DNA of 64,000 nucleotides from positions 19,669,501 to 19,733,500 of the forward strand of contig CM075770.1 of assembly GCA_037974665.1 (NCBI GenBank). The letters run 5' to 3'. The DNA is from Ehretia macrophylla (lineage: Eukaryota; Streptophyta; Magnoliopsida; Boraginales; Ehretiaceae). Below the pieces are notes generated by a model, which searched no databases, was not told where the DNA came from, and saw only the letters and a program-made list of their open reading frames with translations. A program made the translations under genes and the position numbers. This document shows positions 1 through 64,000 of the stretch, one piece after another; positions within the stretch are counted from its first letter, which is position 1; each line of letters begins with the position of its first letter.

Positions 1-2799
1 TGAAGCGGTGGAGAAGGCATGTAGGATTCTGGGTGGCTTGGATGCTTATGTCAATTCTTATTCTTATGAAGGTAAACTGCATCTGAGAATTTTCCCTTTT
101 GATAACCTTTATTTCGTTGTTTATAGGTTTTCTAAAAGTAAAAACCCTAGGAAAACAATAAAATTAGTGCTAATTAGCTATGTTAAAGTGCTTGAAAGGA
201 CATGGCAAACAAAAATTGATTTCATGAAAAATTCACAAAGTCAGCTACCTCTTTACTGTGAATTCCTTTTTGCAGATTTTGTGTTAGAATAAATCTGTTT
301 GTGCCTGTGCATAATACTTTGACGAATCATTTACTCAAACCTCAGGAAGAAATCGAGTATGATGCTCATATAATAATGGAATTGATCAATTAATTGCAGA
401 AATATGCAATCAAAGTTAATTTTCCAATTTTTGTTTGGTTAAATGGAGTAATTTTTAGCGTATCGACCAAAAAAAGGGAGTAATTTTTAGCATCTGTTAT
501 TCTGTAAAGTATTATGCCAAAGCTGTATCAAATTTAAATAATTTTCACTGGATTTTGGCTGGCAATTTATGTCAATACTGATGATCTTTTGGTATGGTTC
601 TTCTATTGTGTTGATTCATGCAAATTGGTCTAAGTTGCATTTGGCCCCTATATAACATTTTGGTTTCTTGGTTTGTTGGGTTCTCTTTGAATGTCTGGAA
701 AAGGGTACAAGTCTGTCCCCAACTTCGAAGTTAATCTAGAAGACTCAATCAATTTTCTTCTGCAATCATTACTGATAGTTGGGATGGCCAAGTGTCAGAG
801 TTTATCATGCAACAAAGGCTCTGCAATATGGAATGTGAATGCTCTATGCTTTTGAATAGGCTGCATTTCCTAGCACCACTTTATGCGTATTTGATGCCTC
901 AGATACGCTGATAATAGGAAGTGTGATGCAATTCTAACATGGATTTTGCAATGAATGATGAGCTAGTTGTCTCTGGCATATGGAGCACTACAATACCAGA
1001 GGTTCACAAACATCTCAGATGTAGCACATAGACAAGTTGGTAAACAGATAAGATTTATACTCAATAGCTTCTTCCCTGCTCCCCACCGCCTACCCTCCTT
1101 CCCAAACTAGGTTAAATCTTATAGAATCACCAATTGGGTCAACACGACTGTTACCTGTAGTTAGATGATTTTGGTAAGCATCAATTTGCTAACCCTACCC
1201 TGATGCTAGCACCACTTCTGACTTTGATAGGCATGAAAATGAACCCATGAAACTTAAAAAGGGATGATAACTGAGTGTAGAAATGCATCTTCTATGGAAT
1301 AATATCTAAAGGCTTCATATAATACATAGTTAACTCTAATGTCTGCTCTTCCTTTATGTAACTGAGTATCAAAAGTTTCTTCCGTACATAAAGATAAGAA
1401 TAGCTGGTTTCTGATACTGCTAAGAAAATTATGCAAGTGATGTAACTACTATCTTGAAGGCAAACACATGGGGCAATGAGCCCAAGACATGGATGGTAAC
1501 CCCTTTACATGCGATGGCCTAAGTCATGTAGGTTCCATTATTCAGAGTGAGAGTGCTTGGAGATCTTGCTTATGCATGATCTTGTGTTGGGTGAAAGTCC
1601 ATGTAAGTTGTTCTTTGGGCTTGATTTCTTTTAGGACCTAATGCTGGATAGTGTACTATATATTAAAAAAAGTTTTCTTTTTTCTATTATGCCCATTTCA
1701 ACTTTCAGTCCTCATTATCTCTTTACTTACAATAGATTGATTTGCAAAGCAGGATCACATATCTTTCCTTTATGTTTCCCTTGTATCCATGCATTCATTT
1801 TCTGAAGGTGCAATATAGTTGAAAGTAAACTGTCCTCAACACCATCTTACTTATGACAGGGAAGATACAAAGTCCTCTGCAATTAGCTGAAGATGAGTTC
1901 AAAAAGATTGTCAAAATAAATTTCATGGCACCATGGTATTTGTTAAAATATGTCAGTGGGAGAATGAGGGATCAGAAATCTGGTGGATCCATAGTATTTT
2001 TGACTTCGCTAATTGGTGCCGAGAGAGGGATATATCCAGGAGCTGCTGCATATGGTTCGTGTCTGGCTGGAATACAGCAGCTAGCGAGGGTAAGAAATTA
2101 ATTAAGATTATGCATTGTTTTTATTTGATTAGACTACTTCTGGTGTTCGAGGTAGTCGTTAATGGTTGACTGTGTAGATCTCTGTCAACAGTATAAGATT
2201 ATTGATTTCAATCAGGGTCAGGGGTCAGCTATATTTATGAACCTCTGAGATAAAAGTATGATACTGTTGAAGCTGTTGTATTACTAAACCAGATTACTGA
2301 TCAAATGTCTTAGATGTACTAGTAGGAAAAATTGTATGGTATGTTTGCTCAGTGCCTCTCCTCCCTCCTGATCCGGTTTTGTCTTTTCTGAGTCATATTT
2401 TCTTCACATGTCGTAAAAGATGGCAATTCTGTGCAGTTCGTTCTGCTGGTTTGATGTTTGAACTCTTTCATCAGGCTGAATTGAGCTGACTAACATTTGA
2501 TGCCTGTTTGTCATTGTCAGACATCTGCAATGGATGTAGGAAAGTACCAAATCAGAGTTAATGCAATTGCCCGTGGCTTACACCTTGATGATGAGTTTCC
2601 CAAGTCAGTGGGGAAGGAAAGGGCAGAGAAGTTGGTGAAAGAAGCAGCCCCATTAAACCGGTGGCTTGATGTTAAAAATGATCTAGCTTCAACCGTTATC
2701 TACTTGATTAGTGATGGCTCCCGTTACATGACTGGGACCACCATATATGTCGATGGTGCACAGTCTCTTGTAAGGCCTCGAATGCGGTCTTATATGTGA
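1..2799 (+). CDS. Short-chain dehydrogenase/reductase-like protein, 3' part (three exons)
   Basis: Three exons are visible: before 1 to 71, 1860-2089 and 2521-2799 (TGA stop). Each junction is GT..AG (donors after 71 and 2089, acceptors before 1860 and 2521) and the phase is kept across both. The first exon enters from outside the window and reads to SYSYEG. The middle exon has the SDR helix and strand with [22 protein letters not shown] (catalytic Ser region) and [10 protein letters not shown]. The last has [10 protein letters not shown] and the C-terminal motif [16 protein letters not shown], typical of FabG-like plant SDRs. The catalytic Tyr is present but the Lys of YxxxK is not (Leu in that place), and the usual NNAG is degenerate (VNSYS). 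This matches a divergent plant SDR subgroup as I recall it. NAD(P)-dependent oxidoreductase activity is therefore doubtful. Family assignment is firm; substrate is unknown. Confidence 0.85.
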
Positions 2800-4480
2800 A
2801 ATCTATTTGCTACATTTGTTTATTCCTTTGGCAATTAGTGTATCTGGTATGTAGATGTTATCGTTTCACCTGAAAAAAGTTACTAGTTGTGGCATATCTT
2901 TGGAGTATCGCAACAAGATGATCATATGGTTATCATGGTACTTGGCTTCGGAGACTGGGATGGTAAGATGATATTACTTTGCTCTATCGATTTACTTTAT
3001 GGAAAACAAATGTAACTTTGATCAGACATCTGCAAATAAATCTTTTTGTAATTTGTCTTATAATATTCTCTTTTCCTTTCCTCTTTTCCCCAAGAGCCGT
3101 GGTAATCTTGCATTGATGGATAACTAATCTGGTTTTGTGATCTCTGGTTTCCAACATTCAGAAAGCGATATATTTTTCTTGGGAAGTTTTTCAATGTGAC
3201 CTCTAACCATTTGGCCCCTCTCACAAATATGTGTGGGGCTCACTTCTCATTTCAAGGGCCAAATGGCCATTTGCCATATACAAGCATTTTCCTTTTTTCC
3301 TTCGTGTTCTCTGGTTTCTGACTTGGAAACGCCGTAGCATTTTACAATTCATCGGCGCCTACATCTTGCTTGTGTACTTGTACATTTTGGTGGTTAAAGT
3401 AGGGGTTGGGAGGTTGGTAAGGCTTGCCAATCGTTCAGGATTGCATCTGGAGTCGAACTGGAACTGACATTGTCTTATATGATTCCAAGCCCTTCTTTTA
3501 AAATTATGTACTCGAGTTGACACCAAAATCCATTAGTTTAATTTCTGAAACAGAAATATTAATGCTATTACTTCAATTAAAGATAGAGTCTCGCAACATT
3601 AAGTGGATCAATATATAGTATTGAAGTGATAATGCAATTGGTTGATCTTTACACTTATTATCTTAGATTATTCATCATGACTGCATCGTCATTTTATTAC
3701 CAGTGAGCTTTCTTATATCTTATAACGTTATAAATGAATCCAAATATGTGATTCTCACTCTTTGTATACTAAAACCAATTTACTTCTAACAAAAGTTTTA
3801 CAGGTCAATTAAAGTAGAACTTTTGTTAGAAGTGTTGTTGAACAAAACCCATTGACTATTAGACCTGTGTTAGACAACGTTGAGCTTTTAAAAAATTTGA
3901 AAGTAATATCGGACTTTAAAAAATAAGGGTAGAGGGTAATATCGGACTTAAAAAAATATGAAATGGTATATTTGAAAAAAGAAAAGAAAAACAGTTTTCT
4001 GCATTATGTAAAACAATTTTGTAAAATCTTTTTTGAAAAGCTCTAATTTAGAGTTTTTCATTTTTTAGTTTTTTTCAGTTTCAACTTTTACTCAAAAGCA
4101 CTTTAAAAAATAGGTCAAACAAGTTCAGCTTCTAAACTCATAAAAAACGCTTTTCGCTGTCTAAAAGTTAGGCCAAACAAAACCATAGATGTTGGAATTC
4201 TCGCCTTGGAAATCTATTTCCCATCCACTTGCATCCAACAGGTAAATAACATAGAAACAATTATATCTTTTAATATCAAAGCTTTTAGTTCGATGAACGA
4301 AACTCCTACTATGTCCGGGTCTAAAAGGGTCAGAATCTGTCAAAGATTTGATTTTTATGAAGACCCGCCTTTTTTTTAAGTGCTTTTTGTTGAGAAAACC
4401 ATAAATTTTATGTGTATGACTTATTTTTCATTTACAATACCTGATCAAGATTTAGATATATTTTTATGGGTAAAGGCGAA
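2800..4480. other. 3' flank and AT-rich spacer
   Basis: The stretch after the SDR stop is probably 3' UTR followed by AT-rich spacer. ORFs here (for example 3231-3467) show no recognisable domain. It holds a hairpin at 3782-3833, a short direct repeat around 'gtaatatcggactt' near 3904 and 3940, and a low-complexity stretch near 4080-4190 that resembles degraded transposon ends common in plants. Tat element 1 is inserted at its right edge. Confidence 0.5.
3782..3833. repeat. Short inverted repeat (hairpin)
   Basis: The arms acttctaacaaaagtt (3782-3797) and aacttttgttagaagt (3818-3833) are perfect 16-bp reverse complements around a 20-base loop. It may be the centre of a fold-back mini-transposon. 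No flanking duplication was found. Confidence 0.7.
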
Positions 4481-4938
4481 TGACGAGGGGGACCCCGAGC
4501 TGAGGTATTATGCCTATTCCGAGCCGAAGTGGGTTAATCCGAGCCAAGCCCAGCACATTCAGCTAATGCTCAACCTCGATGCTGATTCAACCTCACCCCG
4601 ACCCAGGAAAACCCCGACCTCGGCAAACAGCTGTTCTGATAGAACATAAAGCTGCACTGTATTAAATGTTGTCAGGTCCGAATTTAGTATAAATAGAGCT
4701 CCACCCCTTCATTTCTGGGGTAACTCGTCATTAAATATTCTCAACTACTTCTCCACCTTGGACATACTAATCATTCGCATACCTGAGGGGAAAATTCGGG
4801 TCATCACCTCGCCTTTTCCTTCATTTTCCTTGTACAGGTCAGGTAGCCGACCCGAAAATTCAGATCAAGAAGCCGACCTAGATTTCCATCTCGGCAAAGG
4901 TAGCTCCCAACATCAACGTCGAGATTCCGACCTCAACA
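4481..4938 (+). repeat. 5' LTR of Tat element 1
   Basis: It runs from tgacgaggggg to cctcaaca and is followed directly by the primer-binding-type motif. A TATA box (tataaatag, 4688-4696) marks the likely U3/R start. The paired 3' LTR has the same layout plus an extra 18-bp internal repeat of the 'gatgggacataaag' kind. Confidence 0.93.
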
Positions 4939-4961
4939 GTTTGGCGCCGTCTATGGGAAAC
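4939..4961 (+). other. Primer-binding-site region of Tat element 1
   Basis: The sequence gtttggcgccgtctatggg follows the LTR immediately. A tttggcgccgtctgtggg-type motif at this place is characteristic of Tat-lineage Ty3/gypsy elements. Confidence 0.8.
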
Positions 4962-4999
4962 GAAGTTCTTTCTATCACTCTCCTCACCACTCATTGAGA

Positions 5000-6600
5000 A
5001 ACTATCATAGTACAAACGAGAAGCCACAGCGCACCAGTAGAGGATTCGCCCAACCCGGATGGGGACCTCGAAACCACGCAGGTGCCTGGCCAAAGCCCAA
5101 CCCCAGCCGACGTTGGAACGAGCCAACATATACACTTAGCCACTCAAACCAACCTCACGGCAGATGGAGAACTTAACTCCAGCCCCTCACCGGAGATAAA
5201 GATGATGCTAATGATGTTTGAGGAACTTAAGGAGCAGGTAGCCCGACTAGTTTAGGACCCCTCGACTCTGCAAGTAGCTACGTCGCGGCCCGCGCGTCTA
5301 TAGTTCTGCATCCCAGACCCAAGGCGAAAACGGACGCAAGACGAGGAGGGCTTCCTGGAGCCGGTGGCAGGACCGGAGGAGGCGAGGGGTAAAAGGGCGG
5401 CTCAAGCCGACCCCGAGCAGGCCAAGACCGCGGCTGCCATAGCCAAGGTCATCAACCAGCTCGGCGTAAGCCTACTTTTACCCGAAGTACTAGCCACGCC
5501 ACTATTCACCGGCAACCAGATGCCCAACCTGGCAGTTACAATGGAGACGGCGACCCAGCCAGCCACTTGCTCAACTTTGACCACCACATGACTCTGCATG
5601 ACATGTCCGACCTCATGAAGATGAAGACATTCCCGACTACCCTGGTTAGCAATGCCTTGGACTGGTTCTAAAAATTTCGTCCTGATTCTATTGTAAGTTT
5701 TCATCAGTTGGCTGAGGCTTTCCTGTCCCGCTTCGCGGGAAGCCAACGCGCCACCCACCACACTTCTACATTGTTGTTGGTGAAGCAGCATAAAAGGGAA
5801 AGTTTGAGAGCTTACACAGCAAGATTCAATGAAGAGTTCCTCAAAATCCCCAACCTGGAGGACTTCATGGCGTTGATGGCCTACCAGAGTGGGCTCAGGT
5901 CAGGCCCCCTTACATCCTCCTTGGCCATCGACCCCGTGAATACTGTAGCCGAGCTGATGGTGCGAGCAGAAGGGTACATACACTCGGAAGAAATCCATCA
6001 GGCGAAGAGGGATGATGACAAGGAGAAGGAAGCCAGTAAGAAGGGAGAGACCTCCCGAGCCCAACCTGGGGGTAAAGTCCAAAACGACCGAGGTAAGAAG
6101 CCTTATCAGGCGAAGCAGAACCCCCGGTTCACTATGTTCACTCCCCTTAACACCACAAGGGAGCAGATCCTGATGGAGATCCAATATCAGAACCACCTGC
6201 CTCTAGCTCCAAGAATGAAAGGCCGACCTGAGAAGCGCAATAGGACTAAGTATTGTCGCTATCATATGGACTACGGCCATACCACTAAGGAGTGCAAAGA
6301 CTTGAAACAGGAGATCAATGCACTGATAGCCCAAGGTCACCTCCAGAGGTACATAGATCAACAGCCGACCTGGAATCCCGATCAAAGAGATAGAGAGAGG
6401 AGTCCACCCAGGCGCCAGGCTAGGGCCATACATTTGGCTGTGATTGAAACCATTGTAGGAGGATTGGCGTTGGGTGGAGAGACCTCGGCAGGCAGGAAGG
6501 GTTATGTTCGGGCTGGGATGGAGTATGGACCGGTGCGGGGTCCGACCCCGGAGATGGAGGAACTCACCTTCTCCTCAGAAACCTGGAGCGGGTGATATTA
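5000..6600 (+). pseudogene. gag-like region of Tat element 1
   Basis: The longest open block is 5708-6595. It has the capsid-like helices (AYTARFNEEFLKIPNLED), a lysine/glutamate-rich linker, and a zinc-knuckle-like block CRYHMDYGHTTKEC followed by KDLKQEINALIAQGHL. This order is typical of Tat gag. The region corresponds to the cleaner gag blocks at 26249 and 45573 in the sister copies. It is a broken fossil. Confidence 0.88.
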
Positions 6601-9600
6601 CCCCATGATGATCCACTGGTGATCATCGCTAAAATAGCCAACTTCACCGTGAAGAGACTGATGGTGGACATTGGGAGCTTGGCAGAAGTCTTATTCCTCA
6701 GCGCTTTTGAACAGATGGGGTTGGACAGGAGCCGACTCAGACTATTGAAGGGCACTCTAGCTGGTTTCACCGGGTAAGCCCACCGAGCCGAAAGGGTCAT
6801 CAATCTCCCGTTGAAGCTGGAAGATGGAGACAAATGGGTTTCAATGCAAGCCAATTTCATTGTGATGAATTGCAATTCCACTTACAATGGGATTTTAGGT
6901 CGGGTGGCACTCAATCATTTCAGGGCTGTCCCTTCAACTTACCACTAGGCCCTGAAATTCCCGACCTCGGCCGAAACGGCCACCATTCGCGGAGCCCAGT
7001 TTTCAGCTCGGGAATGTTACGAAGACTCCCTCCGACCCAAATATCAAGTTGGCTTGGGACCAGATTTGCCCGAAGAGAAGAGGGATGCTAAGAGAGGCAG
7101 CCCGGCTGAAGACCTTCAAGAGGTGGAACTCTCCGATGAAACAAAGAGAGCAAAAATCAGGAGTGAACTCTCTGCCGACCTCAAGAAAGGTATAAACCAA
7201 TTTCTCCTGAAAAATGAACACATATTTGCATGGTTTGCCTCTGACATGACAGGTATTGACCCGGGAGTGATTGAGCATCACCTGAATGCTGACCCGAATC
7301 ACTATTCGATGAAGTAGAAGCGCAGGCACTTCCATTATGATAAGCAATAAATCATAGCAGAAGAGGTGGACAAATTGGTAGACGCCGGCCACATAAAGAA
7401 AATCCAGTACCCAACCTGGTTATCTAACTTGATGCTGGTGACCAAGTTCTTAGGAGGATGGAGATTGTGTATTGATTTTACCAACCTCAATAAAGCCTGC
7501 CCTAAGGACTATTTTCCCCTACCTCGGATTGATCAGATGGTGGATGCCACCTCCGGGTTCGAGCTACTCTCTTTCATAGATGCCTTCAAAGGCTATAACC
7601 AAATCAAGATGGCTCCCGGAGACAAAGAGAAGACTGCCTTCACCACCGATAAAGGTCTCTACTACTATGAGGTCATGCCTTTTGGCCTCAAGAATGCTGG
7701 AGCTACTTACACTAGGATGGTGAACAAGGTTTTCAAAAATCATATTGGCCGAAATATGGAGATCTATGTAGATGACATGTTGGTCAAGAGTAGAAGGGCA
7801 GAAGATCATGTAGTCGACCTGGCTGAAGCCTTCGCCGTAATGGAGCACTTTGGGATAAAGCTGAACCCAAAAAAGTACACATTCGATGTCAAGGCAGGAA
7901 AGTTTCTGGGCTTCATGGTCACAGTCCGTAGAATAGAAGCCAACTCGGAGAAGGTTCAAGCGATACTTGACCTGGCACCGCCGACCTGCGTAAAGGACGT
8001 CCAGGTGCTCGCGGGCAAGGTCGCAGCATTGAGCAGATTCATGTCCAGGTCGGCCGACAAGTGTGTACCTCTGTTCAAAATATTGAGGAATTCTAAGAAC
8101 TTTGAATGGACTACGGAATGCCAGAACGCCTTCCAAGAGCTGAAAAGGTACCTAGCTTCGCCACCCCTGCTATTCTGACCTGGGGTGGGGAACGAGCTAG
8201 TACTATACCTAGCATGCTCGGGGACAGCAGTGGCAGCGGCACTAGTCCGAGAAGAAGGGAATGAGCAGAAGTCGGTCTATTATGTCAGCAAAACCTTGCA
8301 AGGGACTGAGGTGAGATACTCCTCCTTGGAAAAACTCGCCCTTGCGCTCATTACAGCGGCAAGAAAGTTGAAGCCATACTTTGATGCTCATCCAATTAAG
8401 GTCATGACGGATGCCCCACTCAAGTCCATCATGCACAAGCCGGAGGCGTCGGGCAGGCTACTGAAATGGGCAGTTAAGTTGAGTCAATTTGACATCACCT
8501 ATCAGCCGAGAACAGCCATCAAAGCCCAAGCCATCGCAGACTTTGTGGTGGAATGCACTGGCTGAGCAGAGCATGACCCAGAGAACGTGTGGAAGGTCTA
8601 TATGGATGGGCCTCAAGGAAGTCTGGGAGCGGAACTGGGGTGGTCATCCTCGACCCAACCCGGCATGAGCACCAATACTCTCTCAAGTTTACCTTTCCGG
8701 CGTCTAACAATGAAGCTGAGTACGAAGCGGTGATTGCAAGGCAGAAAATCGCAGCTCAGCTCAAGGCATAGACAGTCGACCTGAGCACTAACTCTCAATT
8801 GGTTTCTAGTCAGATATCGGGAGAGTTCGAAGCAAAGGACAGTACTATGCTGGCCTACCTCAACAGAGTCAAGGATTTGACCTCAGGACTCAAAATGTTC
8901 ATAATATAGCAAATTTCGAGAGAGGAGAATATGAAAGCTGACGCCCTGTCCAGGTTGGCCTTGGGCGAGAGCTGACCTGCCCTGGTCTATATGGAAGAAG
9001 TATCTAAACCAAGTATCCAGTTAGGGGTGCAGGTCGTAGCCGAGCTTAATTAAAGCCCAGATTGGACCAAACCAATCGTGGAATACTTGGAGGGGGGCAT
9101 GACCCTAGATGATGAAAAAGTAGCTCGGAAACTCATGAAACAGGCTCAAGGTTTGTCATAATCGCTGGGCAACTCTACAAGAGAGCCTATACTTGGCCTC
9201 TCTTAAAGTGTGTTGGGCCCGAGGAGGGAAACTATATACTCTAGGAAATCCATGAAGGAGTATGTGGAAACCACTTAGGTGGCAAGGCCCCGGCTCGGAA
9301 GGCATTGAGGCAAGGCTATTTTTGGCCAACCTTAGAGCAAGATGTCAAAGAGTATGTGAAAAAGTGTGACACCTGTAAAGGTTCGCCAATATACAGATAA
9401 AGCCAACGGCAGACCTCACAATAATGATAAGCCCGTGGCCATTTTATCAGTGGGGTCTAGATATCATCGGCCCATTGCCAACCGGCGTTGGCCAAAAGAA
9501 GCATACCTTCGTGGCAGTAGACTACTTCACAAAATGGCCTGAGGCTGAAGGTGTTGCTAGAATAACAGAAAAGGCAGCTTGGGATTTCGTATGGAAAAAC

Positions 9601-10255
9601 ATCATTTGCCGATTTGGGGTGCCAAAGGTCATCGTTACTGACCACGGAAAGCAATTCGACAGTGCATACTTTCGAGGCAAATGTGCTGAGATTGGGATCG
9701 ATCTCAGATTCTCATCTATTGCTCACCCTCAAAGTAATGGCCAAGTTGAAAGGACTAACCAGATCATTTTGTAGGGCCTAAAAACCAAGCTGGAGGAAGC
9801 AGATGGCCAGTGGGCATCGATTCTTCCCGAGGTGATGTGGGCTCAGCGGACCACCACTAGCTAGGTAACGGGAGAATAGCCCTTTGAATAGACCTTCGAT
9901 ACTCAAGCGGTGCTGCCAGTGGAAACTGGGTCTCCAACCAGTAGAACCCTCCACCATGACCCAGAAATAAAAGGAGCATTGATCCGTGAAGGGCTCGACC
10001 TCGCCGAAGAGCTCAGAGCTAAAGCTCAAATCAGGATGCTAGCCATAAAAAATGCCATGCAAAGAGCCTTTGCTAAGCAGGTCAAACCTAAGTCTATTAA
10101 GGTTGGCGACCTCGTACTCAAAAGGGCCATCTTTTTGCCGCGCTCGAGCAATAAACTCTCCCCGACCTGAGAGGGACCGTACGAAGTCGCAAAAGAAGTC
10201 CGACTAGGGACCTTCTACCTCCGCAACAAATACGGGAAGCAATTGAAAAATGCAT
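6600..10255 (+). pseudogene. pol-like region of Tat element 1
   Basis: In order: an aspartic-protease-like block (MVDIGSLAEVLF, near 6660), reverse transcriptase with FTNLNKACPKDYFPLPRID and the YVDDMLVKS active-site motif (7366-8178), RNase H (8185-8565, with LALALITAARKLKPYF), a second RNase H-like domain starting near 8590 (VVILDPTRHEHQYSLKF), and integrase (9424-10170, WGLDIIGPLPTG, HPQSNGQVERTNQ). Two RNase H-like domains are a mark of the Tat lineage. It is broken in several places. Confidence 0.92.
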
Positions 10256-10286
10256 GACACGCAAAGCACCTGAAGAGATATTTTGT

Positions 10287-10490
10287 GTAACGGCCCCCGA
10301 GCCGGAATCTATAGTAACGGCCCCCGAGCTGCAATCTTTTGTAATGGCCCCCGAGCTAAAATCTTTGTTAACGGCCCTTGAGCCGAAAACTCTTATGACA
10401 GCCCCGAGCCGAAATCTCTTGTAACGACCGCCCCGAGCCGGAAACTTTTGCACAGGCCCCGAGCCAAAACATTTCTTGTAATCGGTTCCC
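10287..10490 (+). repeat. Minisatellite after integrase, Tat element 1
   Basis: About seven degenerate copies of a roughly 27-30-bp unit built on 'taacggcccccgagccgaaa' follow the end of pol. Equivalent arrays of fewer copies occur in the two sister elements. Variable tandem repeats in the 3' region are known for Tat/Ogre elements and can seed satellite DNA. Confidence 0.85.
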
Positions 10491-11109
10491 GAGCCCAAGT
10501 ACTTCATGTACAATTTCAATACAAACATATTTTGTGAACCAGTGCAACGCCCGACCTGGGCTTAAGCGCCTCAGCTACTGAGCTACTCCCGACTCGAATT
10601 AACGCGGTGGCCACATTTAATTTCGAGCTAATGATCTAAGTAAACCAGCTCGGACAAAGTTCCAGCTCGGGTATAGTCAATAATAATTTGATTAGTTTTG
10701 CCAGTTCGGATTAAGGTCCAACTCGGTATAATCCGGCTTCAGGTCGGCACGTTAGTTTGGTCTAAACTCGAACTCAACATTTGTCAACTTTAGTTTGACC
10801 AATTTTAAATCTGACTGACGAGTCCAGGTTGGCGACAATTATATAGTTGCCCAATTAACCAGCTCGGATTAGAATGATAATTCATTAATCACGTCCAGCT
10901 CGGTTCTTTATATTTTTTAAGTTTGAAAGGTCCATTATATTGGCCCGACCCCACTTACTTGAGGAAAATCTGCGAAGAGAAAAGTACACATGTACAAACT
11001 CGGACAAAACACAAATAAAAGTAGAAAATTCATTTCATTGAAAGTAAAAAAGAGTACAATTACAAAGAGCCCGACCAAGGCAAATCTATTAAAGCCCGAC
11101 CCGGGAGAT

Positions 11110-13500
11110 TACAAAATTTATTTAGGAGCGGCGGTGGAGGTGGTGGCATCAGCTTCATCCCCGACCTGATCCATGCCCTTCTGAACAAAATCAATCACCT
11201 CCTTGGCTTGGGACGTCAGGTCGGCAGGAAGCTCAGGAATCTCCCAGAACTCCTGTTGTGGAGCCTCCAAGATTTCGATGTAATCATTCTTGGTGGCAGG
11301 GAAGAAGGTCTTCGCTCTCTCCCGAGCTGCGACTTGGCCCTGGAAGTAGTGCTCTAGCTCGGCGTACCAGGCAATCGCCCCACCCTTCGTGGCCAACCAG
11401 TCAACGGCCTCTTGACTGGACTTGAAGGCTTCCACCGCCTTCTCCCACTGTGGGCCAACCCGATCTAACAGATCCTTAAGCTTCGCCTCGCCCTCGCGCT
11501 TGTCCTTCTTGAAGCGCTCGACATCCTTAATCGCGGCCTCGCGTCGGGACTTCTCTGCCTTGAGCTTCCTCTTCAGCCGGTCGATCTCCATCTCGTCTGC
11601 TTTGCGCCTCTGGACGGCATCCTCCCTCAGGGCCTCTAGTTCAGCTCGAGAGTCGATGAATCGCTACTCGAGCTCGACGTAGTGAGCCTGGGCTCGGGCT
11701 AGTAAGCCAGGTGCCGAAAAGATGTGGGACTCGGCCTGCACAAAAGATGACAAAATGATCAGCTGAGCCAAAAAACTTAACCATATTAACACGGTCAAAT
11801 ATGCCTTACCGTGACTATGGCCGTCTTTAAGTCGAGCGAAAGCTGCTCCGCCAGGACCGATGTCAGCTTGGGATCGCAGGCGACCTTAGCCGCCTCCACG
11901 AAATCCTTGTTAGGAGGGCTCACCTCTGTGGCCTTGCCTTTCACGGAGTACTCGGGCCTAGACAATTTCCTATTATCGAGGTGGGATGCTGAATACTCAG
12001 GGATCGCCATACCCGAGCTCGATTTCTTAGTCAGGGGAGACGCCGACGTCCCCTTGAAAGAGACCTCAGGTCGCTGCCTTTGCTCTTGAGGGACGGTGGA
12101 CCCCAAGCCAGACCGAGCTGAGACTTCGCCACTGGCCTCGGTCCTCCTCTTCATCTGGGTATATGCGAGCTTCCTCGTATCCGCCATGTCTGCAAAAGGA
12201 GGAGAGGAAAGAGGTGAGATATAACCAAATATAAACTGAAGAGAACAACAGTAGATAAGAAGGCGGGGAGGTCAGGCATTGATCCTGCGAACTAACCTTT
12301 TTCTGAGTCGGAACCCGCATTCTCTTCGGGCTCGAGAAGTAGGTGGGGGTGCTTCTTCCTCAGGTCGGGTTCTTTCCCGAATAACTTGGATCTCCAAATT
12401 CTGTCCCACCTTAGGACACTGTCAATATCTATCAGCATACCTAGCTCGGGTCTCAATACCCCGACCTCGGCGAGCTCAGCTTCTGAGAGCTTGGGGTCAT
12501 CATTCACATTCTTCTTTAGTGAAGGACTCCAATCCACCTTGCACCCCGGGTTCACGGCCGGCTCGACCTAGTAGTCGTCGTTGTGCCAGCCCTTGTTGGA
12601 GGAGTGCCACTTGGTGAATATGGCATTGCCAGCCCGAGCTATGAAATGAAACCACCTTGGCTGCTTCGGGTTGGGCTTGCACACAAAAAATTACCTAAAC
12701 CGACGCAGGGTCGGCTCTATCTTTCTCTCAAGGCAGAATACATAAAATGCCACCATCACGGCCCAACCATTTGGTGACATCTGACCCGGGCTAAGCTCAA
12801 AGTAGTTCAAAATACCCGCGATAAAGTCAGGAAGTGGAAGCCGAATGACATCGAATGCGAGGTCATAGATGGTGAAGTGATCGGATAGAAGATAGCAAGT
12901 GGGCTCATTCCGACCTGGAACCTTCAGCTTATAGTGTTGGTCCACCGACCAATCCCTTAGCCTGGCGTTGGCCATCTGAACCGTGGAATGACACTCACGC
13001 TTGCAACAGGCGAACAGTTGCTCGATCCTCTTCCCTCGAGCCGACGAACCACTAGTTGTAGCTGAGCTCCGAGGTCGGACCGCCCTAACCGGGACTGCTT
13101 CAATCAGTTCCGACATGGAGACTCCAGCTAAGTACTCCTGAGGTATCTCAACTTCCTCCAGCTGGTTCAACGGCTCCTCGTCTTCCCTATCATCCAAGCC
13201 TCCCAGGTTGGCCAAAGGATCCACCTCGGCTTCCTCTTGCACCCATCTGACCCCGATCACTTGGCAATCATCATCACTCTCCCTAGGCCCGGATAGCCGA
13301 GCTGATCCTTAAGAAGCCTCGGCACTGTCATCACCGTGACCTCCATCTGAGGTGGACTCCGAGCTCGACGGATTCTCATCCCCTCCATAGGACCTCACCT
13401 CCATTGCTTGGGAATCTTCCGACTCCGACCTCCCAATCCTGTTTACAAGTTAAAATATGTGCAGGGATAACTAAAGGGAGTCGGGATGTACCTACAGCTC
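11110..13500 (-). pseudogene. Antisense gene of Tat element 1 (PF04195-like)
   Basis: Open blocks on the minus strand lie at 12691-13260, 12292-12555, 11795-12187 and 11118-11591. The first carries LPLPDFIAGILNYFELSPGQ, then SPNGWAVMVAFYVFCLERK, which resembles the 'putative gypsy type transposon' domain (PF04195). The last is a Lys/Glu-rich coiled-coil-like block beginning MEIDRLKRKLKAEKSRREA. Gaps between blocks are bounded by GT and AG on the minus strand, which suggests a spliced antisense transcript. Extra ORFs in antisense are known in Tat/Retand elements. Function is unknown; this copy is a fossil. Confidence 0.75.
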
Positions 13501-13683
13501 TAGTTGTCGAAGATGACCCGATCTAACTGCCTCTGACCTAATTGGCTCCGAGTTAGTGGATTCTTAGCTGAATACCCCGAGAAGATATTTGCCGAGCTAA
13601 AAGTGTCCGACCACTCTGGTTGCTGACCTGAAAGTTCCAAATTTCGTTAGTAAAGTGTGAAATGAATCTCGGATGTCAATGCC

Positions 13684-13692
13684 CTATTTATA
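13684..13692 (-). promoter_or_regulatory. Antisense TATA box in Tat element 1
   Basis: On the minus strand the sequence reads TATAAATAG, about 180-240 bases upstream of the first antisense coding block and just inside the 3' LTR. Element 3 has TATAAGTAG at the matching place. It probably drives the antisense gene; this is inference from position. Confidence 0.5.
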
Positions 13693-13872
13693 GGCAACTC
13701 CTATAACCGCCTTGGGAATCCCAAACGTCGCATCTTGTCATAACTGCCAGGTGACGTGTCAGCCATCTGAAGGGTATGCGCCGCTGACGTGGCCATCCCC
13801 ACTCTGCCAGGGTCGGGCACCTCCAGCTCGAGATTAACTCCCAAATCTAGATCTCACCCTCTCGATCTCGAC

Positions 13873-13888
13873 TTGGGGAGGGGAGAAT
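13873..13888 (+). other. Polypurine tract of Tat element 1
   Basis: A purine run, ggggaggggagaat, lies directly before the TG of the 3' LTR, as expected for the plus-strand primer. Confidence 0.8.
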
Positions 13889-14364
13889 TGACGAGGGGGA
13901 CCCCGAGCTGAGGTATCATGCCCATTCCGAGCCGAGGCGGGTTAATTCAAGCCAAGCCCAGCACATTCAGCTAATGCCCAAACTGGATACTGATTCAACC
14001 TCACCCCGACCTAGGAAAACCCCGACCTCAGCAAACAGCTGTTCTGATGGGACATAAAGCCCTGATGGGACATAAAGCTGCACTGCATTAAATACTGTCA
14101 GGTCCGAATTTAGTATAAATAGAGCTCCACCCCTTCATTTATGGGGTAACTCGTCATTAAATGCTCTCAGCTACTTCTCTAGCTCGGACATACTAATCAT
14201 TCGCACACCCGAGGGGAAAATTTGGGTCATCACCCCGCCTTTTCCTTCATTTTCCTTGTGTAGGTCAAGTTGCCGACCCGAAAATCCAGGTCAAGAAGCC
14301 GACCTAGATTTCCAGCTCAGCAGAGGTAGCTCCCAACATCAACGTCGAGATTCCGACCTCAATA
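13889..14364 (+). repeat. 3' LTR of Tat element 1
   Basis: It begins tgacgagggggaccccgag and ends cctcaata, aligning throughout with 4481-4938. TATA box tataaatag lies near 14113. The flanking gtgaa matches the left-hand gcgaa at four of five bases. Confidence 0.92.
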
Positions 14365-14626
14365 GTGAAAAATACCCTTCGACAAAAAATTGCACGTTAT
14401 ACAAACATAGAAAAAAGCTTCCGCCTTTAGCAATTGGTAACACTCTTTTAAATTATATCTTATAGAATAGGTTACTCGATTATTACGTTATCAAAGTCTA
14501 ACTTGCAATTTAGTAAAATACAGAATTTTTACATTTTACCCTATTTTATAAGGGTATAATCTTTCATTGAAGATGATTTAAAGCAATGAAATATGAATTA
14601 AACCTTTTTGATGATTTTGCTAATAG

Positions 14627-14732
14627 GAAGTATTGAAGGCTCAAGATGGAGCAAGTAAAGGAAAATACACGATTGGGCTTGGTCAAGATTGCATGGGATT
14701 TTGTACTGAGGTGGAAGATGGCATTTCCATGA
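14627..14732 (+). pseudogene. HMGS: HMG-CoA synthase exon fragment
   Basis: After a splice-acceptor-like ttgctaatag, the frame reads [17 protein letters not shown] then [18 protein letters not shown]. This is the start of exon 2 of plant hydroxymethylglutaryl-CoA synthase (mevalonate pathway). Similarity stops after ISM and no other HMGS exon is seen on either side. The retained acceptor shows a genomic, not processed, origin. It is a gene fragment, either from an old duplication or carried by a transposon. It also lies just upstream of a LINE insertion. Confidence 0.8.
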
Positions 14733-14775
14733 GGCATTGTGTTCAAGTTTGCATCTTTGATTGTTGTAGTTGGTA

Positions 14776-15893
14776 CATTTGGAAAGAGAGAGATTCTTAC
14801 ATCCTAAAAGAGAATCAAATTAACGTCCACATGGTTTTTACAAAAACAAATTATCTTTTTATCAAGTTTTCAGATTTTCATAGTTTGTTGTTCAACAAAC
14901 AGTCAAGTCTTAACTTGGCCACTGATGATGGTGGAAAATGATTGTCTGTCTGAGCTCAATAATCCAATCTCAGGATACCTGACCTACAAAACAAGAGAAG
15001 GAATCACAGGGGTGACGACTCGTGTTCTTTCTCGGGTATGAGAGTGATTAGTATGTTCGAACTCAACGGTAGGCAGTTGAGAATAATAATGTGCGAGAGT
15101 TATCTCATAATGATGTGTGGATGGACTATTTATACTATTTCTAGTGTCGGACAGCAATTAATGCTTACACTTACCCGACACTGTTCATACCTGCCCAGCA
15201 CTGTTTGCCTTTATGTCATGTCAGGTGTGACAGCCATGCTAAAGAAATAGAGTGGGTCGACCAAGGGGTTGACTCCACAGACCCAGGTCGGGAAGGCCTT
15301 CCTAGGCTCAAGTTTATACCCCCATCAGCCACTTCTCACATCTCTTGGTCACCCCATCTCCCAAGCTAGTTCAAGATCAACATCGATGCATCCTTTTATG
15401 AATCCGGCTTGGCCTCACTCATACCAATTTGTCGAGACTCAAAAAAGTGATCTAGCGCATGGAATAACCTGCAAAGTCTCTTGGGGCTCTACCTTGGAAG
15501 CAGAAACTTTGGCGATGAAATATGCTTGCATATTCGCTAAAGGTTTAGCCATTAACTACATCATTTTTGAAAATGATGCACCGACTATCCTCAAAACGAT
15601 CAAATCATCAGGTCAAAAATGTCCTTGGACTATCAAGACGATTGATGATATCCTCCTGATTGCAACTAAATTCCGACACTATAGGTTTCAGCATACAAAT
15701 AGGACAGGTAACCGAGCTGCTAATTGGGTGGCAAGAAACAATTTGAATTGCAAGTTACCAATTGACTGGTATTCAAATTCCAACTAATGGATATCCTTGT
15801 AACTGATTTTTGCCCCACAAGAATTGATTAATCTGCTTGTATTTCTTTACTTTTCATATTAATGAGATTGTCTCTTCTTTAGAAAAAAAAAAT
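14776..15893 (+). mobile_element. 5'-truncated LINE, interrupted by a solo LTR
   Basis: The left piece begins in the 'YIWKERN'-like C-terminal region of a plant LINE ORF2 (here WKERDSYI). The right piece carries an RNase H-like (RVT_3) domain: KINIDASFYESGLASLI, then, after a frame change, EAETLAMKYACIFAKG and FRHYRFQHTNRTGNRAANWV, ending at 15787. A short 3' UTR and an A-rich tail (15881-15892) follow. The flanks attgttgtagttggta (14760-14775) and attgttgtagctggta (15894-15909) form a 16-bp target duplication with one mismatch. A minus-strand solo LTR splits the element. It is inactive. Confidence 0.82.
14923..15327 (-). mobile_element. Solo LTR, Tat-like, minus strand
   Basis: A 405-bp block has TG..CA ends and a perfect 5-bp flank duplication gccac (14918-14922 and 15328-15332). 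On the minus strand it starts tgatgggggtataaacttga, has a tataaatag TATA box, and shares the block 'acatactaatca...acccgag...gtcatcacccc...gtaggtcaggta' layout with the LTRs of the Tat elements here. It is a more distant member of that LTR family, left by LTR-LTR recombination, and lies inside the LINE. Confidence 0.85.
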
Positions 15894-15909
15894 ATTGTTG
15901 TAGCTGGTA

Positions 15910-17049
15910 ATTCACACATAGGCATAGCTTCTTTTGCATCCGCCATTCATCTCAACAAAATTTCGAAAATGTGTGTCTTGAAGGTATGTTTTTAAGCTGA
16001 AAAATTAATTTAGCTCTCACTAAAAAAATTATCTATATATGAGTGTTACATTGTGTAATTTTAAATTCTACTGAACAAAAATCATGAATTTGCATATTTA
16101 TATTTATTTGTAAAGAATAAATAGTGATCACTAGATCTAATTCAATTGTGATAAATGTCTCATACAGATAATACTATGAGCAAATTAAGATATTCAATGG
16201 CACACTAGTGTACATCTGGCATTATTAGTTTAAGAATGTTAAGAACTTGTGTTTGATGAGTGCGTTAACTGTTTGAAATATATTTATGTTGGGACTTTAA
16301 TTATTGATTTAGCGTTGTGTTCTAGATCTTTAAACACTAAAGTTTGTTGTAATACTATTTTCTCTGATATAGAGGAACATTTAAAGTTTTTGGAAGTGTT
16401 TGTATTATGAGTTGCAAAATCATAATTAAATTATTTAAGTGGTCGCAGGTATATGAGGATCTGGTTCTGTTTTTGGGACCAATTTCTACATAAGCATTAA
16501 GCAGGAGGATTTAGCTTTATTAAATTTTCATAATTGTGATTCAAAACATTGATCAATTAGGCGATCGTTCATCATATTATATTCATATTTGAGCTGTCCA
16601 CAAACTTGAATAATGTTCAATCTTAAGTTTATTGAGAAGGAATAACTATTGACGAAAAAAAGGGAACAACTATTAAAATCAAATTAAAACACTTATATCC
16701 TTATAATTAACTTAAAAAAAGAACAAAGAAAAACAGATTTAAGCTCTTTTACCTTCTATTTTCCAAAGTAAAATTTCAACTTAGTTTGTTTTGCTAAGTA
16801 AAAATTCAATTTAATTTTACTTGTGCAAGTTGACATTATTTAATAATACTTACCAAAACACAAAAAGGAAAAAGAAAAAAGAAAAAATAGTAAGAGGACC
16901 AAAATTTTCCCCACACAAAATCATCAAAAGCATCCGAGGCTCGGGTAAGGTCGGTTTTGTCTTGTAGGCATAATTGAGTGGCGCTTTTTTTAATTTTTCT
17001 ATTATAATAGTTAATTCCATAATAAAAATAAATATTATATTATCTGACT
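15910..17049. other. AT-rich spacer upstream of eRF1
   Basis: The first 80 bases (to about 15985) keep an open frame continuing the pre-LINE sequence, reading GNSHIGIASFASAIHLNK, with a gtatg donor-like end. It weakly resembles the FAD-binding start of plant monooxygenases, possibly another gene fragment. The rest is AT-rich with no recognisable gene. The eRF1 promoter must lie in the right part. Confidence 0.4.
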
Positions 17050-18075
17050 CGTAGGGTTTCTTCTTTTCTCTTTCTCGCGCGGCGTAGAGCTGAAGCTTAG
17101 ACACGCACACACTCTTTGTCTGTCTCATCTAAGGTACTCTACAAACGCGTAATTTACTTGTTATTTATAGAGAATTATATTAATTTGATCTCATTATAGT
17201 AGTAATTTTTCTTTTGAAACTAAGATTTATTATTTCGTTTTAATTTGATTTAGCTTGTGGCTTTGGTAGATCCATTCATATTTCTATGTTTATGACGGTT
17301 GGTTACTCTTCGTGCGAATTAGGTTGTTTATGTCTGTGATCGAAAACATAAAGGTTGTCCATGTGAGGGCTTTGTTTTTTCTGTGACCCGTTTTGGATTC
17401 ATTTTGAGTTTGTTTGTCGGATTATTTGGAATATTTTGATTAATTGTGAAGATGAGAAGGTTAGATCTGGAGATTGAGCTGCAGCGGTTTGTGAACTTGT
17501 TGATTTTTCTCTATTCTTCTGCGAAATTACATTTTTAATTAGAAAATGGCATCTGCTATATGTACACACACATACATGTATGCATTTGACTATTCTCCAA
17601 GCGTCTTTTGTGGAAAATAAAAACTACTATGCGCTCAATAAATATGTACTACTATACTGTGTGTGTTCATTTTGAAATATTATAGCGAATGGTGAGATTG
17701 TCGGGCTGCGAGATAATTGGATTGCATACGTGTATGGTGATATTTTCTTTTTTGAGTTCTGCTGCTATTCCCAACATTCTATTTAGGATTTGGGATCTTT
17801 TGGGTTATACGACACGTGGCACGTGTCATGACGCTGGTTCAAGTTTTCACTGGCTTTTCATGTTATACATGTAAACTAATATGTCTGCACTTTGTAATAT
17901 CCGTATTTTAGGATCTTTAGTTTATGGTTTTCTGAATTCAGGGTTAACCGAATGAACTCTATGTAACGTTTTCTCATTGTGTTTTCTTGCTTCATGTGCT
18001 GTTTTTCACATTTGGAAGGTATCTAATATCATGATCTTCGGGGATATTATTTCTGCAGTTCTTTGAAGTGTTGCT
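17050..18075 (+). promoter_or_regulatory. eRF1 5' leader with a 925-bp intron
   Basis: A pyrimidine-rich leader near 17056-17133 ends in aag before gtactc. A matching acceptor, ttatttctgcag, ends at 18058, 17 bases before the ATG. This gives a leader intron of 17134-18058 that is T-rich, as plant introns are. Leader introns in plants often raise expression of housekeeping genes. The transcription start is not determined. Confidence 0.65.
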
Positions 18076-19386
18076 ATGGCAGAAGCTCATGAGACTGACA
18101 AGAATATTGAGATATGGAAGATCAAGAAGCTTATCAAGGCACTGGAAGCCGCTCGAGGCAATGGCACGAGCATGATTTCCCTTATTATGCCTCCACGTGA
18201 CCAGGTTTCTCGGGTTACAAAGATGCTTGGAGATGAATTTGGAACTGCATCTAACATCAAAAGCAGAGTGAATCGCCAGTCTGTGCTGGCTGCAATTACA
18301 TCAGCTCAGCAAAGGCTAAAACTCTACAACAAAGTTCCTCCTAATGGACTCGTCCTTTATACTGGAACAATTGTCACTGAAGATGGAAAAGAGAAGAAGG
18401 TGACAATTGACTTTGAGCCCTTCAGGCCCATAAATGCATCTCTCTACCTTTGTGACAACAAGTTCCATACAGAGGCACTGAATGAACTTCTAGAATCTGA
18501 TGACAAATTTGGTTTTATTGTTATGGATGGGAATGGCACCCTTTTTGGTACACTGAGCGGCAATACAAGGGAGGTTCTTCACAAGTTTAGTGTTGACCTT
18601 CCTAAGAAACATGGAAGAGGAGGGCAATCAGCTCTTCGTTTTGCACGACTTCGGATGGAGAAGCGCCACAACTATGTAAGGAAGACAGCAGAGCTGGCAA
18701 CTCAATTTTTTATCAATCCAGCGACCAGCCAGCCCAATGTTTCAGGATTAATACTTGCTGGGTCAGCTGATTTCAAAACTGAGCTGAGTCAGTCTGACAT
18801 GTTTGATCCTCGTCTTCAGGCAAAGATTTTGAATGTAGTCGATGTTTCTTATGGAGGGGAAAATGGTTTCAATCAGGCAATTGAGCTGTCTGCTGAAATC
18901 TTAGCCAACGTTAAGTTCATTCAAGAGAAGAAGCTAATAGGAAAGTACTTTGAGGAGATTAGTCAGGATACTGGGAAATATGTTTTTGGTGTGGACGATA
19001 CATTAAAAGTTCTGGAAATGGGTGCTATTGAGACCCTTATTGTGTGGGAAAATCTGGACATCACTAGGTATGTGTTAAAAAATAGTTCAACTGGTGAAAT
19101 CGTTATCAAACACTTGAACAAGGAGCAAGAAGCCGATGCAAACAACTTCAGGGATCCAGCCACAAATGCAGAGTTGGAGGTTGAGGATAAGACGTCACTA
19201 CTTGAGTGGTTTGCCAATGAGTACAAACGATTTGGCTGTACGTTAGAGTTTGTCACCAACAAATCACAAGAAGGATCACAGTTTTGCAGAGGCTTTGGAG
19301 GCATTGGTGGGATCCTCCGCTACCAGCTTGACATTCGTGCTTTTGATGAGCTAGATGATGAGGAAGTTTATGAAGATTCTGACTAG
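18076..19386 (+). CDS. eRF1: Eukaryotic peptide chain release factor 1 (eRF1)
   Basis: An uninterrupted 436-codon frame, the usual length for plant eRF1. It recognises all three stop codons in the ribosomal A site and triggers peptidyl-tRNA hydrolysis together with the GTPase eRF3; it acts in the cytosol. Domain 1 has NIKS (60-63) and YLCDNKF (about 124-130) for stop-codon reading. Domain 2 has the catalytic GGQ (about 182-184, in [17 protein letters not shown]). Domain 3 binds eRF3 and ends in the acidic tail [13 protein letters not shown]. The start ATGGCAGAAG is the first in frame and has a good plant context. No damage is seen. An intronless CDS with a leader intron matches other plant eRF1 genes. 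It is surely functional. Confidence 0.99.
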
Positions 19387-21556
19387 CAATCAGCCAACTT
19401 CTCTGACTCCAGTGCAGGGATGGAGCGTGAAGTCTGCACTGGTGTGCATGGGCTTACCATTGATTCTGCCGCTCCTGTTTTGTTGACCAAAGAATTTAAA
19501 GGAGACACATTACGGTCAGTGACCATTTTTCTTGACATACAAACTTATTGCGCCAGTGCTATATTATCTTCTTTGGTATCTCATTGAAAGGATCGCCTCT
19601 CCCTCCCCCTTCTCTCTTTTTCTGTCTCCATATCTGCTTGACCTTTCCAGTTCTCGCTTATATCAAGGAAGTGAGGATCCCTCACCATTTATGCTAGAGC
19701 CAGTTCTAATGTGTTGTTTCTATTGTTTTGCCGTGGAGCAGCAGCTGGGCGAATTATTTGTTCGAGGGAAGGGGGATGATCAATCACTTCATGTTCTCAT
19801 GGATGAAGAATTGAACATTGCTGCTTTAGCATTTTCGATTATCTGCTAGTATTTCTGGAGCGTTGCCTATGATGTGGTTTAGAGAACTTTGTGTTATGCT
19901 TCCGAGGGTCTGTGGGTGAGAGGGAGTTTCATCATACCCTTCATAAACCTCATGCTGAACTTTATAATGTTTTCTGTATGTTTTGTCTGTGAACTTGGTT
20001 AGGGGTGTTTTGGATAGGCATACAGTAATGTTTAAGTTGTACTATTGCGGTCATTATAATTGGACTTAAAATCTTAATGACTATCTTTTTCTGGAAATCA
20101 ACAGGTTGTTATGTTTCTGATTGTATTGATATTTGCTCGAGTCGTTAAATAGGTTGTGTTTCTGTTTTCTTTTACCCCCAGGAATAAACCATTTTTACTT
20201 TTACTTTGTACCCAGTAGTGTGTGCGCGTTGTTTGGATTGGCTGCGTATGGCATATTTTTATACCCTTCAATACTGTTTTTCTCGTAAATCCATTGGCAC
20301 TTTGGTGGATGGCATGAATTGGATTTAGGTGTGCTGGATGGATGTATCACGTGTGCATCTGATACGAAGTGTTTGGTGAAGAAAAACTCTTCTATCTGTG
20401 CTGACTAACATAAGTTTTTGAGAAGAAATGGACTCCACGTGTGTGTGAGATTCACCTACAGATGTTGATTAGCTGGTTTTACCCTGGGTAAATTATGTTG
20501 GTTATGCTTTGATTAGATTTGCATCTGTCTTTTTTTTTTTTTTTTTTCAAGGCAGGTATTATACATGTTCACAAACAAAAGTACACGTGTGTTATTCGAT
20601 AACGGATGCCGTGGCATCCGATGCTTGTCGCAGAACTAATGCTAGGGGTGGGTTGAAACCCTAGTTAGGGAGAGTGAACTTATTCTAATTGTTTAAATAA
20701 CTTAAATTGCTATATGGTTAGTTTGTCACGAGAGAAGCCGTAAGGAGTGACTTGACGAGAAAAATAGGAATTGTTGAATATTGTGAACCACAATCTGTAG
20801 AACCCCCGAATTGCATTGTCTAGCTTATAACTTAGGTATTATCATAGTCTATGATTCTTCTCCTACTTGTCTAACTTATAACTTGTCCAAAACCTTGAAG
20901 TGGAAGTCATCTAATTCATTGTCTTTCCCATGGTGTCACAATCGTCTATATTTCTGTTTACGGTTGAGTGATGCGCTTTCCAACAGTTCATTCAACACCA
21001 CCTTCAAATTTAAGCGAGAACGTATTATCATGATATTAGCAGTTTTGGATTTCCATTTTGCACACATCTCATCACTTATTTTGGTTTAGTCTAACGGAGT
21101 GCATAATCTGTAACACAAAACCACCCATTTGTTAATTTCAACTATTGAATGAACAGAATGCGTTATTTGTAACAAGTGCGAGTTGAGTGGCTCGTGGGTG
21201 ATTTTAATACAAAACAAACAGAAAAACAAAATACCTAAAAGTGATTTGGCCCTTTAGGGAGAAGTAATGCTAGTTCGATATGAAAGCCTTTCAAAAGAAA
21301 AGGATACCTTTTAAGATTGTGACATATAGGACATTAAGTATCAATGTAGTCACAGAGGAGACAAAAATATATTTCTGAAGCCGTCATAAGCTAGCATTGC
21401 ATAAGAACTTACACAGGATATATCAAAACAGAGACTACCCCATCTCGTAAGATAAAGACTTCCTTTTGTTTGGCTTTGTTTATATGTAAACAGAAACCAG
21501 AAGTAGACAGAAAAATTCCCAGACCTCTTTGTATGAACCTGAAATTCATGTAGCAG
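19387..21556. other. eRF1 3' UTR and spacer
   Basis: The first 600-750 bases are likely eRF1 3' UTR (T-rich, no domain in its ORFs). A T-run near 20530-20550 could be the A-tail of a minus-strand retroposon, but no flank duplication was found. The rest to 21556 has no supported gene; the right end is the 3' UTR of the minus-strand gene that follows. Confidence 0.5.
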
Positions 21557-23315
21557 CTAGTGCTTGTCCTGCTTGGGAATATCTTTTTCAGGTATCTCCT
21601 TTGGTTTTGCCTTCTCGATTTCCCTAAGAAGAGATCAAATGCAAGTATTATTATTATTATTTTTTTCAAGCTGAGAGAAAAATAGCTTGCATTAACTAAC
21701 AACAAATTGAAGCACAAAATGCCATATAGAAGGCTATTTCAAACAAACATTTTTCTAGGCATAAAGAGAAAAAGAATCACTACTCTTCTTCCTAAACTTC
21801 ATAGCATTAACATCTCTTCCTTAATTGCAGGGATTGACTTCATTAGTTATTTTAGTAATTGAAAAGAGTGCACAGACACGACAATGGTTATTTGAGAACC
21901 TTCTGGAAAGATATTGCATGGAAAGGGAACCGTTGAAGTTTCGTTTCCATATATAAGAATAATACAGTCAGACTGTAATAAACGATCTTACACATCTGTC
22001 TCCCATGTTTACATATAGGATTGGAAAAAAGAGGAAAAGAAAACAGAATGTACATCTACTAAATGCTAACAGCTTCCAAATGGAAATTAAAGCCCAAAAT
22101 AGTACCTAACAGTTGAAGAAAAAAACTTCAATTCAAATTATTCCTCGTGGAGAGAGAATGTAAAATATTGTAACAAATGGCTGACAACGAGATAGTTCAG
22201 AGGTGAGCGCCCTGGATAGGTATGAGAATCAACATAAACTGATTACAAAGCAAAAGACATGCGGAAATCTGAGTTTTGCTTCAATGTGCCAGAAGCTAGC
22301 CATACCCACACATCGACTGCAAGTGTGTTTTAGTGACAATATAATTCTAATAAAGCATTACGTCTTTCGAGTTTTCGCATTTCTAATTCTTTATCAACAG
22401 ACACATTTCCGTTACCATTAGCGCTGAACTTTTCCAGTATAAGAAAGGCACCGAGACAAAAAGATAGCATTCATCTCTTCCTAAACCAGATTGAAGACCA
22501 CAGAGATCGTTCAAACTCTATTAATAAGCCAATCTCCTAAATTCAAGAAAAAGATTTACAAACACACAGTAGAAATCAGTCCACTGTAATTACAGCAGAA
22601 TTAAAACAATTCATTTCCTCTTTTGATTCACAACTGAGAGAGATCATTCAAACTTCACCACATAATTGACATCCTACGTGACACTTGTAAATGGGACCTA
22701 TTTTGCTTCAAAAGCATAAATGGCCGATTTGCAACATATGTGGTGAAGAGTAGGTTCCCCATACACGGTAATGTATAGCACAACTCTTAAATCCATTCAT
22801 AACTTTGGGCCTAGAAAGAACGACTAGAGCCTATCTTCTATCCAGCAGTTCAACTCAAGTTACAAAATTATCCGCTAAGAATTATGCACTAGCAGCTGCT
22901 ATAGATGAAGTGTCACACTTCCTAAGAACCGCGCATAACGGAAGGTTTGTGCACGAACTATCCTAAACCAAGCACCAGCATTCTCTAATATCTTAAACAG
23001 CGAACATTCTAAAAATAAAATTTAATACAGCACAACAATTACGCCGGAGGATTACCAAATTTAGTAATTAAAAATTTGATATAATTAATATTAATAGAGA
23101 TACAAAACATGAGCAATAAGCAATATTTATCATAATATGATGGGGGAAAAGAGAGGGCTTTACTTGGCGGCAGAGGCAGATTCTTCCTCAAGCCAGTTGC
23201 GAATCTGGCGGACGTTGCGCCTGAAAATGGAGGCCGATTGTTTGACGTCACTCCTCATCAGAAGAATAACCGCGCTTACGCCAGCTACTGTAAGTATAAA
23301 GTTCGTTAACGCCAT
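21557..23315 (-). CDS. Small single-span membrane protein, 72 residues, two exons
   Basis: Exon 1 is 23315-23164 and exon 2 is 21623-21557, with a 1,540-bp intron bounded by GT and AG; the split codon gives Lys51. The protein starts MALTNFILTVAGVSAVILLM, a hydrophobic segment (about 4-20), followed by a basic stretch RSDVKQSASIFRRNVRQIR, an acidic WLEEESASAAKEIEK, and a charged Lys/Pro/Glu tail ending PKQDKH. The two exons join without a frame change and the tail composition fits the first exon. I recall similar short plant proteins of unknown function. A single signal-anchor topology is likely. The start at 23315 is preferred over an upstream in-frame ATG because the extension lacks conserved-looking sequence. 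Confidence 0.75.
21624..23163 (-). other. Intron of the 72-residue membrane-protein gene
   Basis: A 1.54-kb intron with no recognisable gene or clear repeat inside. ORFs in it are short and without domains. Confidence 0.6.
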
Positions 23316-24831
23316 TAAGCTTCGTTTGATTTGAGCTCCCTTCAGCAAACCCCAACTTAATCGAATTTTTTGGTAATTATTGTAGAAAAAAAGTTTTATT
23401 CTGAAAAAATACCAACTTATACTCAATGTGTTGTCCGTGGAAGACGAGAAACCCGTAACAGGCCAGGCCGTGTTTTAGGCCTTTTATTGATTTAATCAGC
23501 CAGAAGCCAGCCCACTTAATGAGGCCGTACGAAGAAAAATGTTAAACTCTATATCCAAGGCCCAATAGACCCAATATGAACAGTAACTGTTTGGTATCTT
23601 CCTATTTGTTGGCTTAAGTGGACTTTTTGCAATAGATCTAGAGGTTTAGACTTTTTCATCACATATAGTCACATACGTTCGAAAAATATTTACGTCATTT
23701 TAGGCTACTTAACGATCTTCTATTAACTTTATCGAGGCATCTAGGGGATGGGAGAGGGTCGTCTGCAGCATCACGAGGAAGATTTTTATTCCCACAAAAA
23801 AAAAAAAAAAAATACAGTACATAGGAGGTTGCTCTTCTCTAATGTATAGTAGTTTATGGATAATTACAAGTAAATTTCTTCCTTTGTCACATAGAAGACA
23901 TCCAATGACATGCCGAAAAGAAATTGATGTTTGATTAGGATATGTTTTCTATCTTTGTCATAATAATTTAAATTATTATGCTGTTTGTTAGATTAGGCTA
24001 TATTCTCATGTATAGTAATTTATGGATATTGATGTTAATCTCTTTCTTTTGTCACATACAAGACATCCAATAACATATCGAAAGAGATCACATTGATCAA
24101 TAGTTTGATACCATGTGAATTAGCCAAAGAAATGAAAGAGAGAGACACATGTTAACTTATCATTGAGAATAAGACTATATCGGTAAATATTATGTGTTCA
24201 ATTATAATGATTTGGATTCTCTATTATTATGTTTAAATATTTTAGCCCAATGATATCCAAGAGAATAATTTTTTTCTATTTAAAATAAGAGTATATAAAT
24301 ATTTAAGGCACACTATTCAAGTTCTTTTTATTCGTTATCAAAACTTAATCTAATGCATTTTTGGCATACACCATGGAGATCCGGTTGTAGTTGAGGATAC
24401 ATTTCTGCATATAAGATTTTGTTCAAACGTGATTAATTAACATACAAACTTTCTCAAGTATTTACGGGGTCCAAAATCTGAGAAATCCGCTTTATGTCAT
24501 AATTGTGGAAAGCAAGTGAGCAGTTGTAGTGTTATTCTATATCGATTAAGGGACTAGTAGCCAGTTTTCTCTCACCTCATGAGCTAGTTTTTGGGGTTAC
24601 CCAGACCATCCATTATTAATATTATATTAGAGCTTTATGTTTTGAAAAATTTTCAGTTAATTCAGGAAACACTGGATTGATGGTAAATTAACCCCAGCTA
24701 GGCCCGCTTGGGGTTTGAGGATTCCTCTAGTCACGAACCGCTAAGAAGAGCGATTTGCGTACACATGTACTTTATTGGCATACAAGTTGCAAATGCGTGT
24801 GCTAGAGATCACCATTTCTTGATAGGCATTT
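23316..24831. other. Spacer with an imperfect direct repeat
   Basis: Upstream region of the minus-strand gene, then AT-rich spacer. Segments near 23840-23945 and 24004-24100 are imperfect copies sharing 'tgtatagta.tttatgga', 'tttgtcacata.aagacatccaat' and '.cgaaa.aga'. No gene is supported. Confidence 0.5.
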
Positions 24832-25708
24832 TTAGCGATCGAGTAATGCTATATATCATCCTTTTAAGCATCATTCAAATATCACATCTCTTACTTGACA
24901 TGCCAACTAAATCCCAATTGTTATTACTCTCTCTTTTAATTAATTTTCTCTTTCCAATCACTTTTGAATTAATGATATTCAATTGATTCTTTCTTTCATT
25001 CGTCATTACTCTCTTTATCACAACCTCATATTAAATTTAATTATTTTTCATTTTAAAAATTTTATTCATCTTTGCTTACTTTCAAAATACTGAAAAATAA
25101 ATTTTTTTTTCTCTATTCTTCAAACCTAAAATTAATTTGATTGACAACGATTATAATGATATGTGCAAGATGATTACTTTGGCTGTATATTTACGAGAAC
25201 TTGAACATGGCGAAATCAGCCTTATGACCAAAAAAAAAAAAAATCAGCCTTATAATAGAGTACAACAGTTATTAGAACAAATCGAAAAGGCACAAGTGCA
25301 AAGAATCAACAGTATCATCTATCTTCTCAACCTAATCTTGATCACTTTTGTTCCCAATATAAATCTTTACCAAATAAGATTTCGCTAGACACCCCCCATA
25401 ATCTCATGGATATAGACCATATTACTCCAAGAGTTTTCTTGTTTTCATGGTTGGCTTATTGTCACATATCTTCTTCTCTGGAGCTAGCCAAGAATCTTTT
25501 TACGAGAATTAAGCTTTTACAAATACCTAGCTCTACACCAATAAATATCCATAAACTCCCTAGTTTTTTTTTTTTTTTTAATAGAGATTTGAGCATTTGA
25601 TAGTACACAAAGACAATTTAAATTTCTTGAAGGAAAAATAATAGAGGTTTAGAGATATTGGGTTGAGATTGATGAAAGTGAAGCTAAAGGAAAGATAAAG
25701 AATATGAT

Positions 25709-26184
25709 TGACGATGGGGACCCCGAGTTGAGGTACCGTGCCTATTTCGAGCTGTGGCGGGCTAATCTGAGCCAAGCCCAACACATTCAGCTAATGCCCA
25801 ACTTGGATGCTGATTCAACCTCACCCCGACCCAGGAAAACCCCAACCTCGGCAAACAGCTGTTGCTGATGGGACATAAAGCCCTGATGGGACATAAAGCT
25901 GCACTGCATTAAATGCTGTCAGGTCCGAATCTAGTATAAATAGAGCTCCACCCCTTCATTTCTGAGGTAACTCGTCATTAAATGCTCTCAGCTACTTCTC
26001 CAGCTCGGACATACTAATCATTCGCACATCCGAGGGGAAAATACAGGTCATCACCCTACCTTTTCCTTTATTTTTCTTGTGCAGGTCAGGTAGCCGACCC
26101 AAAATCCAGGTCAAGAAGTCAACCCAGATTTCCTACTCAGCAGAAGTAGCTCCCGACTTTAACGTCGAGATTCCGACCTCGACA
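25709..26184 (+). repeat. 5' LTR of Tat element 2
   Basis: It runs from tgacgatggggaccccgag to cctcgaca and contains the TATA box tataaatag near 25936. The motif tttggcgccgtctgtggg follows at 26186. Confidence 0.93.
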
Positions 26185-26248
26185 GTTTGGCGCCGTCTGT
26201 GGGAAAGTTCTTTCTATCACCCTTCTTACCACTCATTGAGAAACCATC

Positions 26249-27700
26249 ATGGTACAAACGAGAAGCCACAGCGCACCAGTGGAGGATTCGCCCAACCCGG
26301 ATGGGGACCTCGAAACCACGCAGGTGCCTAGCCAAAACCTAACCCAAGCCGACGTTGGAAAGAGCCAACGTATACATTTAGCCACCCAAACCAACCCCAC
26401 GACAGATGGAGACCTCAACTCCAGCCTGTCACCGGAGATAAGGATGACGCTGAGGATGTTTGAGGAACTTAAGGAGCAGGTAGCCCGGCTAGCGGGGGAC
26501 CCCCCGGCTCTGCAAGCAACTACGCCACGGCCCGCGTGTCCACAGTTCCGCATCCCAGCCCTAAGACAAAAACGGACGCAAGAAGAAGAGGGTTTCCTAG
26601 AGCCGGTGGCGGGACCCGATGAGGTAAGAAGTAAAAGGGTGGCTCAAGCCGACCCCGAGCAGGCCAAGACTGCGGCTGCCATAGCAAAGGTCGTTAACCA
26701 GCTCGGCGTAAGCCCATTGTCAACAGAGGTACTGGCAACGCCACTACCCACTGGCAACCGGATGCCCAACTTGGCAGTCTACAATGGGGACGGCGACCTA
26801 GCCAGCCACTTGCTCAACTTTGACCACCACATGACCCTGCATGACATGTCCGACCTCATGAAGATGAAGACATTCCCGACCACCCTAGTTGGCAATGCCT
26901 TGGACTGGTTCCAAAAACTTCATCCCGGTTCTATTGCAAGTTTTCATCAGCTGGCTGAAGCTTTTCTATCCTGCTTCGCGGGAAGCCGACGCGCCACCCT
27001 CCACACTTCTACATTGCTGTTGGTGAAGCAGCATAGAGGGAAAAGTTTGAGGGCTTACACAACTAGATTCAATGAAGAGTCCCTTAGAATCCCCAACCTG
27101 GAGGACTCCATGGCGTTGATGGCTTACTAGAGTGGGCTCAGGTCGGGCCCCCTTACAACCTCTTTGGCCATCGACCCCGTGGATATTGTAGCCGAGCTGA
27201 TGGTACGAGCAGAAGGATACATACACTCGGAAGAAATCCATCAGGTGAAGAGGGATGATGACAAGGAGAAGGAAGCCAGTAAGAAGGGAGAGACCTCCCG
27301 AGCCCAACCTGGAGGTGAAGTCTAAAACGACTGAGGTAAGCAGCCTCATCAACCAAAGCAGAACCCCCGGTTCACTATGTTCACTCCCCTTAATACCACA
27401 AGGAACAGATCCTGATCGAGATCCAGCATCAGAACCACCAGCCTCCAGCTCTAAGGATGAAAGGCTGACCTGAAAAGCGCAATAGGACTAAGTATTGTCG
27501 CTATCATATGGACTACGGCCATACCACCGAGGAGTGCAAAGACTTGAAACAGGAGATCAAGGCACTGATAGCCCGAGGTCACCTCCGGAGGTACGTAGAT
27601 CAACAGCCGACCCGGAATCATGATCAGAGAGATAGAGAGAGGAATCATCCCAGGTGCCAGGTTGGGGGCGGACGTTTGGCTATGATTGAGACCATTGCAG
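26249..27700 (+). pseudogene. gag-like region of Tat element 2
   Basis: It starts MVQTRSHSAPVEDSPNPDGD and runs through a conserved helical block (LNFDHHMTLHDMSDLMKMK, LVGNALDWFQKLHPGS) to the zinc-knuckle-like YHMDYGHTTEECKDLKQEI near 27500. This is the best preserved gag N-terminus in the window. It is a broken fossil. Confidence 0.88.
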
Positions 27701-27829
27701 GAGGATTGGTGTAGGGTGGAGAGACCTCGGCAGGCAGGAAGGGTTATGTTCGGGCTGAGAGAGAGTATGGAACGGTGCGGGGTCCGACCCCAAAAATAGA
27801 GGAGCTCACCTTCTCCTCAGAAGACTTGG

Positions 27830-30800
27830 AGGGGGTGATATTGTCCCATGACAACCCACTGGTGATCAACGCTGAAATAGCCAACTTCACCGTGAAGAGG
27901 TTGATGGTGGACACCAGGAGCTCGGCATAAGTCTTATTCCTCAGCGCTTTTGAGCAGATAGGGTCGGACAAGGGCCGACTCAGGCCATTGAGGGGCACTT
28001 CGGCTGGTTTCACCGGGCAAGACTACTAAGCCGAAGGGGTCATCAACCTCCCGCTGAAGCTGAAAGATAGAGACAAGCGGGTTTCGATGCAAGCCAACTT
28101 CATTGTGATGGATTGCAATTCCACTTACAATACTCAATCATTTCAGGGCCGTCCCTTCAACTTACTACCAGGCCCTAAAATTCCCGACCCCGGCCGACAC
28201 GGCCATCATTCACAGAGCCCAGCTCTCAACTCGGGAATGTTATGAAAACTCCCTCCGACCCAAATGTCAAGTTGGCTAAGGACCAGATTTGTCCGAGAAA
28301 AATAGGGATGGTAAGAGATGCAGCCTGGCTGAAGACCTTCAAGAGGTGGAACTCTCCGATGAAACAAATAGAGCAAAAATCGGAAGTGAACTCTTTGCCG
28401 ACCTCAATAAAGGTATAAGCCAATTTCTTCTGAAAAATGAACACATATTTGCATGGTCTGCCTCTGACATGACAGGTATTGACCTGAGAGTGATTGAGCA
28501 TCACCTGAACGCCGACCTAAATCACTATCTGGTAAAGCAGAAGCACAGGCACTTCCATTATAATAAGCAACAAATCATAGCAGAAGAGGTGGACAAATTG
28601 GTAGACGCCGGCCACATAAAGGAAATCAGTACCTGACCTGGTTATCCAACGTGGTACTGGTGACCAAGTCCTCGGGTTGATGGAGATTGTGTATTGACTT
28701 TATCGATCTCAATAAAGCCTGCCCCAATGACTGCTTTCCCCTACCTCGGATTGATCAGATAGTAGATGCCACCTCCAGATTCGAACTACTCTCTTTCATG
28801 GATGCCTTCAAAGGCTATAACCAAATCAAGATGGTTCCCGAAGACAAAGAGAAGACTGCCTTCACCACCGATAAAGGTCTCTACTACTATGAGGTTATGC
28901 CTTTTGGCTTCAAGAATGCTGGAGCTACCCACACTCGGATAGTGACCAAGGTTTTCAAAAATCAGATTGGCCAAAATATGAAGATCTATGTAGATGACAT
29001 ATTGGTCAAGAGCAAAAGGGCGGAAGACCATGTAGCTGACCTGGCTGAAGCCTTCGCTGTAAATGAGCACTTTGGGATAAAGCTGAACCCGAAAATGTAT
29101 GCATTCGGCGTCAAGGCAGGAAAGTTTCTGGGCTTCATGGTCACAGCTCGTGGAATAGAAGCCAACCCGGAGAAGGTTCAAGTGATACTTGACCTGGCAC
29201 TGCCGACCTGCGTAAAGGACGTTCAGGTGCTCGCAGGCAAGATCGCGGCATTGAGCAGATTCATGTCCAGGTCGACTGACAACTGTGCACCTCTGTTCAA
29301 AATATTGAGGAATTCTAAGAACTTCAAATGGACTACAGAATGTCAGAACTCCTTCCAAGAGCTAAAAGGTATCTAGCTTCGCCACCCCTGCTATCCCGGC
29401 CTGAGATGGGGGAGGAGCTGGTACTATATTTATCATGCTCAGGGACAGCAGTGGTGGCGACACTAGTCCGCGAAGAAGGGAAGGAGCAGAAGCAGGTTTA
29501 TTATGTCAGCAAAACCTTTCAAGGGGCCGAGGTGAGGTACTCCTCCTTGAAAAAACTCGCCCTCGCGCTCATCACGACTGCAAAAAAGCTTAAGCTGTAC
29601 TTTGGTGCTCATCCAATTAAGGTCATGACGGATGCCCCACTCAAATCTATCATGCACAAGCCGGAGGCGTCGGGCAGGCTGCTGAAATGGGTAGTTGAGC
29701 TGAGTCAATTTGACATCACCTACCAGCCCAGAACAACCATCAAAGCCCAAGACATCGCGGACTTTGTGGTGGAATGCACTGGCCGAGCCGACCATGATCC
29801 GGAGGATGTATGGAAGATCCATGTGGATGGGGCCTCAGGGAAGTCTGGAAGCGGATTTGGGGTGGTCATCCTTGACCCGACCCGGTATGAGCACCAATAC
29901 TCCATCAAGTTCACCTTTCTGGCATCCAATAAAGAAGCTGAATACGAAGCGGTGATTGCGGGGCTGAAAATTGCAGCTGAGCTCGGGGCACAGACAGTCG
30001 ACCTGAGCACCGACTCTCAGTTGGTTTCTGGTCAGATATCGGGAAAATTCAAAGCCAAGGACAATGCTATGATAGCCTATCTCAACAGAGTCAAGGATTT
30101 GACCTCAGGGCTCAAAAGGTTCACGATACAGCAAATTTCGAGGGAGGAGAATATGAAGGCTGACGCCCTATCCAGGTTGGCCTTGGGAGAGAGCCGACCT
30201 GCCCTGGTCCATGTGGAAGAAGTATATGAACCAAGTATCCAGTTAGGGATGCAGGCCGTAGTCGAGCTCAATTTAAGCCCAGATTGGACCAAACCAATCG
30301 TGGACTACTTTGAAGGGGGTATGACCCCGGAGGATGAAAAAATAGCTCGAAAACTCATGAAACAGGCCTCAAAGTTTGTCATAATTGCCGGACAACTCTA
30401 CAAGAGAGTTTACACTTGGCCTCTCTTAAAGTGTGTTAGACCCGAGGAGGGAAACTATATACTCCAAGAGATCTATGAATGAGTATGTGAAAACCAGTTG
30501 GGTGGCAAGGCCCTAGCTCGGAAGGCATTAAGGCAAGGCTATTTCTGGCCAACCTTAGAACAAGATGCCAAAAAGTATGTAAAAAAGTGCGACACCTGCC
30601 AAAGGTTCGCCAATGTACAGAGGAAGCCATCGGTAGACCTCACGATGATGATGAGCCCGTGGCTATTCTATCAATGGGGTCTAGATATTATCGGCTCATT
30701 GCCAACTGGCGTTGGCCAAAAGAAGCACACATTCGTAGCAGTAGACTATTTTACCAAATGGCCTGAGGCCGAATGTGTTGCTAGAATAACAAAAAAGGCA

Positions 30801-31482
30801 GCTTGGAATTTTGTGTGGAGAAGCATCATTTGCAGATGTGGGGTGCCAAAGGTCATTATTACTAACCACGGCAAGCAATTCAACAGTGCATACTTTCGAG
30901 GCAAATGTGCTGAGATTGGGATCGACCTCAGATTCTCATCTATTGCTCACCCTCAAAGTAATGGCCAAGTTGAAAGGACTAACCAAATCATTTTGCAGGG
31001 TCTGAAAACCAAGCTGGAGGAAGCAGAAGGCCAATGGGCATCAATTCTTCCCGAGGTGTTGTGGGCTCAGCGGACCACCACCAGCTCAGCAATGGGAGAA
31101 TCGCCCTTCGAGCTGACCTTCGGTACTCAAGCGGTGCTGTCAGTGGAGATCGGGTCTCCGACTAGTAGAACCCTCTACCATGATCCAGAAATAAATGGAG
31201 CACTTATCCCTGAAGAGTTCGACCTCGCCGAAGAGCTCCAAGCTAAAGGTCAAATCAGGATGCTAGCCAGCAAAGCTGCTATGCATAGAGCCTTCGCTAA
31301 ACAGGTCAAGCTTAAACCTATTAAGGTTGGCGACCTCGTCCTCAGAAAGGCTATCTTTTTGTCGCGCTCGAGCAACAAGCTCTCCCCGACCTGGGAGGGA
31401 CCGTACGAAGTCGTGAAAGAAGTCCGACCTAGGACCTTCTACTACCATGACAGATACGGGAAACAATTGAAAAATGCATGAC
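27830..31482 (+). pseudogene. pol-like region of Tat element 2
   Basis: Long open blocks cover the protease linker and reverse transcriptase (28289-29376; LNKACPNDCFPLPRIDQIVD, YVDDILVKS), RNase H plus the second RNase H-like domain (29328-30482; VMTDAPLKSIMHKPEASG, then HVDGASGKSGSGFGVVILD) and the zinc-binding and catalytic parts of integrase (30498-31481; CDTCQRFANVQRKPS, AHPQSNGQVERTNQI, ending in a chromatin-reading-like GPYEVVKEV block). The order matches Tat pol. It is a fossil. Confidence 0.92.
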
Positions 31483-31509
31483 ACGTGGAGCACTTGAAGA
31501 GATATTTTG

Positions 31510-31655
31510 TGTAATGGCCCCCGAGTTGGAATCTCTTGTAACGGCCCCCGAGCCGAAATCTCTTGTAACGGCCATCGAGCCGAAAACTTTTGTACAGGCT
31601 CTGAGCCGAAGTCTTTGTTAAAGGCCCCGAGCCAAAATATTTCTTGTAATCGGCT
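31510..31655 (+). repeat. Minisatellite after integrase, Tat element 2
   Basis: About five degenerate copies of the 'cccccgagccgaaatctcttgtaa' type unit. The copy number is lower than in element 1. Confidence 0.8.
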
Positions 31656-32272
31656 CCCAAGCCCGAGTACTTCATGTACAATTTCAATACAAACGTATTT
31701 TGTAAACCAGTGCAATGCCCGACTTGGGCTCAAATGTCTCAGCTACTGAGCTACTCCCGACTCGGATTAACGCGGTGGCCACGCTTAATTACGAGCTAAT
31801 GATCCAAGTAAACCAGCTCGGACAAGGTTCCAACTCGGGTATAGTCAATAATAATTTGATTAGTTTTGCCAGTACATATTAAGTTCCAACTCGGTATAAT
31901 TCGGCTTCAGGTCGGGACGTTAGTTTGGGTCTAAACTCGAACTCAACATTTGTCAACATTAGATTGACCAATTTTAAATCGGACTGACTAGTCCAGGTCG
32001 GCGATAATTATATAGTTGCCCATTTAACCAGCTCGAATCAGGATGGTAATTCATTAATCACTTCCAGCTCAGTTCTTTATATTTAAATTAAGTTTGAAAG
32101 GTCCATTATATTGGTCCGACCCCACTTACTTAAGAAATTTGTGAAGAGAAAAGTACACATGTACGAACTCGAGTAAAATACAAAACAACTATTTCATTAA
32201 ATGGAAAATTTAAAATTACAATAGCCTGACCTGAGCAAGATTACAAAGAGCCCGACCAAGGCAAATCAACTA

Positions 32273-33376
32273 AAGCCCGACCCGGGCGACTACAAAATTT
32301 ACTTAGGAGCGGCGGTGGAGGTGGTGGCGTCGGCTTCATCCCCGACCTGATCCATGCCTTTCTGAACAAATTCGATCACTTCCTTGGCTTGGGACGTCAG
32401 GTCGGCCGGAAGCTCAGGAATCTCCCAGAACTCCTGCAGTGGAGCCTCCAAGATTTCAATGTAATCATTCTTGGTGGCAGGGAAAAAGGTCTTCGCTCTC
32501 TCCCGAGCTGCGACTTGGCCCCGGAAGTAGTACTCCAGCTAGGCGTACCGGGTTATCGCCTCACCTTCCGTGGCCAACCAGTCCACGGCCTCTTGATTGG
32601 ACTTGAAGGCGTCCACCGCCTTCTCTCCTTGTGGGCCGACCCGATCTACCAGATCCTTAAGCTTCGCCTCGGCCTCACGTTTATCCTTCTTGAAGCGCTC
32701 GACATCCTTGGCCGCAGCCTCGTGTCGGAACTTCTCCGCCTCAAGCTCCCTCTTCAGCCGATCGATCTCCATCTCGTCCGCTTTGCGCCTCTGGACGGCA
32801 TCCTCCCTCAAGGCCTCTAGCTCGAAATCAACTAAAGCCCGACCCGGGCGACTACAAAATTTACTTAGGAGCGGCGGTGGAGGTAGTGGCGTCGGCTTCA
32901 TCCCCGACCTGATCCATACCTTTCTGAACAAATTCGATCACCTCCTTGGCTTGGGACGTCAGGTCGGCCGGAAGCTCAGGAATCTCCCAGAACTCCTGCA
33001 GTGGAGCCTCCAAGATTTCAATGTAATCATTCTTGGTGGCAGGGAAAAAGGTCTTCGCTCTCTCCCGAGCTGCGACTTGGCCCCGGAAGTAGTACTCCAG
33101 CTAGGCGTACCGGGTTATCGCCTCACCTTCCGTGGCCAACCAGTCCACGGCCTCTTGATTGGACTTGAAGGCGTCCACCGCCTTCTCTCCCTGTGGGCCG
33201 ACCCGATCTACCAGATCCTTAAGCTTCGCCTCGGCCTCACGTTTATCCTTCTTGAAGCGCTCGACATCCTTGGCCGCAGCCTCGTGTCGGAACTTCTCCA
33301 CCTCAAGCTCCCTCTTCAGCCGATCGATCTCCGTCTCGTCCGCTTTGCGCCTCTGGACGGCATCCTCCCTCAAGGC
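32273..33376. repeat. 552-bp tandem duplication inside Tat element 2
   Basis: The segment 32273-32824 is repeated directly as 32825-33376, both starting aaatcaactaaagcccgacc. About six single-base differences were seen by eye (about 1%), so the duplication is much younger than the element's LTR divergence suggests for the insertion. The unit length is a multiple of three. Elements 1 and 3 have one copy only. It affects the coiled-coil block of the antisense module. Confidence 0.9.
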
Positions 33377-35010
33377 CTCTAGCTCGACTTGAGAGTCGAT
33401 GGATTGCTGCTCGAGCTCGATGCAGTGAGCTTGGGCTCGGGCGAGTAAGCTAGGTGCCGAAAGGATGTGGGACTCGGCCTGCACAAAAGACGACAAAACA
33501 ATCAACCGAGCCAAAAGACTTAACCATATTAACACGGTCAAATATGCCTTACCGTGGCTATGGCCGTCCTCAGGTCAAGCGAAAGCTGCTCCGCCGGGAC
33601 AGATGCCAGCTTGGGATCGCGAGCGACCTTGGCTGTCTCCACGAAGTCTTTGTTGGGAGGGCTCACCTCCGTGGCCTTGCCTTTTCCGGAGTACTCGAGT
33701 CGAGACCATTTCTTATTATTGGGGCGGGATACTGAACGCTCAGGGATCGCCACACCCGAGCTTGATTTTTTGGTCAAAGAAAAGGCCCACAACCCCTTGG
33801 AAGAGACCTCGGGTCACTGCCTTTGCTCTTGAGGGACGGTGGAACCCAAGCCAGACCGAGCCGAGACTTCACCACTGGCCTCGGTCCTCCTCTTCATCTG
33901 GGCATACGCGAGCTTCCTCGTATCCGCCATCTCTGTAAAAAACAAAGGAAAAAGAGGTGAGAAATAGTCAAATACAAACTGAAGGGAACAACGGTAGACA
34001 AGGAAACGGGGAGGTCGGGCATTGATCCTGCGAACTGACCCTCTTCTGATCCGGAATCTGCATTCTCTTCGAGCTCGGGAAGTAGATGGTGGTGGTCCTT
34101 CCTCAAGTCGGGTTCTCTCCCTAACAACTTGGATCTCCAGATTCTGTCCCACCTGAGGACACTGTCAATATCTATCAGCATACCCGGCTCGGGTCTCAAT
34201 ACCCCAACTTCGGCGAGCTCGGCTTCTGAAAGCTTAGGGTTATCGTTCACATTCTTCTTTAGTAAGGGATTCCAATCCACCTTGCACCCCGGGTTCACAG
34301 CCGGCTCGACCTAGTAGTAGTCGTTGTGCCAGCCCTTATTGGAGGAGTGCCACTTGGTGAATATGGCATTGCTGGCCCGAGCTGTGAAATGAAACCACTC
34401 CGGCTGCTTCAGGTTGGGCTTGCACACAAAGAACTGCCTGAACCGACGCAGGGTCGGCTCTATTTTCCTCTCAAGGCAAAATACATAAAATGCCACCATC
34501 ACGGCCTAACCATTTGGTGACATCTGACCCGGGCTAAGCTCAAAGTAATTCAAAATGCCGGCGATAAAGTCGGGAAGTGGAAGCCGGATGACATCGAATG
34601 CGAGGTCATAGATGGTGAAGTGATCGGATGGAGGATAGTAGGCGGGCTCATTCCGACCTGAAACCTTCAGCTTATAGTGTTGGTCCACCGACCAATCCCT
34701 TAGCTTGGAGTTGGCCATCTGCACCGTGGAATGGCACTCCCGTTTGCAACAGGCGAACAACTGCTCGATCCTCTTCCCCCGAGCCGATGAACCACTGGCT
34801 GTAGCTGAGCTCCGAGGTCGGACCGCCCTAACCGGGACTGCTTCAACCGGTTCCGACGTAGAGACTCTAGCTAAGTACTCCTGAGGTATCTCAACTCCCT
34901 CCAGCTGGTTCAATGGCTCATCATCTTCCCTATTATCCAAGTCTCCCAAGTCGGCCAAAGGATCCGCCTCGGCTTCCTCTTGTACCCGCCTGACCTCGAT
35001 TACTTGGTTG
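32300..35010 (-). pseudogene. Antisense gene of Tat element 2 (PF04195-like)
   Basis: Minus-strand blocks at 34506-34958, 34311-34502, 33894-34298, 33538-33792, 33101-33541 and 32539-32931 match those in element 1. The PF04195-like part includes LPLPDFIAGILNYFELSPGQ and VAFYVFCLERKIEPTLRRFR, then NAIFTKWHSSNKGWHNDYY. The coiled-coil block is present twice because of the tandem duplication. It is a fossil. Confidence 0.72.
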
Positions 35011-35030
35011 CCGGGCTGATCCTTGAGATA

Positions 35031-35382
35031 GAGAAAACCCCGACCTCAACAAACAGCTGTTCTGATGAGACATAAAGCCCTAATGGGACATAAAACTGTA
35101 CTGCATTAAATGCTGTCAGGTCCGAATCTAGTATAAATAGAGATTCACCCCTTCATTTCTGAGATAACTCGTCATTAAATGCTCTTAGCTACTTCTCCAG
35201 CTCGGACATACTAATCATTCGCACACCTGAGAAAAAAATCTGGGTCATCACCCCGCCTTTTCCTTCCTTTTCCTTGTGCAGGTCAAATAGCCGACCCGAA
35301 AATCTAAGTCAAGAAGCCGACTCAGATTTCTTGCTTGGCAGAAGTAGCTCCCGACCTTAACGTTGAGATTCCGACCTCAACG
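35031..35382 (+). repeat. 3' LTR remnant of Tat element 2
   Basis: It matches the right three quarters of the family LTR, with the TATA box region near 35132 and the conserved 'ggacatactaatcattcgca' block near 35205. It ends at the atgat duplication. Confidence 0.88.
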
Positions 35383-35543
35383 ATGATGAAATGAGTTTAA
35401 AGGTGATTGGAAAGAGAAAAATATGAATCAAAAGAGAGAGAATAAAATAGAGATCTAATTGGCATGCCAAGTGAGATGCTATATCAGAGGTGATATTTGG
35501 GTGATACTTAAAGGAGTGATATATAGCATTACTCTTAGCGGTC

Positions 35544-36188
35544 ATAGTTAGTACCACAAAAGTAGTTTTCCTATCTTTCTGAAATTGCTTCAAGAACCAG
35601 AAGATGGAAACTAGTGAAAAGACACTGTTGTTATCCATCCGTTATAATTATTATTGATTGAACCATGCCATTGTCAAGATCATTCCTACTAAGATTATGC
35701 GAAAAACACATTTGAACAGTGAATCAACTATATTTGCCAGATATATTTGCATCTCAGAAAGTCACTGATTTGTCGCACAATAATCACCAAGTGATTATTA
35801 TACAAGATGGCTGATCACTATAAAGCATTATTATCACTAACGTACCCTAAAACAGTTTGATATTGGAAATATGATGGTGTACTTTAGAATGTCACTTTCT
35901 GTATATGTTATCAAGAATATATATATATGGATCGTATCTTACCCGTAAAGTGAATAAGGTATCATGTTTCAAGATATTTTGTTGATGGTCCACACCTTAA
36001 AATGGCCGGCCCTCATCCGGATGATTCATGTTTATCTGAAAACCCATTTAGCACAAATTGCAGTACCATGCAAAACTGTTATTATATATACATGTTATTT
36101 ACCATGCGCTAGAGCTGAAGCACTCAAAACATCAGGTTTGCAAATTACAATATCAAAGCTAGCTAGCTAGTTAGGATCAAATCAAAAA
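35544..36188. other. Spacer upstream of the 131-residue ORF
   Basis: AT-rich, no gene recognised. It probably contains the promoter and leader of the ORF at 36189. Confidence 0.4.
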
Positions 36189-36584
36189 ATGGAGTCGAAG
36201 AGCAATAGCAGAGGTTTTATCAAAGGCAAGTTAGTGATATCTTTCTCTCGAGCAGCCAAACCACCATCTAAGGGGCAACATACTAGTAACGTGCAGCCAA
36301 TTCCTCCTCCTATGACTCAACCAAAGAGCTCAAACGACTCAGCTGTAGATTTCATCATCAAGCAGGACCAAGTAATCCCTCTATCTAAACAGAGTAGTGT
36401 TTCGTTTTTTATACCAGATAGTAGCCATGAGAGTAGTTATCAGACGTTTGAAGATGTCTATGGTGTTGCTGGAGATGAAAGTGTTGATCTGAAAGCTGCA
36501 AGCTATATTTCAACCGTGCAGGAGAGGTTTAGGCTTGAACGAACCAACTCAGAATACAAGAAGTTTCAAGACTTGCAGCTCTAA
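36189..36584 (+). CDS. Uncharacterised plant protein, 131 residues
   Basis: A single open frame from an ATG in good context (aaaaaATGGAG) to TAA. The protein is hydrophilic. Its N-terminus is basic and Ser-rich (MESKSNSRGFIKGKLVISFS), the middle is Pro/Ser/Gln-rich (SNVQPIPPPMTQPKSSND), and the C-terminus is a charged helix-like block with VDLKAASYISTVQERFRLER then TNSEYKKFQD. That C-terminal block is the kind of conserved motif seen at the end of several small plant-specific protein families, but I cannot assign one. No signal peptide or membrane span is seen. It has no near neighbour within 3 kb other than transposon remains. It could be a real one-exon gene or the last exon of a longer one. 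Confidence 0.55.
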   Translation: MESKSNSRGFIKGKLVISFSRAAKPPSKGQHTSNVQPIPPPMTQPKSSNDSAVDFIIKQDQVIPLSKQSSVSFFIPDSSHESSYQTFEDVYGVAGDESVDLKAASYISTVQERFRLERTNSEYKKFQDLQL

Positions 36585-37194
36585 CAAATGTTCTGCAATA
36601 ATATTAATATAAACTTAATTTATTAGTTATGATACATATATAAAACATAATGATCATCTAGAAAGCTATGTTCATTCACTAGGTGAATGCCGTATGTAAA
36701 ATATAGTATCTGAGGTCATATATATATATATATATCTCTTAGCCCAAGATGCATGCTGCAACTGATGCGTGGTTGAAGTTGTTATGCTATATATAACTTA
36801 GAAGTTCACACCCTTCATTTTAATTATCTGCATTCTGCATGTTATATGCGGATCGTAACGTCCATCAACAGATAATGAATAAAATCCATTACAGTTACTC
36901 GCTTTTGGGACAGTTATAATCCAAATGCAAATCATGACACCATTGCTCTTGAGATAGGAATGGCGTAACGTCTCCTTTGATAATAATTATAAGATAGTGG
37001 AATAAATGGGCGTAACGTCTTTTTATCCTTTAATTAGTACCGAATTGATACCCTTTGAAAATAGATGTAGGAGAACTTGTTTCAAGTCAAGAAATGATTT
37101 AAGTCCCAAAATGGTTGATTATATTGGAAGACAGAATATAGCGCTGTATTCAAAAGGAATATTCCTTCAGGCAAAAAGAACCTTAATAAAGTAG
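36585..37194. other. 3' flank and spacer
   Basis: A short (TA)n run lies near 36719-36735. Otherwise AT-rich with no recognised gene. Confidence 0.4.
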
Positions 37195-37718
37195 TTTTTT
37201 TTTTTTTTGGGTCAACAGAAGATTTAAATTCAATACTTCATCTTATCAAACTCAAACCAATCACCATGCAAATTACAATACTAGCACCCAATTGACTCAA
37301 TTCAACTTTACATGCTTTAAGCTAAAGGGGGTGTACAAGTGTTTTTAAGGAAAAGCTTTACTACATGATGTTCTCAATCTAAAAGAAAGCACCTATTCCC
37401 ACTTATTTATTATATAAATATATTCACATGGATGGTTAAATCTATGGATAATCCAATAAAATTCATTGGAAGAAGATTGGGCTTAACGGCCTTGGACTGG
37501 TCCTTTAAGTTTTACTATGATCTTATATCACTTTGCTCTGCAGACAGTGACTAGAGTAAGAAAGCCCACACACTGTGCGGTAACACCATGGACCTTGGGT
37601 ATAGTCGTGATTGGGCACACATAGTAACTTAGAAGAAAATGAATAATGTTGACATAGAGATGCAAGCCCGTACCTCTCGCATGCAAAGCGATCGCTCTAC
37701 CGTTTGAACTACATCCCC
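37195..37718 (-). mobile_element. Possible retroposon body between a tRNA-like head and an A-tail
   Basis: On the minus strand a tRNA-Ala-like head starts at 37718, and an A-run (plus-strand T-run) ends the segment near 37195-37208. The arrangement is that of a tRNA-derived SINE, but the body is long for a SINE (about 520 bp) and no target duplication was found. Chance association is possible. Confidence 0.3.
37656..37718 (-). pseudogene. tRNA-Ala(UGC)-like relic
   Basis: On the minus strand the sequence starts GGGGATGTAGTTCAAACGG, has TAGAGC, then an anticodon arm with the loop TTTGCAT (anticodon TGC), and ends GCATCTCT. The T arm is missing, so it spans only about 63 nt against about 72 for an intact tRNA. 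It is either a degenerate tRNA gene or the head of a retroposon. Confidence 0.65.
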
Positions 37719-37739
37719 TAGATATTTACATTACACATA

Positions 37740-38775
37740 GGGTTAAATTTACTTTGTACCCCTCTCCTTAATATCTAGTGACACTTATTAACCTTCACCT
37801 TTAAGAATTCCATATAGTAACCCTTGACTTCAGTCAACGTTAAAAGAATTCTAACTCTGTTAAAATAAAAATATATAATTACTAAATTACCCATGCAATT
37901 ATAACCTAAATACAATTTTACCTTTCCCAAAAAATTCATAAATCCCGTTATCTTTCTCCCTATCTCCCCCCACGGCAGAACCCTATCCTCCACCCCACCT
38001 CCGTCCACGGCTGAACCCCACCCCCGCCTCACTCACCACCTCCCCACCCACATCTGAACCCCGATTCCCCAAACCCAACAACCCCTACGAAAATCGAATA
38101 GCAAAATTCACAGCTACAATTGCAAAATTCAGATTTGACAATCTCACTAGATTTTCGCATATTTCATCATTTTTCGCAAGTTGTAATCAAATTAATACAA
38201 AATAAAAAAAAATGAAAACAACAAAGTAAACATCTTAAAGCCTTAGCAAAAAATTTAAACATCACAAAGCCAAATTGCTAACAAAATGCATTATTTCCAC
38301 ACGTTGTCTCCTCTCTTTTCCGCTGCTGACGTCGTCTCCACTATTGCTCTTGAAGATGTTGGGCCCTAATAAAAGCTGTAAAAGGACATTACAACAGAAG
38401 ATGTACTTTCCAATTTCTAGATTGGTACTTTATTTTTTTTAATTAAATTTACTTATTGACATTATGTATGTATACATGAATGCGTGTGTGTATGTAAAAA
38501 TGAATATGAATGTGTGTGTGTTTTTTTTTTTTGATCGGAGAATGTGTGTTTCATGTGTGTTTCGTGTGTGTCTGTCCGTTTCACGTGTGTTTGTATGTTT
38601 TGGTGTAAGGATATGGGTGGGTTTAGATGGTAGGGGCAAAGCTGTCTAAAAAATTATTATTTTGTTAAGTTTTTAACGGGAGTGAATGAGAGAGATACTA
38701 TGTGGAGTTTTTAAAAATAAAATGTAATAAGTGTCAGTAAGTGTTAAGGAGAGGGGTACAAAGTGGATTTAACCC
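37740..38775. mobile_element. MULE-like non-autonomous element, 1.04 kb
   Basis: The ends gggttaaatttactttgtac and gtacaaagtggatttaaccc are inverted repeats, and similarity continues inward for 100 or more bases (cccctctccttaa near both ends, then 'gacacttatta'). The flanks are a perfect 9-bp duplication ttacacata (37731-37739 and 38776-38784). This is the signature of Mutator-superfamily elements. The interior is AT- and TG-rich and has no transposase, so it depended on an autonomous relative. Confidence 0.88.
38461..38600. repeat. TG-rich low-complexity stretch
   Basis: Interspersed tgtgtg and a T-run, within the 1.04-kb MULE-like element. Confidence 0.6.
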
Positions 38776-38815
38776 TTACACATATCTAGAGGAATTTGCC
38801 ACGACAATCTAGGAT

Positions 38816-39210
38816 GGGAAAATTTCACATTTAGTACCTATTGTTTACAAAATGTCTCAATTTCGTCCCTATTGTTTAGCAAAAAGTTTCAATTTCGTCC
38901 TTATTATTTTTAAAAAATTTTAATTTCGTCCTTATTGTTTTCTTAAAGTTTTAAATTTGTCTCTATTATTCAAGGACTAAATTGAATTTTTTTTAAAAAT
39001 AATATGAATGAATTTGAAACTTTTTGAAAATAATAAGGAAGAAATTAATTTTTTTTTTAAAATAATAATGACGAAAATAATAAATTTTAAACAATAAAGA
39101 CGAAATTAAAAATTTTAACAAAATAATAAGAATTAAATTAAAATATTTTAAATAATAAAAGCTAAATTAAATTTTTTTATAAATAATAAAGAGTAGATGT
39201 AAGATTTTCC
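38816..39210. mobile_element. Fold-back element, first copy
   Basis: It starts gggaaaatttcacatttag and ends with the near-inverse, with a whole-length hairpin built of 'tcaatttcgtccttattatt' type steps and their complements. It is the same family as the element at 41705-42150. Its flanks (atctaggat, atccatcca) do not form a convincing duplication. Confidence 0.65.
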
Positions 39211-39220
39211 CATCCATCCA

Positions 39221-39532
39221 GAACAGTTCAAGCGATCAAGTTTCGGATCACAGCAAACTTTTTTATTTTTATCTCTGCGGACAGAAATTTCATGCATGCG
39301 TAAATTATATATATATAGTATATATATCAGCAGCAATTTCCAGAACTTGCTGCTGCAAAAGGCCAACGCTTAAGCTTATCCATTCGTCCTCGGTTTCATA
39401 AACCCAATCAAATCCCTGAAATATTTTACTCACTGCGTGATACACTTTACAAGCCCAATCTCTAATCAATCTACTATTTTGCTCATTGCAAAGCTCTTCG
39501 GACAACATTCTCAACCAAAAAAACATTCCAAC
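39221..39532. other. Upstream region of the two-span membrane protein gene
   Basis: AT-rich, with a (TA) run at 39308-39330. It probably holds the promoter and leader. No other gene seen. Confidence 0.4.
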
Positions 39533-39921
39533 ATGAGAGAACAACAAGATCAGCACACGAGGGTTCTGTACGAGCTGTGTTCCATGATCATTCACATCCT
39601 CCGAACACCTCCTCTGCCCATAACTTTCCCCAGCTTGGTCGGCGTGGGTCCCTCATCCTCATCGTCTTCTTCTTCTACCACCCCACCACAATCACAAGTC
39701 TCTCCGGCGGCTTTCGCAGCGCTGTTTCTTGGGGTATCAATCTCCATGATGCTGTTCGGATCGGTGACTTTCGTGATTGGTTTCTTACTAATGCCCTTGA
39801 TCATTGCATTGGTTTTCTTATTTTTCTTCGCTGGGATGGTCTCCAATTTGTCTGATTTTGGACGCTCCATTCTCTGGGGTCCTCCCTCTGCTCCTGGTAA
39901 ATTTCTCATCTCCTTCTCTTT

Positions 39922-39991
<70 letters not shown>

Positions 39992-40572
39992 CTATTTTTC
40001 AAACTCTATATGTTATTACCCAGCATATTGATCCTATGCTTTTCAATTTTCATGGTTATTTTTGTATCGAAATCAATCAAATTAAACTAAGCATTATTAC
40101 TACGGGAGATCCGTTATAGATCCGATGGTGCCACCCGTTTCTAAGTCTATATACATATTAATTCCATGCATGTGAAATCTAGTCTAGACGTGTTTTAAAA
40201 TGATTTCTAATATGGGAAGATAATTAATTCTTGATAGTTAGGATTGACTAAAAAGATAACGTGGTATAGTATTTAACTAGTTCTCAACTATCAACCTGCT
40301 GAAAGTAGTTCTATAGCTAGGTCTTAACAAAGCTGCGATTAATCTCTGTTTCATGATTGCAATCTAGTACATGAAAATGCCTACTTAGATGTTCTTGTTA
40401 CATTACTCTTATCTCGTGGAAATTGCTTGGGAACGATTATTGCTCCCAAAAATACACTTGATCGTTTTGTAGCCTTTTCCCTATCTCATTCTCTGCTCTT
40501 AACGAAGAAAATCTTAATTGTAAGGTTGTGTGCATTGCAGGATGGGACTATTCAGCTGATAATTTTAGCTGA
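39533..40572 (+). CDS. Two-span membrane protein, 131 residues, two exons
   Basis: Exon 1 is 39533-39896 and exon 2 is 40541-40572, with a GT..AG intron and the phase kept at a Gly codon. The protein starts MREQQDQHTRVLYELCSMII and has a Ser-rich linker (41-50), two long hydrophobic segments (about 58-80 and 82-103; SISMMLFGSVTFVIGFLLMP, LIIALVFLFFFAGMVSNLS) separated by a Pro, then GRSILWGPPSAPGWDYSADN and FS. Similar plant proteins share the 'RVxxELxxxIxxIxRxPP' N-terminus and the double span as far as I recall; function unknown. The ATG at 39533 is chosen because upstream in-frame sequence is not protein-like. The intron holds a long (TA)n run. Confidence 0.8.
39921..39989. repeat. (TA)n microsatellite in an intron
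   Basis: An almost pure TA run of about 65 bp in the intron of the two-span membrane protein gene. It is likely to be polymorphic. Confidence 0.95.
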
Positions 40573-41126
40573 AGGATAAATATGTTTTGGGGAGACAGCT
40601 GAAGTACCAGGTCAGATGATGAGATCTACCTGGAAATTAATTATCTCTTTTAAGTAATTCCAAAATGAGCTTGGCCACTGCTTAGATAGTTAGCTGAGCC
40701 TTTTCTTGTTTTCTTTGGAATAGGTTTCTTATATCATATTCACCAGCTTCTTGGTGAGATTATCGGCTTTCCTGTTTGAAATTTGGCCTATTTATTGTAT
40801 TAAACAGAAGATAGGGGAAAAATCATTAGGAAATTTGTGTTATAATGTTAAGAGTGCACGATTTCCTCTTTGAAATATGATAACAAATAGATTTTTATTC
40901 TTGTGATAGTCGATTTTGAGGAACTATTGTGATGTTGAGGTAGTTGTTATAATAATGGTGTGGCATTCACATATATATGGGCGGAAACGGGCCTAATAGT
41001 GGTCCATATCAAAGAGCTGAAAATTTTCCCAGCTTTCTTTTGGAAGGCCGAGACATCTAGAGCCCAACATATCTTGGGCGCAAGACCTTCCTGTCTCAAA
41101 GACTACTCCCTTACAACTTATTACTC
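40573..41126. other. 3' flank and spacer
   Basis: 3' UTR of the preceding gene, then AT-rich sequence. The ORF at 40960-41223 has no recognisable domain and overlaps the start of a repeat. Confidence 0.4.
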
Positions 41127-41608
41127 TATCCTCAATAGAGACTTTAAATTGAAGGACTCTAAAATTAAATTTAGAGCTATGTTATTTTTTAGAGCCTTAT
41201 TTAGAGATCTATGTATTTTTTAGTCTTTAAAAAAAAATCATCTTCAGTAAAGGGCTCTAAATTTAAGGATCTATAGTAGGACTCGTCGTCTTTTCCATTT
41301 TTTTTTGAAGTTGCCAACTTTTTTTTTTTGTGTTAAAGTTGTCAATCAGATATCAAATTTGATTTGTTGAAGAGAACTATGTCGGCTCTAAATTTTTTTA
41401 TCTTTTTCTTGGGGCTCCATTTTCTTCAACAAATTTGTTGAAGAAAATAGAGCCTAGTCTCTATTTTTGTTGAAATTTGTTAACTTTGAAATAAAAGATT
41501 GGATTTGGAGCTTTATATTGTCCATTGATATTGATTTTTTTCATTAAGAGTCTTTATATTTGCTAAAAAGTAGTCATCATTGCATTATCAAACCCCTATT
41601 GAGGATAT
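41127..41608. mobile_element. Probable small inverted-repeat transposon
   Basis: The ends tatcctcaatag (41127-41138) and ctattgaggata (41597-41608) are perfect 12-bp inverted repeats. The interior is rich in 'gagctctaaatttag' type sequence common in plant MITEs. The TA at both ends may be the target duplication, but the superfamily is not clear. Confidence 0.45.
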
Positions 41609-41704
41609 CCTTAGACCCAACATATTTCTCTCTTTGAATAATGAGATCAAAAATTGGAAAAGATGCAACATGTGCAATATTGTGACATTCTGTCATACTT
41701 TAAT

Positions 41705-42150
41705 GAGTAAATTTCATATTTAGTCTCTATTATTTACAAAAAAAATCAATGTGGTCCTTATTGTTTGAAATATTTTAATTTAGTCCTTATTATTTTATCA
41801 AAAGTTTCAATTTCGTCTCTATTGTTTAAAATTTCTCAATTTTGTCTTTATTGAATTTCTCAAAAAGTGTTAATTTTGTTCCTATTATTTTTAAAAAGTG
41901 TCAAATTCCTTTCTATTATTCAAATAATAAAATGAAATTTTCTGAAGACGAATTTGAAACTTTTTAAAAATAATAGGGACGAAACTAAATTTTTTGACAA
42001 ATAATAAAGACGAAATTGAAAAATTTTAAACAATATGGATGAAATTGAAACTGTTGGAAAAATAATAGGGATTTAATTGAGATATTTTAAACAATAGGGA
42101 CCAAACTGAAATTTTTTGTAAACAATAGAGACTAAATGTGAGACTTTCCC
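41705..42150. mobile_element. Fold-back MULE-like element, second copy
   Basis: It starts gagtaaatttcatatttag and ends ctaaatgtgagactttccc, with inverted repeats running nearly to the centre. The flanks are a perfect 9-bp duplication tactttaat (41696-41704 and 42151-42159). It is the same family as 38816-39210. It carries no coding capacity. Confidence 0.85.
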
Positions 42151-42159
42151 TACTTTAAT

Positions 42160-43158
42160 TGCGCAAGAGATTTGCATTGAATTTATAATAACTTTTTATC
42201 AATGCGAGTATAAATATTTTGAATCAATTAATTAAGATCAAGAGAGGTTCACAAATTAGTAGTTATATTAGAATCGTTGCATGCAAGAAATGAAATAAAT
42301 GTCAGAGAGTTTTATTCACTCGTTTTGACAAATTTTTTTTTTTCTGTTTCTGGTATTGCAAAACTTACAGTTAGACTTTTACATTCTGTATATATATTGT
42401 TTGCAGTTTTGAAGCTCAATTAAGCTCATGAAGCTTCTTTTGATGATGCACATCCTTAAGACCCCCCACCCATATGGTGTAAATTTCAAGATTGTGAACC
42501 ACCATGATGATATTCACTTTGTCTTTGAAGACAAATTAAGGGGCAAACTAGAACCCCCCAAAGGCTACATCCTTAGGAGCCCTTTACACACTGTTACGTG
42601 AAATTTCTGACGTATCAAGCTTCATGATCGTCTAAAGGTACTTAAAGATCATGCATTAGCTTTTCTCTGAAGCGATAACTAAAATGCGTAAGCGTTCCAA
42701 AGCCGACAGGCTCTAATCCCAAGCAACTTTACACATGCACCACCAGCTTTTCCCAAGCCCCCTTATATAATGCCTTCAAAGACTTCCACTTTGATAAATC
42801 TCTAATTAAAGCAATGGAAAAAAAAGCCATCGATTATTCAATTATTGGAAGCTAATGAACCAATTAAAAGTTCCCTCCATTAAATCCTTAAAGCAAATTC
42901 CACTACTATACCATACCTTTCCTCTCTTGATAACCTTCCGTCTTTTTCCTCTCCAAGTTTAGTATTTGTTCTACGTACTCCTCCTTCCTCACTAAGATAT
43001 CAGTACAGTAGTATAGATTCCCCTACATATTTGCTACCTAGCTACAACCATTAGCAAAAACACACACACACACACACAGAGGGAAAGAGAGAGAGAGAGA
43101 GAGAGAGATTCAATATATATCTATCTTTGAGGTTAATTTAAAACGTTGTAAATTAAAA
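42160..43158. other. Upstream region of DUF3339 gene 1
   Basis: AT-rich spacer with no recognised gene. The right end holds a (CA)n run (43061-43078) and a (GA)n run (43086-43108) close to the ATG, probably in the 5' leader. Confidence 0.5.
43061..43108. repeat. (CA)n(GA)n microsatellite in the leader of DUF3339 gene 1
   Basis: A CA run then a GA run lie 50-100 bases before the ATG at 43159. GA runs in 5' leaders are common in plants and bind GAGA-binding (BPC) factors; a role here is inference. Confidence 0.85.
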
Positions 43159-43371
43159 ATGGTTGTGGATTGGGGACCAGTGATCGTTGCAGTGGTGATG
43201 TTTATCCTTCTGTCTCCGGGGTTGCTGTTCCAGCTGCCGGCCAGGACGAGGGTGATAGAATTTGGCAACATGTACACTAGTGGGATTTCCATCCTAGTTC
43301 ATGCCGTCATATACTTCTGTATATACACCATCTTGATCGTTGCCATTGGTATTCACTTACATTCTGGTTGA
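43159..43371 (+). CDS. DUF3339 family protein, gene 1 (70 residues)
   Basis: It starts MVVDWGPVIVAVVMFILLSP and continues GLLFQLPARTRVIEFGNMYT, then SGISILVHAVIYFCIYTILI and ends HLHSG. This is a full-length member of the plant DUF3339 family (PF11820), which is 68-70 residues with two membrane spans (about 6-22 and 45-65) around a PGxLxQxP loop. The function of the family is not known to me. It is one of four members in 19.4 kb. Single exon, no damage. Confidence 0.93.
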   Translation: MVVDWGPVIVAVVMFILLSPGLLFQLPARTRVIEFGNMYTSGISILVHAVIYFCIYTILIVAIGIHLHSG

Positions 43372-44321
43372 TTTTACCACTGTACAGCCACCTCCAACAA
43401 TACGGAATTCAAAGTTGCTGATCAAAACTAAACTAGCTAGTTCTTCTTATTGTCTTTTTTGTCAAGTTTTCATGGCTTCTCTTCCATCATTTTTCCTTCT
43501 GTTGTTTCTTTTTCGTTTTTCTTCACTTGTCTCGTCTAAAATACTGTATGCTAGATTTTCATGGTTACAATTTACAAATTGCGTGCAATAAACAACTTTT
43601 CCAACTGTCCATTACTATATATAAATGCCTTCAGAAGTGCATCAATTCTATCATACGAGAATATAATTAACTAGTTTACTGAATGGTGCGCACTCGAGCT
43701 TCAAATGACCTCTTGAGTTCTAAATTAGACGTCTGATTTATCTCCTTTGTTATTAATGCTTAATTAATATCTTAACATTTCCTTAAAACAGAATACTTCA
43801 TCTATCCATATTCCCAGAAGTTCTTGAAGGCTTATCTTGTAGACAGGTCTGAGGCTCGTTTTCCTTGGAATTAAATAGTTCCGAAGCAGGCTAACGAATT
43901 TTTAGTTTTTATCTAAAACTAGATCAAACCAATAAGTTAAATTACCGATTGGCTCAAGTGTCCAAGGGTTTGGTCTTTTTTTTCTTGGTCAAGCAGTTTA
44001 ATGGGTGATTGCCTCTGCGATTTTTTGGGACACAACAGGGAAGTGTTAAAACTCGGCAGCTCACATACTTCAATCCTATGTGATTAATCCATCAAACTGT
44101 ACCTTTATGTGGAAAAATTCCTTTATTCGACCATGCAGCTATGAGATAAAAGTGAGTCTCACCGATTATGTGGGGTTCACACGCGTATTAGGGCTGCATG
44201 GTTGAATAGAAGCTTGTCCCATGAGTTCTTCGTGCAACAACCAGGTCTGAGTCTCAGTATTGTCTTCACGCAAGTCTACAATGTAAAAAGAATCACTACC
44301 TGATTTCAAATGGAATCATAC
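43372..44321. other. 3' flank and spacer
   Basis: 3' UTR of DUF3339 gene 1, then spacer without a recognised gene, up to the pol-less LTR element. Confidence 0.4.
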
Positions 44322-44609
44322 TGTTATGAACTCGATAGTCTGCTCTACTAATGATAAGGGCCCAACTCAAACTATGGAGCCCAATATAGTTGTTGATCAA
44401 CCAAACCTAACTATTACATGTCTTGTTAGTTAGAGTTTATTAGACATTTAGCATGTGAGGTGTGAATCATTATATATCTTAGTAGTTGTATCAGAGGAAG
44501 CAAGCAAGACACTATCTTTATTTCTATTTTGTTCTTCTTTCTTCAATTCTCTGTAATTTTCATTTCTTTTATGTCTTTCTATTATTCCTCAAAATTTTAG
44601 TTCGTTACA
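44322..44609 (+). repeat. 5' LTR of the pol-less element
   Basis: TG..CA ends and a catac flank on the left. It aligns along its whole length with 56647-56943. Confidence 0.92.
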
Positions 44610-44629
44610 TTAGTGCTCTCGTTGACTCC

Positions 44630-44800
44630 ATGGCCGAGGGTACCAGACTCAACGCCATGGATGACGCGGTAACGAAGCTTCTGCAAACTACAACACAAAA
44701 TACTCGAAAGCCGGATGACTTTCAACAGACACTTGGCGCCCTCACTTCTAAGCTCACAACGATTGATGGCAAACTCGATAGTGAGCTCTCCAATCACCAT
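44630..44800 (+). pseudogene. gag-like start of the pol-less element
   Basis: A frame opens 20 bases after the LTR with MAEGTRLNAMDDAVTKLLQT, in the style of Ty3/gypsy gag starts (MAEGTR...), with a coiled-coil-like QQTLGALTSKLTTIDGKLDS. It passes into host-derived sequence near 44800. Confidence 0.65.
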
Positions 44801-45019
44801 TATCACACGATTGTTTCGTCGTCGGTTGATAGCTGTAATGGGTTGGTGTGCCTTAGTGATGATGAATTTACTTATAGCAGACATTGTACTGTCTTATGGA
44901 ACCCCTGTATCAAAAGATGGGTTTGCCTTTCGAGTCCCATACTTACTTTTGTGACGCATGGCCGATCCAAGCATGCTTTTGGGTTCGGGTTTGATCCTGT
45001 TAAGAATGATTACAAGGTG
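44800..45019 (+). pseudogene. Captured F-box-associated-domain fragment
   Basis: The frame reads VDSCNGLVCLSDDEFTYSRH, CTVLWNPCIKRWVCLSSP, then AFGFGFDPVKNDYKVV. These are the hallmark motifs of the F-box-associated interaction domain of plant F-box/kelch proteins (SCNGLVC, LWNPSIRKW, FGFDxxxNDYKVV). The F-box itself and the C-terminal part are absent. It lies inside the LTR element and is a captured gene fragment. Confidence 0.88.
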
Positions 45020-45024
45020 GTTAC

Positions 45025-45549
45025 TGACGAGGGAGATCCCGAGCTGAGGTAAAATGTCCACGCCGAGCTGAGTTGGGCTAATCCGAGCCAAGCCGAGCAT
45101 ATTCAGCTATTACCCAACTAGGATGCTGATCCAACCTCACCCCGACCCCGGAAAATCCCGACCTCAGTGCCACCTACTCTGATGGGACATAAAGCCTTGA
45201 TGGGACATAAAGCTGTACCGCATTAAATGCTGTCGTCTCATAATTTAGTATAAATAGGGCTCCACCCCTTTATTTCGAAGGTAACTGATCATCTATGCTT
45301 TCAGCTACTTTGCTAGCTCGGACATACTAATCATTCGCACGCCCGAGGGGAAAATCCGGGTCATTACCCCGCATTTTCCTTCCTTTTCCTTGTGCAAGTT
45401 CAGTGGCTGACCTGAAAATTCAACTCGGAGGCCAACCTGAAAATTCACATCGGAGGCCAACCTGAAAGTTCAGGTCGGAGGCCAACCTGAAAGTTCAGCT
45501 TGGCAAAGCGTAGCCGTCCAACCTCAACTGCGAGGATTTCCGACCTCAT
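45025..45549 (+). repeat. 5' LTR of Tat element 3
   Basis: It starts tgacgagggagatcccgag and has the TATA box region near 45250. The right border is approximate. Four copies of a 'ggaggccaacctgaaaattca' type unit lie at about 45410-45505. Confidence 0.88.
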
Positions 45550-45572
45550 TCACCACTCATTGAGAAACCATT

Positions 45573-47150
45573 ATGGTACAAACGAGAAGCCACAACGCAT
45601 CGGTAGAGGATTCGCCCAACCCGGATGGGGACCTCAAAACCATGCAGGTGCCTAGCCAAAACCCAATCCCAACTGAAGTTGGGACGAGCCAACGTATACA
45701 CTTAGCCACTCAAACCAACCCCATGGCAGATGGAGACCTAAACTCCAGCCTGTCACCGGAGATAAGGATGATGCTGAGGATGTTTGAGAAACTTAAGGAG
45801 TAGGTAGCCCGGCTAGCTGAGGGCCCCTTGGCTCCGCAAGAAGCTACGCCGCGACCCTCGCGTCCACAGTTCCGCATCCCGGACCCAAGGCCAAAACGGG
45901 CACAGGACGAAGAGGGCTTCCTAGAGCCGATGGTGAGACCCGACGAGATGAGAGGTAAAAGGGCAGCACAAACCGATCCAGAGCAGGCTAAGACCGCGGC
46001 CGCAATAGCCAAGGTCATCAACCAGCTCGGCGTAAGCCCACTCTCACCCGAGGTACTAGCCACGCCACTACCTACCGGCAACCGGATGCCTAACCTAGCC
46101 GTCTACAATGGAGATGGAAACCCAGCCAGCCACCTGCTCAACTTTGATCACCACATGACTCTACATGACATGTCCGACCTCATGAAGATAAAGACATTCC
46201 TGACTACCCTGGTTGGCAATGCCTTGGATTGGTTCCAAAAACTTCATCCCGGTTCAATTGCAAGTTTTCATCAGCTGGCTGAGAATTTCTTGTCCTGCTT
46301 CGCGGGGAGCCGGCGCGCCACCCGCCATACTTCTACGTTGCTGCTGGTGAAGCAACATAGAGGGAAAAGTTTGAGGTTTTACACGGCCAGATTCAATGAA
46401 GAGTCCCTCCGAATCCCCAACCTGGAGGATTCTATGGCGTTGATGGCTTACCAGAGCGGGCTCAGGTCGGGCCCCTTTACATCCTCATTGGCTATCGACC
46501 CCGTGGATACTGTATCCAAGCTGATGGTACGAGCAGAAGGGTACATACACTCAGAAGAAATCTATTAGGCAAAGAGGGACTATGACAAGGAGAATGAAAC
46601 CAGCAGGAAGGGAGATACCTCCCGAGCCCAACCTGGGGGTAAAGTCCAAAACGACCAAGGTAAACAGCCCCAACAGCCAAAGCAGAACCCCCGGTTCACT
46701 ATGTTCACTCCCCTTAACACCACAAGGGAGCAGATCTTGATGGAGATCCAGCACCAGAACCACCTGCCTCCAGCTCCCAGGATGAAAGGCCGACCCGAGA
46801 AGCGCAATAGAACCAAGTATTGCCGTTACCATATGGACTATGGCCATACCACTGAAGGGTGCAAAGACTTGAAACAAGAGATCGAGACACTGATAGCCCG
46901 AGGTTACCTCCGAAGGTACATAGATCCACAGCCGACCCGGAGTCACAATCAGAGAGATAGAGAGAGGAGTCCACCCAGGTACCAGGCTGGGGGCGGACGT
47001 TTGGCTGTGATTGAGACTATTGCAGGAGGTTTGGCGTTGGGTGGGGAGACCTCGGCAGGTAGGAAGGGTTATGTTTGGGCTAGGAGGGAGTATGGACCAG
47101 TGCGGGGTCTGGCCCCGGGGATGGAAGAGCTTACCTTTTCCTCAAAAGAC
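45573..47150 (+). pseudogene. gag-like region of Tat element 3
   Basis: It begins MVQTRSHNASVEDSPNPDGD. The block 45828-46568 has the conserved LLNFDHHMTLHDMSDLMKIK and SGLRSGPFTSSLAIDPVDT segments, and 46701 onward has the zinc-knuckle-like CRYHMDYGHTTEGCKDLKQE. It is a fossil. Confidence 0.88.
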
Positions 47151-50100
47151 TTGGAGAGGGTGATATTGCCCCATGACGACCCGCTGGTGATCAGTGCTAA
47201 AATAGTCAACTTCACCGTGAAGAGGCTGATGGTGGATACCAGGAGCTCGGCAAAAGTCTTATTCCTTAGCACTTTTGACCAAATGGGGTTGGACATGAGC
47301 CGACTCAGGCCATTGATGGACACTTTAGCTGGTTTCACCTAGCGAGCCCACCGAGCCAAATGGGTCATTAACCTTCCGCTGAAGCTGAAAGACGGAGATA
47401 AGCGGGTTTCGATGTAAGCCAACTTCATTGTGATGGATTGCAACTCCACTTACAATAGGATCTTAGGTCGGGTGGCACTCAACCATTTCAGGGCCGTCCC
47501 TTCAACTTACCACCAGGCCCTAAAATTCCCGACCCCGACCGGCACAGCTACCATCCGCGGAGCCCAGCTCTCAGCCCGGGAGTGTTATGACAACTCCCTC
47601 CGACCCAAATATCAGGTTGGCTGGGGACCAGATTTTCCCAAGGAGAAGAGGGATGCTAAGAGAGGCAGCCCAGCTGAAGACCTTCAGGAGGTGGAACTCT
47701 CCGATGAAACAAAGAAAGCAAAAATCGGAAGTGAACTTTCTGTCGACCTCAAGAAAGGTATAAGTCAATTTCTCCTGAAAAATGAACACATATTTGCATG
47801 GTCTGCCTTTGATATGACAGGTATTGACCCGGGAGTGATTGAGCATCACTTGAATACCGACCCGAATCACTATCCGGTGAAGCAGAAACGCAGGCACATC
47901 CATTATGATAAGCAACAAATCATAGCAGAAGAGGTGGACAAATTGGTAGACGTCGGCCAGATAAAGGAAATCCAGTACCCAACGTGGTTATCCAACGTAG
48001 TGCTGGTAACCAAGTCCTCAGGAAGATGGAGATTGTGTATTGATTTTACCGACCTCAATAAAGCCTGCCCTAAGGACTACTTTTCCCTACCTCGGATTGA
48101 TCAGATAGTAGATGCCACCTCCGGGTTCAAGCTACTCTCTTTCATGGATACCTTCAAAGGCTATAACCAAATCAAGATGGCTCCCAGAGACAAAGAGAAG
48201 ACTGCTTTCACCACCGATAAAGGTCTCTACTACTATGAGGTCATGCCTTTTGGCCTCAAGAATGCTGGAGCTATCTACACTCGGATGGTGAACAAGGTTT
48301 TCAAAAATCAGATTGGCCGAAATATGGATATCTATGTAAATGACATGTTGGTCAAGAGCAGAAGGGCGGAAGACCATGAAGCCGACCTGGATGAAGCCTT
48401 CGCTGTAATGGAGCACTTTGGGATAAAGCTGAACCCAGAAAAGTGCGCATTCGGCGTCAAGGCGGGAAAGTTTTTAAACTTCATGGTCACAGCCCGCGGA
48501 ATAGAAGCCAACCCGGAGAAGGTTCAGGCGATACTGGACCTGGCACCGCCGACCTACGTGAAGGACGTCCAGGTGCTCATGGGCAAGGTCGCGGCGCTGA
48601 GCAGATTCATGTCCAGGTCGGCCGACAAGTGTGCACCTCTGTTCAAAATATTGAGGAATCCTAAGAACTTCGAATGGACTACAGAATGCCAGAATGACTT
48701 CCAAGAGCTGAAAAGGTATCTAGCTTAGCCACCCCTGCTATCTCGACCTGAGGTGGGGAAGGAGCTGGTATTATACCTAGCATGCTCGGGGACAGCAGTG
48801 GCAGCGACACTAGTCCGTGAAGAAGGGAATGCGCAAAAGCCGGTCTATTATGTCAGCAAAACATTGCAGGGGGCTGAGGTGAGGTACTCATCCTTGGATA
48901 AACTAGCCCTCGCGCTCGTCACAGCGGCAAGGAAGCTAAAGCCATACTTTGATGCTCATCCAATCAAGGTCATGACGGATGCTCCGCTCAAGTCCATCAT
49001 GCACAAGCCGGAGGCATCGGGCAGGCTGCTGAAATGGGCAGTTGAGCTGAGTCAATTTGACATCACCTACCAGCCCAGAATAGCCATCAAAGCCCAAGCC
49101 ATCGCGGACTTTGTGGTTGAGTGCAGTGGCCGAACCGAGCATGACCCAGAGGATGTGTGGAAGGTCCATATAGATGGGGTCTTAGGGAAATCTGGAAACG
49201 GAGCCGGAGTAGTCATCCTCGACCCGACCCGGCATGAGCACCAATACTCCCTCAAGTTCACCTTTCCGGCGTCCAACAATGAAGCTAAGTACGAAGCAGT
49301 GGTCGTAGGACTGAAAATTGTAGCTCAGCTTGGGGCACAGACAGTCGACCTGAGCACCGACTCTCAATTGGTTTCTAGTCAGATATCGGGAGAGTTCGAA
49401 GCCAAGGACAGTACTATGCTGGCCTACCTCAACAGAGTCAAGGATTTGACCTCAGGGCTCAGAAGGTTCACGATACAGCAGATTCCGAGGGAGGAGAATA
49501 TGAAGACTGATGCCCTGTCCAGGTTGGCCTTGGGCGAGAGCCAACCTGCCCTGGTCCATGTGGAAGAAGTATCCGAACCGAGTATTCAGTTAGAGGTGCA
49601 AGCCGTAGCCGAGCTCAATCTAAGCCCAGATTGGACCAAACCAATCGTGGACTACTTGGAGGGGGTATGACCCAAGAGGATGAAAAAGCAGCTCAAAAAC
49701 TCATGAAATAGGTCTCAAGGTTTGTCATAATCGCCGGACAACTCTATAAGAGAGCCTACACTTGGCCTCTCTTGAAATGTGTTGGACCCGAGGAGGGAAA
49801 CTATGTACTCCGGGAGATCCATGAAGGGGTATGTGGAAACCACTTGGGAGGCAAAGCTCTGGCTCGAAAGACATTAACGCAAGGCTATTTCTGGCCAACC
49901 TTAGAACAAGATGCCAAATAATACGTAAAAAAGTGCGACACCTGCCAAAGGTTCGTCAATGTACAGAGAAAACCTGCAGTAGACCTCATGGTGATTATAA
50001 GCCCATGACTATTCTATCAGTGGGGTCTAGATATTATCGGCCCATTGCCGACCATTGTCGGCCAAAAGAAGCACGCCTTCGTAGATGTAGACTACTTCAC

Positions 50101-50827
50101 CAAATGGCCCAAGGCTGAAGGTGTCGCTAGAATAATAGAAAAGACAGCTTGGGATTTCGTATGGAAAAACATCATTTGCCGATTTAGGGTGCCAAAGGCC
50201 ATCATCACTGACCACGACTAGCAATTCAACAGTACATACTTTCGTGGTAAATGTGCTAAGATTGGGATCGACATCAGATTCTCATCTATTGCCCACCCCC
50301 AAAGTAATGGCCAAGTTGAAAGGACTAACCAAATCATTTTGCAGGGCCTGAAAACCAAGCTGGAGGAAACGGAGGGTCAGTGGGCATCGATTCTTCCCGA
50401 GGTGTTGTGGGCTCAGCGGACCACCACCAACTCAACAACGGGAGAATTGCCCTTCGAGCTAACCTTCGGTACACAAGCGGTACTGCCAGTGGAGATCGGG
50501 TCTCCGACCAGTAGAACGCTCCACCATGATCCAGAAATAAACGGAGCACGGATCCGTGAAGAGCTCGACCTCGCTGAAGAGCTCCGAGCTAAAGCTCAAA
50601 TCAGAATGCTAGCCAGCAAAGCTGCCATGCAAAGAGCCTTTGCCAAACAGGTCAAGCCTAAGCCTATTAAGGTTGGCGACCTCATACTCAGAAAGGCCGT
50701 CTTTTTGCCGCGCTCGGGTAACAAGCTCTCCCTAACCTAGGAGGGACCATATAAAGTCGTGAAAGAAGTCCGACCAGGGACCTTCTACCTCCGCGACAAA
50801 AAGGGAAAACTATTGAAGAATGCATGA
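47150..50827 (+). pseudogene. pol-like region of Tat element 3
   Basis: A protease-like block (near 47215), reverse transcriptase (47430-48728, the longest RT frame in the window; TDLNKACPKDYFSLPRIDQI), RNase H plus the second RNase H-like domain (48753-49670) and integrase (about 49831-50827; WGLDIIG-type block and HPQSNGQVERTNQIILQGL). It is a fossil with several breaks. Confidence 0.92.
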
Positions 50828-50854
50828 CACTCAGAACACCTAAAGTGGTATTTT

Positions 50855-51015
50855 GTCTAAAGGCCCTGAGCCGAAATCTTTTGTTACGACCCCGAGCTGA
50901 AATCTTTTGCAACGTCTTCGAGCTTAAATCTCTTGTAACGGCCCCGAGCCGAAATCGTTTGTAACAGCCCTTGAGCTGAAATCTTTTGTTAAGGCCCCGA
51001 GCCAAAACATTACTT
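50855..51015 (+). repeat. Minisatellite after integrase, Tat element 3
   Basis: About five to six degenerate copies of the 'ggccccgagccgaaatctttt' type unit. Confidence 0.8.
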
Positions 51016-51679
51016 GTAATCGGCTCCCGAGCCCAAGTACTTCATGTACAAATTCAATACAATGCATTTTCTAAACCAATGCAGCGCCCGACCCAGGCCC
51101 AAGCAACCAAACCAGCGCAATGCCCGACCCGGGCCCAAGTGCCTCAGCTACAAAGCTACTCCTGACTCGGATTAACGCGGTGGCCACGCTTAATTACGAA
51201 CTAATGATTCAAGTAAACCAACTCGGATCAGGTTCCAGCTCGGGTATAGTCAATAATAATTTGATTAGATTTGCCAATTCGGATTAAGGTCCAACTCGGT
51301 CCAATTCGGCTTCAGGTCGGGACGTTAGTTTGGGTATAAACTCAAACTCAGCATTTGTCAACATTAGTTTGACCAATTTTAAATCGGACTGACGAGTCCA
51401 GATCGGCGACAATTATATAGTTGCCCAGTTAACCAGCTCGGATTAGGTTGATAATTCATTAATCGCGTCTAGCTCGGTTCCCTATATTTTAATTAAGTTT
51501 GAAAGGCCCATTAAATTGGTCCGACCCCACTTACTTAAGAAATTTGCGAAGAGAAAAGTACATTCGTACAAACTCTAATAAAATGCCAAACAGTCATTTC
51601 ATTAAACTTGAAAATGCAAAGTTAAAAGGAGCCCAACTTGGGCGAAATTACAAAAGCCCGACCTGGGCGATTACAAAGT

Positions 51680-54010
51680 TTACTTAGGAGCGACGTTGGA
51701 GATGGTGGCGTCGGCTTCATCCCCGACCTGGTCCATGCCCTTCTGGACAAATTCCATCACCTCCTTGGCTTGGGATGTCAAGCAGGCCGGTAGCTCAGGA
51801 ATCTCCCAGAACTCTTGGGGCAGAGCCTCCAAGATCTCGATGTAATCGTTCTTAGTGGCAGGGAAAAAGGTCTTCGCTCTCTCCCGAGCTGCGACTTGGC
51901 CGCAGAAGTAGTATTCCAACTTGGCGTACCGGGCTATCGCCCCTCCCTCTGTGGCTAGCCAGTGCACAGCCTCTTGGCTGGACTTAAAGGCTTCTACTTC
52001 CTTCTCCCCACGCGGGCTGACCCGATCCAAAAGGTCCTTAAGCTTCGCCTCGACCTCGCACTTATCCTTCTTGAAGCGCTCGACATCCATGGCCGTGGCC
52101 TCGCGCCGGGACTTCTCCGCCTCGAGCTCCTTCTTCAGGCGGACGATCTCCGTTGCATCCGCTTTTTGCCTCTGGGAAGCATCCTCCCTCAGGGCCTCTA
52201 GCTCAGCTCGGGAGTCGATGAATCATTACTCGAGCTCGACGCAATGAGCCTGGGCTTGGGAGAGCAAGCTAGGTGTCGTAAGGATGTGGGACTCGGCCTG
52301 CACAAAAGATGATAGAATGGTCAGCTGAGCCAAAAAACTTATCCATATCAACGCAGTAAAATATGTCTTATCGTGACTATGGCCGTCCTCAGGTCGAGCG
52401 AAAGCTGCTCCGCCGGGACCGATACCAGCTTGGGTTCGCGGGCAACCTTGGCTGTCTCCACGAAATCCTTGTTGGGAGGGCTCACCTCCGTGGCCTTGCC
52501 TTTCCCGAAGTACTCGGGCCGGGACCATTTTCTATTTTCGGGGCGGGATGCTGAGCGCTCAGGGATCGCCACGCCCGAGCTTGATCTTTTGGTCTGGGGA
52601 GACGCCGACGTCCCCTTAGAAAAGACCTCAGGCCTCTGCCTCTGCTCCTCAAGGACGGAGGAGCCCAAGCCGGACCGAGCAGAGACCTCGCTGCTAGCCT
52701 CGTTCTTTCTCTTCATCTGGGCATACGCGAGCTTCCTCATATCCGCCATATCTGCAAAAAACAAAGAAGAGATGTGAGAAACAACCCGAGGCAAACTGAA
52801 GGGAACGACGGTAGACAAGGAAACGAGGAGGTCGAGCGCTGATCTTGCGAACTGACCCTCTTCTGAGCTGGACCCCGCGTCCACTTCGAGCTCGATAAGC
52901 AGGTTGGGATGATCCTTCGAGAGGTCGGATTCCCCGCCAAATAGCTTGGACTCCCAGATCCGCTCCTATTTGAGCACACTGTCAATGTTTATAAACATCC
53001 CCGACGCGGGACTCAGCACCGCGACTTCCTCGAGTTCCTCATCTGAAAGCTTGGGATCATCATTGACATTCTTCTTCAAGCTTGGAGTCTAGTCCGACCT
53101 ACATCCCGGGTTTACAGCCGGCTCCACCCAATAATAGTCATTGTGCCAACCCTTGTTGGAGGAATGCCATTTTGTGAATATGGAATTGCCAACCCGAGCT
53201 GCGAAGTGGAACCACCCTAGCTATTTCGGGTTGGGCTTGCACACAAAGAAATGTCTAAATCAGCGCAGGGTCGGCTCTACTTTCTTCTCGAGGCAGAACA
53301 CATAGAACGCCACCACCACGGCCCAACCATTCGGCGACATCTGACCTGGGCTAAGCTCGAAATAGTTCAAGATGTTGGTAACGAAGCTGGGAAGATTGAG
53401 CTGAATAACATCGAATGCAAGGTCATAGATGGTGAAATGGTCGGGAGGAGGATAGCAAGCTGATTCACGCCGACCTGGAACCTTCAACTTGTGATATCGG
53501 TCCACTGACCAGTTCCTCAGCCTAGCGTTAGCCATTTACACCGTGGAATGGCACTCACGCTTGCAACAGGCGAACAGCTGCTCGATCTTCTTCCCCCGAG
53601 CTGAAGAAGTATTGGTTGTATCTGAGTTGCGAGGTCGGACTGCCCTAACTGGGACTTCTTCAATCGGCTCCGCCGTAGAGACTCCAGCTAAGTACTCTTG
53701 GGCCATCTCGACCCCCTCCAACTGGTTCAGCGGCTCCTCATCTTCTCTATCTTCCAGGTCTCCCATGTTGGCCAAAGGATCCGCCTCGGCCTCCTCTTGC
53801 ACCTACCTGACCTCAATCACTTGGCAATCGTCATCACTCTCCCTGAGCTCAGATTGCCGAGCTGATCCATGTGAGTCACCTTGACCTCTATCTGAGGTAG
53901 ATTCTAAGCTCGACGGACTCTCGTCCCCGCCGTAGGATCTCACCTCTATTATCTGGGAATCTTCCGACTCCGACATCCCCATCCTGCCTACAAATTGAAA
54001 ATATATGTAC
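51680..54010 (-). pseudogene. Antisense gene of Tat element 3 (PF04195-like)
   Basis: Minus-strand blocks at 53803-54012, 53536-53802, 53260-53535, 52348-52884 and 51680-52090 match those of elements 1 and 2. They include MANARLRNWSVDRYHKLKVP, NYFELSPGQMSPNGWAVVVA and the C-terminal coiled-coil block. It is a fossil. The same antisense layout in three copies shows it is a fixed part of the family. Confidence 0.73.
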
Positions 54011-54218
54011 AAGAATAACTAAACGGAGTCGGGACGTACCTACGGCTCTAGCTGTGGAAGGTGACCAGAACTAAATTGGCTCCGAGCCAATTGACCCCGA
54101 GCTGAATACCCCGAGAAGCTTTTTGCCGAGTTGAAAGTGTCCGACCACTCTTGTATCCAACCTGAAAGCTCTGAAATTCGTAAGCAAAAGTGTGAAATGA
54201 ACCTCAGATAACAAGGCC

Positions 54219-54227
54219 CTACTTATA
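54219..54227 (-). promoter_or_regulatory. Antisense TATA box in Tat element 3
   Basis: On the minus strand it reads TATAAGTAG, at the position matching TATAAATAG in element 1. Confidence 0.45.
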
Positions 54228-54407
54228 GGCAACTCCTGCAACCACCTCGAGAATCCCAAACGTCGCATCTTGTCATAACCGCCAGGTGACGTGTCAGCCA
54301 TCTGAAGGGTATGCGTCACTGATGTGGCCATTCTTACTCCGCCGGGGTCGGGCACCTCCAACTCGGGAACAACTCCCAATTCCAGATCTCACCCTCTCGA
54401 TCTCAAT

Positions 54408-54425
54408 TTGGGGGGAGGGGGGGAT
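54408..54425 (+). other. Polypurine tract of Tat element 3
   Basis: A run of G and A (ggggggaggggggga) ends right before the 3' LTR. Confidence 0.8.
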
Positions 54426-54935
54426 TGACGAGGGGGATCCCGAGGTGATGTAAAATGTCCACGCCGAGCTGAGTCAGGCTAATCCGAGCCAAGCTGAGCA
54501 TATTTAGCTGTTGCCCAACCAGGATACTGATCCAACCTCACCCCGACCCCGGAAAACCCAGACCTCGGTGCCAGCTGCTCTGATGGGACATACAGCTACA
54601 CCGCATTAAATGCTGTCGGCTCATAATTTAGTATAAATAGGGCTCCACCCCTTCATTTCGAAGGTAACTGATCATCCATGCTTTCAGCTACTTTGCCAGC
54701 TCGGACATACTAATCATTCGCACGCCTAAGAGGAAAATCCGGGTCATCACCCCGCCTTTTCCTTCCATTTCCTTGTGTAGGGTTCAGTGGCCGACCTGAA
54801 AATTCAACTCGGAGGCCAACCTGAAAATTCACATTGGAGGCCAACCTGAAAGTTCAGCTCAGAGGCCAACCTGAAAGTTCAGCTTGGCAAAGCGTAGCCA
54901 TCCAACCTCAACTGCGAGGATTTTCGACCTCGACA
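54426..54935 (+). repeat. 3' LTR of Tat element 3
   Basis: It starts tgacgagggggatcccgag and ends cctcgaca, followed by gttac. The four tandem 'ggccaacctgaaa.ttca' units lie at about 54787-54890, as in the 5' LTR. Confidence 0.92.
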
Positions 54936-54940
54936 GTTAC

Positions 54941-56345
54941 AATTGTTGAATCATGTGATTTTCAAGATGCTGATTTTCTTAATGCTATTATGAAGGTTTA
55001 TTGCACCCATACCGCACCGAGCTATTCTCTTCCTTGGCAGAAAAAAAGACAATACACTAGCACTGGAAGTGCTTTCATGATTGGGGAAGGAAGGCTTTTG
55101 ACAAATGCTCATTGCATCGAAGATGCTACTCAGGTTAAGGTGAAAAAAATAGGAGATAATATGAAATATCTGGCTAAGGTTCTAGCTACAGGGGAAAAGT
55201 GTGACATTGTTTTGCTTTCAGTTGAAGACAAGAAATTTTGGGAAGGAGCTAAGCCCCTGAGCTTGGGACCCTTGCCTCATTTGCTAGATTCTGTAATTGT
55301 TGTACGATATCCACTGACCACTGGGAAGAGATATCATATCAGTGACTAAGGGAGTGGTAGCAAGAATAGATGTGACATCATATGTACACAGATCATCCAA
55401 TTTACTAGCCATTCAAATTGATGCAGCAATTAAACCTGATAATATTGGTGGTCCTGTGTTTAACAAGCAGGGAGAACGCATAGGCATGACATTTCAGGGT
55501 TACAAGTGTTCTTGTGTTAAAAATGTTAGTTGTGTGATTCCAATAATGGTTGTCTTTCATTTTCGGGAGAACTATAAGAAGAATTGGAAATACACTGGGT
55601 TCCTTTGTCTTGGCGTTGTGTTACAAAAGTTGGTGAGTCTTGCATTGAGGGCCTAGTTAAAAGTGCCATATAATGAGGGTGTACTTGTAAGAAGAGTCAA
55701 ACCTACTTCTGATGTTACAAATGTTTTGAAGGAGGGGGATGTGATTTTGAGCTTTGATGGTCTTCAAGTAGGGTAGGACGAGACTGTGACATTCCGCTCA
55801 AATGAACGCATTGCATTTCGCTATTTGATTAGTCAAAAATTTGTAGGTGATGCTGTAGAACTTGGCATTCTTAGAGCAGGGGCAGTCATGAAAGTTCGTG
55901 TGGTGTTGAATCCGCCTGTAAATCTTGTTCCGTATCATGCTGAAGGAGATAAGCCTTCCTATTTGATAGTTGCTGGCTTAGTGTTCACACCTTTATCAAA
56001 ACCTCTCATAGAGGAAGAATGTGAAGACGTCTGGGGTCGAGGCTATTGACAAAGGCACGATACTCTATGGCAAGGTTCAAAGGGGAACAGATTGTAATCC
56101 TATTGCAGGTATTAGCAGATGAAGTAAATAGTGGATGCGAAGACATGAGCTTTAAGCAGGTCTTGGAGCTGAATGGAACTCCGATAAAGAATATTCATCA
56201 CATGGCTCATCCTGTTGCTTCTTGTGTGGACAAATATTTGGTCTTTGAATTTGAAGGTGATCTCCTCGCTGTTTTGGAAAAGGAAGCGGCAAAGGCTGCC
56301 TCGCCTGGCATCCTCATAGGAGGAAATAATGCTGACACAAATAGA
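54941..56345 (+). pseudogene. DEG2: Captured intron-free DEG2 protease segment
   Basis: Separate frames match plant DEG2, the plastid stromal-side Deg/HtrA serine protease. They include FLNAIMKVYCTHTAPSYSLP, TGSAFMIGEGRLLTNAHCIE, ATQVKVKKIGDNMKYLAKVL and CDIVLLSVEDKKFWEGAKPL (54941-55349). Then come VVARIDVTSYVHRSSNLLAI (from 55342), the PDZ-like RSNERIAFRYLISQKFVGDA and PSYLIVAGLVFTPLSKPLIE (55786-56049), and ARYSMARFKGEQIVILLQVL (56046 on). It lacks the plastid transit peptide. DEG2 genes have many introns and this copy has none, so it derives from an mRNA. The protease core is degraded and broken in several places; it is not active. Confidence 0.9.
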
Positions 56346-56646
56346 AGCAATGCCACAAGCAATGATATGAGTTCTATGACTAAAAGTCAACGACTGAAAA
56401 TATATGAAATCAGCTGTGAAAGATCGAATTAGCTCAATAATTATTTCCTATAAGATTCTAAGGTGGATGTTACTCTTGACCCCTATGAGACCTATGAAGA
56501 TGCACTTTTCGGCTATAAGGTCACATTCAAAGCATTCGTTGGAGTTCGAGATAACATAACAATAGCTCAAGCTAAACTTTTCGGGATAATCTACATGTTT
56601 TCATTTTGAACCTTGAGGACAAGGTTCTTTCAAAAGAGGGAGGTAA
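56346..56646 (+). other. Unidentified tail of the pol-less element and polypurine tract
   Basis: The sequence after the DEG2 similarity reads, in one frame near 56460-56570, VDVTLDPYETYEDALFGYKV and TFKAFVGVRDNITIAQAK, which I do not recognise; it may be a third captured fragment. Near 56600 comes NLEDKVLSKEGG, like the end of many Ty3/gypsy polyproteins, overlapping the purine tract aaaagagggaggtaa before the 3' LTR. Confidence 0.55.
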
Positions 56647-56943
56647 TGTTATGAACTCGACGATAGTGGTGGGCTGCTCTACTAATGATAATGACCCAAC
56701 CCAAACTATGGAGCCCAATACAGTTGTTGATCAACCAAACCCAACTATTATATGTCTTGTTAGATAGAGTTTGTTAGACATTTAGCATGTGAGGTGTGAA
56801 GTATTATATATCTTGGTGGTTGTATCAGAGGAAGCAAGCAAGACACTATCTTTATTTCTATTTTGTTTTTCTTTCTTCAATTCTCTGTAACTTTCTTTTC
56901 TTTTATGTCTTTCTATTCTTTCTTAAAATCTTAGTTCGTTACA
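56647..56943 (+). repeat. 3' LTR of the pol-less element
   Basis: It starts tgttatgaactcgacgatag and ends ttcgttaca, followed by catac. Confidence 0.92.
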
Positions 56944-56948
56944 CATAC

Positions 56949-58212
56949 GGCCGCTACAACGAGCGAAATATTGTGAAAAACATATATGGATTGTACTTCA
57001 CATATGGAGCTCAAACAATCAACATAACCTTTAGGTTGGGAAGGTCATCCTTAACTGCTACTTCTTTGCCCATGTCATTATTAAACTCTTCTCACTATAA
57101 GCTGATAACAATACAAGTCAAAATGCTGGTTTAGTATACATCTTAGAAAAAGACAGCAGATTTCGTGGCTGAATCAGGGGTAGCCCTTGTACGCAAAACA
57201 AACCCCCAACCCTCAACGCACACCACCCTCCCTCACCCTTTCGCCCCAAAAAAGCAATAACTATGGTATCCCATCAAATGCAACATTTTCTTCTGTCAAT
57301 TATGAATTAATTGGACTCGAATTTATTAAGAATTATAAATTTCCATTATAAAATTACTTAGTACTAAGTAGAATTGTCCAATATCTTATATAGTGATCTT
57401 GAATTTTATGATTTTGTATACACTCCTTCATGTGTGACCTGATTTGATGACATCAATGGTGAGTGAATCTATGGCATGAGCTCCATATGTGAGCTAATAT
57501 TGAGGTAAATGAGTCGGGAGATGAAAGATAGAACACATGTATGTGAATGGACATGGTTAGATCAAATATCCAACTCTGATACATTTTTAATAATCATGAG
57601 ATTTTATCCTAAAATTAATTGGTATTAAGGTAAATAGTCTAAGATTTTATATAGTGACCTTAAAATTTATGATTTTTTATGTTGAAAAAATATATATTGT
57701 ATCAGAATTACCCTTGCAGAAGAAACTATGCCCATCATATTACAGCAGGAGAACATAGATGCCTGAATAATTGCCTCATGTCAATTTATTGTAGACTTTT
57801 AATAAGTTCTGAATGATATATAAGAGTGCAGTTTGCTATCTTTAGAACTTGGGTGGTCTATTAATGGTCTTAATATCAACTTTTACCATTACAAATATCT
57901 AACATTGAGATCATAACCAATGTTTGACCAAAAAAAAAGAGAAGATCATAACCAATGTTAAATTCTAACCAACGTTACAAGCACAAGAATATTGCTCCGA
58001 TTATATATAGACTGAAAATAGAGTAAAAATGGCAAGCAATTTCCCGTATCAAGAAACAGGTACATGATGGAGCAAGCATACAACAGATTGTAGGCAAAAG
58101 ACTAGAGATCTCTGATAAAAGCCCATTAGAGAACAATTAAAACAATATTGAACAAGCACAGTACAAAGATCTTGCTTAGACGCTTATGTCTTTCGGGTAC
58201 AATGAAAAGAAA
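56949..58212. other. Spacer between the nested elements and DUF3339 gene 2
   Basis: AT-rich. Two loosely similar segments, 57340-57430 and 57590-57680, share 'ttatatagtga.ctt.aa.tttatgattttt'. They look like remains of a dispersed repeat also seen near 61205-61460. No gene is recognised. The right end is likely 3' UTR of the minus-strand gene. Confidence 0.4.
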
Positions 58213-58232
58213 CTATGAAGAGATCATATGGA

Positions 58233-58442
58233 TCAGCCGGTGTAGATGTGAACATGAACAGCGAGGACAAGGACAGCGTAGAGCGTAAAGAAGATAAGGG
58301 TGTGAACCGCAATGGACTTGCCGTTTGTCTTCATGCTTCCAAACTCCACATGTTTGTTGTGTCCAGGTAGCTGAAATAGCAAACCAGGTTGAAGCAGAAT
58401 GAAGAGTACAACTCCTATCAGCACAGGTCCCCAGTCTGCCAT
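58233..58442 (-). CDS. DUF3339 family protein, gene 2 (69 residues)
   Basis: It starts MADWGPVLIGVVLFILLQPG, continues LLFQLPGHNKHVEFGSMKTN and ends HVHIYTG. The ATG at 58442 is preferred to one three codons upstream because MADWGPV is the usual family start. It has two membrane spans around the conserved PGLLFQLPG and EFGSM motifs. It faces gene 3 head to head with 1.9 kb between them. The leader has a short (GA)n run. It looks intact. Confidence 0.94.
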   Translation of the reverse strand: MADWGPVLIGVVLFILLQPGLLFQLPGHNKHVEFGSMKTNGKSIAVHTLIFFTLYAVLVLAVHVHIYTG

Positions 58443-58724
58443 TTTCTGCACCTCTCTCTCTTTGGAAACTTTCCGTTGCCCGCTCCTGTTTTTCTTGTAG
58501 TGTTCTGATTACAACAAAGGCGATGACGATGATATGATGCTCGATCTCTGTTACTTGTAGTTTTGTAAGATGAGAAAAAAGCTTAATTAGCTTCTGAACA
58601 ACGCCAAGAATAAAGAGGCTGCTAAGTACAATTTGAAAGCTCAAGGCCGGTTCGCTTTATTAGATGAGCACGCTTTGGATTACGGAATCATTTCTAAGCA
58701 CAAGACCTTTACTAATGGGACCTC

Positions 58725-59220
58725 GTGAATGCTTCCCTTTTAATTTATCATTTGTAAACTAAGAAAGCTAACACTTTAAGCATATAATAAAAAGAGGGAA
58801 AAAAAGAAGAAGAAGATTTTGGATGATTTTATAACGATTTTTTACTGAGCTCTTTTGATATTGAGTGATCACCTCAATATAAAGTAAATAGTTTATTATA
58901 TTATTTATTATTTTTAAATATATGTATATATGTATGCATAAGTTATTTGTTATATGTTGACAAGTTAAATATTTTAAAATATGAAAATTTTTGCATAAGT
59001 TCGGACTCATATGTCTGTCTCTTACATTGATTGAAAAGTTTTTTTTTTTTATAGATAGTTTGATTGAAAAGTTTCCTTTTAAAATGCTTCCTTTTAATTT
59101 ATTTTTAGTAAACTTAGGAAACTAAAAGTTTATGCATAAAATAAAAAGAAAGAGATTTTGGGAGATTTTATAATGATTTTTTTATTGAGCTCTCTTGATA
59201 TTAAGTAGTCACCCAATCTA
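58725..59220. repeat. Imperfect direct duplication
   Basis: The segments about 58725-58885 and 59079-59220 share 'aatgcttcc.ttttaattta', 'gagattttgg.gattttata' and 'gagctct.ttgatatt.agt' in the same order, some 350 bases apart. Confidence 0.7.
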
Positions 59221-59374
59221 AAAGTTTAAGAGGTTAAAGAGGAGTTTGTTAAATTTTTTTTTTAGTCTTGCACGTAGACAATTTTAATTATTTTAAATGG
59301 GTGATGACGAGACTTGAACTTAAGACTGTTTGGTAACTTGAGTTTTGATAACATATTAAATTATCACATTAAAC

Positions 59375-59503
59375 TTTAAATTATTAGAGAGGAGTGTGTT
59401 ATATTATTTAATGTTTTATATTACTATCTCCCCTAATATTTAAATTATTAGAGAGAAGTGTGTTATATTATTTAATGTTTTATATTACTATCTCCCCTAA
59501 TAT
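59375..59503. repeat. 64-bp tandem repeat, two copies
   Basis: The unit from tttaaattattagagag to atctcccctaatat occurs at 59375 and again at 59439 with about one difference. Confidence 0.92.
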
Positions 59504-60374
59504 GTAATATTCAGAAAAGGTAGTGGAGCCAAAGCAAATAATTAATTTTGCCCATCAATAGATAAAACTTTCAACTAACGTTTTGTTTTTGTTTCACCAT
59601 CACATTTATGAATGGACATTGAATGTGAAATGCACAAATGATATGAGGTAATCCAAAGAGAAAAATTTATGTATTTGAAATGAGGATAGGGTCTGCAAGC
59701 TTATCTTAAGCATGATCTCAGACAGAGACATAAAAAGTAAGCATGGAAAGCCCATGAAAAGTGGGATTCATACATAGCTACTTGCTAGTACAATAATAAA
59801 TCCTACCAAAAACAAAAAAATAGTACAATAATAAATGTATAGCAATACACCATGACTAAGCAAAAAAATTTCATGTCACCATTAAGTAGAAGTTCAGTGT
59901 AAGCAAGAAAACGAAAGAATTGTCATGCCATCCCAAAACAATAGCATGTTGTTATGTCACCGGCTTTATCTCTTACGGAAAAATAAAAATAAAAATTGTC
60001 AAGTGGAAATCATATTATTGTGAGGGAGCAGTGGGTACCTACCAATCTGCCATGGCCTGTATAATACTGCAATTTACCAATTACCATCATATAATCTAGT
60101 ACCATAATGCCAGCTGCAGCACCACCGCCGCTAGTGATTTTGTCCAGTAATGGTGCCCCCCTTATCCAACCACATTACAGCAAGTAGAAAAATTTCAAAA
60201 AAGTTAAAGTAGTGTCTAATTTTTCATATTCTTTAGACGAATCCTATTCCCTCGTATCTAAGAGGTCTAGAGTGGCCTCTTATTATATGCTTTCTTTATT
60301 GGTTGCTCCACCTTTTTCTCTTGTTGTTTCTCCTGTTGCCTGGTGGAAGAGTGAGCAGGTAGATAGAGCTTAGG

Positions 60375-60581
60375 ATGAAGAACTGGGCAGCTCCAATCAT
60401 AGCAACAGCACTGTTTGCATTTCTATCACCTGGATTGCTCTTGCAGATGCCTGCCAAGAATCGACCGGTTGACTTCCTGAACATGAAGACCAGTGTGATC
60501 TCTATGTTGTTGCATACCATTCTTTATGGTTTGCTTCTTATTCTCTTCCTTGTAATCCTTGATCTTCATATCTATGCGTAG
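60375..60581 (+). CDS. DUF3339 family protein, gene 3 (68 residues)
   Basis: It starts MKNWAAPIIATALFAFLSPG, continues LLLQMPAKNRPVDFLNMKTS and ends LDLHIYA. This is the most divergent of the four: the WGP of the others is WAAP here, and FGNM/FGSM is FLNM. The two spans and the PGLLLQMP loop are kept. Single exon, intact. Confidence 0.92.
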   Translation: MKNWAAPIIATALFAFLSPGLLLQMPAKNRPVDFLNMKTSVISMLLHTILYGLLLILFLVILDLHIYA

Positions 60582-62351
60582 CAAAAGCAATAGCTATTTG
60601 TCGTCTTAGATAACAGTTTTAATTAGCACCTTCTCTTTTGTACTGTGCAACCTGAAGTTAATGATTTTTCTTCTCTACATTTGCTAATATATATTTAACG
60701 TTACATATATATATATATGCATGTACTTGGCCATTTCGAGAAGCTCTTCTGGGACTTTTTCTCAGAGTTTAGGTACATGGTAAGCATAGAAAGGCTACAA
60801 ACTTTATGTCGTCAAAGTCTAAATACGAAAAAAAAAAAAAATCTTTTCAGTCCTAAACAGTTTCGTACATGTCTTTTAAATGGAATAATTTGCTTTGGTA
60901 AGACAATAGAAAAATTTGCAGCTAGATAGATGATTTTGACGATGTCCTTATAGATCTTCTTTACGGATGATAAAACATCCAAAATCCCAGGATCTCAACG
61001 TATATAAAATGCGAACAAATTTAGCAGCATGGCCATGTGAGAGAGCTGATAGCATCCTTTGGCTCTAAATTCTAAAGCTCCAAAGAATGGTTCTACAACT
61101 TTATGCCAGCTGCTTCTTCACACAACTTAGGAAGTTAGGAGCCAGGGCTTAACCTCTTCCTCCTCTTCCTTTCTCTCCTTCTTACCTATACCTGGTAAAA
61201 CATGTTGGAAAATCAAATTGTGCCATATGTATAAATCAGGAGATTTAAGATTAGTATATAAGATTTTGAACTACTCTATTTAATATCAATTGATTTTAGG
61301 ATAAAACTTTAGGTTAATTAATATGGTATTAGAAAGTTGTGAGTTTTAAATTCAATGCCACCTATTTGTAAAGTTAACACGTGAGGGGATGTGATTTAAC
61401 ATGTTAGGACCTTAATTTTGAATTACTCCACCTGATATCAATTAGTTTTAAGACGATAATTTAACAAAACACACCCACTCCACTTCTCTGATATATTGCA
61501 TAATTGCAAATGATCAAACACACACACAGTCACAGGCACTCAGACATTGGTTGCCAATTAGCCCTCTTACACACAATAATACAGGGGGTATTCAATTAAA
61601 GTAGCCGAAAATGTGATTGGTCAGCATTTATGACCATGATCGTTCACCTTTTGGTTTTGTCACGTTATGTTGCCGAGAATAATACCGTTTAATCGGTGCG
61701 ATGTCAAGGGTTAAGGAAATGATTAATTTATTCCATGGCAATTTTAGTTTATTAGTAATTTACTGCGTAGTGGCACAGGCCAAGTGTTTCATGCTGTAAT
61801 CGCACAACTCTCATGCGATTACATTATATTTGGAACACTCCTTCCAACTATCCTGTACGATGGAAAGGAATTAAATAAATAATTAAACCCCCCCTGCACT
61901 TGGTATGCAATGCATCATAAACTGAAAAATGTTTCGGATGAGGAAAAACTTATATCAAACGTAGAGCAGATTTGTTAAGTTGTCTGCCAAATGGATTTTC
62001 TATTTTAAGATCCTAGTATGTGTGTTTCTTTGAGTTGAATAGCAGCTGCTTTTTTTTATGTTTTTTCTCATTTCGTGCGCTCTTGATTGAGAGAGAGAGA
62101 GAGATCCAAAATACATGTATAAAACCAATATAAAGATGAATGTCAGAATCACAATAATTTCATGATTTAACAAGAAAAAAAAAAGGGGGGAAAATCTGAT
62201 CATACATGTTCAAGCTTCAGCTTCCGTCACATAATTAACAATGAAGTCTGTAAAAAAAGGAAAAAGGGAAGCAGATGAAGCAAATGATGAATCTGGTCTG
62301 AATCACTCTCAACCATGGAACATAAAAGCTAAGTTGCAGCCCAAGAAGAAA
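60582..62351. other. Spacer between DUF3339 genes 3 and 4
   Basis: 3' UTRs of two convergent genes and AT-rich spacer. It has a short (TA) run near 60700-60718. Segments near 61205-61320 and 61420-61460 share 'gaactactc.a..tgatatcaatt.gtttta.ga', remains of a dispersed plant repeat. No gene is recognised. Confidence 0.4.
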
Positions 62352-62564
62352 CTAGGAGCCCATGTAAACATGGACACCAATGGCTAACAAGAAGATGCAA
62401 ATGATAGCAAAGTAGAGAATGGAGTGAACGAGTATAGACAATCCACTGGTCTGAAAGCTGCCAAACTCGACAAATCGGTTGTGACCTGGTATTTGAACCA
62501 GCACACCGGGCGTTAGTAGAATGAAGAGCACCACTGCTACGAACACTGGACCCCAATCTGTCAT
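62352..62564 (-). CDS. DUF3339 family protein, gene 4 (70 residues)
   Basis: It starts MTDWGPVFVAVVLFILLTPG, continues VLVQIPGHNRFVEFGSFQTS and ends GVHVYMGS. It has the same two-span plan as genes 1 and 2 and is closest to them in the DWGP start and the EFGS motif. The leader holds a (CA/TG)n run at 62592-62620. Intact. Confidence 0.94.
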   Translation of the reverse strand: MTDWGPVFVAVVLFILLTPGVLVQIPGHNRFVEFGSFQTSGLSILVHSILYFAIICIFLLAIGVHVYMGS

Positions 62565-62591
62565 CTTGTTTATCTTTTCTTTCTATGTCTC

Positions 62592-62620
<29 letters not shown>
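62592..62620. repeat. (CA)n microsatellite in the leader of DUF3339 gene 4
   Basis: About 14 CA units on the plus strand, starting 28 bases upstream of the ATG, so (TG)n in the transcript. Confidence 0.92.
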
Positions 62621-62623
<3 letters not shown>

Positions 62624-64000
62624 GAGAGATGCTGACACTTCTACTTACCAATGAGTTCTTTCCCTAGATTGTGCGCTCCAGTTTATTGTGTGAGAACCGT
62701 GTTTATAGAGATGCAAGAGAGAGATTGGATGTGCCTAAAGTGTGAACATTACCAAATGAAGCTATCCTAATTCACACTTTATGGTTGCTTTATACATGGG
62801 TCCATCAAAAGGTCACACAGCCACTTTACTGGTTGGTTGCTTGTGACATCAGAATTCCATTTGTGCCTTTCGTGAGTATCCCGATAACCAAAACTACATT
62901 AAAAGTCTTGCCAACGATAATCATTTTAAACTATTAAAGAGATTATGTTAGGCGTGTGTACTTCACCCGCGCTAACATTCCTTAATCGTTTGGAAACCTC
63001 TCCCACAAACTAGTAATATTGTACCTGCACTGTTTCTTATTCGTAGCTGCCAATATTTTACTAGCAATATCAGTATATAAAAACTTCTATGCTGGTGGAA
63101 ATCTTGCCAATCTTGTCATCATGTGACGGGCTCTTTCGCAGGCAGAAAAACCTAAGTAATGACAACAACAAAAAAGTTCATTCTCATGTACGAATAAAGA
63201 CAAGTGAATCTTCCTTTGTTATGAGCCAGAGTTATCCTATGAGGTGAGAGATGCTATTATGAGGCGCCTTGTTTGATTCGGATCTTACAATTACCCTTCT
63301 TATTTCGCCAAACTACCCTCTTCCCCAATAAGTAAAAGAAAAATATGGGGTAAGCCACCTTTTAAACTTCAAGAAAAGAAGAAAAAGAAAAAAACTTCTT
63401 CGAACAAGGTCAGAATAGATTTAAGTAGCCCCCAAGGTGTAGCTCTATTGGGCATCAAGAGGAATGGGCTCCACAGAAGACATGGGTTGAAATTTTGACT
63501 AAATCAATGTATGTATTGAGCAAACCACTATCCTCTGAAATTATGACCACATCCAATTGATGACCAGTTGTGTGAGCAGAAAGGTAATTGCAGAGTGCAT
63601 GGTAAAGTCATTTAGCTCTGGCATGATGTCTACGTACTCATTGTGAGTTAGAATGCATCGAAGGTGTTTTCCTGAGTATGCAAGGAAGAAAAAAAAACTA
63701 GATTTATTACATACTCCATTGTAGTCGTCTAAAAGCTAAAAGACTAATTAAGTGTCTCTGCAAACTTCATTCTTCCAGGCAAGGGATGAGAAATGGGCTA
63801 AATGTCAATGACACCACCTGAGATCAAGTTACCAGCCATGCGTAATAATTGCTTGAAAAAGATGTTGATCTCCATTTATGTAGCCAATGTGTAGTTGAAC
63901 ATTTCAATTCTATAATTCAATCACATGGGTTGGGTTTAGTCAGCAGTGCCACGAAACATTTTGAACACAGTTACCGTCCATAACATAAGCACAGAAAAAT
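62621..64000. other. Upstream region of DUF3339 gene 4 and window end
   Basis: AT-rich, with no recognised gene. A tRNA-derived SINE-like head lies near 63430-63500. Confidence 0.4.
63430..63500 (+). mobile_element. Possible SINE head
   Basis: The segment has gtgtagctctattgggc (A-box-like), gaatgggctccacagaagac and gggttgaaattttgac (B-box-like) in the order and spacing of tRNA-derived plant SINEs. The 3' end and target duplication were not found. Confidence 0.4.

Follow-up and report, generated by a model that had tools for sequence, protein, structure and literature searches.

Relation to known gene-capturing elements

Plant genomes contain several kinds of pol-less, non-autonomous LTR elements, among them TRIM, LARD, and TR-GAG. 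In the maize element Bs1, gag is reportedly fused with host segments. According to the available text of a review, these segments derive from three host genes (a membrane ATPase, a xylan endohydrolase, and a glucanase) and form a hybrid reading frame; Bs1 is filed there under transduction, and abnormal template switching is listed as a separate route (PMC13317346). Hundreds to thousands of genes reside inside LTR elements per plant genome in the portions available of two studies (PMC3726574, PMC5664825), the second of which gives 1398 to 3898 genes per species. In pepper, approximately 72% of the retroduplicated NLRs sit inside LTR elements that have no coding potential for gag or pol, and the methods of the same study mention single elements with two or three genes, as a problem to be filtered (PMC5664825, available text). 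A maize survey lists 425 LTR elements with gene fragments and at least 189 captures, and none of these elements combines fragments from two or more standard nuclear genes as far as its available text goes (PMC2774510). Transduced gene sequences usually have the same sense as gag and pol (PMC7264820, available text).

The locus analyzed here is part of a 64-kb stretch of Ehretia macrophylla DNA, which as a whole is referred to as the window. It comprises an LTR retrotransposon (44322-56943, the outer element) that was split by the later insertion of a 9911-bp gypsy element. Probably, the outer element is a Bs1-like, non-autonomous LTR retrotransposon without pol, in which template switching, with enzymes provided in trans, joined parts of three or more host mRNAs. 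It resembles TRIM, LARD, and TR-GAG elements in being non-autonomous and lacking pol, but contains host coding sequence and is longer than TRIMs. With Bs1 it shares the LTR structure and the segments of three host genes. However, other genes are involved than in Bs1 (as described in PMC13317346) and the frame is broken in the present element. As in the elements of the maize survey, gene fragments lie inside an intact LTR element, whereas none of the surveyed elements combined several standard nuclear genes (PMC2774510, available text). Like the LTR-retroduplicated genes of pepper and other plants, which are copies of spliced mRNAs in elements mostly devoid of gag and pol, it appears to contain spliced sequence; that study treated NLR genes (PMC5664825, available text), whereas the present element has pieces of three genes that share their phase with a gag-like start. 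The sense orientation of all host pieces agrees with that usual for transduced sequences (PMC7264820). In the open literature, no paper was found that links a retrotransposon with DEG2 and F-box sequences, or with a captured Do-like 2 protease. The original prediction had called such a capture rare. For gene capture by LTR elements in general this has to be moderated in view of the numbers reported (PMC3726574, PMC5664825); for more than one standard nuclear gene per element, rarity is consistent with the 425 maize elements of PMC2774510.

Structure and age of the split element

The framework of the outer element and of the insertion that interrupts it consists of the following features (positions in the window).

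44317-44321, forward strand: target-site duplication CATAC, left, of the outer element
44322-44609, forward strand: 5' LTR of the outer element, 288 bp, with TG...CA ends, from the LTR alignment
45020-45024, forward strand: duplication GTTAC, left of the nested element
45025-54935, forward strand: nested Ty3/gypsy element, 9911 bp, outside the capture
about 45025-45550 and 54426-54935, forward strand: LTRs of the nested element, ends set by eye with a few bases of slack
54936-54940, forward strand: duplication GTTAC, right of the nested element
56632-56643, forward strand: polypurine tract AAAAGAGGGAGG, directly preceding the 3' LTR of the outer element
56647-56943, forward strand: 3' LTR of the outer element, 297 bp, from the LTR alignment
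56944-56948, forward strand: target-site duplication CATAC, right, of the outer element

The paired direct LTRs with TG...CA ends, the CATAC duplication, and the polypurine tract identify the outer element as an LTR retrotransposon. All three had been recognized in the original prediction: the LTRs of 288 and 297 bp were recovered by alignment, CATAC is present at both flanks, and AAAAGAGGGAGG is located upstream of the 3' LTR. The predicted length of 2.7 kb also agrees with the 2706 bp that remain once the nested element and one copy of its duplication are subtracted (12622 - 9911 - 5). The TG...CA ends and the 5-bp duplication fit an insertion by the integrase-type route, as had been proposed. 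A Pfam scan of seven open pieces of the outer element detected no pol domain, reverse transcriptase included, in line with the element having been described as pol-less. Reverse transcription and integration would thus have been helped in trans.

Further searches added little. The outer LTR and the cargo have no additional nucleotide match elsewhere in the window, and ARAGORN found no tRNA genes in it. A promoter scan of the outer LTR yielded two sites versus 1.5 expected, and is uninformative for a plant because the model is bacterial. Viral contigs contained no relatives of the first DEG2 piece, of the piece with the gag-like start and F-box-associated sequence, or of the gag-like start, and no match to two 25-base patterns from the outer LTR; this says little about a plant element. 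The same small weight attaches to a plasmid search with the right-hand cargo (54941-56646), which gave no match.

The nested element encodes domains recognized by Pfam as Retrotrans_gag (E 7.4e-12) and as the reverse transcriptase RVT_1 (E 6.9e-27). Since GTTAC occurs on both sides, it represents a clean later insertion. Copies related to it fill much of 4481-14288 and 25709-35381 in the window. The order of the two insertions follows from the nesting itself and is not dated by the LTRs: the outer pair differs by 22 substitutions in 288 columns (17 transitions, 5 transversions) plus one 9-bp gap, corresponding to a K2P distance of 0.082 with a rough error of 0.017, and the nested pair differs in about 41 of 510 columns (K2P 0.086, rough error 0.013), so that both values agree within their rough errors. 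At the LTR rate of 1.3e-8 used in PMC5664825 (available text), which may not apply to this host, both pairs would date back roughly 3 million years.

In the raw sequence the two parts of the cargo are 9.9 kb apart, as would be seen if debris of genes lay between two LTRs that belong to different elements. The matching LTRs with their CATAC duplication, the purine tract, and the GTTAC copies around the nested element make such an origin extremely improbable. A reading in which the two halves of the cargo have nothing to do with each other was dropped, as it is contradicted by the duplications.

Host gene pieces and their common phase

With the nested element left out, the interior of the outer element reads as follows.

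44630-44800, forward strand: gag-like start, ATG, MAEGTR..., open frame; right limit approximate, gag label putative
44828-45024, forward strand: F-box-associated (FBA) fragment, left part (TIGR01640)
54941-54953, forward strand: FBA fragment, right part (final codons), beyond the nested element; the TIGR01640 match spans the join
54957-56315, forward strand: DEG2 (Protease Do-like 2) segment, intron-free and dead; residues 40-490 of the 4fln chain, trypsin-like and PDZ_3 domains
56316-56453, forward strand: spacer between DEG2 and the dipeptidyl peptidase III (DPP III) piece, 138 nt, with stops of the common frame at 56430 and 56451
56454-56582, forward strand: fragment of a DPP III of the Nudix hydrolase 3 type (PDB 5zum and 6eom; prokaryote profile)

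The frame that begins with the ATG at 44630 has no stop before the nested insertion and stays open on its far side as far as 55346. The gag-like start claimed by the original prediction was not borne out by Pfam, which found no gag domain there and returned a SlyX match alone, far below its cut-off. The label goes back to the MAEGTR-type starts of plant gypsy gag proteins, which the start seen here presumably resembles.

The F-box-associated domain, in contrast, was recovered with NCBIfam, Pfam giving no match. The left part alone matches TIGR01640 with 37.9 bits (E 1.2e-9), which is exactly the cut-off of this model, and joining it to the short right flank raises the match to 43.3 bits (E 2.7e-11). 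In the joined sequence the match reaches about five residues past the site of the nested insertion. The nested element therefore landed within the F-box piece, only a few codons short of the joint with DEG2.

The longest piece is confirmed as DEG2-like. For each of the four pieces of it that were searched, the best PDB match is 4fln (Protease Do-like 2, chloroplastic), with E-values of 3.3e-54, 1.5e-38, 2.5e-36, and 2.9e-34. For the first piece, 5ilb, in which Do-like 2 and Do-like 9 are combined in a chimeric chain, scores nearly the same as 4fln; plain Protease Do-like 9 scores far lower in each piece. Compared with 4fln, the crystal chain of Arabidopsis DEG2, 281 of 411 aligned residues are identical, a count that leaves out chain residues 269-312, which were not aligned residue by residue; the left part of that stretch shows a weak PDZ_2 match under the cut-off (E 0.002). 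Since 4fln comprises 539 residues, the copy appears to lack DEG2 sequence at either end.

DEG2 parental genes are rich in introns, which presumably also holds for this stretch. In the captured copy, the 451 codons of residues 40-490 occupy 1359 nt versus 1353 nt expected, and this near-identical length together with the colinearity excludes an intron in the stretch; introns in the copy, which the original prediction had named as one finding that would speak against it, were thus looked for and are absent. The surplus of 6 nt fits a near-tandem gain of 7 nt (55311-55324) and a loss of 1 nt (near 56040), and these are also the two places where the frame of DEG2 changes. The likeness to DEG2 in the frame of the gag-like start ends near 55316. 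Besides the two frameshifts there are stops at 55654 and 55774, and the catalytic motif reads DNIGGP versus GNSGGP in 4fln, the catalytic serine being replaced by isoleucine. Judged from these lesions, the DEG2 copy is dead and cannot be a working protease, and any present effect of the element would be exerted via small RNAs or transcripts. Domain arrangements and lengths in the plant Deg family are given in PMC3473262 (available text).

The original prediction counted two captured host genes. Both are present, but the count was too low, and the third host fragment, at 56454-56582, is new. The frame 56454-56606 matches PDB 5zum (dipeptidyl-peptidase III) and 6eom (listed as a MutT/NUDIX family protein, which we take to be a bacterial dipeptidyl peptidase III) with E 1.5e-7 each. 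A profile of 111 prokaryote loci, which were not identified individually, detects the piece with E 3e-11 and, at a threshold of E 1, gives no other match in a six-frame translation of the window. At least 119 stretches had been collected for this profile by a degenerate motif pattern, and 111 passed a filter for length and open frame, with up to eight dropped. Because the loci were picked by the same central motif that the profile then found, the PDB match is the independent and cleaner evidence. The piece has no Pfam or NCBIfam match, and of 92 stretches matched in prokaryote genomes by peptide patterns, none was confirmed by tblastn. The plant enzyme known as Nudix hydrolase 3 combines such a DPP III with a Nudix domain (PMC9820243, available text), so that its gene is the likely source of the piece.

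The spacer in front of this piece gave no PDB or NCBIfam match in the common frame up to 56429 and no Pfam match in the pieces that contain it; it lies outside the match of the DPP III profile in six frames and has no second copy in the window.

Counted along the outer element without the nested insertion, phase 0 is shared by the gag-like ATG, the FBA piece, both outer parts of the DEG2 segment, and the DPP III piece, and the middle of DEG2, between the two compensating indels, is in phase 1. All host pieces thus are sense-oriented and share one phase with the gag-like start, broken by frameshifts and stops, and this common phase is a new observation. The chance of three joints falling in phase is about 1/27. 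A probability of 1e-7 calculated for the open frame was discarded as an unfair test, given that the pieces derive from genes and were coding to begin with. As the spacer contains two stops, no open frame joins the DPP III piece in the present copy. The shared phase might go back to an ancestor that expressed a single gag/F-box/DEG2/DPP III fusion and spread as a family, its frame being kept by selection that acted either on the element or, by way of small RNAs directed at DEG2 and Nudix hydrolase 3, on the host; we regard this scenario as unlikely.

Origin of the hybrid and its significance

Between its start and its purine tract, the element contains truncated, sense-oriented parts of genes unrelated to one another, one of which seems to have been spliced. 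This arrangement fits co-packaging and template switching, and the absence of introns from the longest host piece suggests that messenger RNAs were taken up and strung together. Most probably, then, mRNAs of an F-box-associated gene, of DEG2, and of a gene of the Nudix hydrolase 3/DPP III type would have been packaged together in virus-like particles, where the reverse transcriptase may have jumped between them and the RNA of the element. The resulting hybrid cDNA would have been integrated by enzymes supplied in trans; the copy decayed and was split by the gypsy element.

F-box genes are often intronless. For this reason, and because both pieces are short, the FBA and DPP III fragments are uninformative on an origin from RNA or DNA, and the evidence for RNA comes from DEG2 only. 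This would also be expected if the cargo had been assembled stepwise at the DNA level, by insertion, double-strand-break repair, or ectopic recombination, with DEG2 taken from an already existing processed retrocopy; the 138-nt spacer, which matched nothing in the searches made, would likewise fit such an assembly. However, the host pieces are in sense and in the phase of the gag-like start, DEG2 lacks both ends, and no poly(A) run is found on its 3' side. Stepwise capture therefore appears unlikely. The same region argues against a LINE-type retrocopy of DEG2, since 56250-56640 contains no A-run longer than four, as would mark one.

The pieces could also stem from genes beside successive insertion sites that were transcribed past the LTR, followed by splicing and recombination, and the available text of a review places both Bs1 and tomato Rider under such transduction (PMC13317346). 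For three unrelated families within one LTR pair, however, several rounds would presumably be needed, each with subsequent internalization of the new piece, which makes read-through transduction quite improbable here.

LTR elements are well known to capture genes, but an element whose three host pieces share a phase is uncommon, with Bs1 as a precedent. If assembled by template switching as proposed, the element would stand beside maize Bs1 as a further clear case in which a single LTR element unites parts of three unrelated host genes that share their reading-frame phase. Given a comparison with the parental genes, its joints could serve as a test of template switching at base resolution. Such elements show a route by which retrotransposons shuffle exons into possible new genes.

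An eRF1 reading frame and an RNase H-like fragment

An intact, intronless frame of 436 residues encodes a eukaryotic release factor 1 (eRF1); it matched PDB entry 8ip8 (E 2.5e-273) and, in Pfam, contains eRF1 domains 1-3.

18076-19383, + strand, eukaryotic release factor 1 frame (PDB 8ip8; Pfam eRF1 domains 1-3)

A separate fragment (15251-15784, + strand) matches the Pfam family RVT_3 (E 5.2e-12), an RNase H-like domain, and is perhaps LINE debris.

A gypsy family in the window

Three related elements of one gypsy family lie within the 64 kb, at 4481-14288, 25709-35381 and 45025-54935, and the second of these contains a 563-bp tandem duplication (32263-33387) whose copies are 98.9% identical. 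In the third, the gypsy element nested in the LTR element with host-gene cargo, a 26-27-bp unit is present as five copies in tandem beyond the pol region (50861-51007), and long antisense reading frames occupy the minus strand 3' of pol (51680-52965). These frames resemble the additional antisense frames of plant LTR retrotransposons described in PMC7264820.
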